Shown piece by piece: positions 1 to 64,000 of a stretch of DNA of 64,000 bases. Positions within the stretch are counted from its first letter, which is position 1. Each line of letters begins with the position of its first letter. The DNA lies in NCBI GenBank assembly GCA_030429345.1, contig JAUIFJ010000001.1, positions 282,457-346,456 on the forward strand, given 5' to 3'. A program made the translations under genes and the position numbers. The DNA comes from a bacterium. GTDB taxonomy: Bacteria > CAIWAD01. The notes below the pieces were generated by a model that was not told the DNA's origin, did no database searches, and saw nothing but the letters and a program-made list of their open reading frames with translations.

Positions 1-324
1 AACCCGGGCGGCAACCAGGCGACCCTCAGCTGGAATCCGGTTCCGGGAGCCAATTCCTACGACGTCCTGCAGTCCACGGACGCCTACGGCGGATTTGCGC
101 TGATCGGCAGCACCGACCAGACGACCTTCAGCCTGCCCGTCGTCGGCGAGGGTTTCCTCGTCGTTTCGTCGAGCGAGAACCTGATTACCGGCACGAGCAG
201 CTTTGACCCCTGGCGCAACCGCGTCAAGCGGGTTGGCCAGAGCAAGGAAGATCTCTTCCTGAGCCAGCAGCCGCCGCGCCGGGAAGTGGTGGATGGAGTG
301 GTCATCGACCACTACGTCAAGTAG
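1..324 (+). CDS. C-terminal end of a secreted/FN3-domain protein (5' truncated by window)
   Basis: The reading frame is open from base 1 and stops at TAG 322-324, so about 107 C-terminal residues are visible. The first 50 residues look like the last strands of a fibronectin type III module (LSWNPVPGANSYDVLQS, then a GEGFLVVSS strand). The remainder is a charged, low-complexity tail ending VVIDHYVK. FN3 modules of this kind are typical of exported proteins with adhesive or repetitive architecture. The catalytic or binding part lies upstream of the window, so the function cannot be assigned. A strong terminator follows 21 bases after the stop, marking the end of its transcription unit. Confidence 0.6.
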   Translation, partial: NPGGNQATLSWNPVPGANSYDVLQSTDAYGGFALIGSTDQTTFSLPVVGEGFLVVSSSENLITGTSSFDPWRNRVKRVGQSKEDLFLSQQPPRREVVDGVVIDHYVK

Positions 325-345
325 TCCACGAACGAAAGTCCCGAG

Positions 346-380
346 ACCCCCGGTCGCTTCGGCGGCCGGGGGTTTTTCTT
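346..380 (+). terminator. Rho-independent terminator
   Basis: The arms 346-353 (ACCCCCGG) and 366-373 pair perfectly. Inside them CGC/GCG pair around a TTCG tetraloop (358-361), and a T-rich run follows from 373. It separates the FN3-protein gene from the sigma-factor operon. Confidence 0.88.
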
Positions 381-564
381 TGTCCGGCAAATGGGCACCC
401 ATGGGAGTACAGATTTTTTAATAGGTTCGACGAGTCGACCGGAAGCGGCCGCAACACACAGCACACAGCCAACTCCCCCGCTTCGGTCACGATATCGATC
501 CAGCTTCGACATCCCTGTCGGAAGACCTTGTTCTTCCCTCAACCCGGATCCACCGGAGTCCCCT

Positions 565-1125
565 ATGGCCATTGACTGGAACGACCTGATTCGCCGCCTG
601 CGCGCCTACCTGATGAAGCACGCCTGGTCCCTGCGCGCCGATCTCGATGACCTGGAAGGCGACATTCTCGCCGAACTGGCGCAGAAGGTCGAGGAAGGCG
701 AGGTCGAGGACCCGGCCCGCATGCTCTACAGCATCGCCCGCTTTCGTATCACGGACCGCTTGCGCAGGCGCCAGAAACGCGCCGAGCGAGAACACGATCC
801 GGGCAGCGAGGGTTTTGATCCCGCCGGTCCGGAGGGCGAGCCCGGCGAACTGCTCTACAGCGAGAGCGAGCGATCCAGCCTGCTGGCCTTTCACATTCGG
901 GAGTTCTTTCTGCATCGCCTCAAACAGGAGGAGTGCGCCCGCCTGGCGGAGCGCGTGCTCGAGCGCTATGACTGGCAGAGCATTGCCGACGAATCGGCCA
1001 GCGAAGGGGCGAGCGCGCAGACCTTGAAGAAGCGCTGGTCCCGCTGCCTGAACCGGCTGAAGGAAGCCTTCAGCGGAGACCTGGACGACCTGCTGTTCGG
1101 CGCCTTCGCCAGGGGGTCCGCATGA
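565..1125 (+). CDS. sigma-70-family (ECF-like) RNA polymerase sigma factor
   Basis: This 186-residue protein has the size and layout of a minimal sigma factor. Residues about 1-75 resemble region 2 (a helix-rich segment with DLEGDILAELAQKV and IARFRITDRLRRRQKR). Residues about 140-180 form a region-4-like helix-turn-helix (YDWQSIADES...TLKKRWSRCLNRLKEAF). An acidic linker joins them. The ATG at 565 was preferred over the longer in-frame ATG at 391, because the upstream extension is unlike coding sequence and a CGGAG lies just before 565. The stop overlaps the next start as ATGA (1122-1125), implying translational coupling to the anti-sigma-like gene. It probably directs RNA polymerase to its own operon and other targets. 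The family match is by pattern; the subgroup is unknown. Confidence 0.72.
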   Translation: MAIDWNDLIRRLRAYLMKHAWSLRADLDDLEGDILAELAQKVEEGEVEDPARMLYSIARFRITDRLRRRQKRAEREHDPGSEGFDPAGPEGEPGELLYSESERSSLLAFHIREFFLHRLKQEECARLAERVLERYDWQSIADESASEGASAQTLKKRWSRCLNRLKEAFSGDLDDLLFGAFARGSA

Positions 1126-1931
1126 ATGCCCAGGACCTGAAATGGTTCCGCTCCCGCATGGTCGCCGCACGCTGGGGTCTGCTACAGGAGGGGGACCAGG
1201 AACGATTCGACGCCCTGCTGGAGCACGCCCCCTGTCGCGCGCTCTGGGAAGTCTTCCTGGAAGAGGATGCCGACCCTGCGCAGGGCGAAGACCGCCTTCC
1301 GGATGCGCTGCTCGAGAACTGGCCCCGGCGCAGCGCGGCGTTGAAGGGCATGGCGCGCGCTCTTGTACGACAACACCTGGAGCGCAGCGAGGCCTCGCGC
1401 CGCGAGCTGGAGGCCCGGGGCTGGGAAGCAAGGCTGTATACGGCGGAAGACCTGTCCGGGCCTGCAGAGCGGGCGGCGGCGAGAACGGTCCGTCCGCGAC
1501 CGCGGTGGTGGCTGGGCGGATGGGCCGGGCTGGCCACGGCGGCGGCTCTCATGCTGGCCCTGCTGAGGGTGCCCGGCGAGCTTCCGCAGCCCGGCCTTCA
1601 AAGCGAGCGGTTGCTGTTGCCGGTTCCTGTCACACGCGGCGACGATCGCGTGGAGAGCATCCGGCTGCAGGAGGAAGGCCGCCGACTGGAGCTTCTGTTG
1701 GCGCTGCAGTGGCGGGACATGGACCGGGCACGCATCCGGCTGCTGGACGCCGGCGGAGCCCAGCTGGCCGAGCAGAACCTGGATCGCCCGGAGGACGGCG
1801 GCGTGGAGTACAGAAGAATTGCATACCGCAGCGAAACGGTGCTGCAGCCCGGACGGTATACGCTGCAGATCGTGACCAGCGGCGAGTCCGGATCGGAAAG
1901 CGAGAATCGACCTTTTGAGGTGCTGCCATGA
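1122..1931 (+). CDS. single-pass membrane protein, probable anti-sigma factor
   Basis: This 269-residue protein has three parts. A cytoplasmic helical domain (about 1-125) is rich in Arg, Glu and Leu. One transmembrane segment (about 127-148, WWLGGWAGLATAAALMLALL) follows a basic stop-transfer stretch (TVRPRPR). An outer beta-rich domain (about 165-269) ends like an Ig-type fold (LQPGRYTLQIVTSGE). This topology, with a start overlapping the sigma gene by ATGA, is the classic arrangement of a membrane anti-sigma factor that holds its sigma partner until an envelope signal arrives. No zinc-binding HxxxCxxC motif is visible, so it is not a ZAS-type factor. Its stop overlaps the next gene, again as ATGA (1928-1931). 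The role is inferred from topology and position. Confidence 0.6.
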   Translation: MNAQDLKWFRSRMVAARWGLLQEGDQERFDALLEHAPCRALWEVFLEEDADPAQGEDRLPDALLENWPRRSAALKGMARALVRQHLERSEASRRELEARGWEARLYTAEDLSGPAERAAARTVRPRPRWWLGGWAGLATAAALMLALLRVPGELPQPGLQSERLLLPVPVTRGDDRVESIRLQEEGRRLELLLALQWRDMDRARIRLLDAGGAQLAEQNLDRPEDGGVEYRRIAYRSETVLQPGRYTLQIVTSGESGSESENRPFEVLP

Positions 1932-3313
1932 TCTCTCTCGGCAAGCTCTTCCTGCCCTTGTTCCTCGCCCTGGCCTTGATCGTCGGCTATCTGGCCTTCG
2001 TCGATCTTCCGGCAGTGGAAATGACCGTGACCCTGCAGAACGGAAGCGAGGGCAAGCCCGAGAAGCACGCTACGATCCGGTCCGCGCTGGACGAGGCGCA
2101 GAAGGCCAAGATGGAGCATCCGCGGATCACCTTGACCGAAGCGCGCATTGCCTATGCGGAGCATGTGGTGATCTCGCCCTGGGAAAGCCTGGATTCACTC
2201 TGGCTGGGCAGCCGCTTCGAGGACGAGGAGGACCTGCCGCGGATCACGGGAACGGTCGATTCGCTCAGCGCGGTCAACATCGACTCGGACTGGGAGGAGC
2301 CGATCCGCGTGACCCTGGAGAACCTGCTGATCACGAAGGGCAATGCCCTGCACTCGGTCTATGTCTACGAGGCCGACCTGCAGAACCAGCAGCCCAGCGA
2401 GGTCATGGACCAGCTGCGCCGCGGGTTGAGCGTTCCCCTGGAGGACTACACCAAGGTCTACGGGGAAGAGGGCGACCCCAAGAAGCGCCGCGAGGGTTCC
2501 GGCCTGCGCATCAGCAACGGCAAGGTCCTGCTGGATCACGTGGTCATCGAGGACAACAACGGCCATGCCGGCAAGGGCAGCGAAGACGACGAGGAGATGT
2601 ACTACGGCGGCGGCATCTTCATCCAGAAGAGCGAGGTCAGCAGCGACCGGCTGAGCCTGCGCGGCAACCGCGCCAACATGGGCGGGGCCTTCTACATGGA
2701 AAGCTCGGCCTGCACCTTCGGCCTGCGCTGGGTGGAGAACAACGGGGTGCTGGATCACAGCGAGTCCGGGAAGAGGGACCAGTACGGCGCGATCGCGCTG
2801 CTGGACATGGAATCGAGGCTCACCCTTCAGCAGGGAGCCCTGTGGGACAACGGCCGTTTCCGCGAGGGTCGCTTCGAGAGCGAAGACGCCGAAGGTCTTG
2901 CGCGCATGCTGATCCTGAATCACGACGGCCTGTTCCACGTGCTCGACTCGGAGCTCGCGATCGAGCAGTGCAGCATTGGAACGGAACTGGAAAGCGACGC
3001 GGCGGACACGGATCTGGATCCGATGGGCTATCACATGTACATGGACGCAACGAGCACGGTCCAGCTGGAGAAAAGCCTGCTGGCGGATCCGGATGGACCC
3101 TTTCTCTGCAAGCCCCAGGCGGGCGGCGAACTGTTCCGTTCGCAGTCCACCCTGAGCAACGACAAGAGCGGCTTCGAAAGCGGCCACGAGCCGACCGTCT
3201 ACAGCAGCGTCAAGCTGAACGAGAACAAGTCCGCCGACTCCTGGACCTCGGACGACGGCAGCACAGTGGCCGGCGAGGGCGAGGGAGCCTCTTTCGTGGA
3301 GGAGACTCCTTGA
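1928..3313 (+). CDS. membrane-anchored right-handed beta-helix-like protein (paralogue 1)
   Basis: This 461-residue protein begins with an uncleaved-looking hydrophobic anchor (residues 4-26). The rest consists of short beta-strand turns with N/G-rich corners (RGNRANMGGAFYME, ENNGVLDHSE), as in pectate-lyase-like or POMP-like parallel beta-helices. No polysaccharide-lyase catalytic residues could be recognised. An acidic block at about residues 212-230 (GHAGKGSEDDEEMYYGGG) is almost identical in the next gene, 1.4 kb downstream. The gene overlaps its upstream neighbour by ATGA and is therefore part of the sigma operon. It could be a structural envelope protein, a sensor ligand, or the substrate of the CHAT protease encoded two genes later; nothing in the sequence decides between these. 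Confidence 0.65.
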   Translation: MISLGKLFLPLFLALALIVGYLAFVDLPAVEMTVTLQNGSEGKPEKHATIRSALDEAQKAKMEHPRITLTEARIAYAEHVVISPWESLDSLWLGSRFEDEEDLPRITGTVDSLSAVNIDSDWEEPIRVTLENLLITKGNALHSVYVYEADLQNQQPSEVMDQLRRGLSVPLEDYTKVYGEEGDPKKRREGSGLRISNGKVLLDHVVIEDNNGHAGKGSEDDEEMYYGGGIFIQKSEVSSDRLSLRGNRANMGGAFYMESSACTFGLRWVENNGVLDHSESGKRDQYGAIALLDMESRLTLQQGALWDNGRFREGRFESEDAEGLARMLILNHDGLFHVLDSELAIEQCSIGTELESDAADTDLDPMGYHMYMDATSTVQLEKSLLADPDGPFLCKPQAGGELFRSQSTLSNDKSGFESGHEPTVYSSVKLNENKSADSWTSDDGSTVAGEGEGASFVEETP

Positions 3314-3365
3314 GGATCTCGCCGCTTTCAATGGCAAACACGATCACACAACCCTGCGAGGATAG

Positions 3366-4748
3366 ATGATTCGCTTCTACAGCCTGTTGGCGCTCATCCT
3401 GGTCTTCTCGTATACAGAGCTTCACAGCCAGGACTCCGGGTGCAAGGAAGCCAAAGCGCATGCTGTGACCTTGCAGAATGGCCTGGGTGGCGAGTGCACG
3501 CCCTTTCCGGACATCGGCAGCGCTCTCAAGGCCGCAGGGAAACAGGGACTGGCTCATCCCCGGATCATCCTCAACAGGAAGGGCCACTTCTACAAGGCGC
3601 GAGTTCGTGTAGTCCCCTATCCACAGCTGGATTCGCTGTGGCTGGGAAGCGAGTACTCCGTGTATACTGACCGACCCGTCATTACGGGGGATGGCGACAG
3701 CAGTGCAGTCAACCTCTTTTCGGAGACAAGCGAAAAAGTGCGCGTAACCCTGAAGAACCTTCGGATTCAAAAGGGAAATGCCGCCACGCCCTTGTACGTC
3801 GTGCAGGCGGATCTTGAGGGCCTGGTGAAAACCCCCGTTTCGGCCATGCTGGATCGTGGCCTGAGTGTTTCATTGGATCATTTCATTCAGCGCTACGACA
3901 GCTCGACAATTCGTGGCACACTTCGTCGGGAGGGATCCGGGCTGCGCATCAGCAACGCCATCGTCTTCCTGGATTCCGTCGCACTCGAGGACAACAACGG
4001 TCATGCAGGAAAAGGCAGCGAGGATGACGAGGAGATGTACTACGGCGGCGGCATGTTCATCGAGAACAGCATCGTAGAAAGCAGGGCCCTGAGGTTGAAA
4101 GGGAACCGGGCCAACCAGGGAGGAGCCTTCTGCATCGAGAACTCGACGGTCGACCTGGACCTGACATGGGTGTGCGGCAACGGCATTCTGGATCACAGCG
4201 GCAACGGCAAAAGGGATCAATACGGTTCCATCGGCCTGCTGACGAATGGCTCCACAGTCACCCTGCGGGGAGGCGCTTTGTGGAACAATGGCCGCTTTCC
4301 TGAGCACGAAAGCGTGCAGGCGAAGGAAGACTCGTGTGCCTCCAGTCATATCCAAAACTATGACGGCTACTTCGAGGTCCGGAACTCGGATCTGACTCTC
4401 ATCCAATGCAGCATCGGCACGGAGAACCCGCTTGGCGTTCCTGCAGGGGATCCCTTGCCCTACAAGATGAACAGGAACGGGACAGGCATGGTTCAGCTTG
4501 AACGCTGCCTGCTCTGGAGCCCGGACGAGATCTTCGTCTGCAAGAGCGACCAGGAGAAGTCCGGCTATGCGGCCACGGAATCCGTCGGCAACGCGGATGG
4601 CGGGTTCCAGCAGCAAAGTGAACCCTTAGCCATTGTTTCCGTCAAATTGGCGAAGAACAAGGGAGTTGTTTCCTACACCCCGCCTTCCGGTTCGCCGATC
4701 AAACCCGCGAAGCCGATCGGCGCCACCTTCAAGATCTCTGCGAACTAG
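3366..4748 (+). CDS. exported beta-helix-like protein (paralogue 2 of the preceding gene)
   Basis: This 460-residue protein has a signal peptide (MIRFYSLLALILVFSYTELHS) where paralogue 1 has an anchor. From there on the two align end to end: VTLQNG near the start, LDSLWLGS, VTLKNL, REGSGLRISN, the acidic GHAGKGSEDDEEMYYGGG block, SIGTE, and SVKL near the C terminus. They are clearly a tandem duplication that has diverged strongly outside these blocks. The gene starts 52 bases after paralogue 1 and is followed 9 bases later by the CHAT gene. The codon choice looks slightly less GC-biased than in paralogue 1. The function is unknown; the conserved acidic block is the obvious candidate functional site (metal binding, partner docking or processing). 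Confidence 0.65.
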   Translation: MIRFYSLLALILVFSYTELHSQDSGCKEAKAHAVTLQNGLGGECTPFPDIGSALKAAGKQGLAHPRIILNRKGHFYKARVRVVPYPQLDSLWLGSEYSVYTDRPVITGDGDSSAVNLFSETSEKVRVTLKNLRIQKGNAATPLYVVQADLEGLVKTPVSAMLDRGLSVSLDHFIQRYDSSTIRGTLRREGSGLRISNAIVFLDSVALEDNNGHAGKGSEDDEEMYYGGGMFIENSIVESRALRLKGNRANQGGAFCIENSTVDLDLTWVCGNGILDHSGNGKRDQYGSIGLLTNGSTVTLRGGALWNNGRFPEHESVQAKEDSCASSHIQNYDGYFEVRNSDLTLIQCSIGTENPLGVPAGDPLPYKMNRNGTGMVQLERCLLWSPDEIFVCKSDQEKSGYAATESVGNADGGFQQQSEPLAIVSVKLAKNKGVVSYTPPSGSPIKPAKPIGATFKISAN

Positions 4749-4757
4749 TCCAGAACC

Positions 4758-7412
4758 TTGCAAGCGCGTATACGACATCTGGTTGGAACCGGTAGCTGCC
4801 TGTGGTCCCTCCGACTCTTCCAGTGGCTTGTGCTGTGCGCGTGTTGCGGCTCGTCCGCCTTCGCAGAGCCCCTTCCGCCGGACAGCCTTTTCGTGCGCGG
4901 AACGGCCTGGCAGCGGCAGGGAGTGGGCGATTCGGCCGCCGTGTATTACGAAGCCTTCCTGCATGCGACACGCGACTCCGTGCCGACCCTTCGCCGAGGA
5001 CGCGCTCTCGCCAATCTTGGTCTTCTAGACCGCCGTGCGGGACGGACGGAGTCCGCCATGCGCCACTTCGGCTCGGCGAAGGAGATCTTTGTGTCCACAT
5101 CGCCGGAACGGGTACCCCGGCTGCTGCTGGACATGGCCCGCCTGGAAGAGCGCCGCCTGAACCCCTGGGCCGCCGACAGCCTGCTTCTGCTGGCCGACTC
5201 CCTGGCCGTACTCCACGACCCGCCCCGCCGAGTGCCGATCCGGCTCGAAGCGGTCGAGTTGGCGATCTCGATGGGCCATGCGGGGCGGGCCGAGCGCCTG
5301 CTCCATCCCCTGCTGAACAGGGAAACGGCTTCCGCGGATGCCGCCCGCATATACATCGCGCAGGGAAACCTGCACAAGCTGAAGCGGGATTTCGAAGGCG
5401 TGCGCGAATCCTGCCGCCGGGCACTGTCGCACGCCGACGCCAGCGGGAGCAGTCGGCTGGTGGCCCTGTGCTACAACAATCTCGGGACCCTGGAGATGGC
5501 CGTCGGCAGCCCCTTCGAGCGGCAGTTGGCCTTCTTCGACAGCAGCCTGGCGGTCATCCGGCTCGACGAGGCGCCGAATACCTGGCTGCTCTCGCAGCAG
5601 AACCGCGGCATCGTGCTCGACAACATGGGCCGCCACGAGGAGGCGGCGCGGGTATTCAGCGAGGTGCTCGAAGAGTCGATCCGCCTGGGGCGGGAAGACT
5701 TCCGCATTGCCTGCCTGAAGGATCACGGCGATCTCCATGCACACCAGGGCAAATACGAGCTGGCCATCTCGACCTACCGGGAGGCGGCCTCGAGGGCAGA
5801 CAGCATCGGGAACTGGGACCTGCTCGAGCGCGCGCTGGAGGCGATGGGCGACAGCCGCTTCGCACAGGGACGGATCGAGGAGGCGCGTGATACCTGGGCG
5901 CTGGCCCAGGAGGTGATCGAGAACGTGAGACGGGACATCCAGCTGGATCACAGCCGTCGCGTGTTTCTCGAGTCCCGTCGCAGCATCGCGGAGAAACGCA
6001 TCCGGGCCCAGCTTTCCCTGCAGGAAGAGGGACAGGCCCTGGAGACCCTGGACGGCATGAAGGCCCGCACCTTGCTGGACCAGATGGAAGGGGCCTGGCT
6101 CTTGCTGGAGCAGGAGCTTCCCCCGCAGGATGCCGCCGAGCGGCAGGCGCTGGAGCGCGCACTGGGCCACCGGCATCGAGAGCTTCTTCGTGCCGAGGTG
6201 CAGGGGGAAACAGCTGCCGAAGAGCGGCGACTCTTCCGGGAGCGATTCGAGCGCGCCCGGCGCGATCTGCAGGCCTTTGACCTGGAGCTCTTCGAGAGGC
6301 AGCCGGGGCTCGGCCGCCGCGCCGGCGCTTTTCCCGGACAGAGTCTGCGCGAAATGGCCCGTCTGCTGCAGGAAAACCAGCTCGCCGTGAGCTGGCTGGT
6401 GGAGGAGGAGCGGATCACGGCCTTCTGCCTGCGATCCAGGGGGCGGTCCACACCGGAGCTGCGGGTTGTCGAGATCGGCATCTCGCGGGAGGAACTGCGT
6501 TCGCAGATGCAGGAAATGCGGCAGGACTGGATCGACCAGTCCACGCTGCCCGCCGTCCTGCGCTCCCCTCCCGCGCCGGGTTCCGCGGAAGCCCGCCTCT
6601 TCGATCGACTACTCCTGCCCGTCCTGGAACAGGCGGAGGGCGTGGATCACCTGCTGATGATCCCCGACCGCGAACTGCACGACATGCCTTTCCACGCCCT
6701 CTATGACTGTACGACAGATAGTCGTGTAGCACAGAATCTGCAGTTGTCGACGGCCCCGGGCTTCCGTGCTCTCGCCGAGTTGCGATTGACCGGAACCCGC
6801 GGGCGCGAGGACCTGCTCGTGCTGGGGGCCGGCGCCGGAGCACAGACACGGGAGATGGGTCTTCTTCCGGGAGTGGGCAGGGAGCTGGAGGCGATCCGCC
6901 AAGCCTACGGTCGTCGCGCCCGTTTCCTGCGGGACAGCCTGGCCACCGAAACGGCGCTGCGACGGCAGGCGGACGAGTATGGCGTCCTGCACTTCGCCGC
7001 CCACTGCCGCATCGATCCCGAGCGCCCCGCCCATTCTGCGATCCTGCTGCAGGCCGACAGCGAGCACGACGGCCTGCTGGAGGCCCGCGAGATCGCGCGC
7101 TTCGAGCTCGACGCCGACCTGGCGGTGCTCAGCGCCTGCAACACGCACTCCGGCCCACTTGCGGGAGCGGAGGGCGTGCTGGGCCTGAGCCGCGCCTTCT
7201 TCAGCGCGCGCGTACCGACGGTGGTTGCATCACGCTGGCCCGTCGACGACCGGATCACGGCGCGCTTCATGGAATCGTTCTACACCCGCCTGGCGGCCGG
7301 ACACCGTCCGCTCGCCGCCCTGCACCTGGCCCAGCGGGAGATGCTGGGTCGTGATCCATTGCAAAGCCCCCTGGAGTGGGGCGGCTTCGTGATCCTCGGG
7401 GACTGCGACTAG
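4758..7412 (+). CDS. exported TPR-CHAT caspase-like protease
   Basis: This 884-residue protein has an N-terminal signal-like segment (about residues 14-36, ending SSAFA). TPR-like helical repeats follow (about 50-400; for example GRHEEAARVFSEVLEES and GKYELAISTYREAA), then a coiled linker and a C-terminal CHAT domain (about 590-884). The caspase-type dyad is present: His749 in HFAAH and Cys794 in LSACNT, with the usual GAEGVLGLSRAF and VVASRWPVDD strands after them. CHAT is the clan-CD peptidase fold of separase and HetF. In bacteria it is often fused to TPRs and used in regulated proteolysis or conflict. The start is TTG 4758; a GTG a little downstream, still ahead of the hydrophobic core, is possible. 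It is the last gene of the sigma operon, 9 bases after the beta-helix gene, followed by a terminator. Confidence 0.85.
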   Translation: MQARIRHLVGTGSCLWSLRLFQWLVLCACCGSSAFAEPLPPDSLFVRGTAWQRQGVGDSAAVYYEAFLHATRDSVPTLRRGRALANLGLLDRRAGRTESAMRHFGSAKEIFVSTSPERVPRLLLDMARLEERRLNPWAADSLLLLADSLAVLHDPPRRVPIRLEAVELAISMGHAGRAERLLHPLLNRETASADAARIYIAQGNLHKLKRDFEGVRESCRRALSHADASGSSRLVALCYNNLGTLEMAVGSPFERQLAFFDSSLAVIRLDEAPNTWLLSQQNRGIVLDNMGRHEEAARVFSEVLEESIRLGREDFRIACLKDHGDLHAHQGKYELAISTYREAASRADSIGNWDLLERALEAMGDSRFAQGRIEEARDTWALAQEVIENVRRDIQLDHSRRVFLESRRSIAEKRIRAQLSLQEEGQALETLDGMKARTLLDQMEGAWLLLEQELPPQDAAERQALERALGHRHRELLRAEVQGETAAEERRLFRERFERARRDLQAFDLELFERQPGLGRRAGAFPGQSLREMARLLQENQLAVSWLVEEERITAFCLRSRGRSTPELRVVEIGISREELRSQMQEMRQDWIDQSTLPAVLRSPPAPGSAEARLFDRLLLPVLEQAEGVDHLLMIPDRELHDMPFHALYDCTTDSRVAQNLQLSTAPGFRALAELRLTGTRGREDLLVLGAGAGAQTREMGLLPGVGRELEAIRQAYGRRARFLRDSLATETALRRQADEYGVLHFAAHCRIDPERPAHSAILLQADSEHDGLLEAREIARFELDADLAVLSACNTHSGPLAGAEGVLGLSRAFFSARVPTVVASRWPVDDRITARFMESFYTRLAAGHRPLAALHLAQREMLGRDPLQSPLEWGGFVILGDCD

Positions 7413-7435
7413 CGTCCGCAGACACGGAAGAGAGA

Positions 7436-7461
7436 GCGCCCGCCGAAACGGGCGCCCTTTT
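7436..7461 (+). terminator. terminator between convergent genes
   Basis: The arms GCGCCCG (7436-7442) and CGGGCGC (7449-7455) pair perfectly and are followed by CC and four T. The hairpin sits between the CHAT gene and the minus-strand gene ending at 7467, so it may serve both. Confidence 0.75.
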
Positions 7462-7466
7462 CGTGG

Positions 7467-7754
7467 CTAGAAGCCCCCGCCGCCGAAGACCACCGCCTTC
7501 ATGATCGTCAGCTCGTAGGGAACCGTGATCGGAACCGGCTTCTCCTTGGGCTTCAGATCCTCCGGGGCAATGTTGCTGTAGTCGAAGGGAACTCCGTCCC
7601 CGCGCAGGCTGGAGGTGTCGATGGCCTCTCCGTGAAGCGCTTCCCAGGCTTCCTGGTCCAGGTGCTGCACGCTGCCGGCCGAAACGGCCACCGGCACGAA
7701 GACGAAGAGCAGCGTCAGCAGGCCGGCAAGGTGGATGGTGTTGGATTTCTTCAT
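7467..7754 (-). CDS. small secreted protein, glycine-rich C terminus
   Basis: This 95-residue protein has a clear signal peptide (MKKSNTIHLAGLLTLLFVFVPVAVSA), leaving about 69 mature residues that end in VVFGGGGF. A good Shine-Dalgarno sequence (GGAGG) lies 7 bases before the ATG. The protein contains no cysteines, no recognisable domain and one proline/lysine-rich stretch (DLKPKEKPVP). It is divergent from the gene at 8030 and convergent with the CHAT operon. The intergenic 7755-8029 must hold both divergent promoters; no convincing -35/-10 pair stands out there. The function is unknown. Confidence 0.6.
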   Translation of the reverse strand: MKKSNTIHLAGLLTLLFVFVPVAVSAGSVQHLDQEAWEALHGEAIDTSSLRGDGVPFDYSNIAPEDLKPKEKPVPITVPYELTIMKAVVFGGGGF

Positions 7755-8029
7755 GATGTCCTCCGTTGAATAGTGGTTTCACCCACCATGTCGGAGGAAT
7801 GGCCGCAGCGTGACCGTACTCCCGCGCTCCGCACGATTTTGCACAGCTTGAACAGACGGCCTGCAGTTATGCTTCTGCCAAGATCATGCAAAACAGATGT
7901 TTGCACTTTCTGTCGCCTCTGGCATCATGCTTGCTCTACCATAAGAAGCAAACGGTGAAATCCAACCAGAACAGCTTTGTCAGGCCGGGAGAGTTCTCTT
8001 CCGTCCGCGCTGTTTTTCAGGGGGAATCC

Positions 8030-9616
8030 ATGAAGAAACTGATGAGCTTTGTCGCCCTTGGCGGCCTGCTGCTCGGATCGCTGGCGATGACGGCCCAGGC
8101 CGTTCCCAGCTACACGGTCAGCAACGGCACGGATGTGATCAATGTCCATGTCGATCCCTACTTCCTCGATCCCGGGGACGATGTAGTCGATTTCTACAGC
8201 TACGGCAATCCTGTCGGCAGTTCGGCCAACACGGGATTCGAGCAGTTCGATACGGCCCTGATCTACCTGACCCTGGATGACCAGGGCAACTACGGCCTGG
8301 TCACGGTCTTCGATCGACCCGGCGGTGGCGGCGGCAACGTGAGCCTGACGTATACGGGCCTGCCGATCGGTTCCAGTCTCGCCGTCAACGACGATCCCGG
8401 GGACCCCCACAACTTCAATCCGGCCACCGGTGCGGGGAACGCGTCCTACAACTGGGTCAGCTGCTGCACCGACGGATCGGCCTGGCAGCTGCCCGATTCG
8501 AGCAACTTCGAGATCACGTTGAACTACACCTTCAACGCCGGTCTGGACACCCTGCGCTTCATCACCTTCGACCCCTGCAACCAGGACGAGCTGCTCTTCT
8601 TCGACCTGGATGTGACACAGCCTGTGATCCTGCGCGCCCAGGACGGCGGCCAGGAGCTGCCGGACTGCAACAACAACGGCGCGGCCGACTTCTGCGACAT
8701 CTCGTCGGGCGTCAGCCAGGACTGCAACGGCAACGGCATTCCCGACGAATGCGAGAACGACTGCAACGGCAACGGCCTGGACGACCAGTGCGACATCGAC
8801 ACGGGCTTCAGCATGGACTGCAACGGCAACGGCATTCCCGACGAGTGTGAGACGGATTGCAACGGCAACGGCGTGCCAGACGACTGCGACATTGCCGGAG
8901 GCGCCAGCGCCGACTGCAACGGCAACGGCATTCCGGACGAGTGCGAGGCCGATTGCAACAACAACGGCGTGGCCGACGACTGCGACATCGACACCGGTTT
9001 CAGCCAGGACTGCAACGGCAATGGCATTCCGGACGAGTGCGAGGCCGACTGCGACAACGACGGCATCCCCGACGACTGCGAAGCCGACTGCGACGGCAAC
9101 GGCACACCCGACGACTGTGAGTTCGAGGACTGCAACCAGAACGGCACGCACGACATGTGCGACATCCTGGACGACACGAGCCTTGACTGCGACGCCAACG
9201 GCCTCATCGACAGCTGCGAGGACGGCTACGTCGACTGCAACGGCAACGGCACCTGGGACATGTGCGACATCGCCTCCGGCAGCAGCTTGGATGACAACGG
9301 CAACGGCATTCCGGACGAGTGCGAAGGAACGACCGACACGGAAGACCAGCCGCGCGAGTTCGGCCTGAAGGGCAACTTCCCGAACCCCTTCAATCCGACT
9401 ACGCTGATCGAGTTCAGCCTGGCCGAGACGGCCCCGGCCCGCCTGGCGGTATACTCCGTCGACGGCGCCCTGGTGCGCACCTTGGTCGATGGCCTGACTC
9501 CCGCCGGCCTGCATCGCATCAGCTTCGATGCCGGCGAACTGGCCAGCGGTGTCTACATCTACCGCCTGCAGAGCGAAGGCCGCGTAGCCAGCGGCAAGAT
9601 GCTCCTGGTCCGCTAG
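8030..9616 (+). CDS. secreted protein with calcium-loop (thrombospondin-3-like) repeats and type IX-like C-terminal tail
   Basis: From the ATG at 8030 (preceded by AGGGGGA) this is a 528-residue protein; a longer frame from 7886 adds 48 residues that do not look coding. Domains in order are a signal peptide (residues 1-24, MKKLMSFV...AQA), a beta-sandwich-like region (about 25-210), 14 Asp/Asn/Gly loops with paired cysteines (about 212-432), and a C-terminal FlgD-like sorting/Ig tail (about 445-528: GNFPNPFNPTT ... ASGVYIYRL ... GKMLLVR). The tail is the kind used for type IX or related outer-membrane export in FCB bacteria. The loops (DCNGNGIPDECE) fit Ca2+-binding thrombospondin type 3 geometry. 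It is probably a calcium-stabilised surface or secreted protein; no enzymatic motif is seen. Confidence 0.8.
   Translation: MKKLMSFVALGGLLLGSLAMTAQAVPSYTVSNGTDVINVHVDPYFLDPGDDVVDFYSYGNPVGSSANTGFEQFDTALIYLTLDDQGNYGLVTVFDRPGGGGGNVSLTYTGLPIGSSLAVNDDPGDPHNFNPATGAGNASYNWVSCCTDGSAWQLPDSSNFEITLNYTFNAGLDTLRFITFDPCNQDELLFFDLDVTQPVILRAQDGGQELPDCNNNGAADFCDISSGVSQDCNGNGIPDECENDCNGNGLDDQCDIDTGFSMDCNGNGIPDECETDCNGNGVPDDCDIAGGASADCNGNGIPDECEADCNNNGVADDCDIDTGFSQDCNGNGIPDECEADCDNDGIPDDCEADCDGNGTPDDCEFEDCNQNGTHDMCDILDDTSLDCDANGLIDSCEDGYVDCNGNGTWDMCDIASGSSLDDNGNGIPDECEGTTDTEDQPREFGLKGNFPNPFNPTTLIEFSLAETAPARLAVYSVDGALVRTLVDGLTPAGLHRISFDAGELASGVYIYRLQSEGRVASGKMLLVR
8663..9325 (+). repeat. in-frame repeat array encoding 14 Ca-loop units
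   Basis: The array encodes 221 residues. Units of 13 residues (DCNGNGIPDECEA-type) alternate mostly with 19-residue units (DCNGNGVPDDCDIAGGASA-type). Asp1, Asn3, Asn5, Gly6 and Asp9 form the loop, and Cys2 and Cys11 form the likely disulphide. The near-identity of several units at DNA level points to recent unit duplication. Confidence 0.85.
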
Positions 9617-9642
9617 GCGCTGAACCCTTGTTCGAAACGAAA

Positions 9643-9681
9643 GAAAGCCCCCGGCGGATGATCGCCGGGGGCTTTCTTTTT
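9643..9681 (+). terminator. strong Rho-independent terminator
   Basis: The arms 9644-9656 and 9663-9675 pair perfectly over 13 bases with a 6-base loop. A T-rich tract to 9681 follows. It ends the calcium-loop protein gene. Confidence 0.92.
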
Positions 9682-10036
9682 GTCCGCAGCATTCTGCTGC
9701 GGCTTTCTGCAGGCACCGCTACGCGGTGCATAGGTACGTCAATCCCGCGCAGGCGGGAATCCTGATCCGCCCACCATTCAGTCGCCCCCGCGAAGGCGGG
9801 GGCCTATGTATGCAAGAAGAGAGTCGCAACATGACAGTTGATGCGCGATAATGCGCACAAGTGACACCTACCCAGGTACTCGATCACAATGGGCCCCCGC
9901 CTTCGCGGGGGCGACTGAAGGAGGGAAGCTGCGGTTCCAGGTTCTGGGTCTCTGTGTTCGGCTCATTCACATGCAGCAAAACGACACCCGCACCGCTACG
10001 CGGTGCTTGCCTCTAGCCTCGCAGAATGCTGCGGAC
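9682..10036. repeat. inverted pair of composite REP-like hairpin repeats
   Basis: Three hairpin types can be named. Alpha starts GTCCGCAGCATTCTGCTGC (9682-9702), beta is GCACCGCTACGCGGTGC (9713-9729), and gamma is the CCATTCAGTCGCCCCCGCG / GGCGGGGG hairpin (9774-9804). The same three occur in inverted order and orientation at 9892-9918 (gamma), 9990-10006 (beta) and 10021-10036 (alpha, shortened). The 355-bp spacer is therefore a large imperfect inverted repeat, and other copies lie at 19778-20182 and 63797-63895. No gene was found between 9617 and 10075. The layout is like BIME/REP clusters; the mobilising enzyme is not in the window. Confidence 0.75.
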
Positions 10037-10075
10037 TCGGGCAAGAACCAATACCCTGCCGCCATCTCGCCAGAA

Positions 10076-11551
10076 TCATGACATGCACGTATCACAGTTC
10101 CCGCAGGGAGGGTCCTCGAAGCCGAAGTAGGCGTGCAGGAAGCTGCGGCGGCACTCTTCCTGCTTGATGTATTGCACCAGCTGGTAGAGGCGCTGCTGGT
10201 CGTGGGTCTTCTTCTGCTTGCGCAGGGAATCGTCGAAGAGGGCGTCGGCGTCTTTTCCGCCCAGGTTCTTTGTCGTACGCAGGTCGCGGCGCGCCAGCTC
10301 TCCCTGTGTGACGCCATAGCGATCCAGCAGGTTCAGGGCCGTTTCCAGGCGGAAATCCGTGTTGCTTTTCCAGGTCATCTGGGCGCGCAGCCAATCGAGG
10401 CCCTGGCTGTTGAGCTCCTCCGGCTTCTCGTCGATCACTTCCACGAGCCGGCCCAGGTAGTCCGCCCCGGGATTGGCCCAGTCGAGGAACTCCATCTGGA
10501 TCAACAGGTCCTGTTCGTCGTACAGCAGTTCACAGCGGGCCGGCAGCCCATCGCGTCCGGCGCGGCCCGTCTCCTGGGCATAGGCCTCCATCGAGCCCGG
10601 CAGCTCGGCATGGAGGATGGTGCCGATGTCCTCCTTGTCCACGCCCATGCCGAAGGCGTTCGTCGCCAGCACCAGCGGGCACTCGCCCTTCATGAAGGCG
10701 TCCTGCAGGCCGCGCCTTGCGGAGGCGGACAGGCGGCCATGGTAGCGCAGGTGTTCGACGCCGGCTTTTTCCAGCAGGCCGGAGAACCGTTCCAGGGTCT
10801 TCACCAGGGCGAAGTAGACAATCGCGGAGCCGCGGCCCGCCTCGAGAAGCTCCTGGATTGCCGCGAGCTTCTCCGAGTCGCCGTGGACCTGTCTCACGCC
10901 GAGGAACAGGTTCGGCCGCTCCACGCCTTCGTGGAAGACCTTGACCTGTGCAGGATCCAGCCGGCTGTGATGCAGAATGTCCTCCTGCACGCGCGGCGTC
11001 GCCGTGGCGGTCAGGGCAAGGGTCGGCGGATTGCCCAGCAGTTCGCGGAATTTCCCGATGCGGCTGTAGTCGGGGCGGAAGTCGTGGCCCCATTCACTCA
11101 GGCAGTGGGCCTCATCGATGGCCAGCAGCATCGGTTCCGCCCGACGGATGCCGGCAATGAACTCCGGCTTGCGGAAGCGCTCCGGTGTCACATACAGCAA
11201 CCGGATCCTGCCTTCCAGCACGGCCTTCAAGCGGGCTTCGCGTTCCCGGGCCCGGATCGAACTGTTGATGAATGTCGCCGCCACGCCCTTTGCCTGCAGG
11301 CCGTCGACCTGGTCCTTCATCAGCGCGATCAGGGGGGAAACGACCAGGCACAGCCCCTGGCAGACAAGGGGAGGAATCTGGTAGCACAGACTCTTGCCCA
11401 TGCCGGTGGGCATCAGCACCAGGCTGTGCTCGCCCTGCAGGGCCCGCTCGATGATCTCGCGCTGCGGGCCGCGGAACTCCGAGTGGCCGAAGGTCTCACG
11501 CAGGATCCGCTCCGGCTCGTCGGCGGGGTCCCGCTCCGGCTGAGGGCTCAT
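10076..11551 (-). CDS. recQ: RecQ-family ATP-dependent DNA helicase
   Basis: This 491-residue superfamily 2 helicase unwinds DNA 3' to 5' during recombination and repair. Visible motifs are the Q-motif region (FRGPQREIIERAL), Walker A MPTGMGKS (47-54), the DEAH box (146-149, IDEAHCLSEWGHDFRPDY), SAT-like TATATPR, motif VI QETGRAGRDG, and a C-terminal zinc-binding set (C in EECRRSF, then CGNCDTC). It ends right after the zinc module, so it lacks the HRDC domain of E. coli RecQ (about 610 aa) and probably most of the winged helix. It is the last gene of a four-gene minus-strand operon; its ATG overlaps the stop of slyX by ATGA (11548-11551). It is intact and GC-rich like its neighbours. Confidence 0.9.
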   Translation of the reverse strand: MSPQPERDPADEPERILRETFGHSEFRGPQREIIERALQGEHSLVLMPTGMGKSLCYQIPPLVCQGLCLVVSPLIALMKDQVDGLQAKGVAATFINSSIRAREREARLKAVLEGRIRLLYVTPERFRKPEFIAGIRRAEPMLLAIDEAHCLSEWGHDFRPDYSRIGKFRELLGNPPTLALTATATPRVQEDILHHSRLDPAQVKVFHEGVERPNLFLGVRQVHGDSEKLAAIQELLEAGRGSAIVYFALVKTLERFSGLLEKAGVEHLRYHGRLSASARRGLQDAFMKGECPLVLATNAFGMGVDKEDIGTILHAELPGSMEAYAQETGRAGRDGLPARCELLYDEQDLLIQMEFLDWANPGADYLGRLVEVIDEKPEELNSQGLDWLRAQMTWKSNTDFRLETALNLLDRYGVTQGELARRDLRTTKNLGGKDADALFDDSLRKQKKTHDQQRLYQLVQYIKQEECRRSFLHAYFGFEDPPCGNCDTCMS

Positions 11552-11709
11552 TCGCCGCCCAGGCCGTTCTCCAGCTTCTGCAGCCGGACCTCCATCGCTT
11601 CCAGGCGCTTTTCCTGGTCGATGACGACCTCGTTGAGCTGGTGGGTGAAGCGCTCCAGCCAGGCCAGCTTCGTCTCGAGCTCGGTCTGCTTCTGGGTCTT
11701 GTCACTCAT
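11548..11709 (-). CDS. slyX: SlyX-like coiled-coil small protein
   Basis: This 53-residue protein starts MSDKTQKQTELETKL and continues AWLERFTHQLNEVVIDQE, KRLEAMEVRLQKLENG and LGGE. Heptad spacing of Leu, Val and Phe gives one continuous coiled coil, matching the SlyX family in size and pattern (which is of unknown function). Its start lies inside the end of the patatin gene (8-base overlap) and its stop overlaps the recQ start by ATGA, so it is translated as part of the operon. The call rests on length and heptad pattern. Confidence 0.65.
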   Translation of the reverse strand: MSDKTQKQTELETKLAWLERFTHQLNEVVIDQEKRLEAMEVRLQKLENGLGGE

Positions 11710-12568
11710 GGTGCCTCCCGGTTTCAGAAGGGGTTGTCCTCGTCTTGTCCTTCAGGGCCGCCCGAATGGCGGGCAGGGCGGCGCGGGTGGCGGCGCGACC
11801 GGCGGCAATGGCCTCCTCGACCTTGGAGAAGTGGTGATACTCCATGTCGTCCAGGTCGGGGCGGATGACCACATCGGCCAACTCGCGCCGGTGGTTCACA
11901 TTGTGGTGCTGGATGATGAAGAAGGCCTGCCGCATCACGTCGAAGGGTGTGCGGATATCCTCGGAGATCAGGGGGTGTGATACGTCAACGGCGATCACGA
12001 CTTCCGCTCCGGCGTCAATGGCGCTGAGCACCGGAACATCGTCGACCATGCCGCCGTCGACCAGGGTGCGTCCCTGGACCTCCAGCGGCTGGTAGAGCCC
12101 GGGAATGGTCGCGCTGGCCAGCATGGCCGGGATCAGCTCGCCGTCGCGCAGCATCACGCGTTCTCCCGAATACAAGTCCGTCGCCACGGCGACGTACTCC
12201 ATCGGCAGCCCTTCGATGCGAAGGCCGTCCAGGCGTTTCTCGAGCCGCTTGCGCACTTTCTTCCATTCGAAGAAGCCCTTGCTGCCGATCTTCCAGTCGA
12301 TCATGCGGAAGATGTTCAGCCGGTCCGCCTCCAGCCGGATGGAATCCAGCGGCATGCCGGCGCTGTAGTACCCGCCGACGATGCTGCCCATGGAGGTGCC
12401 GACCACCAGGTCCGGCTTCAGGCCTTCCTCCTCCAGTACCTGCAGCACGCCGATGTGCGAGAAGCCCAGCGCGGCTCCACCTCCCAGGGCCAGGGCCACC
12501 TTCGGCCCGACATCGGCCAGGGCGCAACTGTTCCAGAGCAGCAGCAGGGCTGACAGGAAACGGATCAC
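11702..12568 (-). CDS. patatin-like phospholipase (RssA type), exported
   Basis: This 288-residue serine hydrolase is predicted to cleave acyl chains from lipids with a Ser-Asp dyad. It shows a signal peptide (residues 1-18, RFLSALLLLWNSCALA), the oxyanion loop GGGAALGFSH (29-38), the nucleophile Ser59 in GTSMG, and the catalytic Asp171 in DGG. The start is GTG 12568, which overlaps the TGA of the upstream DUF2797 gene as GTGA; the longer open frame upstream is the shadow of that gene. Secreted, single-domain patatins of this size occur in many Gram-negative bacteria. The C-terminal tail (after about 260) is charged and probably flexible. It lies second in the operon and overlaps slyX. Confidence 0.85.
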   Translation of the reverse strand: MIRFLSALLLLWNSCALADVGPKVALALGGGAALGFSHIGVLQVLEEEGLKPDLVVGTSMGSIVGGYYSAGMPLDSIRLEADRLNIFRMIDWKIGSKGFFEWKKVRKRLEKRLDGLRIEGLPMEYVAVATDLYSGERVMLRDGELIPAMLASATIPGLYQPLEVQGRTLVDGGMVDDVPVLSAIDAGAEVVIAVDVSHPLISEDIRTPFDVMRQAFFIIQHHNVNHRRELADVVIRPDLDDMEYHHFSKVEEAIAAGRAATRAALPAIRAALKDKTRTTPSETGRHHE

Positions 12569-13380
12569 AGAACCTCCAGCGCGGCCTGAAAGCCGCTGTG
12601 TTTGCGAATGTTGACCACGCCCGAATCCAGGAGCAGATACTGTCCCTTGAGGGCGATCAGTTCCCCTTCCGCCACGGAGACCTTCTCGAGATTGATCGAT
12701 TTGACCTTCTCCGGCCAGCGCAGGCTCGGGTAGTCGAAAGTGTACAGGGGTCGTTCGTCCAGAATGGCCTCCCGGTACTCCTCCGGAAAATCGGCGATCA
12801 CCGTTTCCACCTGGGCCTCCAGGTCGATTTCCGGGCGCAGGTTCTTCAGCATGCGCTGCCATTGGGTGCGATCGCTGAAGGACTGCGCCAGGTGATGCTC
12901 CAGCTTGCCCACCGTGAAGCGGTCGGCGACCCGGGCCACGGGAATCGCCGCGTGAGCGCCCTGGTCCATCCAGCGCGTCGGAATATTGACCTGGCGGGTG
13001 ATGCCGACCTTCGCACCGCTGCTCAGCGCCACATAGAGGAAATGCGGCTGGAAGCAGTGGTTGCGTCCCCACTCCGGATCCCGACAAGGGTCGTCTTCCT
13101 TGTGGAAATGGCAGAGTTCCGGCTTGAGGATGCAGATGTCGTTTTGCGGCAGGCGACGAAAGCAGTCGTAGCAGCTTCCCTCGCCGAAGCTTTTGCGGGT
13201 GGGCTGGCCGCAATGGATGCAGCGGATGGAGCCGCTGGCCTTCAGACGAATCCGCTTGCCGAGCAGGTCGTTGAGGGCGAGCGGATGCCGTTCCTTGTCG
13301 AAGGCGTCCACCAGTTCGTAGGCGACCGGCGTTTCGTGCCGGACGCGCATCTTCTTCAGGGTTCCTTCCCAGAGTGCCAT
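12565..13380 (-). CDS. DUF2797 family protein (zinc-binding, GIY-YIG-like)
   Basis: This 271-residue protein has the usual length for DUF2797. It contains two zinc-knuckle pairs (CIHCGQ at about 54 and CYDC about 15 residues on), a third Cys/His group (CHFHKEDDPC), and then a segment like GIY-YIG nucleases (YVALSSGAKVGITRQ ... RWMDQGA). The in-frame extension to 14118 was rejected: it runs antisense through the FMN riboswitch and ribD. ATG 13380 begins MALWEGTLKKM, typical of the family start. It is the first gene of the minus-strand operon and overlaps patatin by GTGA. Its function in the cell is not established; the nuclease resemblance is an inference from sequence pattern. Confidence 0.75.
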   Translation of the reverse strand: MALWEGTLKKMRVRHETPVAYELVDAFDKERHPLALNDLLGKRIRLKASGSIRCIHCGQPTRKSFGEGSCYDCFRRLPQNDICILKPELCHFHKEDDPCRDPEWGRNHCFQPHFLYVALSSGAKVGITRQVNIPTRWMDQGAHAAIPVARVADRFTVGKLEHHLAQSFSDRTQWQRMLKNLRPEIDLEAQVETVIADFPEEYREAILDERPLYTFDYPSLRWPEKVKSINLEKVSVAEGELIALKGQYLLLDSGVVNIRKHSGFQAALEVL

Positions 13381-13547
13381 GAGATCCTCGCTGCTGGCTG
13401 CTTTGCGGGCAATATACACAGCCTGCGGACCCGGAATGAGTGCTGCGGATGCGAGCCGGAGTTGCCACAGGTCAAGGAATTGCCAATTCTTTCCCGCTAC
13501 ACTAGCTTCCGCCCTGAAGCACGAGCTTCGACGCCGCGTTGCGGCGA

Positions 13548-13695
13548 ACCGGTTCTCGGGGTGGGTGAAATTCCCAATCGGCGGTGAAAGCCCGCGACTC
13601 CCGGACAGCTCTAGCGGCAAGCCGCTTGGCCGTCTGGGACTGATCCTGTGAAACTCAGGGGCCGACGGTGACAGTCCGGATGGTAGAGAACGGGT
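13548..13695 (+). promoter_or_regulatory. FMN riboswitch (RFN element)
   Basis: The conserved RFN core is read directly: GGTTCTCGGGG..GGGTGAAATTCCC (13551 on), CGGCGGTGA, the ACTGATCCTGTGAAACTCAG arm (13639 on), GGCCGACGG, and CAGTCCGGATGGTAGAGAAC closing the basal stem with the 5' GTTCTC. FMN binding normally switches off transcription or translation of riboflavin genes, and the ribD start lies 135 bases downstream. Confidence 0.95.
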
Positions 13696-13719
13696 AGAAC
13701 ATGGATTCTGATTGAAAGA

Positions 13720-13749
13720 CCGGGCCGGCGTTTCACGTCGGGAGCCCGG
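13720..13749 (+). promoter_or_regulatory. possible expression-platform hairpin of the FMN riboswitch
   Basis: CCGGGC (13720-13725) pairs with GCCCGG (13744-13749), and inner CGGCG/CGTCG extend the stem. A pyrimidine-rich stretch follows. It could be the terminator that FMN stabilises. There is no clean T-tract, so control at another level is also possible. Confidence 0.4.
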
Positions 13750-13829
13750 ACTTTCCTCGTTGCGTTTTCGCGCGACGGCCTCCTCTCTGCCTTCCTCTAC
13801 GGATTCCGCCCCCTCATCTGGAGTGCTCC

Positions 13830-14960
13830 ATGCCGTGTGACACGGACCTGATGCAGCGCTGTCTCGACCTGGCCAGCCAGGGTCGCGGCGCCGTGCATCC
13901 CAATCCCATGGTCGGCGCCGTGCTTTCGCGGAAGGGCGAGATCCTGGCCGAAGGCTGGCATCGCGGCCCTGGAAAGGCGCACGCGGAAGCGGACTGTCTG
14001 CGTGAGACTCCGGACGGCGGCGCGCGCGGCCTGACGCTGCACGTGAACCTGGAGCCCTGCTCGCATCACGGACGCACGCCGCCCTGCTGCGAGCTGCTCG
14101 TGCGCAAGGGTGTCTCACGGGTTGTCTGCGGCATGGTGGATCCCAATCCGCGGGTCGCGGGGAGCGGCATCTGCCATTTGCGAGAGCACGGGATCGAGGT
14201 CGAAGTCGGCGTGCTCGAGGCCGAATGCCGCGAGCTGAACCGCACCTTCGTCACACGGCAGCTGCAGGGGCGACCGCGTGTCGAGTTGAAATGGGCCCAG
14301 AGCCTGGACGGCATGCTGACGGACGCTCCGGGTCGTCCGCTGGCCCTGACGGGCAAGGCTTCCCGGCGCTTCGTGCACGGTCTGCGCGCGCAACTGCCGG
14401 CGATCCTGGCGGGAAGCGGCACAGCGCTGGCCGATGACCCGCTGCTGACGGTGCGTGATGCGGATGGCACTCAGCCCCTGCGGATTGTCCTGGACGGCGG
14501 CGCGCGCCTGGCGCCGGACAGCCGCCTGGCGCGGAGCTGTGATACGGCGCCGCTCTGGATCGCCGTTGCCGAGAATGCGGAACCGGCGCGCTGCCGGGCG
14601 CTGGAGGCGGCCGGCGCGCGAGTGCTTCGCCTGCCGCAAGGGAGCGGGGGCCTGTCCCTCGAGGCGCTCCTGGTCGAAGTGGACCGCGCAGGCCTGGACG
14701 GCCTGCTGGTCGAAGGAGGCGCGCAGGTCTTGCGCTCCTTCCTGGAGGCCGGCCTGGCGGATCGCCTGCATGTGGGCATCGCGCCGCTCTGGCTCGGGAA
14801 AGGGCTGCCGGCCCTGGAGCGCCGGGAACTGCACAAGGACTTTGGCGTGCTGCGCCAGGAACAGATCGAGAACGACCAGTGGATCACGCTGGAATCGCGG
14901 GCCTCGCGGGAGGCGCTGCGGGCTCGGGGAGAAGAGGACGATGTTCACGGGAATCGTTGA
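13830..14960 (+). CDS. ribD: bifunctional riboflavin deaminase/reductase RibD
   Basis: This 376-residue protein performs two steps of riboflavin synthesis: deamination of the pyrimidine made from GTP, then reduction of its ribosyl side chain. The N-terminal deaminase domain (about 1-145) has the zinc site HAEADC (His51, Glu53) and PCSHHGRTPPC (Cys77, Cys86). The C-terminal reductase domain (about 148-365) has the KWAQSLDG and VEGGAQVL motifs. The length is typical. A GGAG lies 8-9 bases before ATG 13830. The last 20 bases overlap ribE. The gene is governed by the upstream FMN riboswitch. Confidence 0.95.
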   Translation: MPCDTDLMQRCLDLASQGRGAVHPNPMVGAVLSRKGEILAEGWHRGPGKAHAEADCLRETPDGGARGLTLHVNLEPCSHHGRTPPCCELLVRKGVSRVVCGMVDPNPRVAGSGICHLREHGIEVEVGVLEAECRELNRTFVTRQLQGRPRVELKWAQSLDGMLTDAPGRPLALTGKASRRFVHGLRAQLPAILAGSGTALADDPLLTVRDADGTQPLRIVLDGGARLAPDSRLARSCDTAPLWIAVAENAEPARCRALEAAGARVLRLPQGSGGLSLEALLVEVDRAGLDGLLVEGGAQVLRSFLEAGLADRLHVGIAPLWLGKGLPALERRELHKDFGVLRQEQIENDQWITLESRASREALRARGEEDDVHGNR

Positions 14961-15591
14961 AGAGACCGGCCGCCTGGAGCGCGTCGAGCCCCTGGCCGAC
15001 GGACGGCAGCTGCGCATCGGGGCGGCGCGCGTGCTCGAGGACCTGAAGATCGAGGACAGCATTGCCGTCAACGGCGTCTGCCTGACGGTTGTCGCGCGGG
15101 ACGCCGCCGGCTTCTCGGTGCAGGCCGTGCGTGAGACCTTGTCCAAGACGACGATCGGTTCGCTGTCCGCCGGCGCGGCCCTCAACCTGGAGCGCGCACT
15201 GACGCCGTCCACGCGCATGGGCGGGCATTTCGTCCAGGGGCACGTGGACTGCGTGGGCCGCGTGCGCTCGCTGACTCCGGCGGATCCGGGCCGCGAGGTC
15301 TGGATCACCTTTCCGCGGGAGTTCGCGCGTTATGTCGTACGCACGGGCAGCGTCGCCATCGAAGGCGTCAGCCTGACCGTGGCCGCCGTCGAGGGCGACG
15401 CCCTGAAGATCGCGCTGATCCCGCATACGCTGGACCAGACGACCCTGCAGGGGCTGGCGGCCGGAAGCGCGCTCAACCTGGAATTCGATTGCCTGGCCAA
15501 GTACGTGGAAGGCGTGCTGGCCCACGGCAGGCCTTCCGGCGGCCTGGACGAGGCAGCCTTGCGCCGGATGGGCTACGGCGGGGATTTGTAA
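14941..15591 (+). CDS. ribE: riboflavin synthase, alpha chain
   Basis: This 216-residue protein dismutates two molecules of 6,7-dimethyl-8-ribityllumazine to riboflavin. It has the two tandem lumazine-binding barrels of the family. Barrel 1 starts MFTGIVEETG and includes SIAVNGVCLTV and GHFVQGHVD. Barrel 2 includes SVAIEGVSLTVAAV and LIPHTL. ATG 14941 begins exactly at the family-typical N terminus and overlaps the ribD end by 20 bases, implying coupled translation. The longer frame from 14455 is a shadow of ribD. It is followed 18 bases later by ribBA. Confidence 0.95.
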   Translation: MFTGIVEETGRLERVEPLADGRQLRIGAARVLEDLKIEDSIAVNGVCLTVVARDAAGFSVQAVRETLSKTTIGSLSAGAALNLERALTPSTRMGGHFVQGHVDCVGRVRSLTPADPGREVWITFPREFARYVVRTGSVAIEGVSLTVAAVEGDALKIALIPHTLDQTTLQGLAAGSALNLEFDCLAKYVEGVLAHGRPSGGLDEAALRRMGYGGDL

Positions 15592-15609
15592 TACAGAAAG
15601 GATGTCGTC

Positions 15610-16821
<1,212 letters not shown>

Positions 16822-16860
16822 TCGCAGTGTGTTGACTCACCGATCCACAAGGAGATTGCC

Positions 16861-17322
16861 ATGAAGACCCTGGAAGGGCAGCTGAATGCCAAGGGACGCC
16901 GCTTTGCCATCGTGCTGGCCCGCTTCAACGACATGATCGGCTCCCAGCTGCTGGGGGGAGCGATGGATTGCATCACGCGTCACGGAGGACTGGAGAAGGA
17001 CGTGCAGCTGCTGCGCGTGCCCGGAGCCTTCGAGATTCCGCTGGCCGTGCGCAAGCTGGCCGACCAGGCCAAGGTCGATGCCATCATCTGCCTGGGTGCG
17101 GTGATTCGCGGCTCGACGCCCCACTTCGACTACGTGGCCGGCGAGGCGACCAAGGGCATCGCCCAGGTCATGCTCGACAGCCGCATGCCGATCTCCTTCG
17201 GCATCCTGACCACCGACACCATCGAGCAGGCCGTGGAACGCGCGGGCACCAAGGCCGGTAACAAGGGCTGGGACGCGGCGCTGTCGGCGATCGAGATGGC
17301 GGATCTCTGCGCCCGGATCTAG
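16861..17322 (+). CDS. ribH: 6,7-dimethyl-8-ribityllumazine synthase
   Basis: This 153-residue protein condenses the RibD product (after dephosphorylation) with 3,4-dihydroxybutanone phosphate. Family marks are ARFND near the N terminus, [27 protein letters not shown] (with the catalytic His), and [17 protein letters not shown]. It is the last gene of the riboflavin operon. The ATG follows AAGGAG by 6 bases. No clear terminator is visible before the next gene, 34 bases on, so read-through is possible. Confidence 0.96.
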
Positions 17323-17356
17323 CAACATTCCCGATCGAAGCCTGTACGGAATCCGC

Positions 17357-19747
17357 ATGATTTCTCGACTCTTTCGTCGTTCCTTCGCCGCCGCTCTGCT
17401 TTGTCTGTCTGCTCCACTGGCCTTGCAGGCCCAGCCCGCCGTCTGGGAGCATACGGCCGATTTCACGCAGACGCGGGCGATGGTCTTCCAGGACGGATTG
17501 CTCTGGGGCGCCTCCAGCCGCGGCGGCTGGTCCTTCGACCCGCAGCAGGAGACCTGGGAGCACTACTCGATCACCGGGGACATGGTCAGCCTCGACCAGG
17601 CCTGTGTCACGGGAGACGGCGAAGGCTGGATCTTCTGGGCCGGCGCGGATGCCTCCCTCTCGGGCCGTTCGAGCCTGGACGAGAGCTGGAGCCGCGGCTT
17701 TCTCGAGTTCCGCGAGCATCCGCAGATCGTCTCGATCAACCACCTGCAGGGCGGTGACGGGCGCGTGATCGTATCACACGACCAGGGCCTCAGCGTCTTC
17801 CGCCTGTTGGCGGACCGGGACGAATATCTGGTCGAAGGCAACCACCGCCAGTTCGGCACGCTGCCGGCGGGGGTTTCGGCCCTGGCCAGCGAGATCGTCG
17901 GCAATCGGCTCTACGTGCTGACCAGCGCCGGGCTGGCGGTCGCTTCCGATTGGCCCGAACTGAGCGGACTCTTCGATGTGATACCCCTGCAGGGGCTCCC
18001 GGGGCAGGTCGAGAGCGGCTTCCTGGCAGCGCGCCCGGATGGCGTGATCCAGCTCCTGCTGAACGACGGACAGGGCAACGGCTACCACGCCCTGGGGCAG
18101 GTGGACGGATCCTGGAATGCCCTGGAACAGCAGGCCGGTGTCATGTATACGGCGCTGGCCGCCGGCGAGGACGACTTCGCCATCGCCCGCAGCAACCGGA
18201 TCATCACCCTGGCGCAGATCGACACGGTGCGATTCGACGGCAGTACCTGCGCAGCCCTTCACTATAGCGAAGGCGTACTTTGGGCTGCTCTCGGACCCGA
18301 GACGGCAGACGGCGGTTTGCTGCGCGCGGATCGGAACGCCGGTACGCTCGATCTCTTTCGCCCCGATGTGCCGGGAGCGGAGAGCTTCGTCGATCTGGAC
18401 CTGGCGCCGGACGGCAGCCTCTGGCTGGCCGGCGTTGCCGAGCAGACCCAGCGCAACGGCCTCTACCAGTTGCGCGACGGGGAGTGGAAGAGCCATCGCT
18501 TCGCCTTCGACCGGATCGGCAACTACCCGACGAGCGTGCTCTGTGACAGCGAGGGAGGAGTCTGGGCCGGCACCTGGGGCCGCGGACTGTTGTATTACGA
18601 TGTCGCCGCGGACACCTCCTGGAACTACCGCAACTCCAGCGAGCCCGGACAGCGCGTCTACGGCTTCAATCCCGGCGGCAACGACGAGAACTTCGAGCTG
18701 GTCAGCGACGTGGACGAGGACGAGCGCGGCAACATCTGGTTCGTCAACCACCGCAGCTACGTGGATTCCTTCCTGGTGGCGATTCCTTCCACCTGGCAGA
18801 TGGATCACGCCACGCCCTTCCACCGCGCGCACTACAGCCGCCACGTGGCGGGCGACCGCGACAGTTACCCCTATTTCATTGAAAGCGTGAGCCGCAACGA
18901 GGTCTGGATGGGCGTCGGCGGCAAGGAGACCGGCGACACGGACAAGGCCGTGGTGCAGTACCGGCCGACGGGCTCCAACAGCAGCCTGGAGCTGTTGCGT
19001 GAGTGGAACGAGGCCATCGTGACCCTCAGCGATCCGATCTACAACTTCGGCAGCACGGAGCAGGACGCCGCCGGCCTGGTTACCGGCCTGGCCGTCGACC
19101 CGGAGGGCGCGGTCTGGGTCTCGACGGAGAACGGCATCTACTACAGCAGCCTGTTCTCGAGCAGCCCGGAAAGCTTCTTCCGCATCCAGTTCGTGCCCGG
19201 CCTGATCAGCGAGAACGCCAGCACCCTGACCAGCGACAGCCGCGGCCGGGTCTGGATCGCAAGCGAACGCGGGATCAATGTCTACAATCCGGTGGTCATC
19301 GCCTTCGAGGAGCCGGGCTATGTGCAGGACTTCAACCGCATGTTCGCGGCCCAGGACAACATTTCCATCAACCGCATGCGCTTCGACGAGCAGAGCGGCA
19401 TGCTCTACCTGGCCACCAGCGCCGGGCTCTTCAGCGTGCAGACGCCGCTGCAGAACCACGGCAGCTCGCCGGCCGGTGACACGGCACTGTATCCCAACCC
19501 CTTCCGGCCCGAGACGCATGAGCGCGTCTACATCGAATCCAGCAGCCTGGCCAACAGTTCGGAGACGGAAGTCAGTGTCTACAATCTGGAAGGCATCCTG
19601 CTGCGCCGGCTGAGCCTCAGCGAAGCCGAGGACGGATGGGACGGCCGCGACGACTCCGGCGACCTGGTGCCGACGGGCGTGTATCTCATCCTTGTCAGCA
19701 GCGACAACGGCAGCGGCAGCGGGAAGCTGGCGGTGATACGGGAATAA
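17357..19747 (+). CDS. secreted beta-propeller protein with type IX-like C-terminal sorting tail
   Basis: This 796-residue protein has a signal peptide (about residues 1-26, FAAALLCLSAPLALQAQ). Repeated propeller blades of the two-component-regulator-propeller type follow (GVWAGTWGRGLLYYD, GAVWVSTENGIYYSS, GRVWIASERGINVYN). The C-terminal FlgD-like tail (about 715-796) contains YPNPFRPET, VYNLEGILLRRL, GWDGRDDSGDLVPTGVY and GKLAVIRE. Such proteins are secreted or surface-attached. The tail is the same type as in the protein at 8030-9616, so the cell must possess the matching export machinery elsewhere. There is no kinase domain, so the propeller here is not a two-component sensor. The function is unknown. 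Confidence 0.8.
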   Translation: MISRLFRRSFAAALLCLSAPLALQAQPAVWEHTADFTQTRAMVFQDGLLWGASSRGGWSFDPQQETWEHYSITGDMVSLDQACVTGDGEGWIFWAGADASLSGRSSLDESWSRGFLEFREHPQIVSINHLQGGDGRVIVSHDQGLSVFRLLADRDEYLVEGNHRQFGTLPAGVSALASEIVGNRLYVLTSAGLAVASDWPELSGLFDVIPLQGLPGQVESGFLAARPDGVIQLLLNDGQGNGYHALGQVDGSWNALEQQAGVMYTALAAGEDDFAIARSNRIITLAQIDTVRFDGSTCAALHYSEGVLWAALGPETADGGLLRADRNAGTLDLFRPDVPGAESFVDLDLAPDGSLWLAGVAEQTQRNGLYQLRDGEWKSHRFAFDRIGNYPTSVLCDSEGGVWAGTWGRGLLYYDVAADTSWNYRNSSEPGQRVYGFNPGGNDENFELVSDVDEDERGNIWFVNHRSYVDSFLVAIPSTWQMDHATPFHRAHYSRHVAGDRDSYPYFIESVSRNEVWMGVGGKETGDTDKAVVQYRPTGSNSSLELLREWNEAIVTLSDPIYNFGSTEQDAAGLVTGLAVDPEGAVWVSTENGIYYSSLFSSSPESFFRIQFVPGLISENASTLTSDSRGRVWIASERGINVYNPVVIAFEEPGYVQDFNRMFAAQDNISINRMRFDEQSGMLYLATSAGLFSVQTPLQNHGSSPAGDTALYPNPFRPETHERVYIESSSLANSSETEVSVYNLEGILLRRLSLSEAEDGWDGRDDSGDLVPTGVYLILVSSDNGSGSGKLAVIRE

Positions 19748-20400
19748 GCGTTTCCGAACTGCATCGCAACTCCTCTTCCGTCACCCCCGCGCAGCCGGGG
19801 GCCCATCTTCCCTGGAGCACGAAGGGAAACGATCGAATAGCCTCGCTCCCTCGCGTTGGCTCGAGGGTGCTGGTTGTGTTGCATGTGTCCGCAGCATTCT
19901 GCTGCGGCTATATGCAAGCACCGCTACGCGGTGCGGGAATTGGCCACACCTCCATTCTCGTCCCCCAACAATGTCATCCCCCCGCCTTCGCGGGGGCAGG
20001 CCTTTGGCTTGACCGCGAGACCCCGAGCGCACACCGAAGGGCTCGCGGATGCATAGAAGCTGCGGGCCAAATCCATAGCCGCGGGCTTACGACCGCGGCT
20101 ATTCGCTTGATACGCCTGCGAGTAGCGCAAGTGGGTAGACGCCCAGCCCCTCCATTCAGTCGCCCCCGCGAAGGCGGGGGCCCATCATGTGTGGAGGACA
20201 GGTGGAAGCGCTTCGTGCAATCCACCACTTCGCCTTGGCTCGATGGTGCCGACGCAAGGCAACCGCACGGAATAGGTGTGGACATGCCGAGCATGTTGGC
20301 GCATTGCTTTTCACGCGCCGGTCGAAGAACCTCGCGGTTCCCATGCGTCGGATAGGTGCGCGTCGGACCGATGGGTGATGGCTTCGGGCCCGCGCCCTCG
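19748..20400. repeat. intergenic field of dispersed hairpin repeats (no gene)
   Basis: The field holds a gamma-like hairpin at 19778-19806, alpha at 19887-19907 with beta at 19918-19934 (48-base unit, same spacing as at 9682), and an inverted gamma near 19977-19998. It also holds a delta unit at 20076-20113 (TAGCCGCGG / CCGCGGCTA hairpin plus TTCGCTTGATAC) and gamma at 20152-20182. Short open frames here follow the palindromes in several frames and are not believable genes. The field may act as a transcription end for the propeller gene. Confidence 0.7.
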
Positions 20401-20440
20401 CCATCATCTTCCAAATGGACATATAGATTAAGATTCGCCT

Positions 20441-20552
20441 CATATGCTCACTAGCGAATATATGTGTCCAGAATCCCTGCCATATGTCCATGACTGATCC
20501 TATGGGCGCCGAATCGCTTCCATATGTTCACTGGCGATTGCTATAAACAGCC
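20441..20552. promoter_or_regulatory. 40-bp-period CATATG repeats upstream of recN
   Basis: CATATG occurs at 20441, 20481 and 20521, exactly 40 bases apart, each followed by (C/T)(T/C)CA. Related ATATGTGTCCA lies at about 20460 and an inverted TGGACATAT at 20416. ATTCGC/GCGAAT (20433-20459) and AATCGC/GCGATT (20512-20539) flank the first and last units. They end 13 bases before the recN ATG, so they could be operators controlling recN, or the terminal repeats of a lost transposon. Confidence 0.5.
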
Positions 20553-22187
20553 ATGCTGACCCGCATCCACATCCGCCACTATGCTTTGATCGAGCTGCTG
20601 GACCTGCAGCTTCCCGGGGGCTTCGTCTCGATCACCGGGGAGACGGGGGCGGGGAAGAGCATGCTGCTCTCGGCGATCGCCGCCTGCCTGGGCGGGAAGG
20701 TGCCGAAGGAGCACCTGCGCGGGCAGGGCGAGACGGTGCTCTGCTGCACCTTCCGCGGCCCGGGGGGCAACGGGAAAGCGCCGGAGACGGTCTGCGAGCG
20801 CGTGATCCGCGCCGATGGCCGCAGCCGCTATCGGCTGAACGGGGAGGCCGCCACCCAGAAGGAGATCAAGGCCCTCGCCGGCGGGCTGCTGCGCCTGCAC
20901 GGCCAGCGCGACCAGCTGCGCCTGCTGCAGCCGGAGATGCACCCCGCCCTGCTGGACCAGCTCCCCGCCCTGGCGCCGAAGCGCGAGGCGCATCGCCTGG
21001 CTCACAGCGCCTGGCAGGCCGCGGTCAAAGAGGCCGCCGAGCTTGCCCGCAAGCTGGAACGCAGCCGCGAACAGCGTGAGCTCTGGAGCTACCAGCTCCG
21101 CGAGCTGGAGGAGCTGAACATGCGCCCCGGCGAGGACGAGGAGCTGAGCGAACGCCAGAGTGTTCTGTCACACACCGCCGAGATCAAGGCCGGTTGCTAC
21201 ACGGCGGCCCAGGAGCTGGAGGAGGGCGAAGAAGCCCTGGGGGATCGCCTGGCTGCCCGCCTGCGCGAGCTGGAGAAGCTGGCTGCCTGGGACCGTGAGC
21301 TCGCCGAACCGCTGGAGCGCCTGCGCGAGGCCCAGCTGCAGATCCAGGAGGCCGCCCGTGCCCTCTCCGCCCATTCCGACCGCGTCGAGGACGACCCCGC
21401 CGAGCTGGCCAAGGTCGAGGAGCGCCTGGGCGAGCTGGACGCAATGATCCGCAAGTATGGCGGCACCCTGGACAACCTGCTTCGCGAACAGGCCAGCCTG
21501 GCCGAGCGCCTGGCCGGCCAGGACGACCTGGCCGAGCGCCTGCAGGCCGCCCGCCGCGAAGAGGAGCGTAGTCACACAGATCTGCTGAAGAAAGCCAAGG
21601 CGCTGGCCAAGGCCCGCCGCGCAGAGGCCCCGGAGCTCTGCCGGCGGATCAACGCCCTGCTGGCCGAACTGGGCATCACCGGGGAAGGCCTCTCCATCGC
21701 CTTCGAACCCCAGGAGCCGGAAGCCGAGGAAGGCCCCGAGCGCCCCAGGTTCCTCGTCGCCACCAACCCGGACACAGCGCCGGCCCCGCTGGAGGAGATC
21801 GCCAGCGGCGGGGAGCTTTCGCGCATCATGCTGGCCTTCCAGAGCGTGCTGGGGGAGGAAAGCCCCGGCGGCTGCCAGGTCTTTGACGAGATCGACACCG
21901 GCCTGTCCGGCCGCGCCGCCCGCGCCGTCGCCAGCCAGCTGGCCCGCCTGGCGGAGCGCCAGCAGGTGCTTTGCATCACCCACCTGCCCCAGATCGCCGC
22001 CGCCGCCGCGGAGCAGCTGGGCGTCGACAAGGACTTCGACGGGAAGCGCACCCGGATCACCATCCGCCGCCTGGACGAGCAGGAGCGCCTGCGCCACATC
22101 GCCCGCCTGCAGGCGGGAAAGGATGGCCCGGAGGAGCTCGCCGCGGCCAGGAGGCTGCTGGAAGGGAATCACCAGGCGGCAGAATAG
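20553..22187 (+). CDS. recN: DNA repair protein RecN
   Basis: This 544-residue SMC-like ATPase acts at double-strand breaks. Residues 1-150 carry the first half of the ABC head (IRHYALIELLDLQL, Walker A GETGAGKS at 29-36, then LHGQRDQLRLL, the family QH/D motif). A long coiled coil spans about 150-370. The second half has the ABC signature SGGELSR (about 417-423) and Walker B CQVFDEIDTGLSG (about 443-455), followed by ITHLPQIAA. It is close to the normal length (about 550). It is unusually rich in Glu, Arg and Leu in the coil. It lies alone, preceded by the repeat cluster at 20441 and followed after 147 bases by the first YciI-like gene. Confidence 0.95.
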   Translation: MLTRIHIRHYALIELLDLQLPGGFVSITGETGAGKSMLLSAIAACLGGKVPKEHLRGQGETVLCCTFRGPGGNGKAPETVCERVIRADGRSRYRLNGEAATQKEIKALAGGLLRLHGQRDQLRLLQPEMHPALLDQLPALAPKREAHRLAHSAWQAAVKEAAELARKLERSREQRELWSYQLRELEELNMRPGEDEELSERQSVLSHTAEIKAGCYTAAQELEEGEEALGDRLAARLRELEKLAAWDRELAEPLERLREAQLQIQEAARALSAHSDRVEDDPAELAKVEERLGELDAMIRKYGGTLDNLLREQASLAERLAGQDDLAERLQAARREEERSHTDLLKKAKALAKARRAEAPELCRRINALLAELGITGEGLSIAFEPQEPEAEEGPERPRFLVATNPDTAPAPLEEIASGGELSRIMLAFQSVLGEESPGGCQVFDEIDTGLSGRAARAVASQLARLAERQQVLCITHLPQIAAAAAEQLGVDKDFDGKRTRITIRRLDEQERLRHIARLQAGKDGPEELAAARRLLEGNHQAAE

Positions 22188-22334
22188 GCGTAGCCAACCC
22201 GTGGGCAGCCCCAACTATCGGTGTCATGTCAAGCGCTACGATTCAGCCAAGCCGTCAGCACAGGCTCCAGCGCTTGCCTTGACGCCGCCCCATGGGGTGT
22301 ACCACATTTTCTACCTATCCCGGAGATCTCATCC

Positions 22335-22631
22335 ATGCCCGACTGGCTCTATCGCATCCAACCCGTCCGCGACGACATGCTCTCTGCCGGCCCGACCGAA
22401 GAGGAACAGGCCCTGGTGGCGGAGCACTTCGAGTACTTGAAGGCCCTGCACGAGAAGGGTGTGGTGCAGCTGGCGGGACGGACATTGACAGAGGATTCGG
22501 CTTCCTTCGGGATTGTGCTGTTCAAGGCGGAATCGAAGGAAGAGGCGCTGCGGTTGATGCGGGAGGATCCGGCGGTGAAGGGGAGGGTGTTTCGGGGAGA
22601 GGTGTTTGAGTTTGGGGTGGCGATTTCCTGA
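22335..22631 (+). CDS. YciI-like small protein, copy 1
   Basis: This 98-residue protein has the dimeric ferredoxin-like pattern of YciI (AEHFEYLKALHEKGVVQLAGRT, SFGIVLF, then SKEEALRLMREDPAVK and GEVFEF). The biochemical role of such proteins is mostly unknown. It starts MPDWLYRIQP at ATG 22335. It differs from copy 2 (23950) at about 11 of 98 positions, so the two are recent paralogues. Further remnants occur at 27781, 34962 and 36446. Each accessory module from here to 36.7 kb is bounded by one of these sequences. Confidence 0.75.
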   Translation: MPDWLYRIQPVRDDMLSAGPTEEEQALVAEHFEYLKALHEKGVVQLAGRTLTEDSASFGIVLFKAESKEEALRLMREDPAVKGRVFRGEVFEFGVAIS

Positions 22632-22690
22632 GAAGCCACAGTTCTAACAAACTGTAGAAAACGGGAAACCCTATGCATTTTCCTCGCGAT

Positions 22691-22720
22691 ATGTATAGAG
22701 AATTGTGATTATCTATACAT
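22691..22720 (+). promoter_or_regulatory. perfect inverted repeat, likely operator of the Fic gene
   Basis: ATGTATAGA (22691-22699) and TCTATACAT (22712-22720) form a perfect 9-bp inverted repeat with a 12-base AT-rich spacer. It ends 27 bases before the Fic start codon. The position suits repression of the Fic gene, possibly by its own winged-helix domain. Confidence 0.55.
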
Positions 22721-22747
22721 GATTGAACTCGAACAACGGAATATCGA

Positions 22748-23815
22748 ATGGATCAATCGCTAAAATCTCTTGCAGATCTGAATCCAGGTCGATTCAAGCA
22801 ACCAGAACTGATGCTTGCCTTGAACGCCGCCAGCCGTCAACTCGCCGAGTTGAAGGGGGTGGTGGCGACCATGCCGAATCAACGCATTCTGATCAGTACT
22901 CTCGGTCTTCAGGAAGCCAAGGACAGCTCGGAAATCGAGAACATCGTTACAACCCACGATGAGCTCTATCGGAATGCGGCGTTTCCTGAACGCGCCACAA
23001 GCCCGGAAGCGAAGGAAGTCGCTCGCTATCGCCAGGCGCTTCAGATCGGCTACGATGCGGTACAGAAAACCGGCATCCTGAGCAATCAACACATTCTGAG
23101 CATCCAGGCCGTACTAGAAGAGAATGACGCGGGATTCCGGAAACTGCCCGGAACGAAACTGCTGACACCGACAGGTCGTGTAGTGTACACACCTCCGCAA
23201 GAGCCGGCTGTGATCCTGGCTTTGATGGATGATCTGGAGCAGTTCATTCATCGGCCCGAGCTCTTCGATGCAGATCCCTTGATCAAGATGGCCCTGATGC
23301 ATCACCAGTTCGAGAGCATCCATCCCTTCTATGATGGCAATGGCCGCACAGGGAGAATCCTGAATGTGCTCTACCTGGTCAAGGAGGGCCTGCTGGATTT
23401 CCCCGTGCTCTACCTCAGCCGGTACATCGTCGAACACAAGGCGGAGTATTACAGACTTCTGCAGGCTGTCCGCGAAGCGGATGCATGGGAGGAATGGGTG
23501 GTATACATGTTGCTGGCTGTCCAGGCCACCGCCCGGCAAAGTGTCCTGACGGTCAAGGCCATTCGTGAGCTGCTGCTGGGAGCCAAACACCGCATCCGCG
23601 AGCGCTTTCGCTTCTACAGCCAGGACCTGATCAACAACCTGTTCTCCTATCCCTACACGCGGATCGAGTACCTGCAGCAGGACTTGCGCGTATCCCGGCT
23701 GACGGCGGCCTCCTATCTGAACCAGCTGACGGAGGCGGGGTTCCTGCGGAAGGAAAAGGTGGGGCGGTCCAACTACTACATCAATGAACCGCTGCTGCGC
23801 ATACTGGTAGGGTAA
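22748..23815 (+). CDS. Fic-domain AMP-transferase with winged-helix domain
   Basis: This 355-residue Fic protein transfers AMP (or a related nucleotide group) to a protein hydroxyl. The active-site motif HPFYDGNGRTGR (His192-Arg203) is complete. Just after residue 50 lies SSEIEN, which fits the class II inhibitory motif (S/T)xxxE(G/N), so the enzyme is probably self-inhibited. Residues about 285-355 look like a winged helix (YLQQDLRVSRLTAASYLNQLTEAGFLRKEKVG). The overall plan matches the common Fic/DUF4172-like regulators that sit alone in accessory regions. It may bind the inverted repeat upstream. It is flanked on both sides by intact YciI-like copies. Confidence 0.9.
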   Translation: MDQSLKSLADLNPGRFKQPELMLALNAASRQLAELKGVVATMPNQRILISTLGLQEAKDSSEIENIVTTHDELYRNAAFPERATSPEAKEVARYRQALQIGYDAVQKTGILSNQHILSIQAVLEENDAGFRKLPGTKLLTPTGRVVYTPPQEPAVILALMDDLEQFIHRPELFDADPLIKMALMHHQFESIHPFYDGNGRTGRILNVLYLVKEGLLDFPVLYLSRYIVEHKAEYYRLLQAVREADAWEEWVVYMLLAVQATARQSVLTVKAIRELLLGAKHRIRERFRFYSQDLINNLFSYPYTRIEYLQQDLRVSRLTAASYLNQLTEAGFLRKEKVGRSNYYINEPLLRILVG

Positions 23816-23899
23816 GGACCGGGGACGGCAGAAGGTGTACCTCCCGGATCTAGCCGGGCCGGAATGAGACTGATATGAACTGCGGGTTAGCAAGTCCTA

Positions 23900-23930
23900 T
23901 TACGCATGTTGCGTTACGCAAAGGGCGTAA
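23900..23930 (+). promoter_or_regulatory. tandem TTACGC/GCGTAA palindromes upstream of YciI copy 2
   Basis: TTACGC-N5-GCGTTA (23900-23916) and TTACGC-N5-GCGTAA (23914-23930) overlap by three bases. They are repeated base for base in layout at 34912-34942 before the YciI remnant there. This is the pattern of a cooperative dimer-binding operator. Confidence 0.55.
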
Positions 23931-23949
23931 TTCTGCGGGAGACTGAACC

Positions 23950-24246
23950 ATGCCCAACTGGCTTTATCGCGTCCAACCCCTCCGCGACGACATGCTCTCC
24001 GCCGGCCCGACCGAAGAAGAACAGGCGCTGGTGGCGGAGCATTTCGAGTACTTGAAGACCCTGCATAAACAGGGCGTGGTGCAGCTGGCGGGACGGACAC
24101 AGACGGAGGATTCGGCCTCCTTCGGGATCGTGCTGTTCCGGGCGGAATCGAAGGAAGAGGCGCTGAGGGTTATGCGGGAGGATCCGGCGGTGAAGGGGCG
24201 CGTGTCTCGGGGGGAGGTGTTTGAGTTTGGGATGGCGATTTCCTAA
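23950..24246 (+). CDS. YciI-like small protein, copy 2
   Basis: This intact 98-residue paralogue of the gene at 22335 begins MPNWLYRVQPLRDDM and ends FGMAIS. The DNA is conserved over the whole reading frame. GCGGGAGA lies about 10 bases before the ATG, and the double palindrome at 23900-23930 lies 20 bases before that. YciI proteins form small alpha/beta dimers; conserved His (in AEHFEY) and Asp/Glu residues are present, but no reaction can be named. It is followed after 33 bases by the SNF2 gene, so it may share a transcript with it. Confidence 0.75.
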   Translation: MPNWLYRVQPLRDDMLSAGPTEEEQALVAEHFEYLKTLHKQGVVQLAGRTQTEDSASFGIVLFRAESKEEALRVMREDPAVKGRVSRGEVFEFGMAIS

Positions 24247-24279
24247 TGGTATTAGGGAATAATTATCAGGATCGCTGGA

Positions 24280-26946
24280 ATGGATAACTTGCGGCTGACT
24301 CCCTCAGGCAGACTGGAGTTGACGGGTTCGTCGACGATGACCGACAGGATCTCCCGCCGACGTGCTCGGGCCTTTGAACGGGGGAACGGTCACGGAATCC
24401 TGCATCTGGTGCTGCATGAAGCTGAATCGCCGTTGAGTGCCCAACTCGCCTATTGGAGAGGGTTGGGCAAGCAGCTCCTTGGCGAAGCCTGTCAACACAG
24501 CGACCCACTGGCGCTGACCGAATTGCGTATCCCCGCAGCGGACGGCGCCTGGTGTGCGACATTCGCCGCGGGCGTTCCTCCGATGATCGGTGCGGAATTG
24601 ATGTCGGCTGCGCGAATCGAAGAGCTGTGGAAGGACACGGGGGATGCCCTGCGGGCGGCAATCGGCAATCGGGATCTGGCGTCCCTGCTGTCGAAGACGA
24701 AAAGCCAATGGCACACCGTCGGCCGTGTCTGCCTGCATTTGGCTGAGCACAAGACGGATGCCAGGCGACCCTTTGCCTTTCTCGCGACCTACATCAGCGG
24801 CCTGACGAATGACGGTACGCCGCGGCATATCCCGCTGAAGAACGTCATGTTGGAGTTTCGCGGAAAGGGAGCTAGAGGGAAGTTGCTGGCGCTGCTGGCT
24901 CCCTTGTCCAGGGCCGCAGAGCAAAGCGCCTTTCTTCGCCACCAGCTCGAATCGGGCCACATTCATCAACCTCAGGCCTGGACATCCAGCAAAGCGCACG
25001 ACTTTCTGCGTGATACGTCTGCATATGAACAAGCCGGTCTGTTGGTTCGCGCGCCGGACTGGTGGACGACCCGGAAGGTGCATCCAGCCGTTCGCGTATC
25101 CCTTGGTGAGAAGAAACCAGCCACCCTCGGTCTTTCCTCCTTGCTGGATTTCGATGTGCGCGTCTGCCTGGATGGGCAGCCTCTGCGCGATGCCGAACTG
25201 CGTCAGCTGCTTACAGCGGGAAAAGGACTTGTGCACCTTCGCGGCCGCTGGGTAGAGGTGGATGCAGATCGTCTTGCGGCCGTACTGAATCACTGGCGCG
25301 AGATCGATTGCCTTGCCCGCTCCGAAGGGATCCCTTTCTCGCAAGCCATGCGATTGTTGGCGCGTGCGGGGCTGGAGGAGCATTCCACACATTCGGAAGA
25401 AGACACAAAGAGCTGGGCCGAGTTCGTCGCCGGCAAGTGGCTGCGGAAACGCCTGCAGGCTCTGCGTGATCCGGCCGGCGAAAAAGCATACTCTGGCAAT
25501 GCGGGGCTGCGCACGACATTGCGCCCCTATCAGAAGTCGGGTTGGCGATGGCTGGAGTCATTGCGCCAGCTGAGACTGGGCGGCTGTCTGGCCGACGACA
25601 TGGGCCTTGGAAAGACGATTCAAGTGCTGGCTCTCTTGTCCCATTGCCGGAAACGGAAGCTGCCGGGAACGGATTTGCTGGTGCTGCCTGCCTCACTGAT
25701 CGAGAATTGGCGGATCGAGATCGAACGCTTTGCGCCGGGCTTGAAGGCGCTGATCGCTCATCCCTCACACTGTCCCTCGAGGGAGCTGGAGAAGCTGAAA
25801 CACAAAACGGTTCTGTCTCACGATCTTGTGCTGACCAGCTACGCCACCGTCAAGAGATTGCCCTGGATGCATGACATCCCATGGCGCCACCTCATCCTGG
25901 ATGAAGCCCAGGCGATCAAGAATCCGGGTTCCGCGCAGACGAGGCAGGTCAAGGCCCTGCAGGCCGAATGGCGCCTTGCCTTGAGCGGCACGCCGATCGA
26001 GAATCGCATGGGGGATCTGTGGTCAATCTTCGATTTTCTGAACCCCGGTTTGCTGGGTTCAGCGGCGGCCTTCAAGCGGTTCAGCAAAGGGCTCGAGAGC
26101 GGCGATCAGGGCTATGCCCCTCTGCGTCGCCTGGTTCAGCCCTACATCCTGCGTCGACTGAAGACGGACAAGTCCGTGATCCAGGATTTGCCGGACAAGA
26201 CGGAAGTTCGCGCCAGCTGCTTGCTCAGTCGACGCCAGGCGGCACTGTATGAGCAGAGCGTGCGCGAGCTGGAAAAGGAGTTGTCGAAGGTTGCCGGCAT
26301 CAAGCGCAGAGGACTGGTGCTGTCCTACCTGATGCGCTTCAAACAGATCTGCAACCATCCTTCCCAATGGCTGGGCGATGGTGAATTCGAGGCAAAGGAC
26401 AGCGGCAAGTTCGGCCGTCTGCGGGAGATCTGTGAGACAATCGCTATGCGGCAGGAGAAGGTGCTGGTCTTCACGCAGTTCAAGCAGATCACGAATGCCC
26501 TTTCATGCCAACTGGCGGAGACTTTCGGACACGAAGGATTCGTGTTGCACGGGGGTACTTCAGTGCGCAAGCGGCAGCAGTTGGTGCAGGCCTTCCAGGA
26601 GGACGAGCACAGGCCGTACATGGTGCTGTCGCTGAAAGCGGGCGGAAGCGGATTGAACCTGACGGCGGCGTCTCACGTCGTCCATTTCGATCGATGGTGG
26701 AATCCCGCCGTCGAAGACCAGGCCACCGACCGCGCCTTCCGTATCGGCCAGAAGCGAAACGTCCTGGTGCACAAGTTCGTTTGCCAGGGGACGGTCGAGG
26801 ACCGGATCGACGAGATGCTGACCAGCAAACGTTCCCTCTCCGACGCGATCCTGAAGAAAGGCGCCGAGAAGGCGTTGAGTGAAATGGGGGACGATGAGTT
26901 GCTCGATTTCGTAGCCCTGGATGTTGGACGCATTTTCCAGCGATGA
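24280..26946 (+). CDS. SNF2-family helicase-like ATPase
   Basis: This 888-residue protein has an N-terminal region (about 1-400) of the SNF2-associated type found in bacterial HepA/SNF2 proteins. It then has a complete Swi2/Snf2 double RecA core: Walker A DDMGLGKT (about 440-447), DEAQ (about 540, ILDEAQAIKNPGS), SGTPIENR, LVFTQF, and motif VI ATDRAFRIGQ. Such enzymes translocate on double-stranded DNA and remodel protein-DNA complexes. It is followed 30 bases later by a SWIM-finger gene, a partnership seen repeatedly in bacteria. The pair lies between YciI copy 2 and a YciI remnant, in an accessory block with other helicases, so a role in defence or plasmid control is plausible but unproven. 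Confidence 0.9.
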   Translation: MDNLRLTPSGRLELTGSSTMTDRISRRRARAFERGNGHGILHLVLHEAESPLSAQLAYWRGLGKQLLGEACQHSDPLALTELRIPAADGAWCATFAAGVPPMIGAELMSAARIEELWKDTGDALRAAIGNRDLASLLSKTKSQWHTVGRVCLHLAEHKTDARRPFAFLATYISGLTNDGTPRHIPLKNVMLEFRGKGARGKLLALLAPLSRAAEQSAFLRHQLESGHIHQPQAWTSSKAHDFLRDTSAYEQAGLLVRAPDWWTTRKVHPAVRVSLGEKKPATLGLSSLLDFDVRVCLDGQPLRDAELRQLLTAGKGLVHLRGRWVEVDADRLAAVLNHWREIDCLARSEGIPFSQAMRLLARAGLEEHSTHSEEDTKSWAEFVAGKWLRKRLQALRDPAGEKAYSGNAGLRTTLRPYQKSGWRWLESLRQLRLGGCLADDMGLGKTIQVLALLSHCRKRKLPGTDLLVLPASLIENWRIEIERFAPGLKALIAHPSHCPSRELEKLKHKTVLSHDLVLTSYATVKRLPWMHDIPWRHLILDEAQAIKNPGSAQTRQVKALQAEWRLALSGTPIENRMGDLWSIFDFLNPGLLGSAAAFKRFSKGLESGDQGYAPLRRLVQPYILRRLKTDKSVIQDLPDKTEVRASCLLSRRQAALYEQSVRELEKELSKVAGIKRRGLVLSYLMRFKQICNHPSQWLGDGEFEAKDSGKFGRLREICETIAMRQEKVLVFTQFKQITNALSCQLAETFGHEGFVLHGGTSVRKRQQLVQAFQEDEHRPYMVLSLKAGGSGLNLTAASHVVHFDRWWNPAVEDQATDRAFRIGQKRNVLVHKFVCQGTVEDRIDEMLTSKRSLSDAILKKGAEKALSEMGDDELLDFVALDVGRIFQR

Positions 26947-26976
26947 TGTGCGCGGATCTATCATGTAAGAGGCCGT

Positions 26977-27783
26977 ATGGGCTGGTATGACTACGGGCCG
27001 CGGCGCGATGCCGTGACCGTTGCGGAGCTGCGCGCCAAGGCAGAGCGCAAGATCAAGCGCTTGCAGGAGAAGGGGCAGCAACTGCAACCGGTTCGGATTG
27101 AAGGGAGGACGATCTCTCGCAGTTTCTGGGGCAAGGCATGGTGCACGAACCTGGAACGCTACAGCGACTTTTCGAACCGCCTTCCCCGCGGACGGCGCTA
27201 TGTCGTACACGGGACTGTGATCGATCTCCGCATCGAAACCGGACGTGTGCAGGGTCTGGTTGTGGGAAGCAGCCTCTATGAAGTCGATATCCGGATTGCT
27301 CCCTTGAACGCGGACCAGTGGACAGGGATCCTCGAGCAATGCCGGGGCAGCATTCAAACCCTGGTCGAGCTCTTGAGGGGCGAGATCAGCGCTGCCGTGA
27401 TGCAGATCGTAACACGTGAAGGATCAGGACTGTTTCCGTCGCCCTCGGAAATCCAGTTGGAGTGCACTTGTCCGGACTGGGCAGACATGTGCAAGCATGT
27501 AGCCGCCGTTCTCTACGGAGTCGGCGCTCGGCTGGACGAGAATCCCGCACTGCTGTTCACGCTGCGCGACGTGGATCCTGCCGAGCTGGTGGATCGCGCC
27601 GCGGACAGCGCGCTTGTATACGGCGAGTTGAAGGTTGAGAGCCGCTTGAAGACGAATGACCTTTCAGCGGTTTTCGGCATTCACATCGAGGAAATCGAGG
27701 GGGACCCCCCTGCGCTTTCTCCTTCGCTGTTCAAGCGGCCGCCAAGGACTGCAGGTCGAAGGAAAACGCGGTCCGGCACCTGA
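26977..27783 (+). CDS. SWIM zinc-finger protein
   Basis: This 268-residue protein contains one SWIM finger: Cys163, Cys165, Cys172 and His174 in LECTCPDWADMCKHVAAV (the CxC...CxH pattern). The N terminus (YDYGPRR..TVAELRAKAERKIKRLQEKG, FWGKAWC..LERYSDFSNRLPRGR) is characteristic of bacterial SWIM proteins that accompany SNF2 ATPases. SWIM fingers bind DNA or protein partners, so it probably targets the SNF2 motor. Its TGA (27781-27783) falls on the first bases of a YciI remnant, so the present C terminus may have been set by a recombination event. Confidence 0.85.
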   Translation: MGWYDYGPRRDAVTVAELRAKAERKIKRLQEKGQQLQPVRIEGRTISRSFWGKAWCTNLERYSDFSNRLPRGRRYVVHGTVIDLRIETGRVQGLVVGSSLYEVDIRIAPLNADQWTGILEQCRGSIQTLVELLRGEISAAVMQIVTREGSGLFPSPSEIQLECTCPDWADMCKHVAAVLYGVGARLDENPALLFTLRDVDPAELVDRAADSALVYGELKVESRLKTNDLSAVFGIHIEEIEGDPPALSPSLFKRPPRTAGRRKTRSGT

Positions 27784-27812
27784 TGCAGGATCATCCGGTG
27801 GCGATTTCCTGA
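27781..27812 (+). pseudogene. YciI-like remnant (copy 3, about 32 bases)
   Basis: TGATGC, AGGATC and CCGG followed by GGTGGCGATTTCCTGA correspond to the MREDPAV segment and the exact C-terminal coding end (VAIS-stop) of copy 1 (22614-22631), with the middle deleted. On its own the match is short, but it lies exactly where a border copy is expected. Confidence 0.45.
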
Positions 27813-27937
27813 AATCAACGCCGGCGTTCCAAAGCGAACGCAGACTTGCTATTTTTGTCCTCGTTGATCCAAGCCCCAAGGCCAGAGGACAAGATGTTGC
27901 CGGCATCATCGACTGATCTTCTTCTTTTCTCCAAACG

Positions 27938-30700
27938 ATGGTTTCTCCCCGTAGTCCTTTGGGAACTCCTGGAAACAATCTCCATCGTCCGGTCGCGCGG
28001 ATGAGCATAGCCGTCAACCGCGTGCTGGCTGGGTTGCCGCTGCTGGCCCTCGACATCGAGAGCGACGGCAAGGTGATCCACGAAGCCGGCTGGGCGACGG
28101 CCAGCGAACACGGCCACCTGGCCGGCGAAGGGCGTATACGCGACTTCCTTGGAAGGCTTGATGAGCCGGAAAACCGGCAGACCATTCTGGTGGGGCACAA
28201 CCTCCGTGCCTGGGATCTCCCGATCCTGCAAAAGCGCTTCCCCGAACTTGCCCTTGCGGATCACGAACTGATCGATACCTTGGAACTCCAGGCTGGACTG
28301 ACTCCCATTCGGCAGAACCTGAAGCTGTCGTCGTCCCACTCTCCGGACAAGGATGCCCGGGACGCACTGGAGTTGTTTGTCAGCCAGTTGGCGCTGGGGG
28401 CTCTTGCCGCTGATGCGCGCTTTGATCGTGTACGACAGGAGCTATCACAGCTCCCGCTCACGGAATGGCGGCGCCGGAACCAGCAGCTCTTGAGACCGGA
28501 GAGGATTCACCCACTGACGGAAGAGGTTGTGAGCGCCTACCGGACTAGCCCCCCGGAAGATCGCCCGGGTCTGCTTCTGTGTCCGGATCACCTTCTACAG
28601 GATTTGGCCTCCCTCCTGCCGGCCGCGGTGCTCGCAGAAGGATCGAGCCTTTGCATCCACCCGGAGGCATCTCACGCCGATCAGCCCTGGATACGAGATG
28701 TTTCGGAATCCGGCCGATCCAACCATCCGCGTGCACTCAATCCCTGGTTGGTTCACAATCTTCATACGATGGGAGCCGTAGATACCCGCGAGTGCACAGA
28801 TTGCCCGATCACTTCGTGCGCCCGCCATCCGCAAGGCGCCCCCCTGCAACTGGCCAGCTGGAAGAAGCTGTTGCATCCTGCCGTGCGGAAGGCCCGCAGG
28901 GATGTGGATTCCGCAAGAACCTGGCTATTGGCGGACTATCCAATGTCCTATCTCGGGGTCCATGAGGTCAAACGGCTGGGATCGCCGCTGGATGTGTTAC
29001 AGCGATTACCCCACGGCTGGTTGATGGGACTGCGTCCGGGGCATCGGCTGGTGGGGTTGCGGGAAGCTGATCTGGGCAGCTTGGGGATCGACGAGCACCC
29101 TCCGGATGCTGTGCATTGGTTGGAACGGCGACTGGATGGAGTCACTTCTATCTTCGCCGCTCCTGGAAAGGATGCTCTTCCCGCCGGTGAACCAGAGAGA
29201 TTCTTCTTCACCTTCCAGAATGTAGCCAGGCATGTAATCCATTCTATTTCGGAGTTCGTGCCGACGGATTTGCAACCGAAGGCGAATCCTCTCGGGACGC
29301 TGAATCCTGCAGCACCGGCACGGGCCCTGTATTGGGAACAGTTTCTGCTGCGCCTTCTGGTTGTGATCCAGAAGCCATCCCGCACGCTGCTCCTGCTGCA
29401 GTCTGCGGGTGAACGGAGTGCATTGGGCGCGTGCCTGCAGCAGCTGCTTCCGCCCGATGTGTCCGTGGTTTGGGACAAAAGTTTGTCGGCCAGCCTAAGG
29501 GTGCTTGCGCAGGCGAATCACAGCATTGCGCTTGTTTCCGCCGCCACGCACATTGATCTGGCGCGTCACGGCCTGCAGGGGATCACGGTGATACTGGAGG
29601 CCTTGCCTCTGGAGCGCATGCTGTTGCTCTCCGAGCAATCCCGTTCGTACATCGGCCGGGCCACGGACGCAGGCGCGGACAGCAAGGCCGATCTACAGTC
29701 CATCGAGATTGAGCAGGAAGACGTACTGCAGCCCGCCGAGGAAGATCCGGTTGAGGGCAGCGGTGCGGATTTCAGCCCTAGCTGGACGCTGAGCGCCGCG
29801 TCTGCTGCCAGCCTGCCCTGGTTGAGGGCGTTGTGCCATGCAACACGATCCGCGAAGGCCGACCGCCTGCTTGTCATGGACCCCCGCGTCGAAGCCATGC
29901 CATCCGTCGATCCGCGGCTGCAGATCCAGACCTTATCCGGCGAATTGCACGACAGCGCTCCCCTGCAGAAACAAGTCGCCGCGTGTTGCAGGGAGCAATT
30001 CGGCCCTAAGGCACTTGCTGAAGATATTTCACAGGAGCTTCTGCAGCAGTGGCAGAAACACATCGAATCCGCTTTTCTGGCCGGCAAGGGTGCTGACGGC
30101 GGCCCGGGCCGCCTGCGGGAACAGCAGCTGCCCTACTTCGAGCCGGTCATCGCCGGCGAGCACGATGTGATCGTCTCACTGCCCACCGGCGGCGGCAAGT
30201 CGCTGATCTTCCAGGGGCCGGCCCTGCTCAAAGGCGCGGCAACGGGACGCCTCAGCATCGTGATCGCGCCGCTCAAGGCCCTGATGGTGGACCAGGTGCG
30301 CCAGCTGGAAGAGTTGGGCTTCGTCAATGTGGTCGAGGCGATCACAGGCGACCTGGACCGCTTCGAACGAGAGGACATCTATCGGCGGCTGCGCTCCGGG
30401 GAACTCTGGATGATCTACATCTCGCCGGAGCGTCTGCGCAGCAGGGCCTTTCGCAGGGCGCTGGAGGAGCGCCTGCGAGAAGACGGCCGAGCCGAGTACT
30501 GGATCTTCGACGAGGCACATTGTTTGAGCCAGTGGGGCCTCGACTTCCGACCGGATTATTTTGCGGCGGCTCACAACATTCGTGAGATCCGTCGCATGGA
30601 ACCGGGTGAGCAGGCTCCTGTTCTGTTCTTCTCCGCCACCCTGACCTCGCAGGTGCGCGAGGAGATCAAACACATCTATGGCAGCCATGGGCCTGCTTGA
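27938..30700 (+). CDS. DEDD exonuclease-RecQ helicase, N-terminal part (frame broken at 3' end)
   Basis: This 920-residue product has an N-terminal exonuclease-like domain (DIE at 39-41, VGHNLRAWDLP at about 83-93, and a distal Asp in DKDARDALE). A long middle region contains a Cys cluster (CTDCPITSC). The first RecA lobe of a RecQ helicase follows, with Walker A LPTGGGKS (about 745-753), DEAH at about 857 (FDEAHCLSQWGLDFRPDY) and FFSATLT. It stops at 30700, just before the second helicase lobe, which continues in the +1 frame in the next gene. ATG 28001 is an alternative start that trims 21 residues and still keeps the exonuclease motif. The sequence shows either two coupled halves of one enzyme or one broken gene. 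Confidence 0.8.
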   Translation: MVSPRSPLGTPGNNLHRPVARMSIAVNRVLAGLPLLALDIESDGKVIHEAGWATASEHGHLAGEGRIRDFLGRLDEPENRQTILVGHNLRAWDLPILQKRFPELALADHELIDTLELQAGLTPIRQNLKLSSSHSPDKDARDALELFVSQLALGALAADARFDRVRQELSQLPLTEWRRRNQQLLRPERIHPLTEEVVSAYRTSPPEDRPGLLLCPDHLLQDLASLLPAAVLAEGSSLCIHPEASHADQPWIRDVSESGRSNHPRALNPWLVHNLHTMGAVDTRECTDCPITSCARHPQGAPLQLASWKKLLHPAVRKARRDVDSARTWLLADYPMSYLGVHEVKRLGSPLDVLQRLPHGWLMGLRPGHRLVGLREADLGSLGIDEHPPDAVHWLERRLDGVTSIFAAPGKDALPAGEPERFFFTFQNVARHVIHSISEFVPTDLQPKANPLGTLNPAAPARALYWEQFLLRLLVVIQKPSRTLLLLQSAGERSALGACLQQLLPPDVSVVWDKSLSASLRVLAQANHSIALVSAATHIDLARHGLQGITVILEALPLERMLLLSEQSRSYIGRATDAGADSKADLQSIEIEQEDVLQPAEEDPVEGSGADFSPSWTLSAASAASLPWLRALCHATRSAKADRLLVMDPRVEAMPSVDPRLQIQTLSGELHDSAPLQKQVAACCREQFGPKALAEDISQELLQQWQKHIESAFLAGKGADGGPGRLREQQLPYFEPVIAGEHDVIVSLPTGGGKSLIFQGPALLKGAATGRLSIVIAPLKALMVDQVRQLEELGFVNVVEAITGDLDRFEREDIYRRLRSGELWMIYISPERLRSRAFRRALEERLREDGRAEYWIFDEAHCLSQWGLDFRPDYFAAAHNIREIRRMEPGEQAPVLFFSATLTSQVREEIKHIYGSHGPA

Positions 30701-33700
30701 ACCCGGGGAAGCCCTCTCGCCGGAGCGCGAGAACCTGCGCATCGTGCCCGTCCGCGAGGACCGGCTGGAGGACGGGTACGCGAAGGCCGGCGCGGAGCAC
30801 GCCATTTCCCGGCAGGAACTGAAGGATCTGGTCGGCGAGGAATTCGCCAGCGCGAAGCCGCGCATCCTCTTTCGCTTGTATCACCTGGCCTTGCAGATCC
30901 GCTCCCGGCTGGATCCCTCGCAGAGTACGGCACTGGCCTTTGCCCGGACACAACGCAACACCAGCTGGTACGCCGGCATTCTTGGACGGCTGCTGCATTC
31001 CCTGGGCGACACGGAAATGCAGGTCGGCCACTTTCATGCCGGTCTGTCTGCCGAAGAGCGGGAAAGCATCTACTCCCGTTTCAAGGATCCGGCCGATCCC
31101 CTGAAGATTCTCGTCTGCACCAAGGCCTTCGGCATGGGAATGGACATACCCAACATCCATTTGCTGGCGCACCTGGACTGCCCCGCTGCCCTGGAGGACT
31201 ACCTGCAGGAGATCGGCCGAGCCGGCCGGGATCCGAGGCTGCTGCGCAATCTGGGGCTGAATGCCGCCAATCCCATTCCCTGCCTGTTCTACTTCAGCCA
31301 ACGGGAGTTCGAGGAGGCGCGCAACTTCCTGCGCAAAGGGCGTCTGGCCTTTCCGCAGCTGAGCGACTACATGCAACTGCTGCGTGCCTACCGCGGCCAA
31401 TTCGCGCGGCCGGGGGGAGGCGAGCAAGGGCAACGAAAGTTCGTCTACAATCTGAACTACATCGAGAGCGTCAAGGGAAAGGACTGGGGCGATGTGCGCC
31501 AGAGCATGGCCTTTCATTGGCTGGAGCGGCTGAATCGGATTGAACTGGGCTACTATGTCCTTCCCGTGATCGGAATCCTCGAGCTGCAGCCGGCGCCGCC
31601 GACAGAGGATACGCCTCTCGCCCGATTGCACGCTTTCCTGCTGGAGCAGAAGGCCGCGCTGCGGTCCTCAACGCGCGAGAGTGCGCAACTGCATGTCCGG
31701 ACCAGCGACCTGCTGCGCATCTGCGGCAGCATGGATGCTTTGTATGAGTGCTTGAAAGAGGGGCGCCGCCTCGGCCTGTTTCGTGTCAGCCAACGTGTAC
31801 ACATGGAGCTACAGCGAAACCAGGGGGCGCAGGCGTTGCGGAGCGAGGCGGAGACGCGACTGGAAGAGGGCAAACTGCCCTGGCTGCTGGAACTACGCTT
31901 CCAGTTCGTGCTGCAGCGCCTGCGCGGCATGAGTGTATCACAGGAGTTTCAGGTCACCCGCGGGGAGCTGCAGGAACAGTTGCAGCGCTTCGCCGAGGAG
32001 GAGAGCGAGGCTGTCACCGCGGACTGGATGACGGATGCCAGCGCCACTCGCCTGCAGGAGCGGCAGGCCAGCTGGCTCCAGCAGACAACCCGGCTCTTCG
32101 TGTCGCGGCAGGGGCCGCTCTTCCGCCTGTTTCGCGCCTTTGAGGGCTGCCGCATCCGCACGGGTTTCGACCCTGTCTACGGCATTGGTTACTCCTTCGA
32201 GCTGCAACATCCTGGTGTCGTCCAACAGGTCTCGCGGCTAAGAGACCTGTGTGTCGAGCTGCTGCGGGATCTGCTGCATCCCGGGAAGGAGCCGCTGGAA
32301 CTGGTGGACTGGCTGAACAAGCTTGAGTGCAAGCAGGAAGAGCTTGAGACTGCCGTCGGTTTCCTGCACCGCTGCGATCTGCTGGAGCAATCGAGTCTTT
32401 TCGCGGGCGCTATCGAAATCAAATTCCTCTCGGATCGCCGCATCGAAGGGGAGAAGGAACCGGACCGGACTGTCGCGGCCGACTTCGAGGAGAACGCCCG
32501 GCTGAAAGAGTGCCGCCTCTCGGCCCTGGAGCTGTTGGCCTGGCTGAAGTCGGACGGGGAGCGGCGTGAGCTGGTCGAGGCCTACTTCAAGGCAGGCAAT
32601 GCCGAGGAGATCGTGATTCTGCTGGATCGTCTTGTAGCACAGGGCAATTGGAGCGATGAGGAAGACCCCCAGGTCAAGAAGATCCTGTCGGTCCTGAAAG
32701 AGCAAGGACTGGAGGATCACCACGGTCGGCTGAACAAGGAGCAGCGAGCCATTGTCGAAGCCGGTCCCGATTGCTGCGGCGTCGTGCGGGCGGGGCCGGG
32801 ATCCGGCAAGACGCGCGTGATCATGGAGCGCGCCGTCTGGCTGGTGGAAAAGCACAACGTCGACCCCTCGCAGATCCTGCTGTTGGCCTACAACCGCGCC
32901 GTGCGCATCGAGCTGCAGCGACGCCTGAAAGCGTACTACAAGGAACTGGGCCTGCAGGGCTATATCGAGAAGTTGAGAGTCAACACGATCCACGGCTTCG
33001 CCCGGCGCATCTGCGGCGACCGCGTGACCTACTGCAGCCCCGAGGAGGTCGCGGAGCTGTTGCGATACATCGACCAGAAGTACCCGCGCTGGATCGATGA
33101 CTGGCAGTCCATGAACCTGTTGCATTCCCGTGATACGCTGGATCCGAAGTTCGCGACGACGGTCCGGCAAGGTGATGGAAGCGCGCCCCAACGGGGATGG
33201 AAACTGCCGCTTGAACTGTGGATTCCGCTGGCCACGAAACTTCTCTCCGAAACACCGCAGAGGAACACGCGAACCGTCCTGATGATCGACGAAATCCAGG
33301 ACCTGACCGGCCCGATGATCCGGCTTCTGGCAGCCCTGCTGAAGAATCCGGCTGTGCGACTGGTCGCTGTCGGGGATCCCGACCAGTCGATCTACGGCTA
33401 CGAACGCAAGCGGCACGGGAACCCGCTGGCACCCGAGCCCATGCTGGAGCAACTCGAGCAGCGTCTCGCGAAGCAGGGCGGCGAGCTGCCTGAACGGCTG
33501 CTGCGCCAGAATTATCGCAGCCTGGGGGCGATTCTGCATGAAGCACAGAAAATGCGCCCGAACCCCTATCGCCTGCAGGCCACCCGAACACAGGCGGAAC
33601 TGTTGCCGGTCGGAATCAAACCCGTACAGAGCGTGTCACAAAAGGCCGGCACCGTATGTGATCACCTCTTCCGGCTGCTGGACGAGAAAGCGAAACGCAA

Positions 33701-34793
33701 GGGAAAGCTTTCCCACTGGCGGAGCTTCGCCGTGCTCTGCCGAACCAACCAGGAGCAGGACAACATACTGCGACAGCTGCGTGGGGATGATCGGTTACGC
33801 AATCTGAAACAGATGGGCAGGGTGCAACTCTACAGTGACCACCTGCTGCAACACGCCGCGCAGAGCAGAGAGTTTCGCGCGATGAAGGAGGCCATACGAC
33901 CCCTGCCCGCGCGTTTCAGTGTCGAGGAACTGAACACGGCCCTGCGCACCGTGCTGTCGAAGGGGCGGGGGATTCTTTCCGGCTACTTGCTGCAGCAGGG
34001 CCGCCACCTGCTGCTGGACCTGGCGCGGAGCTTTCGTGACGAGGTCGAACAAGAGGACCTGCTGAACGAGTTCGAGGATCATGCCCGCGAGAAGGAAGCC
34101 CTGGTGGAAACCCTGGGGCGGATCCGGCAGGCTCAACACGCGGACTCGGTGACGATCACCGTCGGCACGATCCACCGCAGCAAGGGCCTGGAGTACGATG
34201 TGGTGCTGCTGCCTTCCTCGGAGTTGAACCTGCCCGGCGACGAGGAGGAGCTGGAGGAGGAGCGCCGCCTGCGCTATGTGGCGATCACTCGTGCGCGTAC
34301 ACATGTGCTGCAGATCATCGGCGATCGGGAAACCGCGCTGCAGGAGGGGCGGGGCTGGCATGGCAAGTTTAGCCCCCGTCCGCCGGCCATCCGCGACGGG
34401 CAGGATCTGTTCTTTCAATCCTGCCTGCTGGAGCCGGATTGGCGGGCCAGCGGAATGAATTCGCTGCGAGAACACCAGGATTGTTTGCATCACACCTTGC
34501 CGGACAAGGCACCCCTGCAGCGGAAGGGGAGGCACTTCGTCTACATGGACAGGGAGCGCAAACGGGAGGTCATCGTCTGTCGCTGCTCGAAAGCCTACAT
34601 GGAGCGCATTGACTCCTGGCGGAAAGGCCGGGAACAGGAGGCGATCCGGCAGGACTATCGTGTCTCGGCCGTGCTCTGGCAGGAAGTGGATGAAGTCTTT
34701 GTCGAGCAGCGCAGCCAGTACGCTGCGATTCCTGCGGACGTGCGCGAGGTCGGCGGGTTCTGGTGGGTGGTGGTGGAAGGAGGGGAGGAGTAG
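30678..34793 (+). CDS. RecQ second lobe fused to UvrD-type helicase, C-terminal part
   Basis: This 1371-residue product begins in the linker between RecQ lobes. Residues about 55-210 form lobe 2 (TALAFARTQRNT, ILVCTKAFGMGMDIPN, EIGRAGRD). After a winged-helix/spacer region (about 220-680) comes a complete UvrD/Rep-type superfamily 1 helicase, with Walker A AGPGSGKTR (about 707), MIDEIQDLTG, GDPDQSIYGYE, GTIHRSKGLEYD and YVAITRAR. ATG 30678 lies inside the previous gene, with a 23-base overlap; a second ATG is at 30687. Together with the preceding frame it describes an exonuclease-RecQ-UvrD protein of roughly 2280 residues. It is presumably a DNA-processing enzyme in repair or defence. Both frames are intact over long distances. 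Confidence 0.85.
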   Translation: MAAMGLLEPGEALSPERENLRIVPVREDRLEDGYAKAGAEHAISRQELKDLVGEEFASAKPRILFRLYHLALQIRSRLDPSQSTALAFARTQRNTSWYAGILGRLLHSLGDTEMQVGHFHAGLSAEERESIYSRFKDPADPLKILVCTKAFGMGMDIPNIHLLAHLDCPAALEDYLQEIGRAGRDPRLLRNLGLNAANPIPCLFYFSQREFEEARNFLRKGRLAFPQLSDYMQLLRAYRGQFARPGGGEQGQRKFVYNLNYIESVKGKDWGDVRQSMAFHWLERLNRIELGYYVLPVIGILELQPAPPTEDTPLARLHAFLLEQKAALRSSTRESAQLHVRTSDLLRICGSMDALYECLKEGRRLGLFRVSQRVHMELQRNQGAQALRSEAETRLEEGKLPWLLELRFQFVLQRLRGMSVSQEFQVTRGELQEQLQRFAEEESEAVTADWMTDASATRLQERQASWLQQTTRLFVSRQGPLFRLFRAFEGCRIRTGFDPVYGIGYSFELQHPGVVQQVSRLRDLCVELLRDLLHPGKEPLELVDWLNKLECKQEELETAVGFLHRCDLLEQSSLFAGAIEIKFLSDRRIEGEKEPDRTVAADFEENARLKECRLSALELLAWLKSDGERRELVEAYFKAGNAEEIVILLDRLVAQGNWSDEEDPQVKKILSVLKEQGLEDHHGRLNKEQRAIVEAGPDCCGVVRAGPGSGKTRVIMERAVWLVEKHNVDPSQILLLAYNRAVRIELQRRLKAYYKELGLQGYIEKLRVNTIHGFARRICGDRVTYCSPEEVAELLRYIDQKYPRWIDDWQSMNLLHSRDTLDPKFATTVRQGDGSAPQRGWKLPLELWIPLATKLLSETPQRNTRTVLMIDEIQDLTGPMIRLLAALLKNPAVRLVAVGDPDQSIYGYERKRHGNPLAPEPMLEQLEQRLAKQGGELPERLLRQNYRSLGAILHEAQKMRPNPYRLQATRTQAELLPVGIKPVQSVSQKAGTVCDHLFRLLDEKAKRKGKLSHWRSFAVLCRTNQEQDNILRQLRGDDRLRNLKQMGRVQLYSDHLLQHAAQSREFRAMKEAIRPLPARFSVEELNTALRTVLSKGRGILSGYLLQQGRHLLLDLARSFRDEVEQEDLLNEFEDHAREKEALVETLGRIRQAQHADSVTITVGTIHRSKGLEYDVVLLPSSELNLPGDEEELEEERRLRYVAITRARTHVLQIIGDRETALQEGRGWHGKFSPRPPAIRDGQDLFFQSCLLEPDWRASGMNSLREHQDCLHHTLPDKAPLQRKGRHFVYMDRERKREVIVCRCSKAYMERIDSWRKGREQEAIRQDYRVSAVLWQEVDEVFVEQRSQYAAIPADVREVGGFWWVVVEGGEE

Positions 34794-34911
34794 TCGGGAT
34801 GACTAGAACAGAGGAGCACACTCGTACAACTCTTTCTCAAGCTGGACCAAGTGATTCCTGGACTTTGTGGGCACGGGGTTGGAACATACTGACCGACGGT
34901 CGCCTTCCCGG

Positions 34912-34942
34912 TTACGCATGTTGCGTTACGCAAGGAGCGTAA
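34912..34942 (+). promoter_or_regulatory. tandem TTACGC/GCGTAA palindromes upstream of YciI remnant 4
   Basis: This has the same double palindrome and the same spacing as at 23900-23930, including the 5-base ATGTT spacer and the following CTGCGGGAGA leader. It shows that the duplicated unit included its control region. Confidence 0.55.
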
Positions 34943-34961
34943 ATCTGCGGGAGATTGAACC

Positions 34962-35145
34962 ATGCCCGACTGGCTCAATCTCACCCCACCCGTCCGCGAT
35001 GACATGCTCTCCGCCGGCCCGACCGAGGAAGAACAGGTCCTGTGGGTGATGCGGGAGGACCCCGCTGTGAAAGGGGCGCGTGTTCCAAGCAGAGCTCTTT
35101 CCCTTCGGGATCGCCTTGCCACAGGAGGAGAAGGACACAGTATGA
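34962..35145 (+). pseudogene. YciI-like pseudogene (copy 4)
   Basis: The first 26 residues (MPDWLNLTPPVRDDMLSAGP, then TEEEQV) match copies 1 and 2. About 48 codons are then missing, and the frame resumes at VMREDPAVKG. A shift near 35076 moves the C-terminal GRVFQAELFPFGIALP into the +1 frame, where it ends at TGA 35143-35145. The remaining frame runs on, in frame, into the GH18 gene, which creates a false N-terminal extension of that protein. It is an internally deleted, frameshifted copy. Confidence 0.8.
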
Positions 35146-36509
35146 CACGGCAATACGCCATTGCCCTGGCCGGCATCCTGCTTGTCCTGCGCATCGGCAT
35201 CGGCCAGGAGCTGGGTGACCGGCTGCTGGTCGGCTACTGGCACAACTGGGGTTTCAGTCCCAACAGCTTGCAGTTAAGCGTACTTCCCGAAGCCTACGAT
35301 GTGATCAACATCTCCTTCGCCGTACCCACGGAGGCCTTCGGGGCGGAAATGGCCTTCGACCCGGACCCCGGCATCTACCCGGATCCGCAGGACTTCATCG
35401 ACGACTTCGCCGCCCTGCAGGCGGCCGGCAAGAAGGTGCTGCTTTCCATCGGCGGGGCCAATGCGGCGATCCATGTGGAAACGGAGCAGGACGCCGCCCT
35501 CTTCGCCCAGTCGATGGCGGGCCTGGTGATGCAGTACGGCTTCGACGGCGTGGACATCGACCTGGAAGGCGGCTCGCTGACCCTGGATGCCGGGGACAAT
35601 GACTACCGCAATCCGACGACGGCTCGCATTGTATACTTCATTGCCGGCATCGAAGCCCTGCTGCGGGCATTCCCGGAGGGGCTGATCCTGAGCATGGCCC
35701 CGGAAACCGCCTATGTGCAGGGGGCCTACAGCTTCTATGGGGGCATCTGGGGCGCCTACCTGCCCGTGATCCATGCCCTGCGGGAAGAGCTGAGCTACAT
35801 TCACGTGCAGCGCTACAACACGGGCTCCATGTTCGGCCGCGACGGGGTCGTCTACGAGCCGGCCACGGCCGATTTCCATGTGGCCATGGCGGACATGCTG
35901 CTTGCCGGCTTCGCCCTGCCCAACGGGGATGTCTTCGATCCTCTGTCACACGACCAGGTGCTGATCGGCCTGCCGGCCTCGACCCAGGCCGCCGGGACGG
36001 GGTATACGACACCGGCCATTGTGCACGACGCGCTGGATCACCTGCTGACGGGTGTGCCGGCACCGGGGTCATCGTACTCCCTGGCGCAGCCGGAAGGGTA
36101 CCCCTCCTTCCGCGGGCTGATGACCTGGTCCGTGAACTGGGATGTGGACAACGCGCTGGAGTTTTCCGGGAGCCACCGGGCCTACCTCGATGAGCTGGGG
36201 GAGCCAGCGGGAGTCATGCTGCGGATCCGGATCGTGGGACAATCGGTCCGGCTCGAGTGGGAGGATCCGGAGGAGCGGCTGTGGCAGGTGTACCGAAGCG
36301 ACGAGCCCTGGGGGATGGCGGACGCGGCCGAGTGGATCGGCAGCTCAGTGGAGGGGTGGTTTGTGGATGAGGGGGTGGATCTGGGAAGGCCGGGGTTCTA
36401 TTGGATTGAGTTGGGGGAGGAATGGCGGCGCCGGGGTTTCAGACGGTCTGTCCGAAAAGGATCAGGCCTTGTTGGGGCAGTGCTTCGGGCGCCTGAAGGC
36501 TATGTATAA
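35142..36509 (+). CDS. GH18-family glycoside hydrolase (chitinase-like)
   Basis: This 455-residue protein has a signal peptide (MTRQYAIALAGILLVLRIGIG) and a GH18 TIM barrel (about 25-350). Visible marks are LLVGYWHNW on strand 1, KKVLLSIGGAN, the catalytic DGVDIDLE (Glu is the acid/base), and LMTWSVNWD near the end. This family hydrolyses chitin or bacterial GlcNAc polymers. ATG 35142 was chosen because it follows ACAGGAGGAG and starts the signal peptide; the upstream in-frame extension is a YciI pseudogene. After WIELGEEWRRR (about residue 430) the frame runs into the next YciI remnant, so the last about 20 residues are probably not native. It is an odd neighbour for a defence island. Confidence 0.85.
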   Translation: MTRQYAIALAGILLVLRIGIGQELGDRLLVGYWHNWGFSPNSLQLSVLPEAYDVINISFAVPTEAFGAEMAFDPDPGIYPDPQDFIDDFAALQAAGKKVLLSIGGANAAIHVETEQDAALFAQSMAGLVMQYGFDGVDIDLEGGSLTLDAGDNDYRNPTTARIVYFIAGIEALLRAFPEGLILSMAPETAYVQGAYSFYGGIWGAYLPVIHALREELSYIHVQRYNTGSMFGRDGVVYEPATADFHVAMADMLLAGFALPNGDVFDPLSHDQVLIGLPASTQAAGTGYTTPAIVHDALDHLLTGVPAPGSSYSLAQPEGYPSFRGLMTWSVNWDVDNALEFSGSHRAYLDELGEPAGVMLRIRIVGQSVRLEWEDPEERLWQVYRSDEPWGMADAAEWIGSSVEGWFVDEGVDLGRPGFYWIELGEEWRRRGFRRSVRKGSGLVGAVLRAPEGYV

Positions 36510-36679
36510 AGGGCGTGGTATGGCTGGCGGGGCGGGCGCTGATGGTGGATTTGGCCTCTTTCGGGATTGTGCTGTTTCGGGCGGAGTCGGAAGAGGAGGC
36601 GCGAGGTTGATGCGGGTGGGTCCGGCGGTGAAGGGGAGGGTTTTTTGGGGGGGTGTTTGAGTTTCGGGTGATGATTTCT
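36446..36679 (+). pseudogene. YciI-like pseudogene (copy 5)
   Basis: Translating in three frames recovers the family. SEKDQALLGQCFGRLKAM and then VVWLAGRALMVDLASFGIVL, FRAESEEEAR correspond to residues about 20-72 of copy 1. LMR.GPAVKGRVF and FEFRVMIS finish the C terminus. At least two frameshifts and several substitutions make it non-functional. Its start overlaps the altered 3' end of the GH18 gene. Confidence 0.8.
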
Positions 36680-36860
36680 ATCAGCCACTCGATCTGAATC
36701 CCGAACCCCAATTTGTAGTGCTATACTTGCATCCAATCTAAACTGGCAATCAAGAACAAGTACCGACCCCAGTTGCATGCTTCCACCATATGAAGCCCCT
36801 GTCAACATGCAGTTCGCGGCTTAGTTCGATTCTGGTTGCTCATTCTGCACGGATACAATC

Positions 36861-39002
36861 ATGACTAGTGGAATCAACCTTAGAGGATTACTTCCAGATT
36901 TCGGTGCTATTGAAGGGATTCCGAACTCTGCTGAAGAGTTAAGCGCATACTTCATAGCCTTCCTGATCGCTGTCGCTATTGGATTCCTTTTCTGGTCCAT
37001 TCACATTTTTCGTCTTAGTAGTCGCCGGATTAAAGGGCTGATGAATGTTGTACAGGACGAGACTCCAGCCTCGGTCCTTTCCAGTAGACAAAACCTACTT
37101 GACCAGGCAGATAAGACTGGTGGCGTTGCCGGGCACTTGTGGAAAGAGTTCGATGAAACACTAGTCGAATCTACCCTCAATGGAAAACCATGCCTGCAAA
37201 ATGTGTATAGCGCGGCAGATTTCTTTAACGACGCAACTCTAGCCAGTGAAATCACCGATAGCAGAATGCTAGCAGCTGTACCAGGATTCCTGACAGCAAT
37301 AGGTGTAATCGGTACTTTTGCGGGTTTGCAACTTGGTTTATCAGAACTAAATATAGGTGGTGCCGTACCTGTAAATGAAATGAAGGAAGGTCTCGCAAAG
37401 GTGATCGGTGGAGCGAGTACGGCATTCATTACTTCTGTTTGGGGTGTCACACTTAGCGTTGTTTTCAACTTTATTGAGAAAGCTCTAGAACAGAGAATTC
37501 GAAGGAATGTCAAAGCACTACAACATCACATTGACAGAGTTTTCCCTCGTTTCAGTGCAGAGCAGTATTACCAGCAGATAGCAGAGGATGGATCACAATC
37601 AAGGCAAACTCTTCAGGGGTTGGCGGAGAAGATCGGTCAGAAAATGCAGGAGTCGATCACCCAGGTCACAAGCGGTATTCAGGACAGTCTTGAAGAAAGC
37701 CTGAACAAGATCATGGCTCCTGCCATAAACAGACTAGTGAATGAGACCTCTGATGGCAGCCAAAAAGCCCTCGAGCATTTGATAAGCAGGTTCCTCGAGA
37801 AGTTTGGAGCGGAAGGAAAACAACAGAAGGAAGCACTCGCGCAAACAACAAGCGGTTTGGAGGCATCCATTTCTTCTTTCAAGGATAGCCTGGCGACTCA
37901 CGTAAGGCAATTGAAAGAAAGTCAGACCGCAAGCAATGACAGAGATAACAGGCTTAGTAAGACAATCGAAGAATACGTAACACAACTCTCCGCAAGCGGA
38001 AAACAGCAAATCGAGGGTATTGTTGCTGTCGTCAGTGAGCAAGCCAAAAAACTCCATGATGCAAATGTTGAGCACTCCAGGAGTCAAGCTGAAGCCAATT
38101 CAGAATTGATGAAGCGATTCGAGTATCTGAATGGGAGGATGGCCGAAAAGGTCAATCTGATTCTAGGTGAGGTTCAGCGAAATCAAGAAGCACATTCACA
38201 GAAACAGCAGGACCGGGAAGACCGGCTTGCAGTCGAGAACAAGAAGCTCCTTGAGTACCTTCAAACGATGACAGAAGAGGACCTGAAGAAACGAACAGCA
38301 GCAAATGAAGAAGCCTTAAGAATGCAGGCCCAGCACCAAGATGAGCTTCAACTGAAGTTTGAGCAGAAACTTGCCATCCTGGATGTGCGGTTTAAGAACT
38401 TCGTGAATGAGTCTACTCATGTGATCGACAAGTGGTCCCAACTTCAAAATGCTTTTGACCAGTCAGTCGACGCAATGAATTCTGTAGGGACAAATCTCAA
38501 CTCTAGTGCCAAAGAGTTGAAGAAGTCTGCCACTTCGATTGAGGCCTTTGGCTCTGGAATCCGAGAGTCATTGGCCGGTTTTGAAAAGTCTGTTGGAGAA
38601 GCCAGAAACGGAATACAGCAGCTAATAATCGAGAATGACAGTGCAGGAAAAGTAATCAAGAGTGTTCAGGAAGGAATTTCAAATACAGTGACAGAGTTGG
38701 GTACTGTTGTTTCCAGGCTGCAAGATACGATTGATAGAGCGAGTAGAACGTTCAGCGATATGGAGAACCATCAGCAGGTATACCTTAAAGGACTACAGGA
38801 GAATGTTGAATCGTTGGCAAGGCAAATGACGAAACTCCTGAAGGAATATTCAGAACAGGCAAACCAACAGACTAGAATTCACCTGGGGGAGTGGGCTAAA
38901 CACACGACTCTCTACTCAGAGAAAATGAATAATGCGGCGCAGGTTCTGTCTAATGTGGTAGATGAGATAGAGACCAAGATGAACTCGTCTCAGAGGCGAT
39001 AA
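36861..39002 (+). CDS. zorA: Zorya anti-phage system protein ZorA (MotA-like channel subunit)
   Basis: This 713-residue protein has three transmembrane segments (about 29-50, 137-160, 182-206). The MotA/TolQ/ExbB-like signature lies between the second and third (AAVPGFLTAIGVIGTFAGLQLGL, then GGASTAFITSVWG). A helical/coiled-coil tail of about 500 residues follows. In Zorya, ZorA forms with ZorB a proton-driven inner-membrane motor, and its long tail reaches into the cytoplasm to transmit the phage signal. The size and tail fit ZorA. The gene is clearly AT-richer than the flanking chromosome, which suggests transfer. There is no good Shine-Dalgarno sequence before ATG 36861; the start was chosen from the N-terminal helix. 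It is followed by zorB after 14 bases. Confidence 0.9.
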   Translation: MTSGINLRGLLPDFGAIEGIPNSAEELSAYFIAFLIAVAIGFLFWSIHIFRLSSRRIKGLMNVVQDETPASVLSSRQNLLDQADKTGGVAGHLWKEFDETLVESTLNGKPCLQNVYSAADFFNDATLASEITDSRMLAAVPGFLTAIGVIGTFAGLQLGLSELNIGGAVPVNEMKEGLAKVIGGASTAFITSVWGVTLSVVFNFIEKALEQRIRRNVKALQHHIDRVFPRFSAEQYYQQIAEDGSQSRQTLQGLAEKIGQKMQESITQVTSGIQDSLEESLNKIMAPAINRLVNETSDGSQKALEHLISRFLEKFGAEGKQQKEALAQTTSGLEASISSFKDSLATHVRQLKESQTASNDRDNRLSKTIEEYVTQLSASGKQQIEGIVAVVSEQAKKLHDANVEHSRSQAEANSELMKRFEYLNGRMAEKVNLILGEVQRNQEAHSQKQQDREDRLAVENKKLLEYLQTMTEEDLKKRTAANEEALRMQAQHQDELQLKFEQKLAILDVRFKNFVNESTHVIDKWSQLQNAFDQSVDAMNSVGTNLNSSAKELKKSATSIEAFGSGIRESLAGFEKSVGEARNGIQQLIIENDSAGKVIKSVQEGISNTVTELGTVVSRLQDTIDRASRTFSDMENHQQVYLKGLQENVESLARQMTKLLKEYSEQANQQTRIHLGEWAKHTTLYSEKMNNAAQVLSNVVDEIETKMNSSQRR

Positions 39003-39016
39003 GAAGCTGCAGATTT

Positions 39017-39748
39017 ATGGCAAAGCGAAATCAACGAGATGATTCAAATCCCTATTGGATATCATTCTCTGACTTGATGTCTGGGCTTCTTGTTGTGTTC
39101 ATTCTTGCAGCAGTAGCATTGATTATTGAGGTTACGGAAAGTGCACAGAAGATTGAATCAGATATACTAGCTGCAGAACGGGCGAGGCATGATATTCTAT
39201 TTGAGATTCGGGATAGACTGATTAAGCACAATATTGAAGTTCTAGTTGCTGATAATGAAACAGTACTGCGAATACCGGAAGAAACGCTTTCATTTGACTC
39301 TGATAGCTTCACTCTTCCTGCTTCAGAGTCGGCACAGTTGTCGATTCGGTTGATTGGGCAAGTACTATATGAAGCTATCACCAGTCCATTTGATTCTAGA
39401 AGTGAGGATAAGCGACTACGCTTTGAGTTGCTAGATACAGTGTTTATTGAAGGTCATACGGATAGTCAACCATCAACAAGAGTTAAAGGTAACTGGGGTT
39501 TGTCGACCTACCGTGCAATATCCCTTTGGGAGTTTTGGGAGGATTCGTTGATGGTCGATCCACCGTTCTCTGAACTGAAGAACTCATCTGATAGACGGTT
39601 GTTTTCTGTTAGCGGCTATGCTGCCACACGTAGGGCCAATGAAGAGGAAATCACTCCGGATGACCGGCGTGAAAATCGCAGGATAGACATTCGAATTACA
39701 GTGAAGCGCCCCAGGAGCAAAGAAATGGAGAAGTATCTATCCAGATAA
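39017..39748 (+). CDS. zorB: Zorya protein ZorB (MotB-like stator subunit)
   Basis: This 243-residue protein has one N-terminal membrane helix (about 19-39). Asp19 in FSDLMSGL is the expected proton-carrying residue of MotB-type stators. The OmpA-like peptidoglycan-binding domain (about 80-236) has IEGHTDSQPS, NWGLSTYRA and the basic DDRRENRRIDIRI helix typical of the fold. It anchors the ZorA5-ZorB2-type motor to the cell wall. It lies 14 bases after zorA. Its stop TAA (39746-39748) overlaps the region where zorC begins. Confidence 0.9.
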   Translation: MAKRNQRDDSNPYWISFSDLMSGLLVVFILAAVALIIEVTESAQKIESDILAAERARHDILFEIRDRLIKHNIEVLVADNETVLRIPEETLSFDSDSFTLPASESAQLSIRLIGQVLYEAITSPFDSRSEDKRLRFELLDTVFIEGHTDSQPSTRVKGNWGLSTYRAISLWEFWEDSLMVDPPFSELKNSSDRRLFSVSGYAATRRANEEEITPDDRRENRRIDIRITVKRPRSKEMEKYLSR

Positions 39749-39813
39749 AACTTGGTATTGACAATCTAGACTTTGCTCTGCCCCCAGATATTCTTGATGA
39801 GTATGTCATCCGT

Positions 39814-41196
39814 ATGCGTGCAATAAATGAGCAATTGAGTTCATTAGCCGATAGTGCCGGAACGGAGAGTACTGCATTCAAAGAAGCACTAAGGGAAGTT
39901 GCAGCAGCACTCAGGAACAGGCAGAGCCTCGTCCGCACTCTCGATTCCTCATTGAAAATCAGAGCACTTGCGGTCTCTTTTGGAGGCGTCTTGGCCGACC
40001 GTATCGTGCTTTCTAGTGAACTTCTGTCAAGAATAACCAGGCTTCAACCGAGACCAAGCTCATTAATAACGATCACTGTATTTCAAGAATACTTAAAGCA
40101 GTTCGATGGCCTCAAGTATCCACGCGCTGTGGAGAAATGGCTTGTTCGGGCAATGAACCAAAGATCCATCTTGCCAGCCTGGAGGAGCAACCTGTTGTCG
40201 GCAGATGGCCCCAAGTGGTTGGCCAAGAAAGCATGGCAAGACAAGGTAGACTTCGATGAAGTAGTCCGTGAACTGAAACTAGATCAGTATGTCGGAGGCA
40301 GATTTCTTACGGTTGCTCGCAGCATCTATTATCTGGAGGAACTACGGCGAATAGATCCTGCGAAGCCTCATCCTATTCTGGATGAAGTGCAGAAGAGCGA
40401 AGTATACAATTGCCCTTATGGAAAGGATCAGCTTCTTGGTCATGAGATCCTTCGACTCGTAATCAGCCGATCTCCACAGCATGGTGTACACCCGGACTGG
40501 CAGAATGTGGTGTTGGCCATCGCAGGAGACCCGCGAGTATCGAACCTGAATCGAATGTACCAGAAATGGTGGTCGCAGCTTGCCCCCGACTTGAAACAGA
40601 AAGTACAGGGATGGCTTTCGAAACTGGACTTGGACCTGTTTCTCAAGGCGATGAAGGAGTACACGGATCAATCAGGTGATCGGGAACTTCAGCGAATGTT
40701 CCCCTCCCGGAAGGTCTTCATGGAGGGCCTGCTAAAAAGCAACCTTGTGACGGGAACACGACTCTACCTGGCGCCTAAGGCAGAGGCCTTTCTGAAGCGG
40801 AACTATAAACCCGAGCACCTTCCAAGTTATTCCATTGTAAAGGGCGTTAGTAAGTCGATCATTCACTTGCAGCTTGGGAGTGTGCATATGATAGAGGGTT
40901 CCCATAGCTGTAAGCTGTGGGTCTATCGACGACTACACAGCTCGGCTGTCGTGTTCGACTATGCTCTGGATGAGGTTCGATATGAGATGCTCACTCAAGG
41001 CCTGTTCGAAAGTATGCGTCGAAAGGGAATCGATGACGTGTATGCATTCACCCACCGACCTGAATCTTTCAAGTGGCAAAGGGAGTGCATGTACGCTCTA
41101 AGAGAATTTGGAATCAAGCTGAATCCCAAGGAAGTTCTAACGCCGATGGACTATACACGCTATAAAAGATTGTATGGGGTCTGGGATGAAGTTTAA
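39814..41196 (+). CDS. zorC: Zorya protein ZorC (EH-signature type)
   Basis: From ATG 39814 this is a 460-residue protein, placed third in a zorABCD order and matching ZorC in size. The sequence is alpha-helical, with a C-terminal part rich in Tyr, His and basic residues (YALREFGIKLNPKEVLTPMDY). ZorC is a DNA-associated partner acting with ZorD in type I systems. The reading frame is open and coding-like for at least 23 further codons upstream (IKLGIDNLDFALPPDILDEY) without an ATG, GTG or TTG. ATA at 39745-39747 overlaps the zorB stop and would give the usual overlap if it were ATG. The assignment rests mainly on context. Confidence 0.8.
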   Translation: MRAINEQLSSLADSAGTESTAFKEALREVAAALRNRQSLVRTLDSSLKIRALAVSFGGVLADRIVLSSELLSRITRLQPRPSSLITITVFQEYLKQFDGLKYPRAVEKWLVRAMNQRSILPAWRSNLLSADGPKWLAKKAWQDKVDFDEVVRELKLDQYVGGRFLTVARSIYYLEELRRIDPAKPHPILDEVQKSEVYNCPYGKDQLLGHEILRLVISRSPQHGVHPDWQNVVLAIAGDPRVSNLNRMYQKWWSQLAPDLKQKVQGWLSKLDLDLFLKAMKEYTDQSGDRELQRMFPSRKVFMEGLLKSNLVTGTRLYLAPKAEAFLKRNYKPEHLPSYSIVKGVSKSIIHLQLGSVHMIEGSHSCKLWVYRRLHSSAVVFDYALDEVRYEMLTQGLFESMRRKGIDDVYAFTHRPESFKWQRECMYALREFGIKLNPKEVLTPMDYTRYKRLYGVWDEV

Positions 41197-44100
41197 TACT
41201 TGGCTAAAGAAGCTGACCAATAGCTCACCCGATGCTGGATACAGTTGCTCTTTCGATGCAGAGGGGCTGAATCTATATCTATCCAATAGGCAGCAGGCAA
41301 AACTAAGCGATGTAGAAGCATCACCTCTCACGATGCATCAGCATGTCAGCTTGCAAATGCTTGTAGAGCAAGAGCTGGCAGAGGTGATACCGAATGGTTT
41401 CATCGTGCCAACATCTACAGTATTGAGCCTGGATCACCACTATCGAAGCTTACTGCAACTGCCAGATCTTTGGAGTGGAAGAATCGCGGTTGATTTCCGA
41501 GGACTGACTAAGGATGACAGTTTCAATGTCACTCTCAAGTGCAGTACCGCGAGTGGCCGCCTTACATCTGGATTCAAACTGGAGGGCCCCACGATTCGCT
41601 TCTCTGAGCAGGAGTTGCACTTGCTTACTGGAGTACAGCACGCGGTTTTCGAGGCAGTTACTGCTCATGGGCGGTCGCGAAGGAGCGAGCAGGATAACCT
41701 TGAGCTAGTGCATGTACTGCAACAAGCCAGCGACTACGGGGCTGACATTGAACTGGGGCATTTCAAGCGGCTTCCCATCATCAAGCCGGAATCCATTTCC
41801 CTTCGCGCGGAGCTGGACGACAACGGTGATCTCCATCTTAGTCCGATGATGGGACAAGCCGCGGATTTCCATCGAACACAGAGAGTAATCAATCAAATCA
41901 GAGAATCGGGCGCTAAATCGGTTCGTGTCGATGACGAGATTATTCTGCTCGATGAAGCCAGACTGAAAGGAGTTCAGGAAATCCTCAATAGCAGGGTCAT
42001 ACCGAAGAAGATGACCAAGGAATTTCTCAAGAATCCGACAGCCTTCATCGACGCGAGTCTTGTCGATCTGGAGAACGGTTTTTCGCTGCGGGTCAAAGGT
42101 GTTACCGGATTCAGGCAGGCCTACTTCGGCGAAACAGAGGAGTCGGGCCTGGATTGGTTTGGCAAGGATTCGACTGCTGTCCAGGAGCTTCTGCCGGAAG
42201 CGATGAAGGCAGTTCTGAAAGACAGCGAAGACCTTAGACGCTTCAGAGAGCTTCTCGATGATGCAATACGCACGGGGTCCGATGAGGTCTTCTTTGATGG
42301 TAAGGTTATCGATGTCTCAGACAACGACCAGGTCATGGTGGAGTTGAACCGAATCCAGAAGAGCTTTGAAGAGCCGACAGAACCAATCACTGATGATCCC
42401 GAACCGAAGGATTCCGATCAGGAGATCGCGGTCCTCGACATCGAATTGAATGATGAGAACCAGCCTGAGTTCTCTCGGAGCGTCCAGGCAGGACTTGCTT
42501 CAGTGTTGTGCCCAGAAGATGAGTTGGACTGGAGCAATTACAAGCGCTCTCCGTTTCCCCATCAGATTACTGGTGTTCGATGGATACTCGGGTTGATGAA
42601 TCACGGTGAAGGCCAGCGTGGCGGTTTGCTTGCTGATGATATGGGACTTGGCAAAACTTTCATGGCGCTGGCATCGATTGAACACCTCTATCGAAAGACA
42701 AGAGATTCGGGGGAGACATGTAAACCCTGTTTGGTCGTCGCTCCCTTGAGCCTTCTCAGGGAGTGGGAAGAGGAGGTCACGAAGACGTTCAGGAAGTCGC
42801 CATTCAAGGATATCGTACTGCTTCAGGCGAATGGCGATCTGCGCAAATTCACCCTCACAGGGAGGGGCAGCGAATTGAAAGCGCAGGACTTGCAAAGTCA
42901 AAGTGTTTTCAGTGTCAAATACTCGTTGAAAACCGGCGGCGAGTATGATCTGGACAGGCTTGATGTGCCGGAACGCTTGGTTATCACTACGTACCAGACG
43001 CTTCGTGACTATCAGTTTTCGCTTGGCTCCATCGAATGGGCGATGGTCATTCTGGATGAAGCCCAGAACACCAAGAATCCAAATGCGCTTCAAACCCGCG
43101 CGGCAAAGGGATTGAACACCGACTTCATGCTGCTTGCTACAGGAACCCCTGTCGAGAATAGTCTTGCCGATTTCTGGTGCCTGGTTGATACTGCCCGTCC
43201 GGGTTATCTGGGCAGCTACCAGGAGTTCAGGTCAACATATATCTCACCGCTGTTGCAAGCTGCTGGAGATGAGGTTGACCAGGTTCGTGATCAGATCGGA
43301 CGTCAACTGCGCGAAACTGTAGGGTCATTGATGTTGCGTAGGCTGAAAGAGGATAACCTTGATGGGTTGCCCAAAAAGCTTGAGTTCGCAGGCATTGAGG
43401 ATGTGCATAGCAGATTTCTGCCTGACTTGAAGTCTACCATGGAAGGTGATCAGCTTGACGTATACAACAAAGTCGTCCAGTCCGTCGGAGTTGATGGGAA
43501 AAGGGATGCCCTTTCGGCACTGCACAAGCTCAGGGATGTATCTCTCCATCCAGGCTTGATCGCGGGCGATCGGGCCAGTCGTTCCATCGAGGACCTGGAG
43601 CCGGATGCCTTTGTGGAAGGATCGGGAAAGGTCACAAGCCTTGTACGAACACTGGAGGAGATTCGTGGCAGAGGAGAGAAGTGCATCATATTTGTGGTCA
43701 ACAGAAGACTGCAATCCACGCTTTCGGTAGCCCTGTCGGCAAAGTTCAGCTTGCCGTTGATCCCTGTTATCAATGGAACGACAAAGGCGGTTTCCAAGTC
43801 GGCAAGCTCGACAACTCGCAAGTCCATGATCAATGACTTCGAGTGCAGTACGGGCTTCAACATCCTGATCATGTCGCCCATTGCCGCGGGGGTCGGACTG
43901 ACGATCGTAGCTGCAAACAATGTCATCCATCTTGAGCGCCATTGGAATCCGGCCAAGGAGGCCCAGGCAACAGACAGGGTTTATCGCATTGGGCAGACAA
44001 AGCAGGTGAATGTCTATCGGCCGGTTCTGCACCATCCCTCCCTGGAGTCGTTTGATGTCAACCTGCATGAGTTACTTTCCAGGAAGTCGATGCTCAAGGA

Positions 44101-44620
44101 TGCAGTTGTAACACCGGAACAGGTCATTCCAACCCCTGAGGGGTTCACCGATCGCGACTGGTCAAACACGAAAGTGATTCTGGGAGAGGACCTTGGAGTT
44201 CTTGACTGGAAGGAGTTCGAAGCTCTCTGTGCAGAAGTATTCAGCAGGGAGTTTGGTGCTGACAATTGCTGGCTGACAGCGAAAGGTTCAGACTACGGCG
44301 CGGATGTCGTTCTCGAGGCTGGAGTGAGGAGTAGCCTTATTCAGTGCAAACACACGAAGTCTTCAAGGTATGATGGCTACAGTGCAGTACAGCAGGTTTT
44401 TGCGTCGAAAGTCAAGTATGGTGAGGCAAGGGGCATAGAGTTCAATCGGTTAATAGTCGCCACTAGTGCGATCCACTTGTCCAAACGAACCCGGGACCTG
44501 GCCAAACAATACTCGGTTGAGATTTACGATGGGAAAAGGCTCTCGCGCCTGTTGGAAGTCCATCAGGTCCGTCTACTGGATGTACTTCGACGACAAGGAA
44601 AACAGCGTCTTCAGGTTTAG
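41174..44620 (+). CDS. zorD: Zorya protein ZorD (SNF2 helicase with Mrr-like nuclease)
   Basis: This 1148-residue protein has an N-terminal substrate-recognition region (about 1-450). A Swi2/Snf2 motor follows: Walker A DDMGLGKT at about 488, LDEAQNTKNP at about 625, ATGTPVENS, and motif VI ATDRVYRIGQ. A C-terminal restriction-endonuclease-like domain (about 1015-1148) contains GADVVLEA and IQCKHTKS, the D...QxK form of the PD-(D/E)xK site used by Mrr enzymes. This plan is that of type I ZorD, the DNA-degrading effector. It overlaps zorC by 23 bases; ATG 41186 is an alternative start. Its composition is intermediate between the AT-rich zorABC and the GC-rich RM genes. Confidence 0.88.
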   Translation: MGSGMKFNTWLKKLTNSSPDAGYSCSFDAEGLNLYLSNRQQAKLSDVEASPLTMHQHVSLQMLVEQELAEVIPNGFIVPTSTVLSLDHHYRSLLQLPDLWSGRIAVDFRGLTKDDSFNVTLKCSTASGRLTSGFKLEGPTIRFSEQELHLLTGVQHAVFEAVTAHGRSRRSEQDNLELVHVLQQASDYGADIELGHFKRLPIIKPESISLRAELDDNGDLHLSPMMGQAADFHRTQRVINQIRESGAKSVRVDDEIILLDEARLKGVQEILNSRVIPKKMTKEFLKNPTAFIDASLVDLENGFSLRVKGVTGFRQAYFGETEESGLDWFGKDSTAVQELLPEAMKAVLKDSEDLRRFRELLDDAIRTGSDEVFFDGKVIDVSDNDQVMVELNRIQKSFEEPTEPITDDPEPKDSDQEIAVLDIELNDENQPEFSRSVQAGLASVLCPEDELDWSNYKRSPFPHQITGVRWILGLMNHGEGQRGGLLADDMGLGKTFMALASIEHLYRKTRDSGETCKPCLVVAPLSLLREWEEEVTKTFRKSPFKDIVLLQANGDLRKFTLTGRGSELKAQDLQSQSVFSVKYSLKTGGEYDLDRLDVPERLVITTYQTLRDYQFSLGSIEWAMVILDEAQNTKNPNALQTRAAKGLNTDFMLLATGTPVENSLADFWCLVDTARPGYLGSYQEFRSTYISPLLQAAGDEVDQVRDQIGRQLRETVGSLMLRRLKEDNLDGLPKKLEFAGIEDVHSRFLPDLKSTMEGDQLDVYNKVVQSVGVDGKRDALSALHKLRDVSLHPGLIAGDRASRSIEDLEPDAFVEGSGKVTSLVRTLEEIRGRGEKCIIFVVNRRLQSTLSVALSAKFSLPLIPVINGTTKAVSKSASSTTRKSMINDFECSTGFNILIMSPIAAGVGLTIVAANNVIHLERHWNPAKEAQATDRVYRIGQTKQVNVYRPVLHHPSLESFDVNLHELLSRKSMLKDAVVTPEQVIPTPEGFTDRDWSNTKVILGEDLGVLDWKEFEALCAEVFSREFGADNCWLTAKGSDYGADVVLEAGVRSSLIQCKHTKSSRYDGYSAVQQVFASKVKYGEARGIEFNRLIVATSAIHLSKRTRDLAKQYSVEIYDGKRLSRLLEVHQVRLLDVLRRQGKQRLQV

Positions 44621-44660
44621 CTTGTAGCACCACTTCCGATCTGAACAGGAGCCCTCCCTT

Positions 44661-46148
44661 TTGCCCAAGACCGAGAAATCCCTCCAGTCCCACCTCTGGG
44701 ACGCCGCCAACATCCTGCGCGGCTCCGCTGTCGACCGTACGGACTGGAAAGGCTACATCCTCCCCCTCCTCTTCTTCAAGCGCCTGTCCGACGTATGGGA
44801 CGAGGAACGCGCCCGCATGCTGGAGGAGTACGGGGAGGAGTTCGAGGACGAACACCGCTTCCAGATTCCGGAAGGCTGCCACTGGCAGGACATCCGGGAG
44901 ACATCGAAGAATGTCGGCACGGCCCTGAAGAAGGCCATGCAGGAGATTGAGCGGACAAACCACGAAACCTTGCACCGTGTCTTCGGCTCGGCCGACTGGG
45001 GCAACCGGGAGAAGTTCAGCGACGAGCTGCTGAAGGATCTGCTGGAAGGATTCTCGGCGATCGAACTGGGCAACCAGGCAGTCAGCACCGATGTACTCGG
45101 TGACGCCTACGAGTACCTGGTGGCGAAATTCGCCGATGTCACACGGAGGAACAAGGCAGGCGAGTTCTACACCCCGCGCAGCATTGTCCGCATGATGGTC
45201 GAGATCCTCGACCCCAAGGAGGGCGAATCGATCTACGACCCGGCCTGTGGCACAGGCGGCATGCTGCTGGCAGCTATCGAGCATGTCGAGCGCAAGGGCG
45301 GTGATCCGCGCACCTTTTTTGGCAAGATCTACGGCCAGGAGAAGAACCTGACAACTTCCTCTGTCGCGCGCATGAACCTGGTGCTGCACGGCATCGAGGA
45401 CTTCCAGGTCGCCCGCGAAGACACCCTGCGCAGCCCCGCCTTCAGCGATGGTGCCGGGGGGCTGGCCTCCTTCGATTGTGTAATTGCCAATCCCCCGTTC
45501 TCGCTCAAGGAGTGGGGGCGCGAGGTCTGGGAAAGCGATCCCTGGGGTCGTGCGCAGTTCGGATTGCCACCGGACAGCTATGGCGACTACGCCTTCGTGC
45601 AGCACATGATCGCCTCCATGGCTCCAAACCGGAACAGCCGCATGGCTGTGGTCCTGCCCCAGGGCGCACTCTTCCGCAAGAGCGCGGAAGGGAAGATCCG
45701 CGAGGCCCTGCTCAAGAAAGACCTGATCGAAGCCGTCATCGGCCTGGCGCCGAACCTCTTCTACGGGACAGGCCTGGCCGGTTGCGTCGTGATCCTGCGG
45801 CGCAAGAAGCCGCCGAAGAGGAAGAACAAGGTGTTGATCATCGACGCCTCCAGCCTCTTCCGCAAAGGTCGCGCCCAGAACTTCCTGGATCCGGAACACG
45901 GAAAGCAAATCGTCAAGTGGTTCAAGGCCTTCAAGGATGTCGAGGACCGGGCCAAGGTTGTGTCACGCGAAGAGATCGAGCAAGAGGACTGGACGCTCAA
46001 CATCTCCCGCTATGTGCTGCCACCGATCGGGGAGGACATTCCCCCCTTGCCCGAGGCGATTGCCGAGTTCAAGAAGGCGCTGAAGGAGGCACGTGCTGCG
46101 GAAGATCATCTGCGAACGGTTCTCAATGAAGGAGGGTGGCTGAAGTGA
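44661..46148 (+). CDS. hsdM: type I restriction-modification methyltransferase subunit, first copy
   Basis: This 495-residue N6-adenine methyltransferase has the HsdM N-terminal domain (LWDAANILRGSAV, LLFFKRLSDVWDEE). The SAM-binding motif I follows (YDPACGTGGM), then motif IV NPPF, with a C-terminal tail that contacts HsdS. The start is TTG 44661 (MPKTEKSLQ); no better start is seen and the family N terminus agrees. It is GC-rich and lies 40 bases after zorD. The stop TGA overlaps the start of the second hsdM as GTGA. It is homologous to the next gene but clearly different, so it is not a recent duplicate. Confidence 0.92.
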   Translation: MPKTEKSLQSHLWDAANILRGSAVDRTDWKGYILPLLFFKRLSDVWDEERARMLEEYGEEFEDEHRFQIPEGCHWQDIRETSKNVGTALKKAMQEIERTNHETLHRVFGSADWGNREKFSDELLKDLLEGFSAIELGNQAVSTDVLGDAYEYLVAKFADVTRRNKAGEFYTPRSIVRMMVEILDPKEGESIYDPACGTGGMLLAAIEHVERKGGDPRTFFGKIYGQEKNLTTSSVARMNLVLHGIEDFQVAREDTLRSPAFSDGAGGLASFDCVIANPPFSLKEWGREVWESDPWGRAQFGLPPDSYGDYAFVQHMIASMAPNRNSRMAVVLPQGALFRKSAEGKIREALLKKDLIEAVIGLAPNLFYGTGLAGCVVILRRKKPPKRKNKVLIIDASSLFRKGRAQNFLDPEHGKQIVKWFKAFKDVEDRAKVVSREEIEQEDWTLNISRYVLPPIGEDIPPLPEAIAEFKKALKEARAAEDHLRTVLNEGGWLK

Positions 46149-47647
46149 ACTCCCACCTCTCCCAACGCGAACTGGAATCCTACCTCTGGGGCGCCGCCAC
46201 CCTGCTTCGCGGCCTCATCGACGCCAGCGATTACAAGCAGTACATCTTCCCCTTGCTCTTCTTCAAGCGCCTGTCGGATGTCTGGGACGAAGACTATCGC
46301 GATGCCTTCGAGGAGACCCAGGACCAAGGCTATGCCACAGCCACGGCCAATGACCGTTTCATCATTCCCGATGGCGCCCACTGGCAGGATGCCCGCAAGG
46401 CCTCCCGGAATGTTGGGCGTGTGCTGTTGAATGCCTTCCTGGCCATCGAGAAACACAACCCGCAGCGCCTGCAGGGCGTCTTCGGCAACGCTGCATGGAC
46501 CGACAAGGACCAGTTGCCGGATGCGACCCTCAAGAACCTGATCGAGCACTTCTCTCAGCACACCTTGAGCCTGGCCAATGTCCCCGAGGATGAGCTGGGC
46601 AATGGCTACGAATACCTCATCAAGCAGTTCGCCGACGACAGCGGCCATACGGCGCAGGAGTTCTATACCAACAGAACCCTGGTGCACCTGATGGCCCAGA
46701 TGCTGGAGCCCAAGGCGGGAGAGACGATCTACGATCCGACCTGTGGTACGGGAGGCATGCTGATCTCCTGCCTGGCGGAAGTGAAGCGCAAGGGCGGGGA
46801 TACTCGGACGATGGGGCTCTACGGCCAGGAGCTGATCAACATTACGGCGGCCATCGCCCGGATGAATCTTGTGCTACACGGAGTTTCCGACTTTGATATC
46901 CGCAGCGGAAACACGCTGCATGAACCGGCTCTGGTCGAAGGCGATCGGTTGAAGACCTTTGATGTCGTACTGGCCAATCCGCCCTATTCCATCAAGAAAT
47001 GGAATCGTGAGGCATGGCAGTCAGATCCCTGGGGGCGCAACAGATTTGGGACCCCACCGCAAGGGCGGGCAGACTATGCGTTCTTCCAACATATCCTTTC
47101 AAGCATGGACTCCAGGACTGGGAGATGCGCAATCCTGTTTCCTCATGGTGTTCTCTTTAGAGATGAAGAAGCAGAGATTCGTAAGCAGCTTCTCGAAGCA
47201 GATCTGATTGAATGTGTACTTGGGCTTGGGAAAGGATTGTTCTACAACTCGCCTATGGAAGCATGCGTGATAGTTTGCAGAAGCAAGAAAGCGAAGAAGA
47301 AGCAAGGGCGCATTCTGTTGATTGACGCATCCAAGGAAATCGCGCAGGATCGCTCACAGAGTTTCCTTCTTCCATTTCATCAGAAGACGATTCTCCGTGC
47401 GTATAAGCAGTTTAGAGATATCCCAAGCTTGTCCGCTGTTGTCAGCGTAGAAGACCTGCTGAAGAATGATGGGAATCTGTCTATCCGGTTATTCATCGAG
47501 AGGAAGCGCAGCCTCAGCAACAACATTAGTCCGCAATCGGTTTCGGATATCTGGAGTGAACTGGAAGGCAGCAGCTCCGAGTTTTGGTCGAGAATGGGTG
47601 GATTGGTAGAAACACTCGATAAGCTTAACGACAAGGGTGTGAAGTGA
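46145..47647 (+). CDS. hsdM: type I restriction-modification methyltransferase subunit, second copy
   Basis: This 500-residue HsdM has LWGAATLLRGLID, LLFFKRLSDVWDED, DPTCGTGGM (motif I) and NPPY (motif IV). GTG 46145 overlaps the TGA of the first hsdM and is the likely start; an in-frame GTG at 46136 adds three residues. The first two thirds are GC-rich. From about 47,040 the codon use becomes AT-richer and stays so through hsdS, as if the 3' end had come from another source. The stop overlaps hsdS as GTGA. With two M subunits, one S and one R, the enzyme may form a mixed M1M2S methylase. Confidence 0.92.
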   Translation: MNSHLSQRELESYLWGAATLLRGLIDASDYKQYIFPLLFFKRLSDVWDEDYRDAFEETQDQGYATATANDRFIIPDGAHWQDARKASRNVGRVLLNAFLAIEKHNPQRLQGVFGNAAWTDKDQLPDATLKNLIEHFSQHTLSLANVPEDELGNGYEYLIKQFADDSGHTAQEFYTNRTLVHLMAQMLEPKAGETIYDPTCGTGGMLISCLAEVKRKGGDTRTMGLYGQELINITAAIARMNLVLHGVSDFDIRSGNTLHEPALVEGDRLKTFDVVLANPPYSIKKWNREAWQSDPWGRNRFGTPPQGRADYAFFQHILSSMDSRTGRCAILFPHGVLFRDEEAEIRKQLLEADLIECVLGLGKGLFYNSPMEACVIVCRSKKAKKKQGRILLIDASKEIAQDRSQSFLLPFHQKTILRAYKQFRDIPSLSAVVSVEDLLKNDGNLSIRLFIERKRSLSNNISPQSVSDIWSELEGSSSEFWSRMGGLVETLDKLNDKGVK

Positions 47648-48831
47648 AGAGAAAGAGCAACTCATACAAACCAGTTGCGTTTGGAGATGTCGTTAACAAC
47701 TCGACACGAGTTTCTATGGATCCTGTAGCAGAGGGATTCGACCGATACATCATTGGCAAGCACATCCCGGCCGATGAAAGTTGTATCACAACATGGAATG
47801 AAGTTGGTGACAGTGATTTTGGTCCGCGAATCAGAACCATATTCGAGCCTGGCGATATTCTCTGTACCACAAGAGGCCCGAAGTTGAAAGTTGCGCGCGT
47901 GGACTTCAGAGGCCTTGGAGCGCATACGAACTTCGTGCTGCGGACGAAAGATGAGAGCATCCTGCTACAATCGTATATGGAGGCAATTGTTCATTCGGAA
48001 TCGTTTCAGCAGCATTTAGTGAACAACTTCCGCGGTTCGGTGAACCTATTCGTGAACTGGTCGGATGCAGCGAAGTACCAGTTCCCCCTGCCACCGCTGG
48101 AGGAGCAGCGGCGGATTGTGGAGGTGCTGCAGGCGGCTAACTCCTCTTACGAGAAACTAATCAAGCTGTTCACGACCTCAAGAGTTCTGTGGCTGTCTAC
48201 CCTTGCGAGCCTTCCTACAGACCGTAGACTTAGGGTTGTTTCTGTCGGCGAGTTACTTACGGACATCGTACCTGGGCGAAGTGTATCCGGAGGCAATGCC
48301 CCCCTTCATGAGTTTGAATTCGCCGTTCTTAAGGTTAGCGCAGTGGATCCACTCGGATTTCATCCGAATGAGTCGAAAGTGCTAGATGACCCTTCTGCTT
48401 TTAGGCCTGACTTCTGTGTTCGTAAGGGAGATTTGCTAATGACTCGTGCGAATACTCCTTCACTAGTTGGTGAGTCTTGTATCGTAGACAAGGACTATCC
48501 GAATCTGATGCTTTGTGATAAGACTCTGCGATTAGTTCCGGCTCGACATGTAAATAAGCGCCTACTTTGGCATCTCTTGCAAAGCCAGGAGTTGCGTCAA
48601 CAGATTACATCTGTTTCAACTGGTACTGGTGGAGCGATGAAGAACATTTCTCAGCAGAAAATTCGTGCACTAAAGATTCTGTATCCAGAAAGCACTGATG
48701 TGGCACACGAGCTCTGTGATACTTTGGATGAGTGCTTCGGTGCGATACGTCATTCGGCAATTCGTCTTAGATCTCAGATGTCGTTGATGAAGTTGTTACT
48801 TAATTCCTCTATTAGAGGAAATTGTCAATGA
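47644..48831 (+). CDS. hsdS: type I restriction-modification specificity subunit
   Basis: This 395-residue protein has two target-recognition domains. TRD1 (about 10-140) is followed by the conserved linker FPLPPLEEQRRIVEVL and a helix. TRD2 (about 195-340) is followed by a second, degenerate helix (ALKILYP...CDTLDECF). Each TRD reads one half of a bipartite DNA site. The start is GTG 47644, overlapping the hsdM2 stop. It is AT-rich compared with hsdM1 and hsdR. No inverted repeats or spare TRD genes for phase switching were seen nearby. Confidence 0.9.
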   Translation: MKRKSNSYKPVAFGDVVNNSTRVSMDPVAEGFDRYIIGKHIPADESCITTWNEVGDSDFGPRIRTIFEPGDILCTTRGPKLKVARVDFRGLGAHTNFVLRTKDESILLQSYMEAIVHSESFQQHLVNNFRGSVNLFVNWSDAAKYQFPLPPLEEQRRIVEVLQAANSSYEKLIKLFTTSRVLWLSTLASLPTDRRLRVVSVGELLTDIVPGRSVSGGNAPLHEFEFAVLKVSAVDPLGFHPNESKVLDDPSAFRPDFCVRKGDLLMTRANTPSLVGESCIVDKDYPNLMLCDKTLRLVPARHVNKRLLWHLLQSQELRQQITSVSTGTGGAMKNISQQKIRALKILYPESTDVAHELCDTLDECFGAIRHSAIRLRSQMSLMKLLLNSSIRGNCQ

Positions 48832-51794
48832 CATTCAACGAAGCCAACACCGTCGAAGCCTTCATTCGTGACTTGCTCTGCGGTGGTGTCATACACCATT
48901 CTGCGGCTGGCCCTGGCCTGGCGAGCCGATCGGGCAAACTCTCTGGTCTTGGCTGGCATTACCTATCCCATGAGAACCTCCCCCGCCAAGCCCAGGAAGT
49001 CCTGGTCGAGAGCCATCTCAGCGAATCCCTGATCCGCCTGAATCCAGCCATTGCAGAGAACCCGGATCGGGTGGACGATGTACTCCATCGCCTGCGGGCG
49101 ATCACTATGGGGGTGCGCAGTGACGGCCTGGTCAAGGCCAATGAGGAGTTCGCCGCCTGGCTGACCGGCGAGAAGTCGATGCCCTTCTGGGAGAACGGTG
49201 AGCATGTCACAGTCAGGCTGATCGACTTCGAGGACCCGGAGCAGAACCAGTATGTCGTGACACAGCAGTATACCTTCCGTGCCGGGAAGGCCGAGAAGCG
49301 GGCGGATCTGGTGCTGTTGGTCAACGGCATTCCCCTGGTCGTCATCGAGGCCAAGACTCCCGTGCGCTCCAGCCAGAGCTGGCTGGATGGCGCCGTGCAG
49401 GTGCATGACGACTACGAAGTGCACGTTCCCGAGCTCTTCGTCCCCAATGTGTTCTCCGTTGCAACGGAAGGAAAAGAGTACCGCTACGGCTCGATCCGCA
49501 TGCCCGTCGAGTTCTGGGGGCCCTGGCGGCTGGAGGATGAGGAGACCCTGCCCTCGATGAAGCAGGTCGAGCAGGCCGTCCGCTCCATGCTGCGGCCCCA
49601 TGTGCTGCTGGACCTGCTGGCCAACTTCACCTCCTATGCCACACACAAAGGAAAGCAGCGCATCAAGATCATCGCCCGCTACCAGCAGGTGGAGGGCGCG
49701 AACAAGCTTGTGCAGCGAGTGATTGATGGATCTCCGAAGAAAGGGCTGATCTGGCATTTCCAGGGATCGGGCAAGTCCCTGCTGATGCTCTTCGCGGCGC
49801 GCAAGCTGCGGCTGCATCCGGCCTTGAAGAATCCGACCGTCATGGTCGTCGTCGACCGCATCGATCTGGACAGCCAGATCTCGAGCACCTTCTACGCCGC
49901 CGATGCGCCCAATCTGGTCAAAGCCGAGAGCCGCAAGGACCTGCAGAAACTGCTGGGTCGGGATGTGCGCAAGATTATCATCACCACGATTCACAAGTTC
50001 GGCGAGGCCGAGGGCGTGCTCAACGAGCGGGACAACATCATCGTGCTCGTCGACGAGGCCCACCGTACACAGGAAGGCAACCTGGGCCGCGCCATGCGCG
50101 ATGCCCTGCCCAATGCCTTCCTCTTCGGGCTGACGGGCACGCCCATCAACCGCGCTGACAAGAACACCTTCTATGCCTTCGGAGCCGTCGAGGATGCCGG
50201 TGGCTACATGAGCCGCTACGGCTTCGAAGACAGCATTCGCGATGGCGCGACCAAGGAACTGCATTTCGAGCCACGCCTTGTGGACCTGCACCTGGACCAG
50301 GAGCAGATCGACGAAGACTTCCTGCGCCTGACCCAGGATCTGAGCGACGAGGACCGCGACCAAATCAGCAAGCAGGCCGCACGCATGGCCGTGCTGCTCA
50401 AATCGCCGGATCGCATTCAGGCCGTCTGCTCGGACATCGCCCAGCACTTCCAGCAGACCGTAGCTCCGAACGGTTTTGGAGCACAGGTCGTCACCTTCGA
50501 CCGCGAAAGCTGCCTGCTGTACAAGCAGGAACTGGACCGGCACCTGGATCCGGAGATGTCCGACATCGTCATGTCGGTCAATAGCCGGGAGGACCAGTAC
50601 GCGCCCTACAAGCGGGACCGGGATGCGGAAGAGAAACTGCTGGACCGCTTTCGTGATCCAAAAGATCCACTGAAGATCCTCATTGTCACCTCGAAACTGC
50701 TGACGGGCTTCGATGCGCCGATCCTTCAGACGATGTATCTCGACAAGCCCCTGCGGGACCATACTCTGTTGCAGGCCATCTGTCGTACGAATCGCCCTTA
50801 TGGACAACAGAAGTCACACGGCCTGATCGTGGACTACCTGGGCATCTTCGACGATGTGGCCCAGGCGATCCAGTTCGATGAAGAGGGGATCACAAATGTG
50901 GTCTCGAACATCGAGGAGCTGAAGGGGCAATTTCCCGGTGCCATGCAGAAGTGCCTGGAGTACTTCCCCGGAGTCGACCGCAGTGTGGCGGGATACGAGG
51001 GCCTGATGGCGGCACAGGAGTGCCTGCCCAATGTGGATGTCAAGGATCGCTTTGCAGCGGATGTCAGTGTCTTGTCCCGCCTCTGGGAAGCCATTTCACC
51101 GGATCCCATGCTGGGCGAGTATGAGAAGGACTATCGCTGGATCTGCCAGGTCTACGAGTCCGTCAAACCGGTGACGACAACCGGGCGATTGCTGTGGCAC
51201 CGCCTGGGGGCCAAGACGATCGAGCTGATCCACGAGAATGTCCATGTGGACCAGATCCACGACGATCTGGAGACCCTGGTGGTGGATGCCGAACTCCTGG
51301 AAGCCGTGCTGGGGGCACCCGACCCGAAACGGAAATCCAAGGAGATCGAGATCAAGGTCACGCGACGCCTGCGAAAACATCTTCACGATCCCCGCTTCAA
51401 GGCGCTGGCCGAACGGCTGGAAGACCTGCGGCATCGGCACGAGGCCGGGCTGCTGACCAGCATCGAATTCCTGAAGAAGCTGCTCGACCTGGCAACGGAT
51501 GTGCTACAGACCGAGAAAGAGGTGCCTCCGCTGGAGGAAGAAGACCGTGGCAAGGCGGCACTGACGGAACTCTTCGAAGGAGCGCGCAATACGGACACGC
51601 CGATCATTGTCGAACGGATCGTGGAGGACATCGACAAGATCGTGCGCGAAGTGCGCTTCGACGGTTGGCAGAGCACCCACGCCGGGGAGCGGGAAGTCAA
51701 ACGGGCCTTGAGGCAGACCCTGTTCCGGTACAAGCTGCACCAGGATGCGGATCTGTTTGAGCGGGCTTATGGGTATATCCGGCAGTATTATTGA
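48828..51794 (+). CDS. hsdR: type I restriction endonuclease subunit
   Basis: This 988-residue protein starts at ATG 48828, which overlaps the hsdS TGA (ATGA); a TTG six bases upstream is less likely. The N-terminal nuclease domain holds the PD-(D/E)xK site (RADLVLLVNGIPLVVIEAK). A SF2 translocase motor follows with Walker A FQGSGKS, VDEAHRTQEG, LTGTPI and QAICRTNRPY. The C-terminal helical region (about 800-988) binds the methylase core. It returns to GC-rich codon use immediately after the AT-rich hsdS. It is complete in length for the family and closes the hsdMMSR operon. Confidence 0.93.
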   Translation: MTFNEANTVEAFIRDLLCGGVIHHSAAGPGLASRSGKLSGLGWHYLSHENLPRQAQEVLVESHLSESLIRLNPAIAENPDRVDDVLHRLRAITMGVRSDGLVKANEEFAAWLTGEKSMPFWENGEHVTVRLIDFEDPEQNQYVVTQQYTFRAGKAEKRADLVLLVNGIPLVVIEAKTPVRSSQSWLDGAVQVHDDYEVHVPELFVPNVFSVATEGKEYRYGSIRMPVEFWGPWRLEDEETLPSMKQVEQAVRSMLRPHVLLDLLANFTSYATHKGKQRIKIIARYQQVEGANKLVQRVIDGSPKKGLIWHFQGSGKSLLMLFAARKLRLHPALKNPTVMVVVDRIDLDSQISSTFYAADAPNLVKAESRKDLQKLLGRDVRKIIITTIHKFGEAEGVLNERDNIIVLVDEAHRTQEGNLGRAMRDALPNAFLFGLTGTPINRADKNTFYAFGAVEDAGGYMSRYGFEDSIRDGATKELHFEPRLVDLHLDQEQIDEDFLRLTQDLSDEDRDQISKQAARMAVLLKSPDRIQAVCSDIAQHFQQTVAPNGFGAQVVTFDRESCLLYKQELDRHLDPEMSDIVMSVNSREDQYAPYKRDRDAEEKLLDRFRDPKDPLKILIVTSKLLTGFDAPILQTMYLDKPLRDHTLLQAICRTNRPYGQQKSHGLIVDYLGIFDDVAQAIQFDEEGITNVVSNIEELKGQFPGAMQKCLEYFPGVDRSVAGYEGLMAAQECLPNVDVKDRFAADVSVLSRLWEAISPDPMLGEYEKDYRWICQVYESVKPVTTTGRLLWHRLGAKTIELIHENVHVDQIHDDLETLVVDAELLEAVLGAPDPKRKSKEIEIKVTRRLRKHLHDPRFKALAERLEDLRHRHEAGLLTSIEFLKKLLDLATDVLQTEKEVPPLEEEDRGKAALTELFEGARNTDTPIIVERIVEDIDKIVREVRFDGWQSTHAGEREVKRALRQTLFRYKLHQDADLFERAYGYIRQYY

Positions 51795-51875
51795 GCAAGA
51801 CGGTAAGAAGTCTATCTCTGACAGCTAAACCATATTTCGGGCTGTAACGAATTGAAAGATTGTACGTTGATTGTA

Positions 51876-51904
51876 TTGACAACGATACTTCCGCATGTTA
51901 CTCT
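51876..51904 (+). promoter_or_regulatory. sigma-70-type promoter before the 51937 gene
   Basis: TTGACA (51876-51881), a 17-base spacer and TACTCT (51899-51904) give a consensus-like promoter 33 bases before the start codon. TTGT/ACAA around the -35 box forms a small palindrome that could be an operator. Confidence 0.5.
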
Positions 51905-51936
51905 GTTGCGAAGTGAGAACGCTGCCGGAGGAGCAC

Positions 51937-52608
51937 ATGGCAAAAGAGAAGACTGTTCAATTCCGAATCAGTGAAGCTGATCTACTCAGGATCGACGCTA
52001 TTCTGCCATCGGGGGTCAACAGGTCTAGTTGGATTTCCATGGCAATCATGATTCATCTGGAGAAATTCGAAGGAAGCGCTGCCCTGCGAAAAGAAGCAGG
52101 GCGGATTGAGAACTTGTCTCAGATGGAGGTCCTCTTCCCGAAGCTGGTTACTGAGTGTATCGCGAAAACCCAGCGGGACGAGCTGATGTGGCGGCTTGTA
52201 GAAGACTCGGCGTTGGGGCAGTATGCGGCTCATGATAAACCGTTCTCCTGGCGTCTTAAAGACAACCCGGATGAAAACCGAGTCAGCCTGACAATTACAC
52301 TACCGAATAACCCAGCATGTCTAAACGGTATGACTTACGCGGACTTGGACCAGAAGTTTGCTGAGCCATTATTAGATGGTGTGTGGCGTCAGGTCAATCG
52401 CCCATTGCCCAAGAGCACACGAGCATTTATTGAAAAGACGCATTTGCCAATCTCGAATGACATCGAGCTGGAAACGGAAGGCAAATCTCTTCCGCAACTG
52501 ATCAATGAAGCTAGAACTCAAGGTGATCCGGATTCAAAGCTTCGTGTACATCACCCTGAACAAGGACTTCTGACTTACTCCCTGGGCCAAAGTGAGCTTG
52601 AGTTCTGA
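51937..52608 (+). CDS. hypothetical protein with ribbon-helix-helix-like N terminus
   Basis: From ATG 51937, preceded by GGAGGA, this is a 223-residue protein. Residues 1-40 (KEKTVQFRISEADLLRIDAILPS, then RSSWISMAIMIHLEKF) resemble a ribbon-helix-helix DNA-binding fold: one strand, then two helices. The rest (about 45-223) has no recognised domain; it contains acidic and Pro-rich stretches. It stands alone behind its own promoter, 35 bases before the AlbA-type gene, and is less GC-rich than hsdR. It could be the transcription regulator of the two-gene module. The longer frame from 51895 lacks a ribosome-binding site. Confidence 0.55.
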   Translation: MAKEKTVQFRISEADLLRIDAILPSGVNRSSWISMAIMIHLEKFEGSAALRKEAGRIENLSQMEVLFPKLVTECIAKTQRDELMWRLVEDSALGQYAAHDKPFSWRLKDNPDENRVSLTITLPNNPACLNGMTYADLDQKFAEPLLDGVWRQVNRPLPKSTRAFIEKTHLPISNDIELETEGKSLPQLINEARTQGDPDSKLRVHHPEQGLLTYSLGQSELEF

Positions 52609-52643
52609 GGTCGGATGATTGAATTGGATGGACAGTTTCTACA

Positions 52644-54284
52644 ATGGAAACGACCCAAGAGCAACTCCAACAGTGGCTAGATGCCCCGGAAGGTACCCGT
52701 CTAGAGTTTAAAGAGGCTAGGCGGAGATTCGACTTCAAAGAGCTTACGAAGTACTGTGTCGCCATTGCCAATGAAGGCGGTGGCAAGATAATTCTTGGAG
52801 TGACCGATAGACGACCGCGCGAAATCGTCGGTACTCAGGCGTTCCAGGAACCCGGCCGAACAGAGGCTGGTCTGTATCAGAAACTGCATCAGCGAATACC
52901 TGTGGAGGAAGTAAATACCTCCAGAGGACGAATACTGATTGTGCATGTTCCTGGGCGCCTACCAGGAACCCTTTGGCAGATTGATGGCCGATATCTCAAG
53001 AGAGCCGGAGATGACCTTGTACCAATGGGCGATGTGGAGATTCGTGTCGTCTTTGCAGAGACGGGTCCGGATTTTAGCGCGGAGCCTTGCCCAGCAGCCA
53101 GAATGAGTGATTTGGATTCCGCGGCAATTGCTGAGTTTCGTGCTCGTTGGGCACGACGGGATGGCGATGAGCGCAGACGGAACTGGACAGAGGAAGAAAC
53201 CCTGACCAATGCAGAGCTGCTGGTCGAGGGCAGGTTGAACTACGCCGCATTAATTCTACTTGGAACTCACGCAGCACTGGGGCGCTTGCTTGGACAGGCA
53301 GAATTGATTTTTGAGTTCCGTGCTTCGGAAGCCTCCGGCCCGGCCGCTGATCGTGTTGAGTTCCGACGTGGCTTTTTTCTGTGGCACGACGAGATATGGC
53401 AAAGGATCAACCAGCGAAATCAAAGACAAAGTTATCAAGAAGGACTTTTCCGCTACGACCTGCCCACTTTCGATGAAGTTTCTGTTCGGGAAGTGCTGTT
53501 GAATGCAATAGCCCATCGCGACTATCGAGCAGGTGGATCGGTTTTCGTAAGGCAATATTCCCATAGACTGGAAGTGGTCAGTCCTGGCGGCTTGCCTCCT
53601 GGTATTACGACAGAGAACATTCTAGATCAGCAGAATCCGCGCAATCGACGACTGGCGGAGGCCCTCGCGAAATGTGGGCTGATCGAGCGTTCTGGGCAGG
53701 GAATGAATCTGATTTATGAGAGTGCAATTCGACAAGGCAAAGCCTTGCCCAGTTTTTCAGGGACTTCGGATCATGAAGTCCGTGTAACCCTGGATGGCCT
53801 TGTAGCCAGCCCAGCCTTTGTGCGCTACATGGAGCAGCTTGGCGAAGAGCGACTACGGGGTTTTTCTACCTACGACTTTTTGACCCTGGATCATCTGCGA
53901 CGCGAACGACCCCTGCCTGCACATCTGCAGGAGCGTATTCCGAGCCTGGTATCCGCTGGCGCTGTGGAGACCATTGGGCGTGGGCGCGGAACGCGTTACA
54001 TCCTGTCGCGGGATTTGTATGCGGCTATCGGCCGACGCGGCGACTATACTCGCAGAGCCGGGTTGGATCGCGAAACCAATAAGGCCCTGCTTCTCAAGCA
54101 TATCGAAGACAATTCGGAAACCGGCGCAAAAATGGCTGAATTTCGCCAAGTCCTCCCTGCATTAATTCGCTCCAGAATTCAGGTTCTTCTACGAGAATTA
54201 GTTGAAGATGGGCGGATCCACCTCGTTGGCAAAACGAGCGCAGCGCGTTACTACCCGGGCCCGCGCCCAGATCTTGCAACCTGA
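52644..54284 (+). CDS. AlbA/Schlafen-domain ATP-binding protein
   Basis: This 546-residue protein has an N-terminal AlbA_2 (Schlafen-type) domain (about 15-110: GTRLEFKEARRRF, ANEGGGKIILGV). A GHKL-like ATP-binding domain (about 275-400) has the box REVLLNAIAHRDY and RSGQGMNLIYE, and a winged-helix-like tail follows. This is the classic architecture often annotated as RecG-like or divergent-AAA transcription regulator. Schlafen-type domains can cleave tRNA or rRNA in immunity, but the catalytic residues for that were not identified here. It follows the possible RHH gene and lies in a defence island. Its final codons (PDLAT) contain one copy of a direct repeat seen again 94 bases downstream. 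Confidence 0.8.
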   Translation: METTQEQLQQWLDAPEGTRLEFKEARRRFDFKELTKYCVAIANEGGGKIILGVTDRRPREIVGTQAFQEPGRTEAGLYQKLHQRIPVEEVNTSRGRILIVHVPGRLPGTLWQIDGRYLKRAGDDLVPMGDVEIRVVFAETGPDFSAEPCPAARMSDLDSAAIAEFRARWARRDGDERRRNWTEEETLTNAELLVEGRLNYAALILLGTHAALGRLLGQAELIFEFRASEASGPAADRVEFRRGFFLWHDEIWQRINQRNQRQSYQEGLFRYDLPTFDEVSVREVLLNAIAHRDYRAGGSVFVRQYSHRLEVVSPGGLPPGITTENILDQQNPRNRRLAEALAKCGLIERSGQGMNLIYESAIRQGKALPSFSGTSDHEVRVTLDGLVASPAFVRYMEQLGEERLRGFSTYDFLTLDHLRRERPLPAHLQERIPSLVSAGAVETIGRGRGTRYILSRDLYAAIGRRGDYTRRAGLDRETNKALLLKHIEDNSETGAKMAEFRQVLPALIRSRIQVLLRELVEDGRIHLVGKTSAARYYPGPRPDLAT

Positions 54285-54617
54285 CGCAACTCGACTGTCC
54301 TTGTTGTTGCAAGCTTTTGCAGCCACCTGTTCTAAGGCTTTGATATTAATAACCATACAAACGAAACATCTTGCAACCTGTCTTGAATATGTTGCAAGTT
54401 GCTGCAACAGCCGTGGAGTGGTCGCTGCGAATCAAACCCGAAGAACCGGTTTTGCAACGACAGCCTGCTTGACGAGGAAGCCACGATTCCCGGCCATGTC
54501 CCAAAGGCGCCCGACTGCGACAGAAACGCCGACGCCGATGACGAACTCCGGCGATCTCTTCTGTAAGGCCAACTGCATCGCCGCAGGATCGAATTTTCAG
54601 TCTGAACGAGGTGCACA
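54285..54617 (+). repeat. intergenic 333 bp with TTGCA direct repeats, no gene
   Basis: ATCTTGCAACCTG occurs at 54273-54285 and again at 54367-54379. TTGCA or TGCAA is repeated several more times up to about 54420. Short frames in this stretch do not look coding. It may hold the promoter of the next gene, but no clear -35/-10 pair is seen. Confidence 0.45.
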
Positions 54618-55487
54618 TTGAGTTCCAAACACCGCAACCCCAACCTCGACCTGCAGCGCCTCTTGCAGGGTCAGGAGTTCAATTCAAAAGAAGAGCTGGA
54701 ACACTTCATGGCCGGCCTTGTCGACAAAGAGCTCCCATCCATTCCGCCGGAGCAGCAGAGCGACGAACAACGCGCCCAGGATCTCGTATACGGAGCCTGG
54801 GAGCTCCCGCCCGGACCCGGCAAGAAGAAGATCATCAAGGCCCTGAACCTGGACCCGGAATGCATCGAGGCCTGGGAGTACATGGGCGCACGCGAGAAGT
54901 CGCCGCAGCTGTCCCTGGTCTTTTTCGAGAAGGGCATCGCCATTGGCAGGGAACGCTTCGGCGGCAAGTATCTCAAGCAGAACCGGGGCCACTTCTGGGG
55001 CCTGCATGAAACACGGCCCTTCATGCGCTGCATGGAGATGTGTGCGGAAAACCTCTACTGGATGGAAAAGCCCCGGGAGGCCGTCGCACTGCTCGAAGAG
55101 CTGATCCGCCTGAACCCCGGCGACAACCAGGGCGTGCGCGGCCGGTTGCAGGCCTGGCTGCTGGAGCTGGGCCTCGTGAAGAAGGCGGGGCGATATCTAG
55201 ATCTCTTTGATGAGGAGCCTTCGGCGAGTCAGCTCTTCAATCGAACCCTGCATGTAATCGTCACACAAGGCGAGTGCCGGGCGGCCCGCTATCGCCTGGA
55301 TCTGGCCAAGCGGCACAACGAACATGTCGTCCCGCTTCTGCTGGCGGCGCAGTCCTTGAAACAGTCTCCCGGTCACTACAGCCCGGGCGAGATGAGCGAA
55401 GCGCAGACCTATGTCTTCCACGCCTGGAGATCCTGGCGAGCTGTAGACGGAGCCCTGGACTGGTTGAAGGAAACCCGGACAGGCTAG
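54618..55487 (+). CDS. TPR-like protein (ST7-like)
   Basis: This 289-residue protein starts at TTG 54618. It contains helical hairpins of the tetratricopeptide type, especially GLHETRPFMRCMEMCAENLY, WMEKPREAVALLEELIRLNP and GDNQGVRGRLQAWLLELG. This resembles the repeat region of the widespread ST7-like TPR proteins. Such proteins are scaffolds; no catalytic motif is present. It is GC-rich like the housekeeping genes and is followed 34 bases later by the propeller-like gene, with which it may form an operon. The partner protein and process are unknown. Confidence 0.65.
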   Translation: MSSKHRNPNLDLQRLLQGQEFNSKEELEHFMAGLVDKELPSIPPEQQSDEQRAQDLVYGAWELPPGPGKKKIIKALNLDPECIEAWEYMGAREKSPQLSLVFFEKGIAIGRERFGGKYLKQNRGHFWGLHETRPFMRCMEMCAENLYWMEKPREAVALLEELIRLNPGDNQGVRGRLQAWLLELGLVKKAGRYLDLFDEEPSASQLFNRTLHVIVTQGECRAARYRLDLAKRHNEHVVPLLLAAQSLKQSPGHYSPGEMSEAQTYVFHAWRSWRAVDGALDWLKETRTG

Positions 55488-55521
55488 CCATCGGATTCGT
55501 GAAGACCGAGGAGGAAAGGAC

Positions 55522-56481
55522 ATGACGGGCAAGCCGTCTTCAACACTGCTGGCCCTGCCGGACGGCGACAGCATGGCGGCGTTTCTGTACGACGACGGAG
55601 GTCTCGAACGGCTTGCCGCTCTTGACTTGCCGACGACGGCTTTCTGCCGCAGCGATGGCAAGGAGTGGATCGTCGGCGGGATTCCCTGCGCAGCCGAGTG
55701 GAACGAGGGATTCCGTGAGCTGCGCGCTTTCCGGTTGAGTCCCGGGGTTAAAGTCCAAGAAGTCTTCCGCTTGCCGGCGACCAAGGAACGCAGTATCAGC
55801 GCCTTCACCGTCGATGGGAGCAGGATCATTGTTGGCGGCAAGGAGTCGAGTGACGGGACTGATCGTTGGGAGATGTTTCTGTCCTGCGCGGACCTGGCAG
55901 CTGAAGAGTCGGACTGGCAGCAGGCGCACATCGCACCCGAAACCAGCGGCAACAGCATCGACGATCTGCTGGTGGATGGCGACCGCCTGATCGTCATGGA
56001 CAACATCGTCGTGCCGAAGTTCATTGTCACCTATCGTTTTCAGATGGAGCAGTTGCGGTTCGAGCAGTTGTACGACATGCCGATTGCGGGCACCTACATG
56101 CATGTGGAACGGGCAGCTCTGGGAGGACGGGTGCTGGCAGTATTATCCTCCTCGGCAGGCATGGCCGGTCACGGGCAAACGGTGACTGTGTTGAATCGGC
56201 GCAATTTCAAGGAGATCCGCTCCCTGACCTTCTTCAATGTGCACGGAGACATGTCCGATTGGAATAAGATTGAGGACATCCATGTAGACGCTGACGGTTC
56301 CGTCTACATGGCGATGGGGAAGGGCGGATTGTGTTGTTGGATGGCCGATGGCAGGGATGCGGCTCTGCACTACCGCCGCCCCCGGAAAATCGAAACGATC
56401 ACTCGCATCTTCCATGGTGGGCCCCATGAATTGATTGTGGGGAATTCACAGGACTTCGAAGTGCTGTCCCTGTTCCTGTGA
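55522..56481 (+). CDS. hypothetical beta-propeller-like protein
   Basis: This 319-residue protein has no signal peptide. It shows repeated strand patterns (DGKEWIVGG, DGSRIIVGG, DGDRLIVMDN, DADGSVYMAMG) that are typical of small beta-propellers, with about five to six blades. No catalytic residues or named family could be recognised. AGGAAAGGAC precedes ATG 55522. It follows the TPR-like gene closely and is separated from hipB by 165 bases containing a likely operator. The function is unknown; a role as an intracellular binding scaffold is only a guess from the fold. Confidence 0.55.
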   Translation: MTGKPSSTLLALPDGDSMAAFLYDDGGLERLAALDLPTTAFCRSDGKEWIVGGIPCAAEWNEGFRELRAFRLSPGVKVQEVFRLPATKERSISAFTVDGSRIIVGGKESSDGTDRWEMFLSCADLAAEESDWQQAHIAPETSGNSIDDLLVDGDRLIVMDNIVVPKFIVTYRFQMEQLRFEQLYDMPIAGTYMHVERAALGGRVLAVLSSSAGMAGHGQTVTVLNRRNFKEIRSLTFFNVHGDMSDWNKIEDIHVDADGSVYMAMGKGGLCCWMADGRDAALHYRRPRKIETITRIFHGGPHELIVGNSQDFEVLSLFL

Positions 56482-56595
56482 AACGGAAGCAGAAGCAGCG
56501 CTCCACAGCGGACTGCCTGGGCAGGGACTCCGGTGGAGAACGGATGGGTGCAGAAGCGTCCCCCATCGCTGCGCTTGAGCAGAATAAATAGCCAG

Positions 56596-56637
56596 ATATG
56601 ACGCAATAGTTGCATTTACATATTTAAAGCGCCATAT
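56596..56637 (+). promoter_or_regulatory. imperfect inverted repeat upstream of hipB, likely HipB operator
   Basis: ATATGACGC (56596-56604) and GCGCCATAT (56629-56637) match at 8 of 9 positions. They flank AT-rich sequence with a TATTTAAA element, ending 10 bases before the hipB start. HipB repressors typically bind such sites and control their own operon. Confidence 0.5.
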
Positions 56638-56646
56638 ACGGCCGCT

Positions 56647-56994
56647 ATGAATGAAGCCGCTTCAACCAAGACCATTCTACAAGAACTTGGCTCGCGCATC
56701 AGCTCTCGTCGCCTCGCGCTCAACCTCACGCAAGGTGAAGTGGCCGAGCAGGCGGGCCTGGGGCTGCGCACCGTCCAGCGCCTGGAATCCGGTGCAGCGG
56801 CTACCCGCTTGTCGAGCTTCATACAGGTATGCCGCGTTCTGGGCCTGCTGGAAGCATTGAACGACTTCCTTCCCGAGCCGAAACCCGGCCCCATGGAGCT
56901 CCTGCGGCAACAGGGGCGGCGACGGCAGCGGGCCAGCGGGCGGCGCTCGTCTGACAAGACGGAGGATTCCTGGACCTGGGACGAGAATCCATGA
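56647..56994 (+). CDS. hipB: HipB-like antitoxin / XRE transcription regulator
   Basis: This 115-residue protein has a Cro/C1-type helix-turn-helix at about residues 15-70 (LGSRISSRRLALNLTQGEVAEQ, AGLGLRTVQRLESGAAATRLSSF). A basic tail follows (about 75-115). HipB proteins neutralise HipA kinases and repress the operon. It is joined to hipA by an ATGA overlap (56991-56994). The imperfect inverted repeat just upstream is a plausible binding site. Confidence 0.85.
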   Translation: MNEAASTKTILQELGSRISSRRLALNLTQGEVAEQAGLGLRTVQRLESGAAATRLSSFIQVCRVLGLLEALNDFLPEPKPGPMELLRQQGRRRQRASGRRSSDKTEDSWTWDENP

Positions 56995-58295
56995 TTGCCG
57001 AAGTACGGCTGTGGGGGCGACGCATTGGTGCGGTCAGCCAGGAAAGCGCGCGGGCTGTCGCACGGTTCGAGTATGACCCCGATTTCATTCGAAGCGGGAT
57101 CCAGGTTTCGCCCCTGATGATGCCTTTGAGTGACAAGGTCCACGAGTTTCCCGGTCTGGCCCGTGAGACCTTCCATGGACTTCCGGGCCTGTTGGCCGAT
57201 TCCCTGCCGGACGCCTTCGGCAATGCCCTGATCGATGCCTGGCTGGCAGCGGAGGGCCGGAATGCCGCTGACTTCAGCCCTGTCGAACGCTTGTGCTACA
57301 CCGGATCCCGGGCCATGGGCGCGCTGGAGTACAAACCCGTGATCGGCGGGAGAAGCTCCCGATCGGAACCGGTGCGGATCGACGCCCTGCTTCGCCTCGC
57401 GGAAGAGGTCCTTCGGCATCGGGCGGACCTGAAGGGCCATTTCGATCAGGCAGGAAAGGCGGAGGCGCTTCGCGACATCCTTCGTGTCGGCACGTCGGCC
57501 GGCGGCGCGCGCGCGAAAGCCGTCATTGCCTGGAACCCTGTCACACAGAAAGTCCGATCGGGGCAGGTCAAGGCCGATGAAGGCTTCGAGTACTGGCTGC
57601 TCAAGTTCGACGGGGTTGCCGGAAACCGCGACAGGGAGCTGGACGACCCGCGGGGCTATGGAGCCACGGAGTTCGCCTACTCGCTGATGGCCAAGGCGGC
57701 CGGAATCCGGATGAGTGACTGCCGCTTGCTGGAAGAAGGCGGCCGGCGGCATTTCATGACGCGCCGTTTCGACCGCCTGCCGGACGGACGCAAGCTGCAC
57801 ATGCAGTCCCTGTGCGCCATCGCGCATCTGGATTTTCACCTTGCTGGCGCACATTCCTGTGAACAAGCCCTGCAGACGCTCCGGCGACTCGGACTGCCGA
57901 TGGCATCGGTGGAAGAGCTCTTCCGTCGCATGCTTTTCAATGTTGTAGCACGCAACCAGGACGACCATGTCAAGAACATCTCCTTCCTGATGAACAAGCA
58001 GGGCGAGTGGTCCCTGGCGCCGGCCTACGATTTGTGCTACAGCTACAATCCCCAGGGAGCGTATACTTCCGTGCACCAGATGAGCCTCAATGGCAAGCGG
58101 GATCAGTTCGTGCTGGAGGATTTCAAGGTTTGTGCGACATCGGCGGGGCTGAAACAGGGGCGCTACAAGACACTCCTGGATGAAGTGCGGACTGCCGTGA
58201 ATGCCTGGGCGGATTTCGCCGAACAAGCCGGCGTTCCGGAGGCGACCATGAGCCGGATCCGCATGGCGCATCGACTGGAGTTTGCCGCGAGCTAG
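56991..58295 (+). CDS. hipA: HipA-like serine/threonine kinase toxin
   Basis: This 434-residue protein contains the couple_hipA N-terminal region (VRLWGRRIGAVSQESA, SPLMMPLS) and the HipA kinase core. ALPDAFG-type sequence (LADSLPDAFGNALID) and GARAKAVIAW form the P-loop region. NVVARNQDDHVKNISFL (about 316-332) is the catalytic loop, and APAYDLCYS (about 345) holds the metal-binding Asp. HipA phosphorylates a translation factor (aminoacyl-tRNA synthetase in E. coli) and causes dormancy. The length is normal (about 440) and all motifs look intact. It is the second gene of the hipBA operon. Confidence 0.88.
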   Translation: MIAEVRLWGRRIGAVSQESARAVARFEYDPDFIRSGIQVSPLMMPLSDKVHEFPGLARETFHGLPGLLADSLPDAFGNALIDAWLAAEGRNAADFSPVERLCYTGSRAMGALEYKPVIGGRSSRSEPVRIDALLRLAEEVLRHRADLKGHFDQAGKAEALRDILRVGTSAGGARAKAVIAWNPVTQKVRSGQVKADEGFEYWLLKFDGVAGNRDRELDDPRGYGATEFAYSLMAKAAGIRMSDCRLLEEGGRRHFMTRRFDRLPDGRKLHMQSLCAIAHLDFHLAGAHSCEQALQTLRRLGLPMASVEELFRRMLFNVVARNQDDHVKNISFLMNKQGEWSLAPAYDLCYSYNPQGAYTSVHQMSLNGKRDQFVLEDFKVCATSAGLKQGRYKTLLDEVRTAVNAWADFAEQAGVPEATMSRIRMAHRLEFAAS

Positions 58296-58383
58296 GGAGT
58301 ACTGCAGGAGGAGTCCGATAGTCCCGTCCGAAGCCTGGCCTGATCCCTGGATCGTCCCATGGGGGTGAGCGCCACCTCTTCAG

Positions 58384-58449
58384 TTGACAGATGGACGGAG
58401 TCATATTGACAATTGGACGGCCATAATTCAGCAATCGGACGATTTAAAT
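58384..58449. repeat. tandem 22-bp repeats with GGACG cores
   Basis: Three units start at 58384, 58406 and 58428. The first two begin TTGACA..TTGGACGG-type sequence, and GGAC occurs at 58393, 58415 and 58437, exactly 22 bases apart. A GTCCG follows in inverse orientation. They lie between two convergent genes (hipA and the ATPase), so they are not an ordinary promoter. They resemble the multiple terminal repeats of IS21/Tn7-type elements. Nothing else is seen in 58296-58531. Confidence 0.55.
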
Positions 58450-58531
58450 GTCCGAAGTAATTCATTGATTAACAGTCTGATATGTAGAAGTGGCTTGTCT
58501 GAAAGAGTCTTGGGAGCTCTTTCGGATTCAC

Positions 58532-59959
58532 CTATGGCCTGTCGTTCAGAATGTTATAGCCGACGATATAGGCATATTGCGCGGCAGGTATACACTCAAT
58601 CGTGATTCCTTGTTGTTCCAATTTGCAAGAGACTCTCCGTGTCGTCAACAGACCCCAATCAAGGCCGGTCTTCGTTGCGAACTGAACCAATGGCCTTAAC
58701 AGTTCCTGCTTCTCGATCGGCCTGTCGCTCCATTTCACTTCGACAGCCCACTCCGGATGTTGCAGGACATCATCCAACGCCACCAGATCCACTTCGCCAT
58801 GATTCCATCTGGCGTAGTGGATCTCACGGTCCGTATGAAACCACTGAGAGAAAATGCCTGTTTCAACCAGAGCGCCGATTTGCTCATCCTCTGACGACAA
58901 AGGAGAGAAAAGAGCGCTGCGAATGGAAGGATTGCTCAGGTATACCTTGAAGAAGTTGGCACGGCGGAACCTCTTACCGCTCTGGTCTACACGGTAGATC
59001 CGCCGGATGAGGAAAGCGGCTTCCAGATAGTCCAGATACTTGCGAATCGTTGGCTTGGCAACGCCCGATCCTTGAGAGAGCTTCTCAAGTGAGACTTCCT
59101 GAGCCGTGTTATACGCCAGGGTCGTGAAAAGGGAGTTCAGTTCCTGGATGTCCTGGATGCCATAGAGGCTGGGCAGATCCCGCAGCAGTACCTTGTCGAT
59201 GATATCGCTCTTGATGTAGCGGTTCGGATCCGCCTGGATCGTTTCGGAGAACAGGACTTCCGGATAGCCGCCCATGTTCAGGTAGTGGATAAAGGACTGG
59301 TTCAATGCGTCCAGCTGTAGTACGCGACCAGCAGGATCTGTATCACTGGGTTCTTCAATCAGGGAATCCAGCCGGCGAAGGACCAGGTACTCGTAGAAGG
59401 TCAAAGGCGGCAGCAGAAAGTCCGTGAGACGCCCTGCGCCCGATTCCCGGCTCTTGAGCTTCAGTGCCGCCGCTGCGGAGCCGGAGACAATGAACTTGAC
59501 TTTCGGATACTGGTCCACCAGCAGTTTCAGGTGCCTCTCCCAATCGCGCAAGTACTGGATTTCGTCGAAGAAGACGAAACCAGCACTCTGCTTCAGGTCC
59601 ATCCCGGTTGCCCGCTGGTAGTGACCTAGTAATTCATCCAGCCCCAATCCGTTGTAAAGGGGATGATCCACCGTTATGAAGCAAATCCTCTTGGGGTCTT
59701 GCCCTTTGCGAAGCAGTTCCTGGATGCTGTGGTGAATTAGTACGGTTTTGCCGACTCGCCTGGGCCCCATCAACACGATGGCTCGCCGAACGGACAGATC
59801 TTCCACAAGGGGCTGAAAGCGCTTCAAATAGGGCCGGGGAAGCCAGCGTCGATAGATCTCCTGCAGCTGTCCTTGCCCTTGCCACCAGGGGTTGTCACTA
59901 GAGAGGCGAGCTAAGATTTGTTTTTCTGGTATGTTGCGCACGCTGAAGAGCCTAAGCAA
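58532..59959 (-). CDS. AAA ATPase with DUF4143 nuclease-like domain
   Basis: This 475-residue protein has an AAA_14 domain with Walker A GPRRVGKT (65-72) and Walker B FVFFDEIQYL (about 128-137), and the usual sensor SGSAAAALKL. A winged-helix-like region follows (VAKPTIRKYLDYLEAAFLIRRI). The C-terminal DUF4143 domain has a restriction-nuclease-like pattern (GEVDLVAL...AVEVKWSD). The protein is well conserved as a family but of unknown function; it is common in genomes with variable islands. The start is TTG 59959 within a perfect inverted repeat; GTG 59941 is possible. Convergent with hipA. Confidence 0.85.
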   Translation of the reverse strand: MLRLFSVRNIPEKQILARLSSDNPWWQGQGQLQEIYRRWLPRPYLKRFQPLVEDLSVRRAIVLMGPRRVGKTVLIHHSIQELLRKGQDPKRICFITVDHPLYNGLGLDELLGHYQRATGMDLKQSAGFVFFDEIQYLRDWERHLKLLVDQYPKVKFIVSGSAAAALKLKSRESGAGRLTDFLLPPLTFYEYLVLRRLDSLIEEPSDTDPAGRVLQLDALNQSFIHYLNMGGYPEVLFSETIQADPNRYIKSDIIDKVLLRDLPSLYGIQDIQELNSLFTTLAYNTAQEVSLEKLSQGSGVAKPTIRKYLDYLEAAFLIRRIYRVDQSGKRFRRANFFKVYLSNPSIRSALFSPLSSEDEQIGALVETGIFSQWFHTDREIHYARWNHGEVDLVALDDVLQHPEWAVEVKWSDRPIEKQELLRPLVQFATKTGLDWGLLTTRRVSCKLEQQGITIECIPAAQYAYIVGYNILNDRP

Positions 59960-59974
59960 ACAAAAGTTTGCTTA
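59953..59974 (-). promoter_or_regulatory. perfect inverted repeat at the start codon of the AAA ATPase gene
   Basis: TAAGCAAAC (59953-59961) and GTTTGCTTA (59966-59974) pair with a 4-base AAAA centre. The TTG start lies inside the left arm. An operator for auto-repression, or an RNA hairpin hiding the start, are both possible. Confidence 0.5.
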
Positions 59975-60316
59975 TTGTAGCTGCTGCAACTAAGTAAAGC
60001 AAGCTATTCCTAAGCGTGATTGAATCGTAAGTACAAATGGGCAATCCTGACCTCGGAGCAGAATTAGAGTGCTGTTGTATATTTAATAATTATAAGATGA
60101 TACGAGCATTTTCCCGCTTAAGAGAAGTTGGGTTTCTTTAGCGTGTAGGAACTTCGAAATGCATCAGAATCCCATTTGTACTCCCCCCTTATCCACCCCC
60201 CATCCACGACAATCTCCCTCGCCCCCCTACCCAGAGTCCTTCCCCAAACCTACCTTCCCAGCATACCGCGATTGCCCGCAGCGAGCAGTTCCTCACATTG
60301 AAAAACAAAGACTTCC
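59975..60316. other. intergenic region upstream of dnaE
   Basis: These 342 bases contain an AT-rich stretch (TTGTATATTTAATAATTATAAGAT at about 60,073-60,097, quoted in part) that is a possible promoter. A C-rich, pyrimidine-biased segment before dnaE follows. No gene, terminator or repeat could be recognised. Confidence 0.3.
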
Positions 60317-63778
<3,462 letters not shown>

Positions 63779-63796
63779 GGGCAGAGTCGCGCCCCG

Positions 63797-63895
63797 TAGC
63801 CGCGGGCAACCAACCGCGGCTATTCGCTTGATACAGAAGCGAGAGGCACAGTTGAAAAGTGCCGCGCCCCACCATTCAGTCGCCCCCGCGCAGGC
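63797..63895. repeat. delta and gamma dispersed hairpin repeats downstream of dnaE
   Basis: The delta unit (63797-63834) is the same 38-base pattern as at 20076-20113: TAGCCGCGG/CCGCGGCTA stem, then TTCGCTTGATAC. A gamma copy begins with CCATTCAGTCGCCCCCGCG at 63872. It is cut short after 63895, where the sequence departs from the full copies at 9774 and 20152. Confidence 0.7.
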
Positions 63896-63921
63896 GCTGA
63901 TGCATCCCCACAAATAGCGTG

Positions 63922-63999
63922 TCATTGTAGCGCCTCGATCCGACAGTGCATGGCCCTAACTGCGGCTTTGATCTCGGACCAGCTCGGATCGAGCCAGCT
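63922..63999 (-). CDS. possible C-terminal end of a minus-strand gene (truncated by window)
   Basis: On the minus strand the frame reads SWLDPSWSEIKAAVRAMHCR, then IEALQ, and a TGA at 63922-63924. The composition and the helix-like spacing (EIKAAVRAMHCRIEAL) suit a real protein end. Only 25 residues are visible, and the start is outside the window, so this is tentative. Confidence 0.25.
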   Translation of the reverse strand, partial: SWLDPSWSEIKAAVRAMHCRIEALQ

Positions 64000-64000
64000 T

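Follow-up and report, generated by a model that had tools for sequence, protein, structure and literature searches.

YciI-like copies and remnants at the module borders of a defence island between recN and dnaE

Core defence hotspots flanked by conserved genes are an established finding, and their mode of assembly has been stated as open (PMC10250203). The core defence hotspots cDHS1 and cDHS2 of Pseudomonas aeruginosa, also described as additive flexible genomic islands, hold defence systems stacked between two core genes, with mosaic content and no annotated integrase or transposase (PMC10250203). In S. aureus, lateral transduction together with homologous recombination disseminates chromosomal defence genes, the homology lying in the recipient chromosome (PMC12829572). 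Here we describe a 38-kb defence island, bounded by recN and dnaE, in the 4.24-Mb genome of an uncultured bacterium, found in one genome so far and contained in the 64-kb stretch of DNA that was analysed as a whole (the window). It resembles cDHS1 and cDHS2 in each of the features named above; it differs from them in that one small gene recurs at the module borders in one third of the island, and our comparison of the locus covers one genome per species. As in integron cassette arrays, a repeated element separates modules that share one orientation; unlike those arrays, the locus has no attC site or integrase, the repeat is a protein-coding gene and the modules are multi-kilobase operons. The likeness to S. 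aureus lateral transduction lies in the integration of defence genes by recombination through shared sequence, which is our interpretation for this locus, whereas at this locus a repeated accessory gene within the island would supply the homology.

The recN-dnaE interval is a defence island in which several known systems are adjacent (SoFic, Zorya I, type I RM, HipBA and helicase-nuclease modules). It holds SoFic, an SNF2-SWIM pair, an exonuclease-RecQ/UvrD pair, GH18, Zorya I, type I RM with two HsdM, an AlbA_2 ATPase and HipBA (Table 1). The bordering core genes are neighbours without the island in the relative G003, a genome of the same family in which about 1.1 kb separates recN from dnaE, with a single outer-membrane protein (OMP) gene in between; the DnaE orthologue near recN in this genome (G003:C220, L047) is 62% identical. 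A second genome of the family (G002) carries other genes after recN, and the genes upstream of recN in the window are syntenic with G001:C78. No tRNA was found at the locus. The earlier note had seen no integrase here, and we likewise detected no integrase or transposase among the scanned and annotated proteins of the island.

Table 1. Coordinates of the features in the window
Feature	Position	Strand	Evidence or remark
RecN, core gene, left island edge	20553..22187	+	orthologues 48-49% identical in 3/3 family members
YciI-like copy 1 (c1), intact, 98 aa	22335..22631	+	PF03795 47 bits; 90% nt identity to c2
Module 1: Fic protein, SoFic type	22748..23815	+	PF13784, PF02661, PF21248; PADLOC SoFic 380 bits
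YciI-like copy 2 (c2), intact 98-aa CDS 23950-24246, plus upstream palindromic block TTACGCATGTTGCGTTACGCAA	23906..24246	+	repeat comparison, blastn
Module 2: SNF2 helicase (24280-26946), SWIM protein (26977-27783)	24280..27783	+	PF00176, PF12419, PF04434
YciI remnant copy 3 (c3), 3' end only, overlaps SWIM stop codon	about 27756..27812	+	gapped score 21.4
Module 3: DEDD-type exonuclease + RecQ DEAD half (27938-30700); RecQ Helicase_C half + UvrD (30678-34793)	27938..34793	+	profile searches
YciI remnant copy 4 (c4): 50-bp upstream block + codons 1-27, internal deletion, frameshift, diverged 3' end	34912..35145	+	repeat comparison, blastn
Module 4: GH18, apparent signal peptide, last codons run into c5	35142..36509	+	PF00704
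YciI remnant copy 5 (c5), 5'-truncated, frameshifted	about 36444..36680	+	blastn E=4e-42, 76% identical to c2
Zorya type I: ZorA 36861-39002, ZorB 39017-39748, ZorC 39814-41196, ZorD 41174-44620	36861..44620	+	
Rest of island: type I RM with two HsdM (44661-51794), AlbA_2/Schlafen ATPase (52644-54284), hypothetical genes, HipB/HipA (56647-58295)	44661..58295	+	
DnaE (DNA polymerase III alpha), core gene, right island edge	60317..63778	+	PF07733

We detected five YciI-like sequences, two intact and three broken, within 14.4 kb of the recN-proximal third of the island (22.3-36.7 kb, all on the + strand). The separators are confined to this third, and the remaining, distal 23 kb (Zorya I, type I RM and HipBA) has none. 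All five had been reported in the earlier note, where the position 27781 given for the third is that of the SWIM stop codon inside c3. Searches at the DNA and protein levels returned c1, c2, c4 and c5 as the only significant matches in their own genome (next best DNA match, E=0.005). A profile search with a narrower YciI alignment found three loci. The two intact copies are over the curated PF03795 cut-off of 24 bits (c2 at 45 bits) and are 89% identical in amino acids, with a dN of 0.063, a dS of 0.258 and a dN/dS of about 0.24; judged from these substitutions, both were under purifying selection.

The three remnants differ in what they have kept. The first, c3, was detected solely by gapped comparison within the window and not by whole-genome search; its score compares with a background maximum of 18.0 among 13,796 background 81-nt windows, is significant with one long gap permitted and is not above background when short gaps only are allowed. 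It has in common with c1 the 16-mer GGTGGCGATTTCCTGA, which occurs nowhere else in the window. In the second, c4, the upstream 50 bp and codons 1-27 show 86-89% identity and are followed by a deletion of about 45 codons. Its last codons, in the YciI frame, read VFQAELFPFGIALPQEEKDTV up to a TGA that overlaps the GH18 ATG, and this 3' end matches the family consensus ending, unlike the ending of c1, c2 and c3, which is VAIS and then stop (c2 reads MAIS). From its sequence, c4 looks like a mosaic with a copy-2-like start and a different YciI allele at the 3' end, a reading that concerns about 20 codons of a pseudogene and to which we give moderate weight. The third, c5, was also matched by tblastn (E=2.8e-9) and contains in-frame stops. 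By eye, the 3' halves of the YciI copies and the end of the GH18 gene (22450-22630 and 36300-36660) look strongly G-rich on the coding strand beside the 5' halves; the GC skew is 0.216 in 36001-37000.

Each of the five YciI sequences has a module border at or within it, a coincidence that the earlier note had suggested testing, and at c4 the stop codon itself overlaps the GH18 start. The GH18 gene most likely starts at 35142, directly after c4, rather than at the c4 ATG. With the overlapping exonuclease/UvrD pair omitted, there are six gaps between genes from recN to zorA, and five of them, all but the one within the SNF2-SWIM operon, contain a YciI sequence. The strict alternation with Fic, SNF2-SWIM, exonuclease-RecQ-UvrD and GH18 described in that note holds and can be extended by Zorya I, a fifth module after c5, so that each of the five YciI sequences sits upstream of one module. 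Also borne out was the placement of the SWIM stop codon and the GH18 3' end inside remnants, namely c3 and c5. Alignments with SWIM homologues extend to about residue 258 of the 268-residue protein. The homologue of GH18 in G004 has its end at the position of GFYWIELGEE in the window protein, whose last ~28 residues come from the junction and c5. At the SWIM/c3 and GH18/c5 joins the 5' portion of YciI has been lost, and as they stand now these joins are deletions and not clean crossovers.

Several modules have features of their own. The PADLOC scores of the Zorya type I genes are 624 bits for ZorA1, 286 for ZorB1, 575 for ZorC1 and 1257 for ZorD1, with ZorA to ZorD in order. The DEDD exonuclease label in module 3 comes from sequence motifs, without a Pfam match. 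In the same module the DEAD and Helicase_C halves of a RecQ-type helicase are divided between two overlapping ORFs (27938-34793), in which they are fused to an exonuclease-like region and to UvrD, respectively. The same split is present in G001:C82 (L062 6751-13592) at 33-35% identity, beside genes reading like type III CRISPR (Cmr) proteins, and a sequencing error is therefore an unlikely cause of it. Farther along the island, the one type I RM operon has two tandem HsdM genes (44661-47647), of which 152 nt are alignable at 71%.

Because the dS between c1 and c2 is 0.258, their neutral neighbours should remain clearly alike; a 100-bp flank at 15% divergence would score at least 50. The downstream flanks of c1 and c2 and the upstream flank of c1 scored no better than shuffled sequence (observed 7-14), and the downstream flanks of all five copies showed no mutual resemblance beyond shuffled controls. 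Upstream homology is left between c2 and c4 only, as a 50-bp block with an abrupt start at the same first base in both. With unalike downstream flanks and only this upstream likeness, the same gene therefore sits between sequences of different origin. These flanks bear on a rival history of ordinary local duplication, in which YciI was duplicated in tandem within the island, modules were later inserted between the copies by unrelated routes, the spare copies decayed and the appearance of a recombination logic is coincidental. The clustering of the copies on one strand, their decay and lack of a clear function, and the absence of separators from the rest of the island would all suit such a history. 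A tandem duplication copies the flanks too, however, and at a dS of 0.26 these would still be recognisable, yet such likeness is confined to the upstream block of c2 and c4; modules would also have to have been inserted four or five times independently, each time into a gap between YciI copies. Plain tandem duplication is thus disfavoured by near-identical c1 and c2 with unrelated flanks, and we regard it as possible but doubtful.

Within the upstream homology lies a palindromic block, TTACGCATGTTGCGTTACGCAA...GCGTAA, at 23906-23937 (upstream of c2) and 34912-34943 (upstream of c4), with two occurrences in the genome. The block resembles the operator of a helix-turn-helix regulator. We rejected the idea of a dispersed operator, the sites being present genome-wide at c2 and c4 only. 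The block and the gene could together form a unit of ~350 bp that is mobile or was mobilised and that inserted repeatedly in the intergenic gaps of an existing island. This would account for c2/c4 blocks that begin at the same base and for c2 ending at the gene end with unrelated sequence on both sides. We nevertheless hold such a unit to be unlikely, since inspection of the flanks by eye gave no terminal inverted repeats or consistent target duplications, c1 is without the upstream block, the 3' end of c4 reads like that of another YciI allele, joined to GH18, and copies were found neither elsewhere in the genome nor as relatives in phage and viral-contig collections.

Outside this locus, YciI is typically a lone gene. 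Among the other genomes with a YciI match (n=28), 27 have a single copy, and in the remaining one two copies lie 630 kb from each other; where inspected, the single genes of relatives are found among metabolic genes. One match of 44% is located on a Gemmatirosa megaplasmid. The closest outside relative, 58% identical, is on a contig labelled Methanomassiliicoccales (L053 10001-11970); an AbiEi/AbiEii-type toxin-antitoxin pair follows it 0.2 kb downstream, a single case and no pattern. The check suggested in the earlier note, whether YciI copies border other variable genes, came out negative in the organism's own genome and in the inspected relatives. None of the papers searched links YciI with defence islands.

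The module homologues were also without YciI in the searched flanks: 0/5 for SNF2-SWIM, a gene pair conserved in five other genomes, 0/1 for exonuclease-RecQ/UvrD, 0/2 for GH18 (G004 and G121) and 0/15 for Fic. None of the homologues examined had the shape of a YciI-module donor. YciI could in principle be a functional partner that travels as the first gene of each defence module, and the position of each YciI sequence directly upstream of a module, together with the overlap of the c4 stop with the GH18 start, would agree with this. However, with homologues elsewhere that do without YciI and with three of the five copies broken, we find such a partnership very improbable, and an intrinsic module partner was rejected on the YciI-less homologues.

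Modules between repeats would also result if the locus were a degenerate integron cassette array on which an integron integrase of the same genome acts. A full-length integron integrase (TIGR02249, 452 bits) is indeed encoded in the genome, at the end of a contig (G000:C58:12183-14551, L100), and the cassette-like gene adjoining it is followed by an attC-like site. This integrase is on a different contig from the array and is the only TIGR02249 match over the cut-off; a relaxed structural attC scan that recovers the C58 site gave 0 on both strands of the 64-kb window, blastn gave no match either, and the modules are operons of 1-7 kb and not single small cassettes. With no attC in the window and the integrase elsewhere, the integron reading was rejected, and we give it next to no credence.

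The unrelated flanks and the mosaic-looking c4 favour successive joining of foreign DNA within YciI over tandem duplication. We give about an even chance to a history in which the recN-proximal third of the 38-kb island grew step by step, as foreign DNA was joined within or at a YciI-like gene already resident there. The joining reaction was probably homologous recombination; this, the order of events and an outside origin of the modules are what we infer from the present arrangement. In the proposed scheme, an incoming fragment or circle would carry the upstream block, a YciI gene and a module, and its YciI would recombine with a resident copy in a RecA-type reaction. The module would thereby be inserted with a YciI copy remaining on either side, and repetition would build the array, in which dispensable copies would then decay by deletion and frameshift. 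The part of YciI in this scheme would be that of a supplier of homology.

In favour of stepwise joining we count the restriction of the copies to this locus, their unrelated flanks, the abrupt c2/c4 block, the c4 ending, the frames that end in c3 and c5, and the closeness of recN and dnaE in G003. Against it we count that the locus is seen with one set of modules only, in this strain and species, the missing YciI-module donor, the loss of the 5' parts of c3 and c5, the shortness of the c4 mosaic and the growth of the distal 23 kb without YciI. Of the earlier proposal of a cassette array grown by recombination, the part that concerns this locus is consistent with the borders in YciI, the unrelated flanks and the mosaic-looking c4. 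The wider part, a general system with the logic of an integron or hotspot, is not supported, given YciI copies that border no variable genes elsewhere in this genome or in the inspected relatives, the YciI-less module homologues, the absence of separators from the rest of the island and the lack of attC in the window. It is a decidedly unlikely generalisation that a small coding gene serves as a portable homology arm, through which modules are gained and lost by homologous recombination and enter at the recN end, as an integrase-free counterpart of an integron array.

Should the recN-proximal third have been built stepwise, the locus would speak to how integrase-free defence islands grow as arrays: scars of one gene at every border would let the order of accretion and its mechanism be read. 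They would also predict which modules are lost together, with Fic, which lies between two intact copies, the likeliest to excise as a unit.
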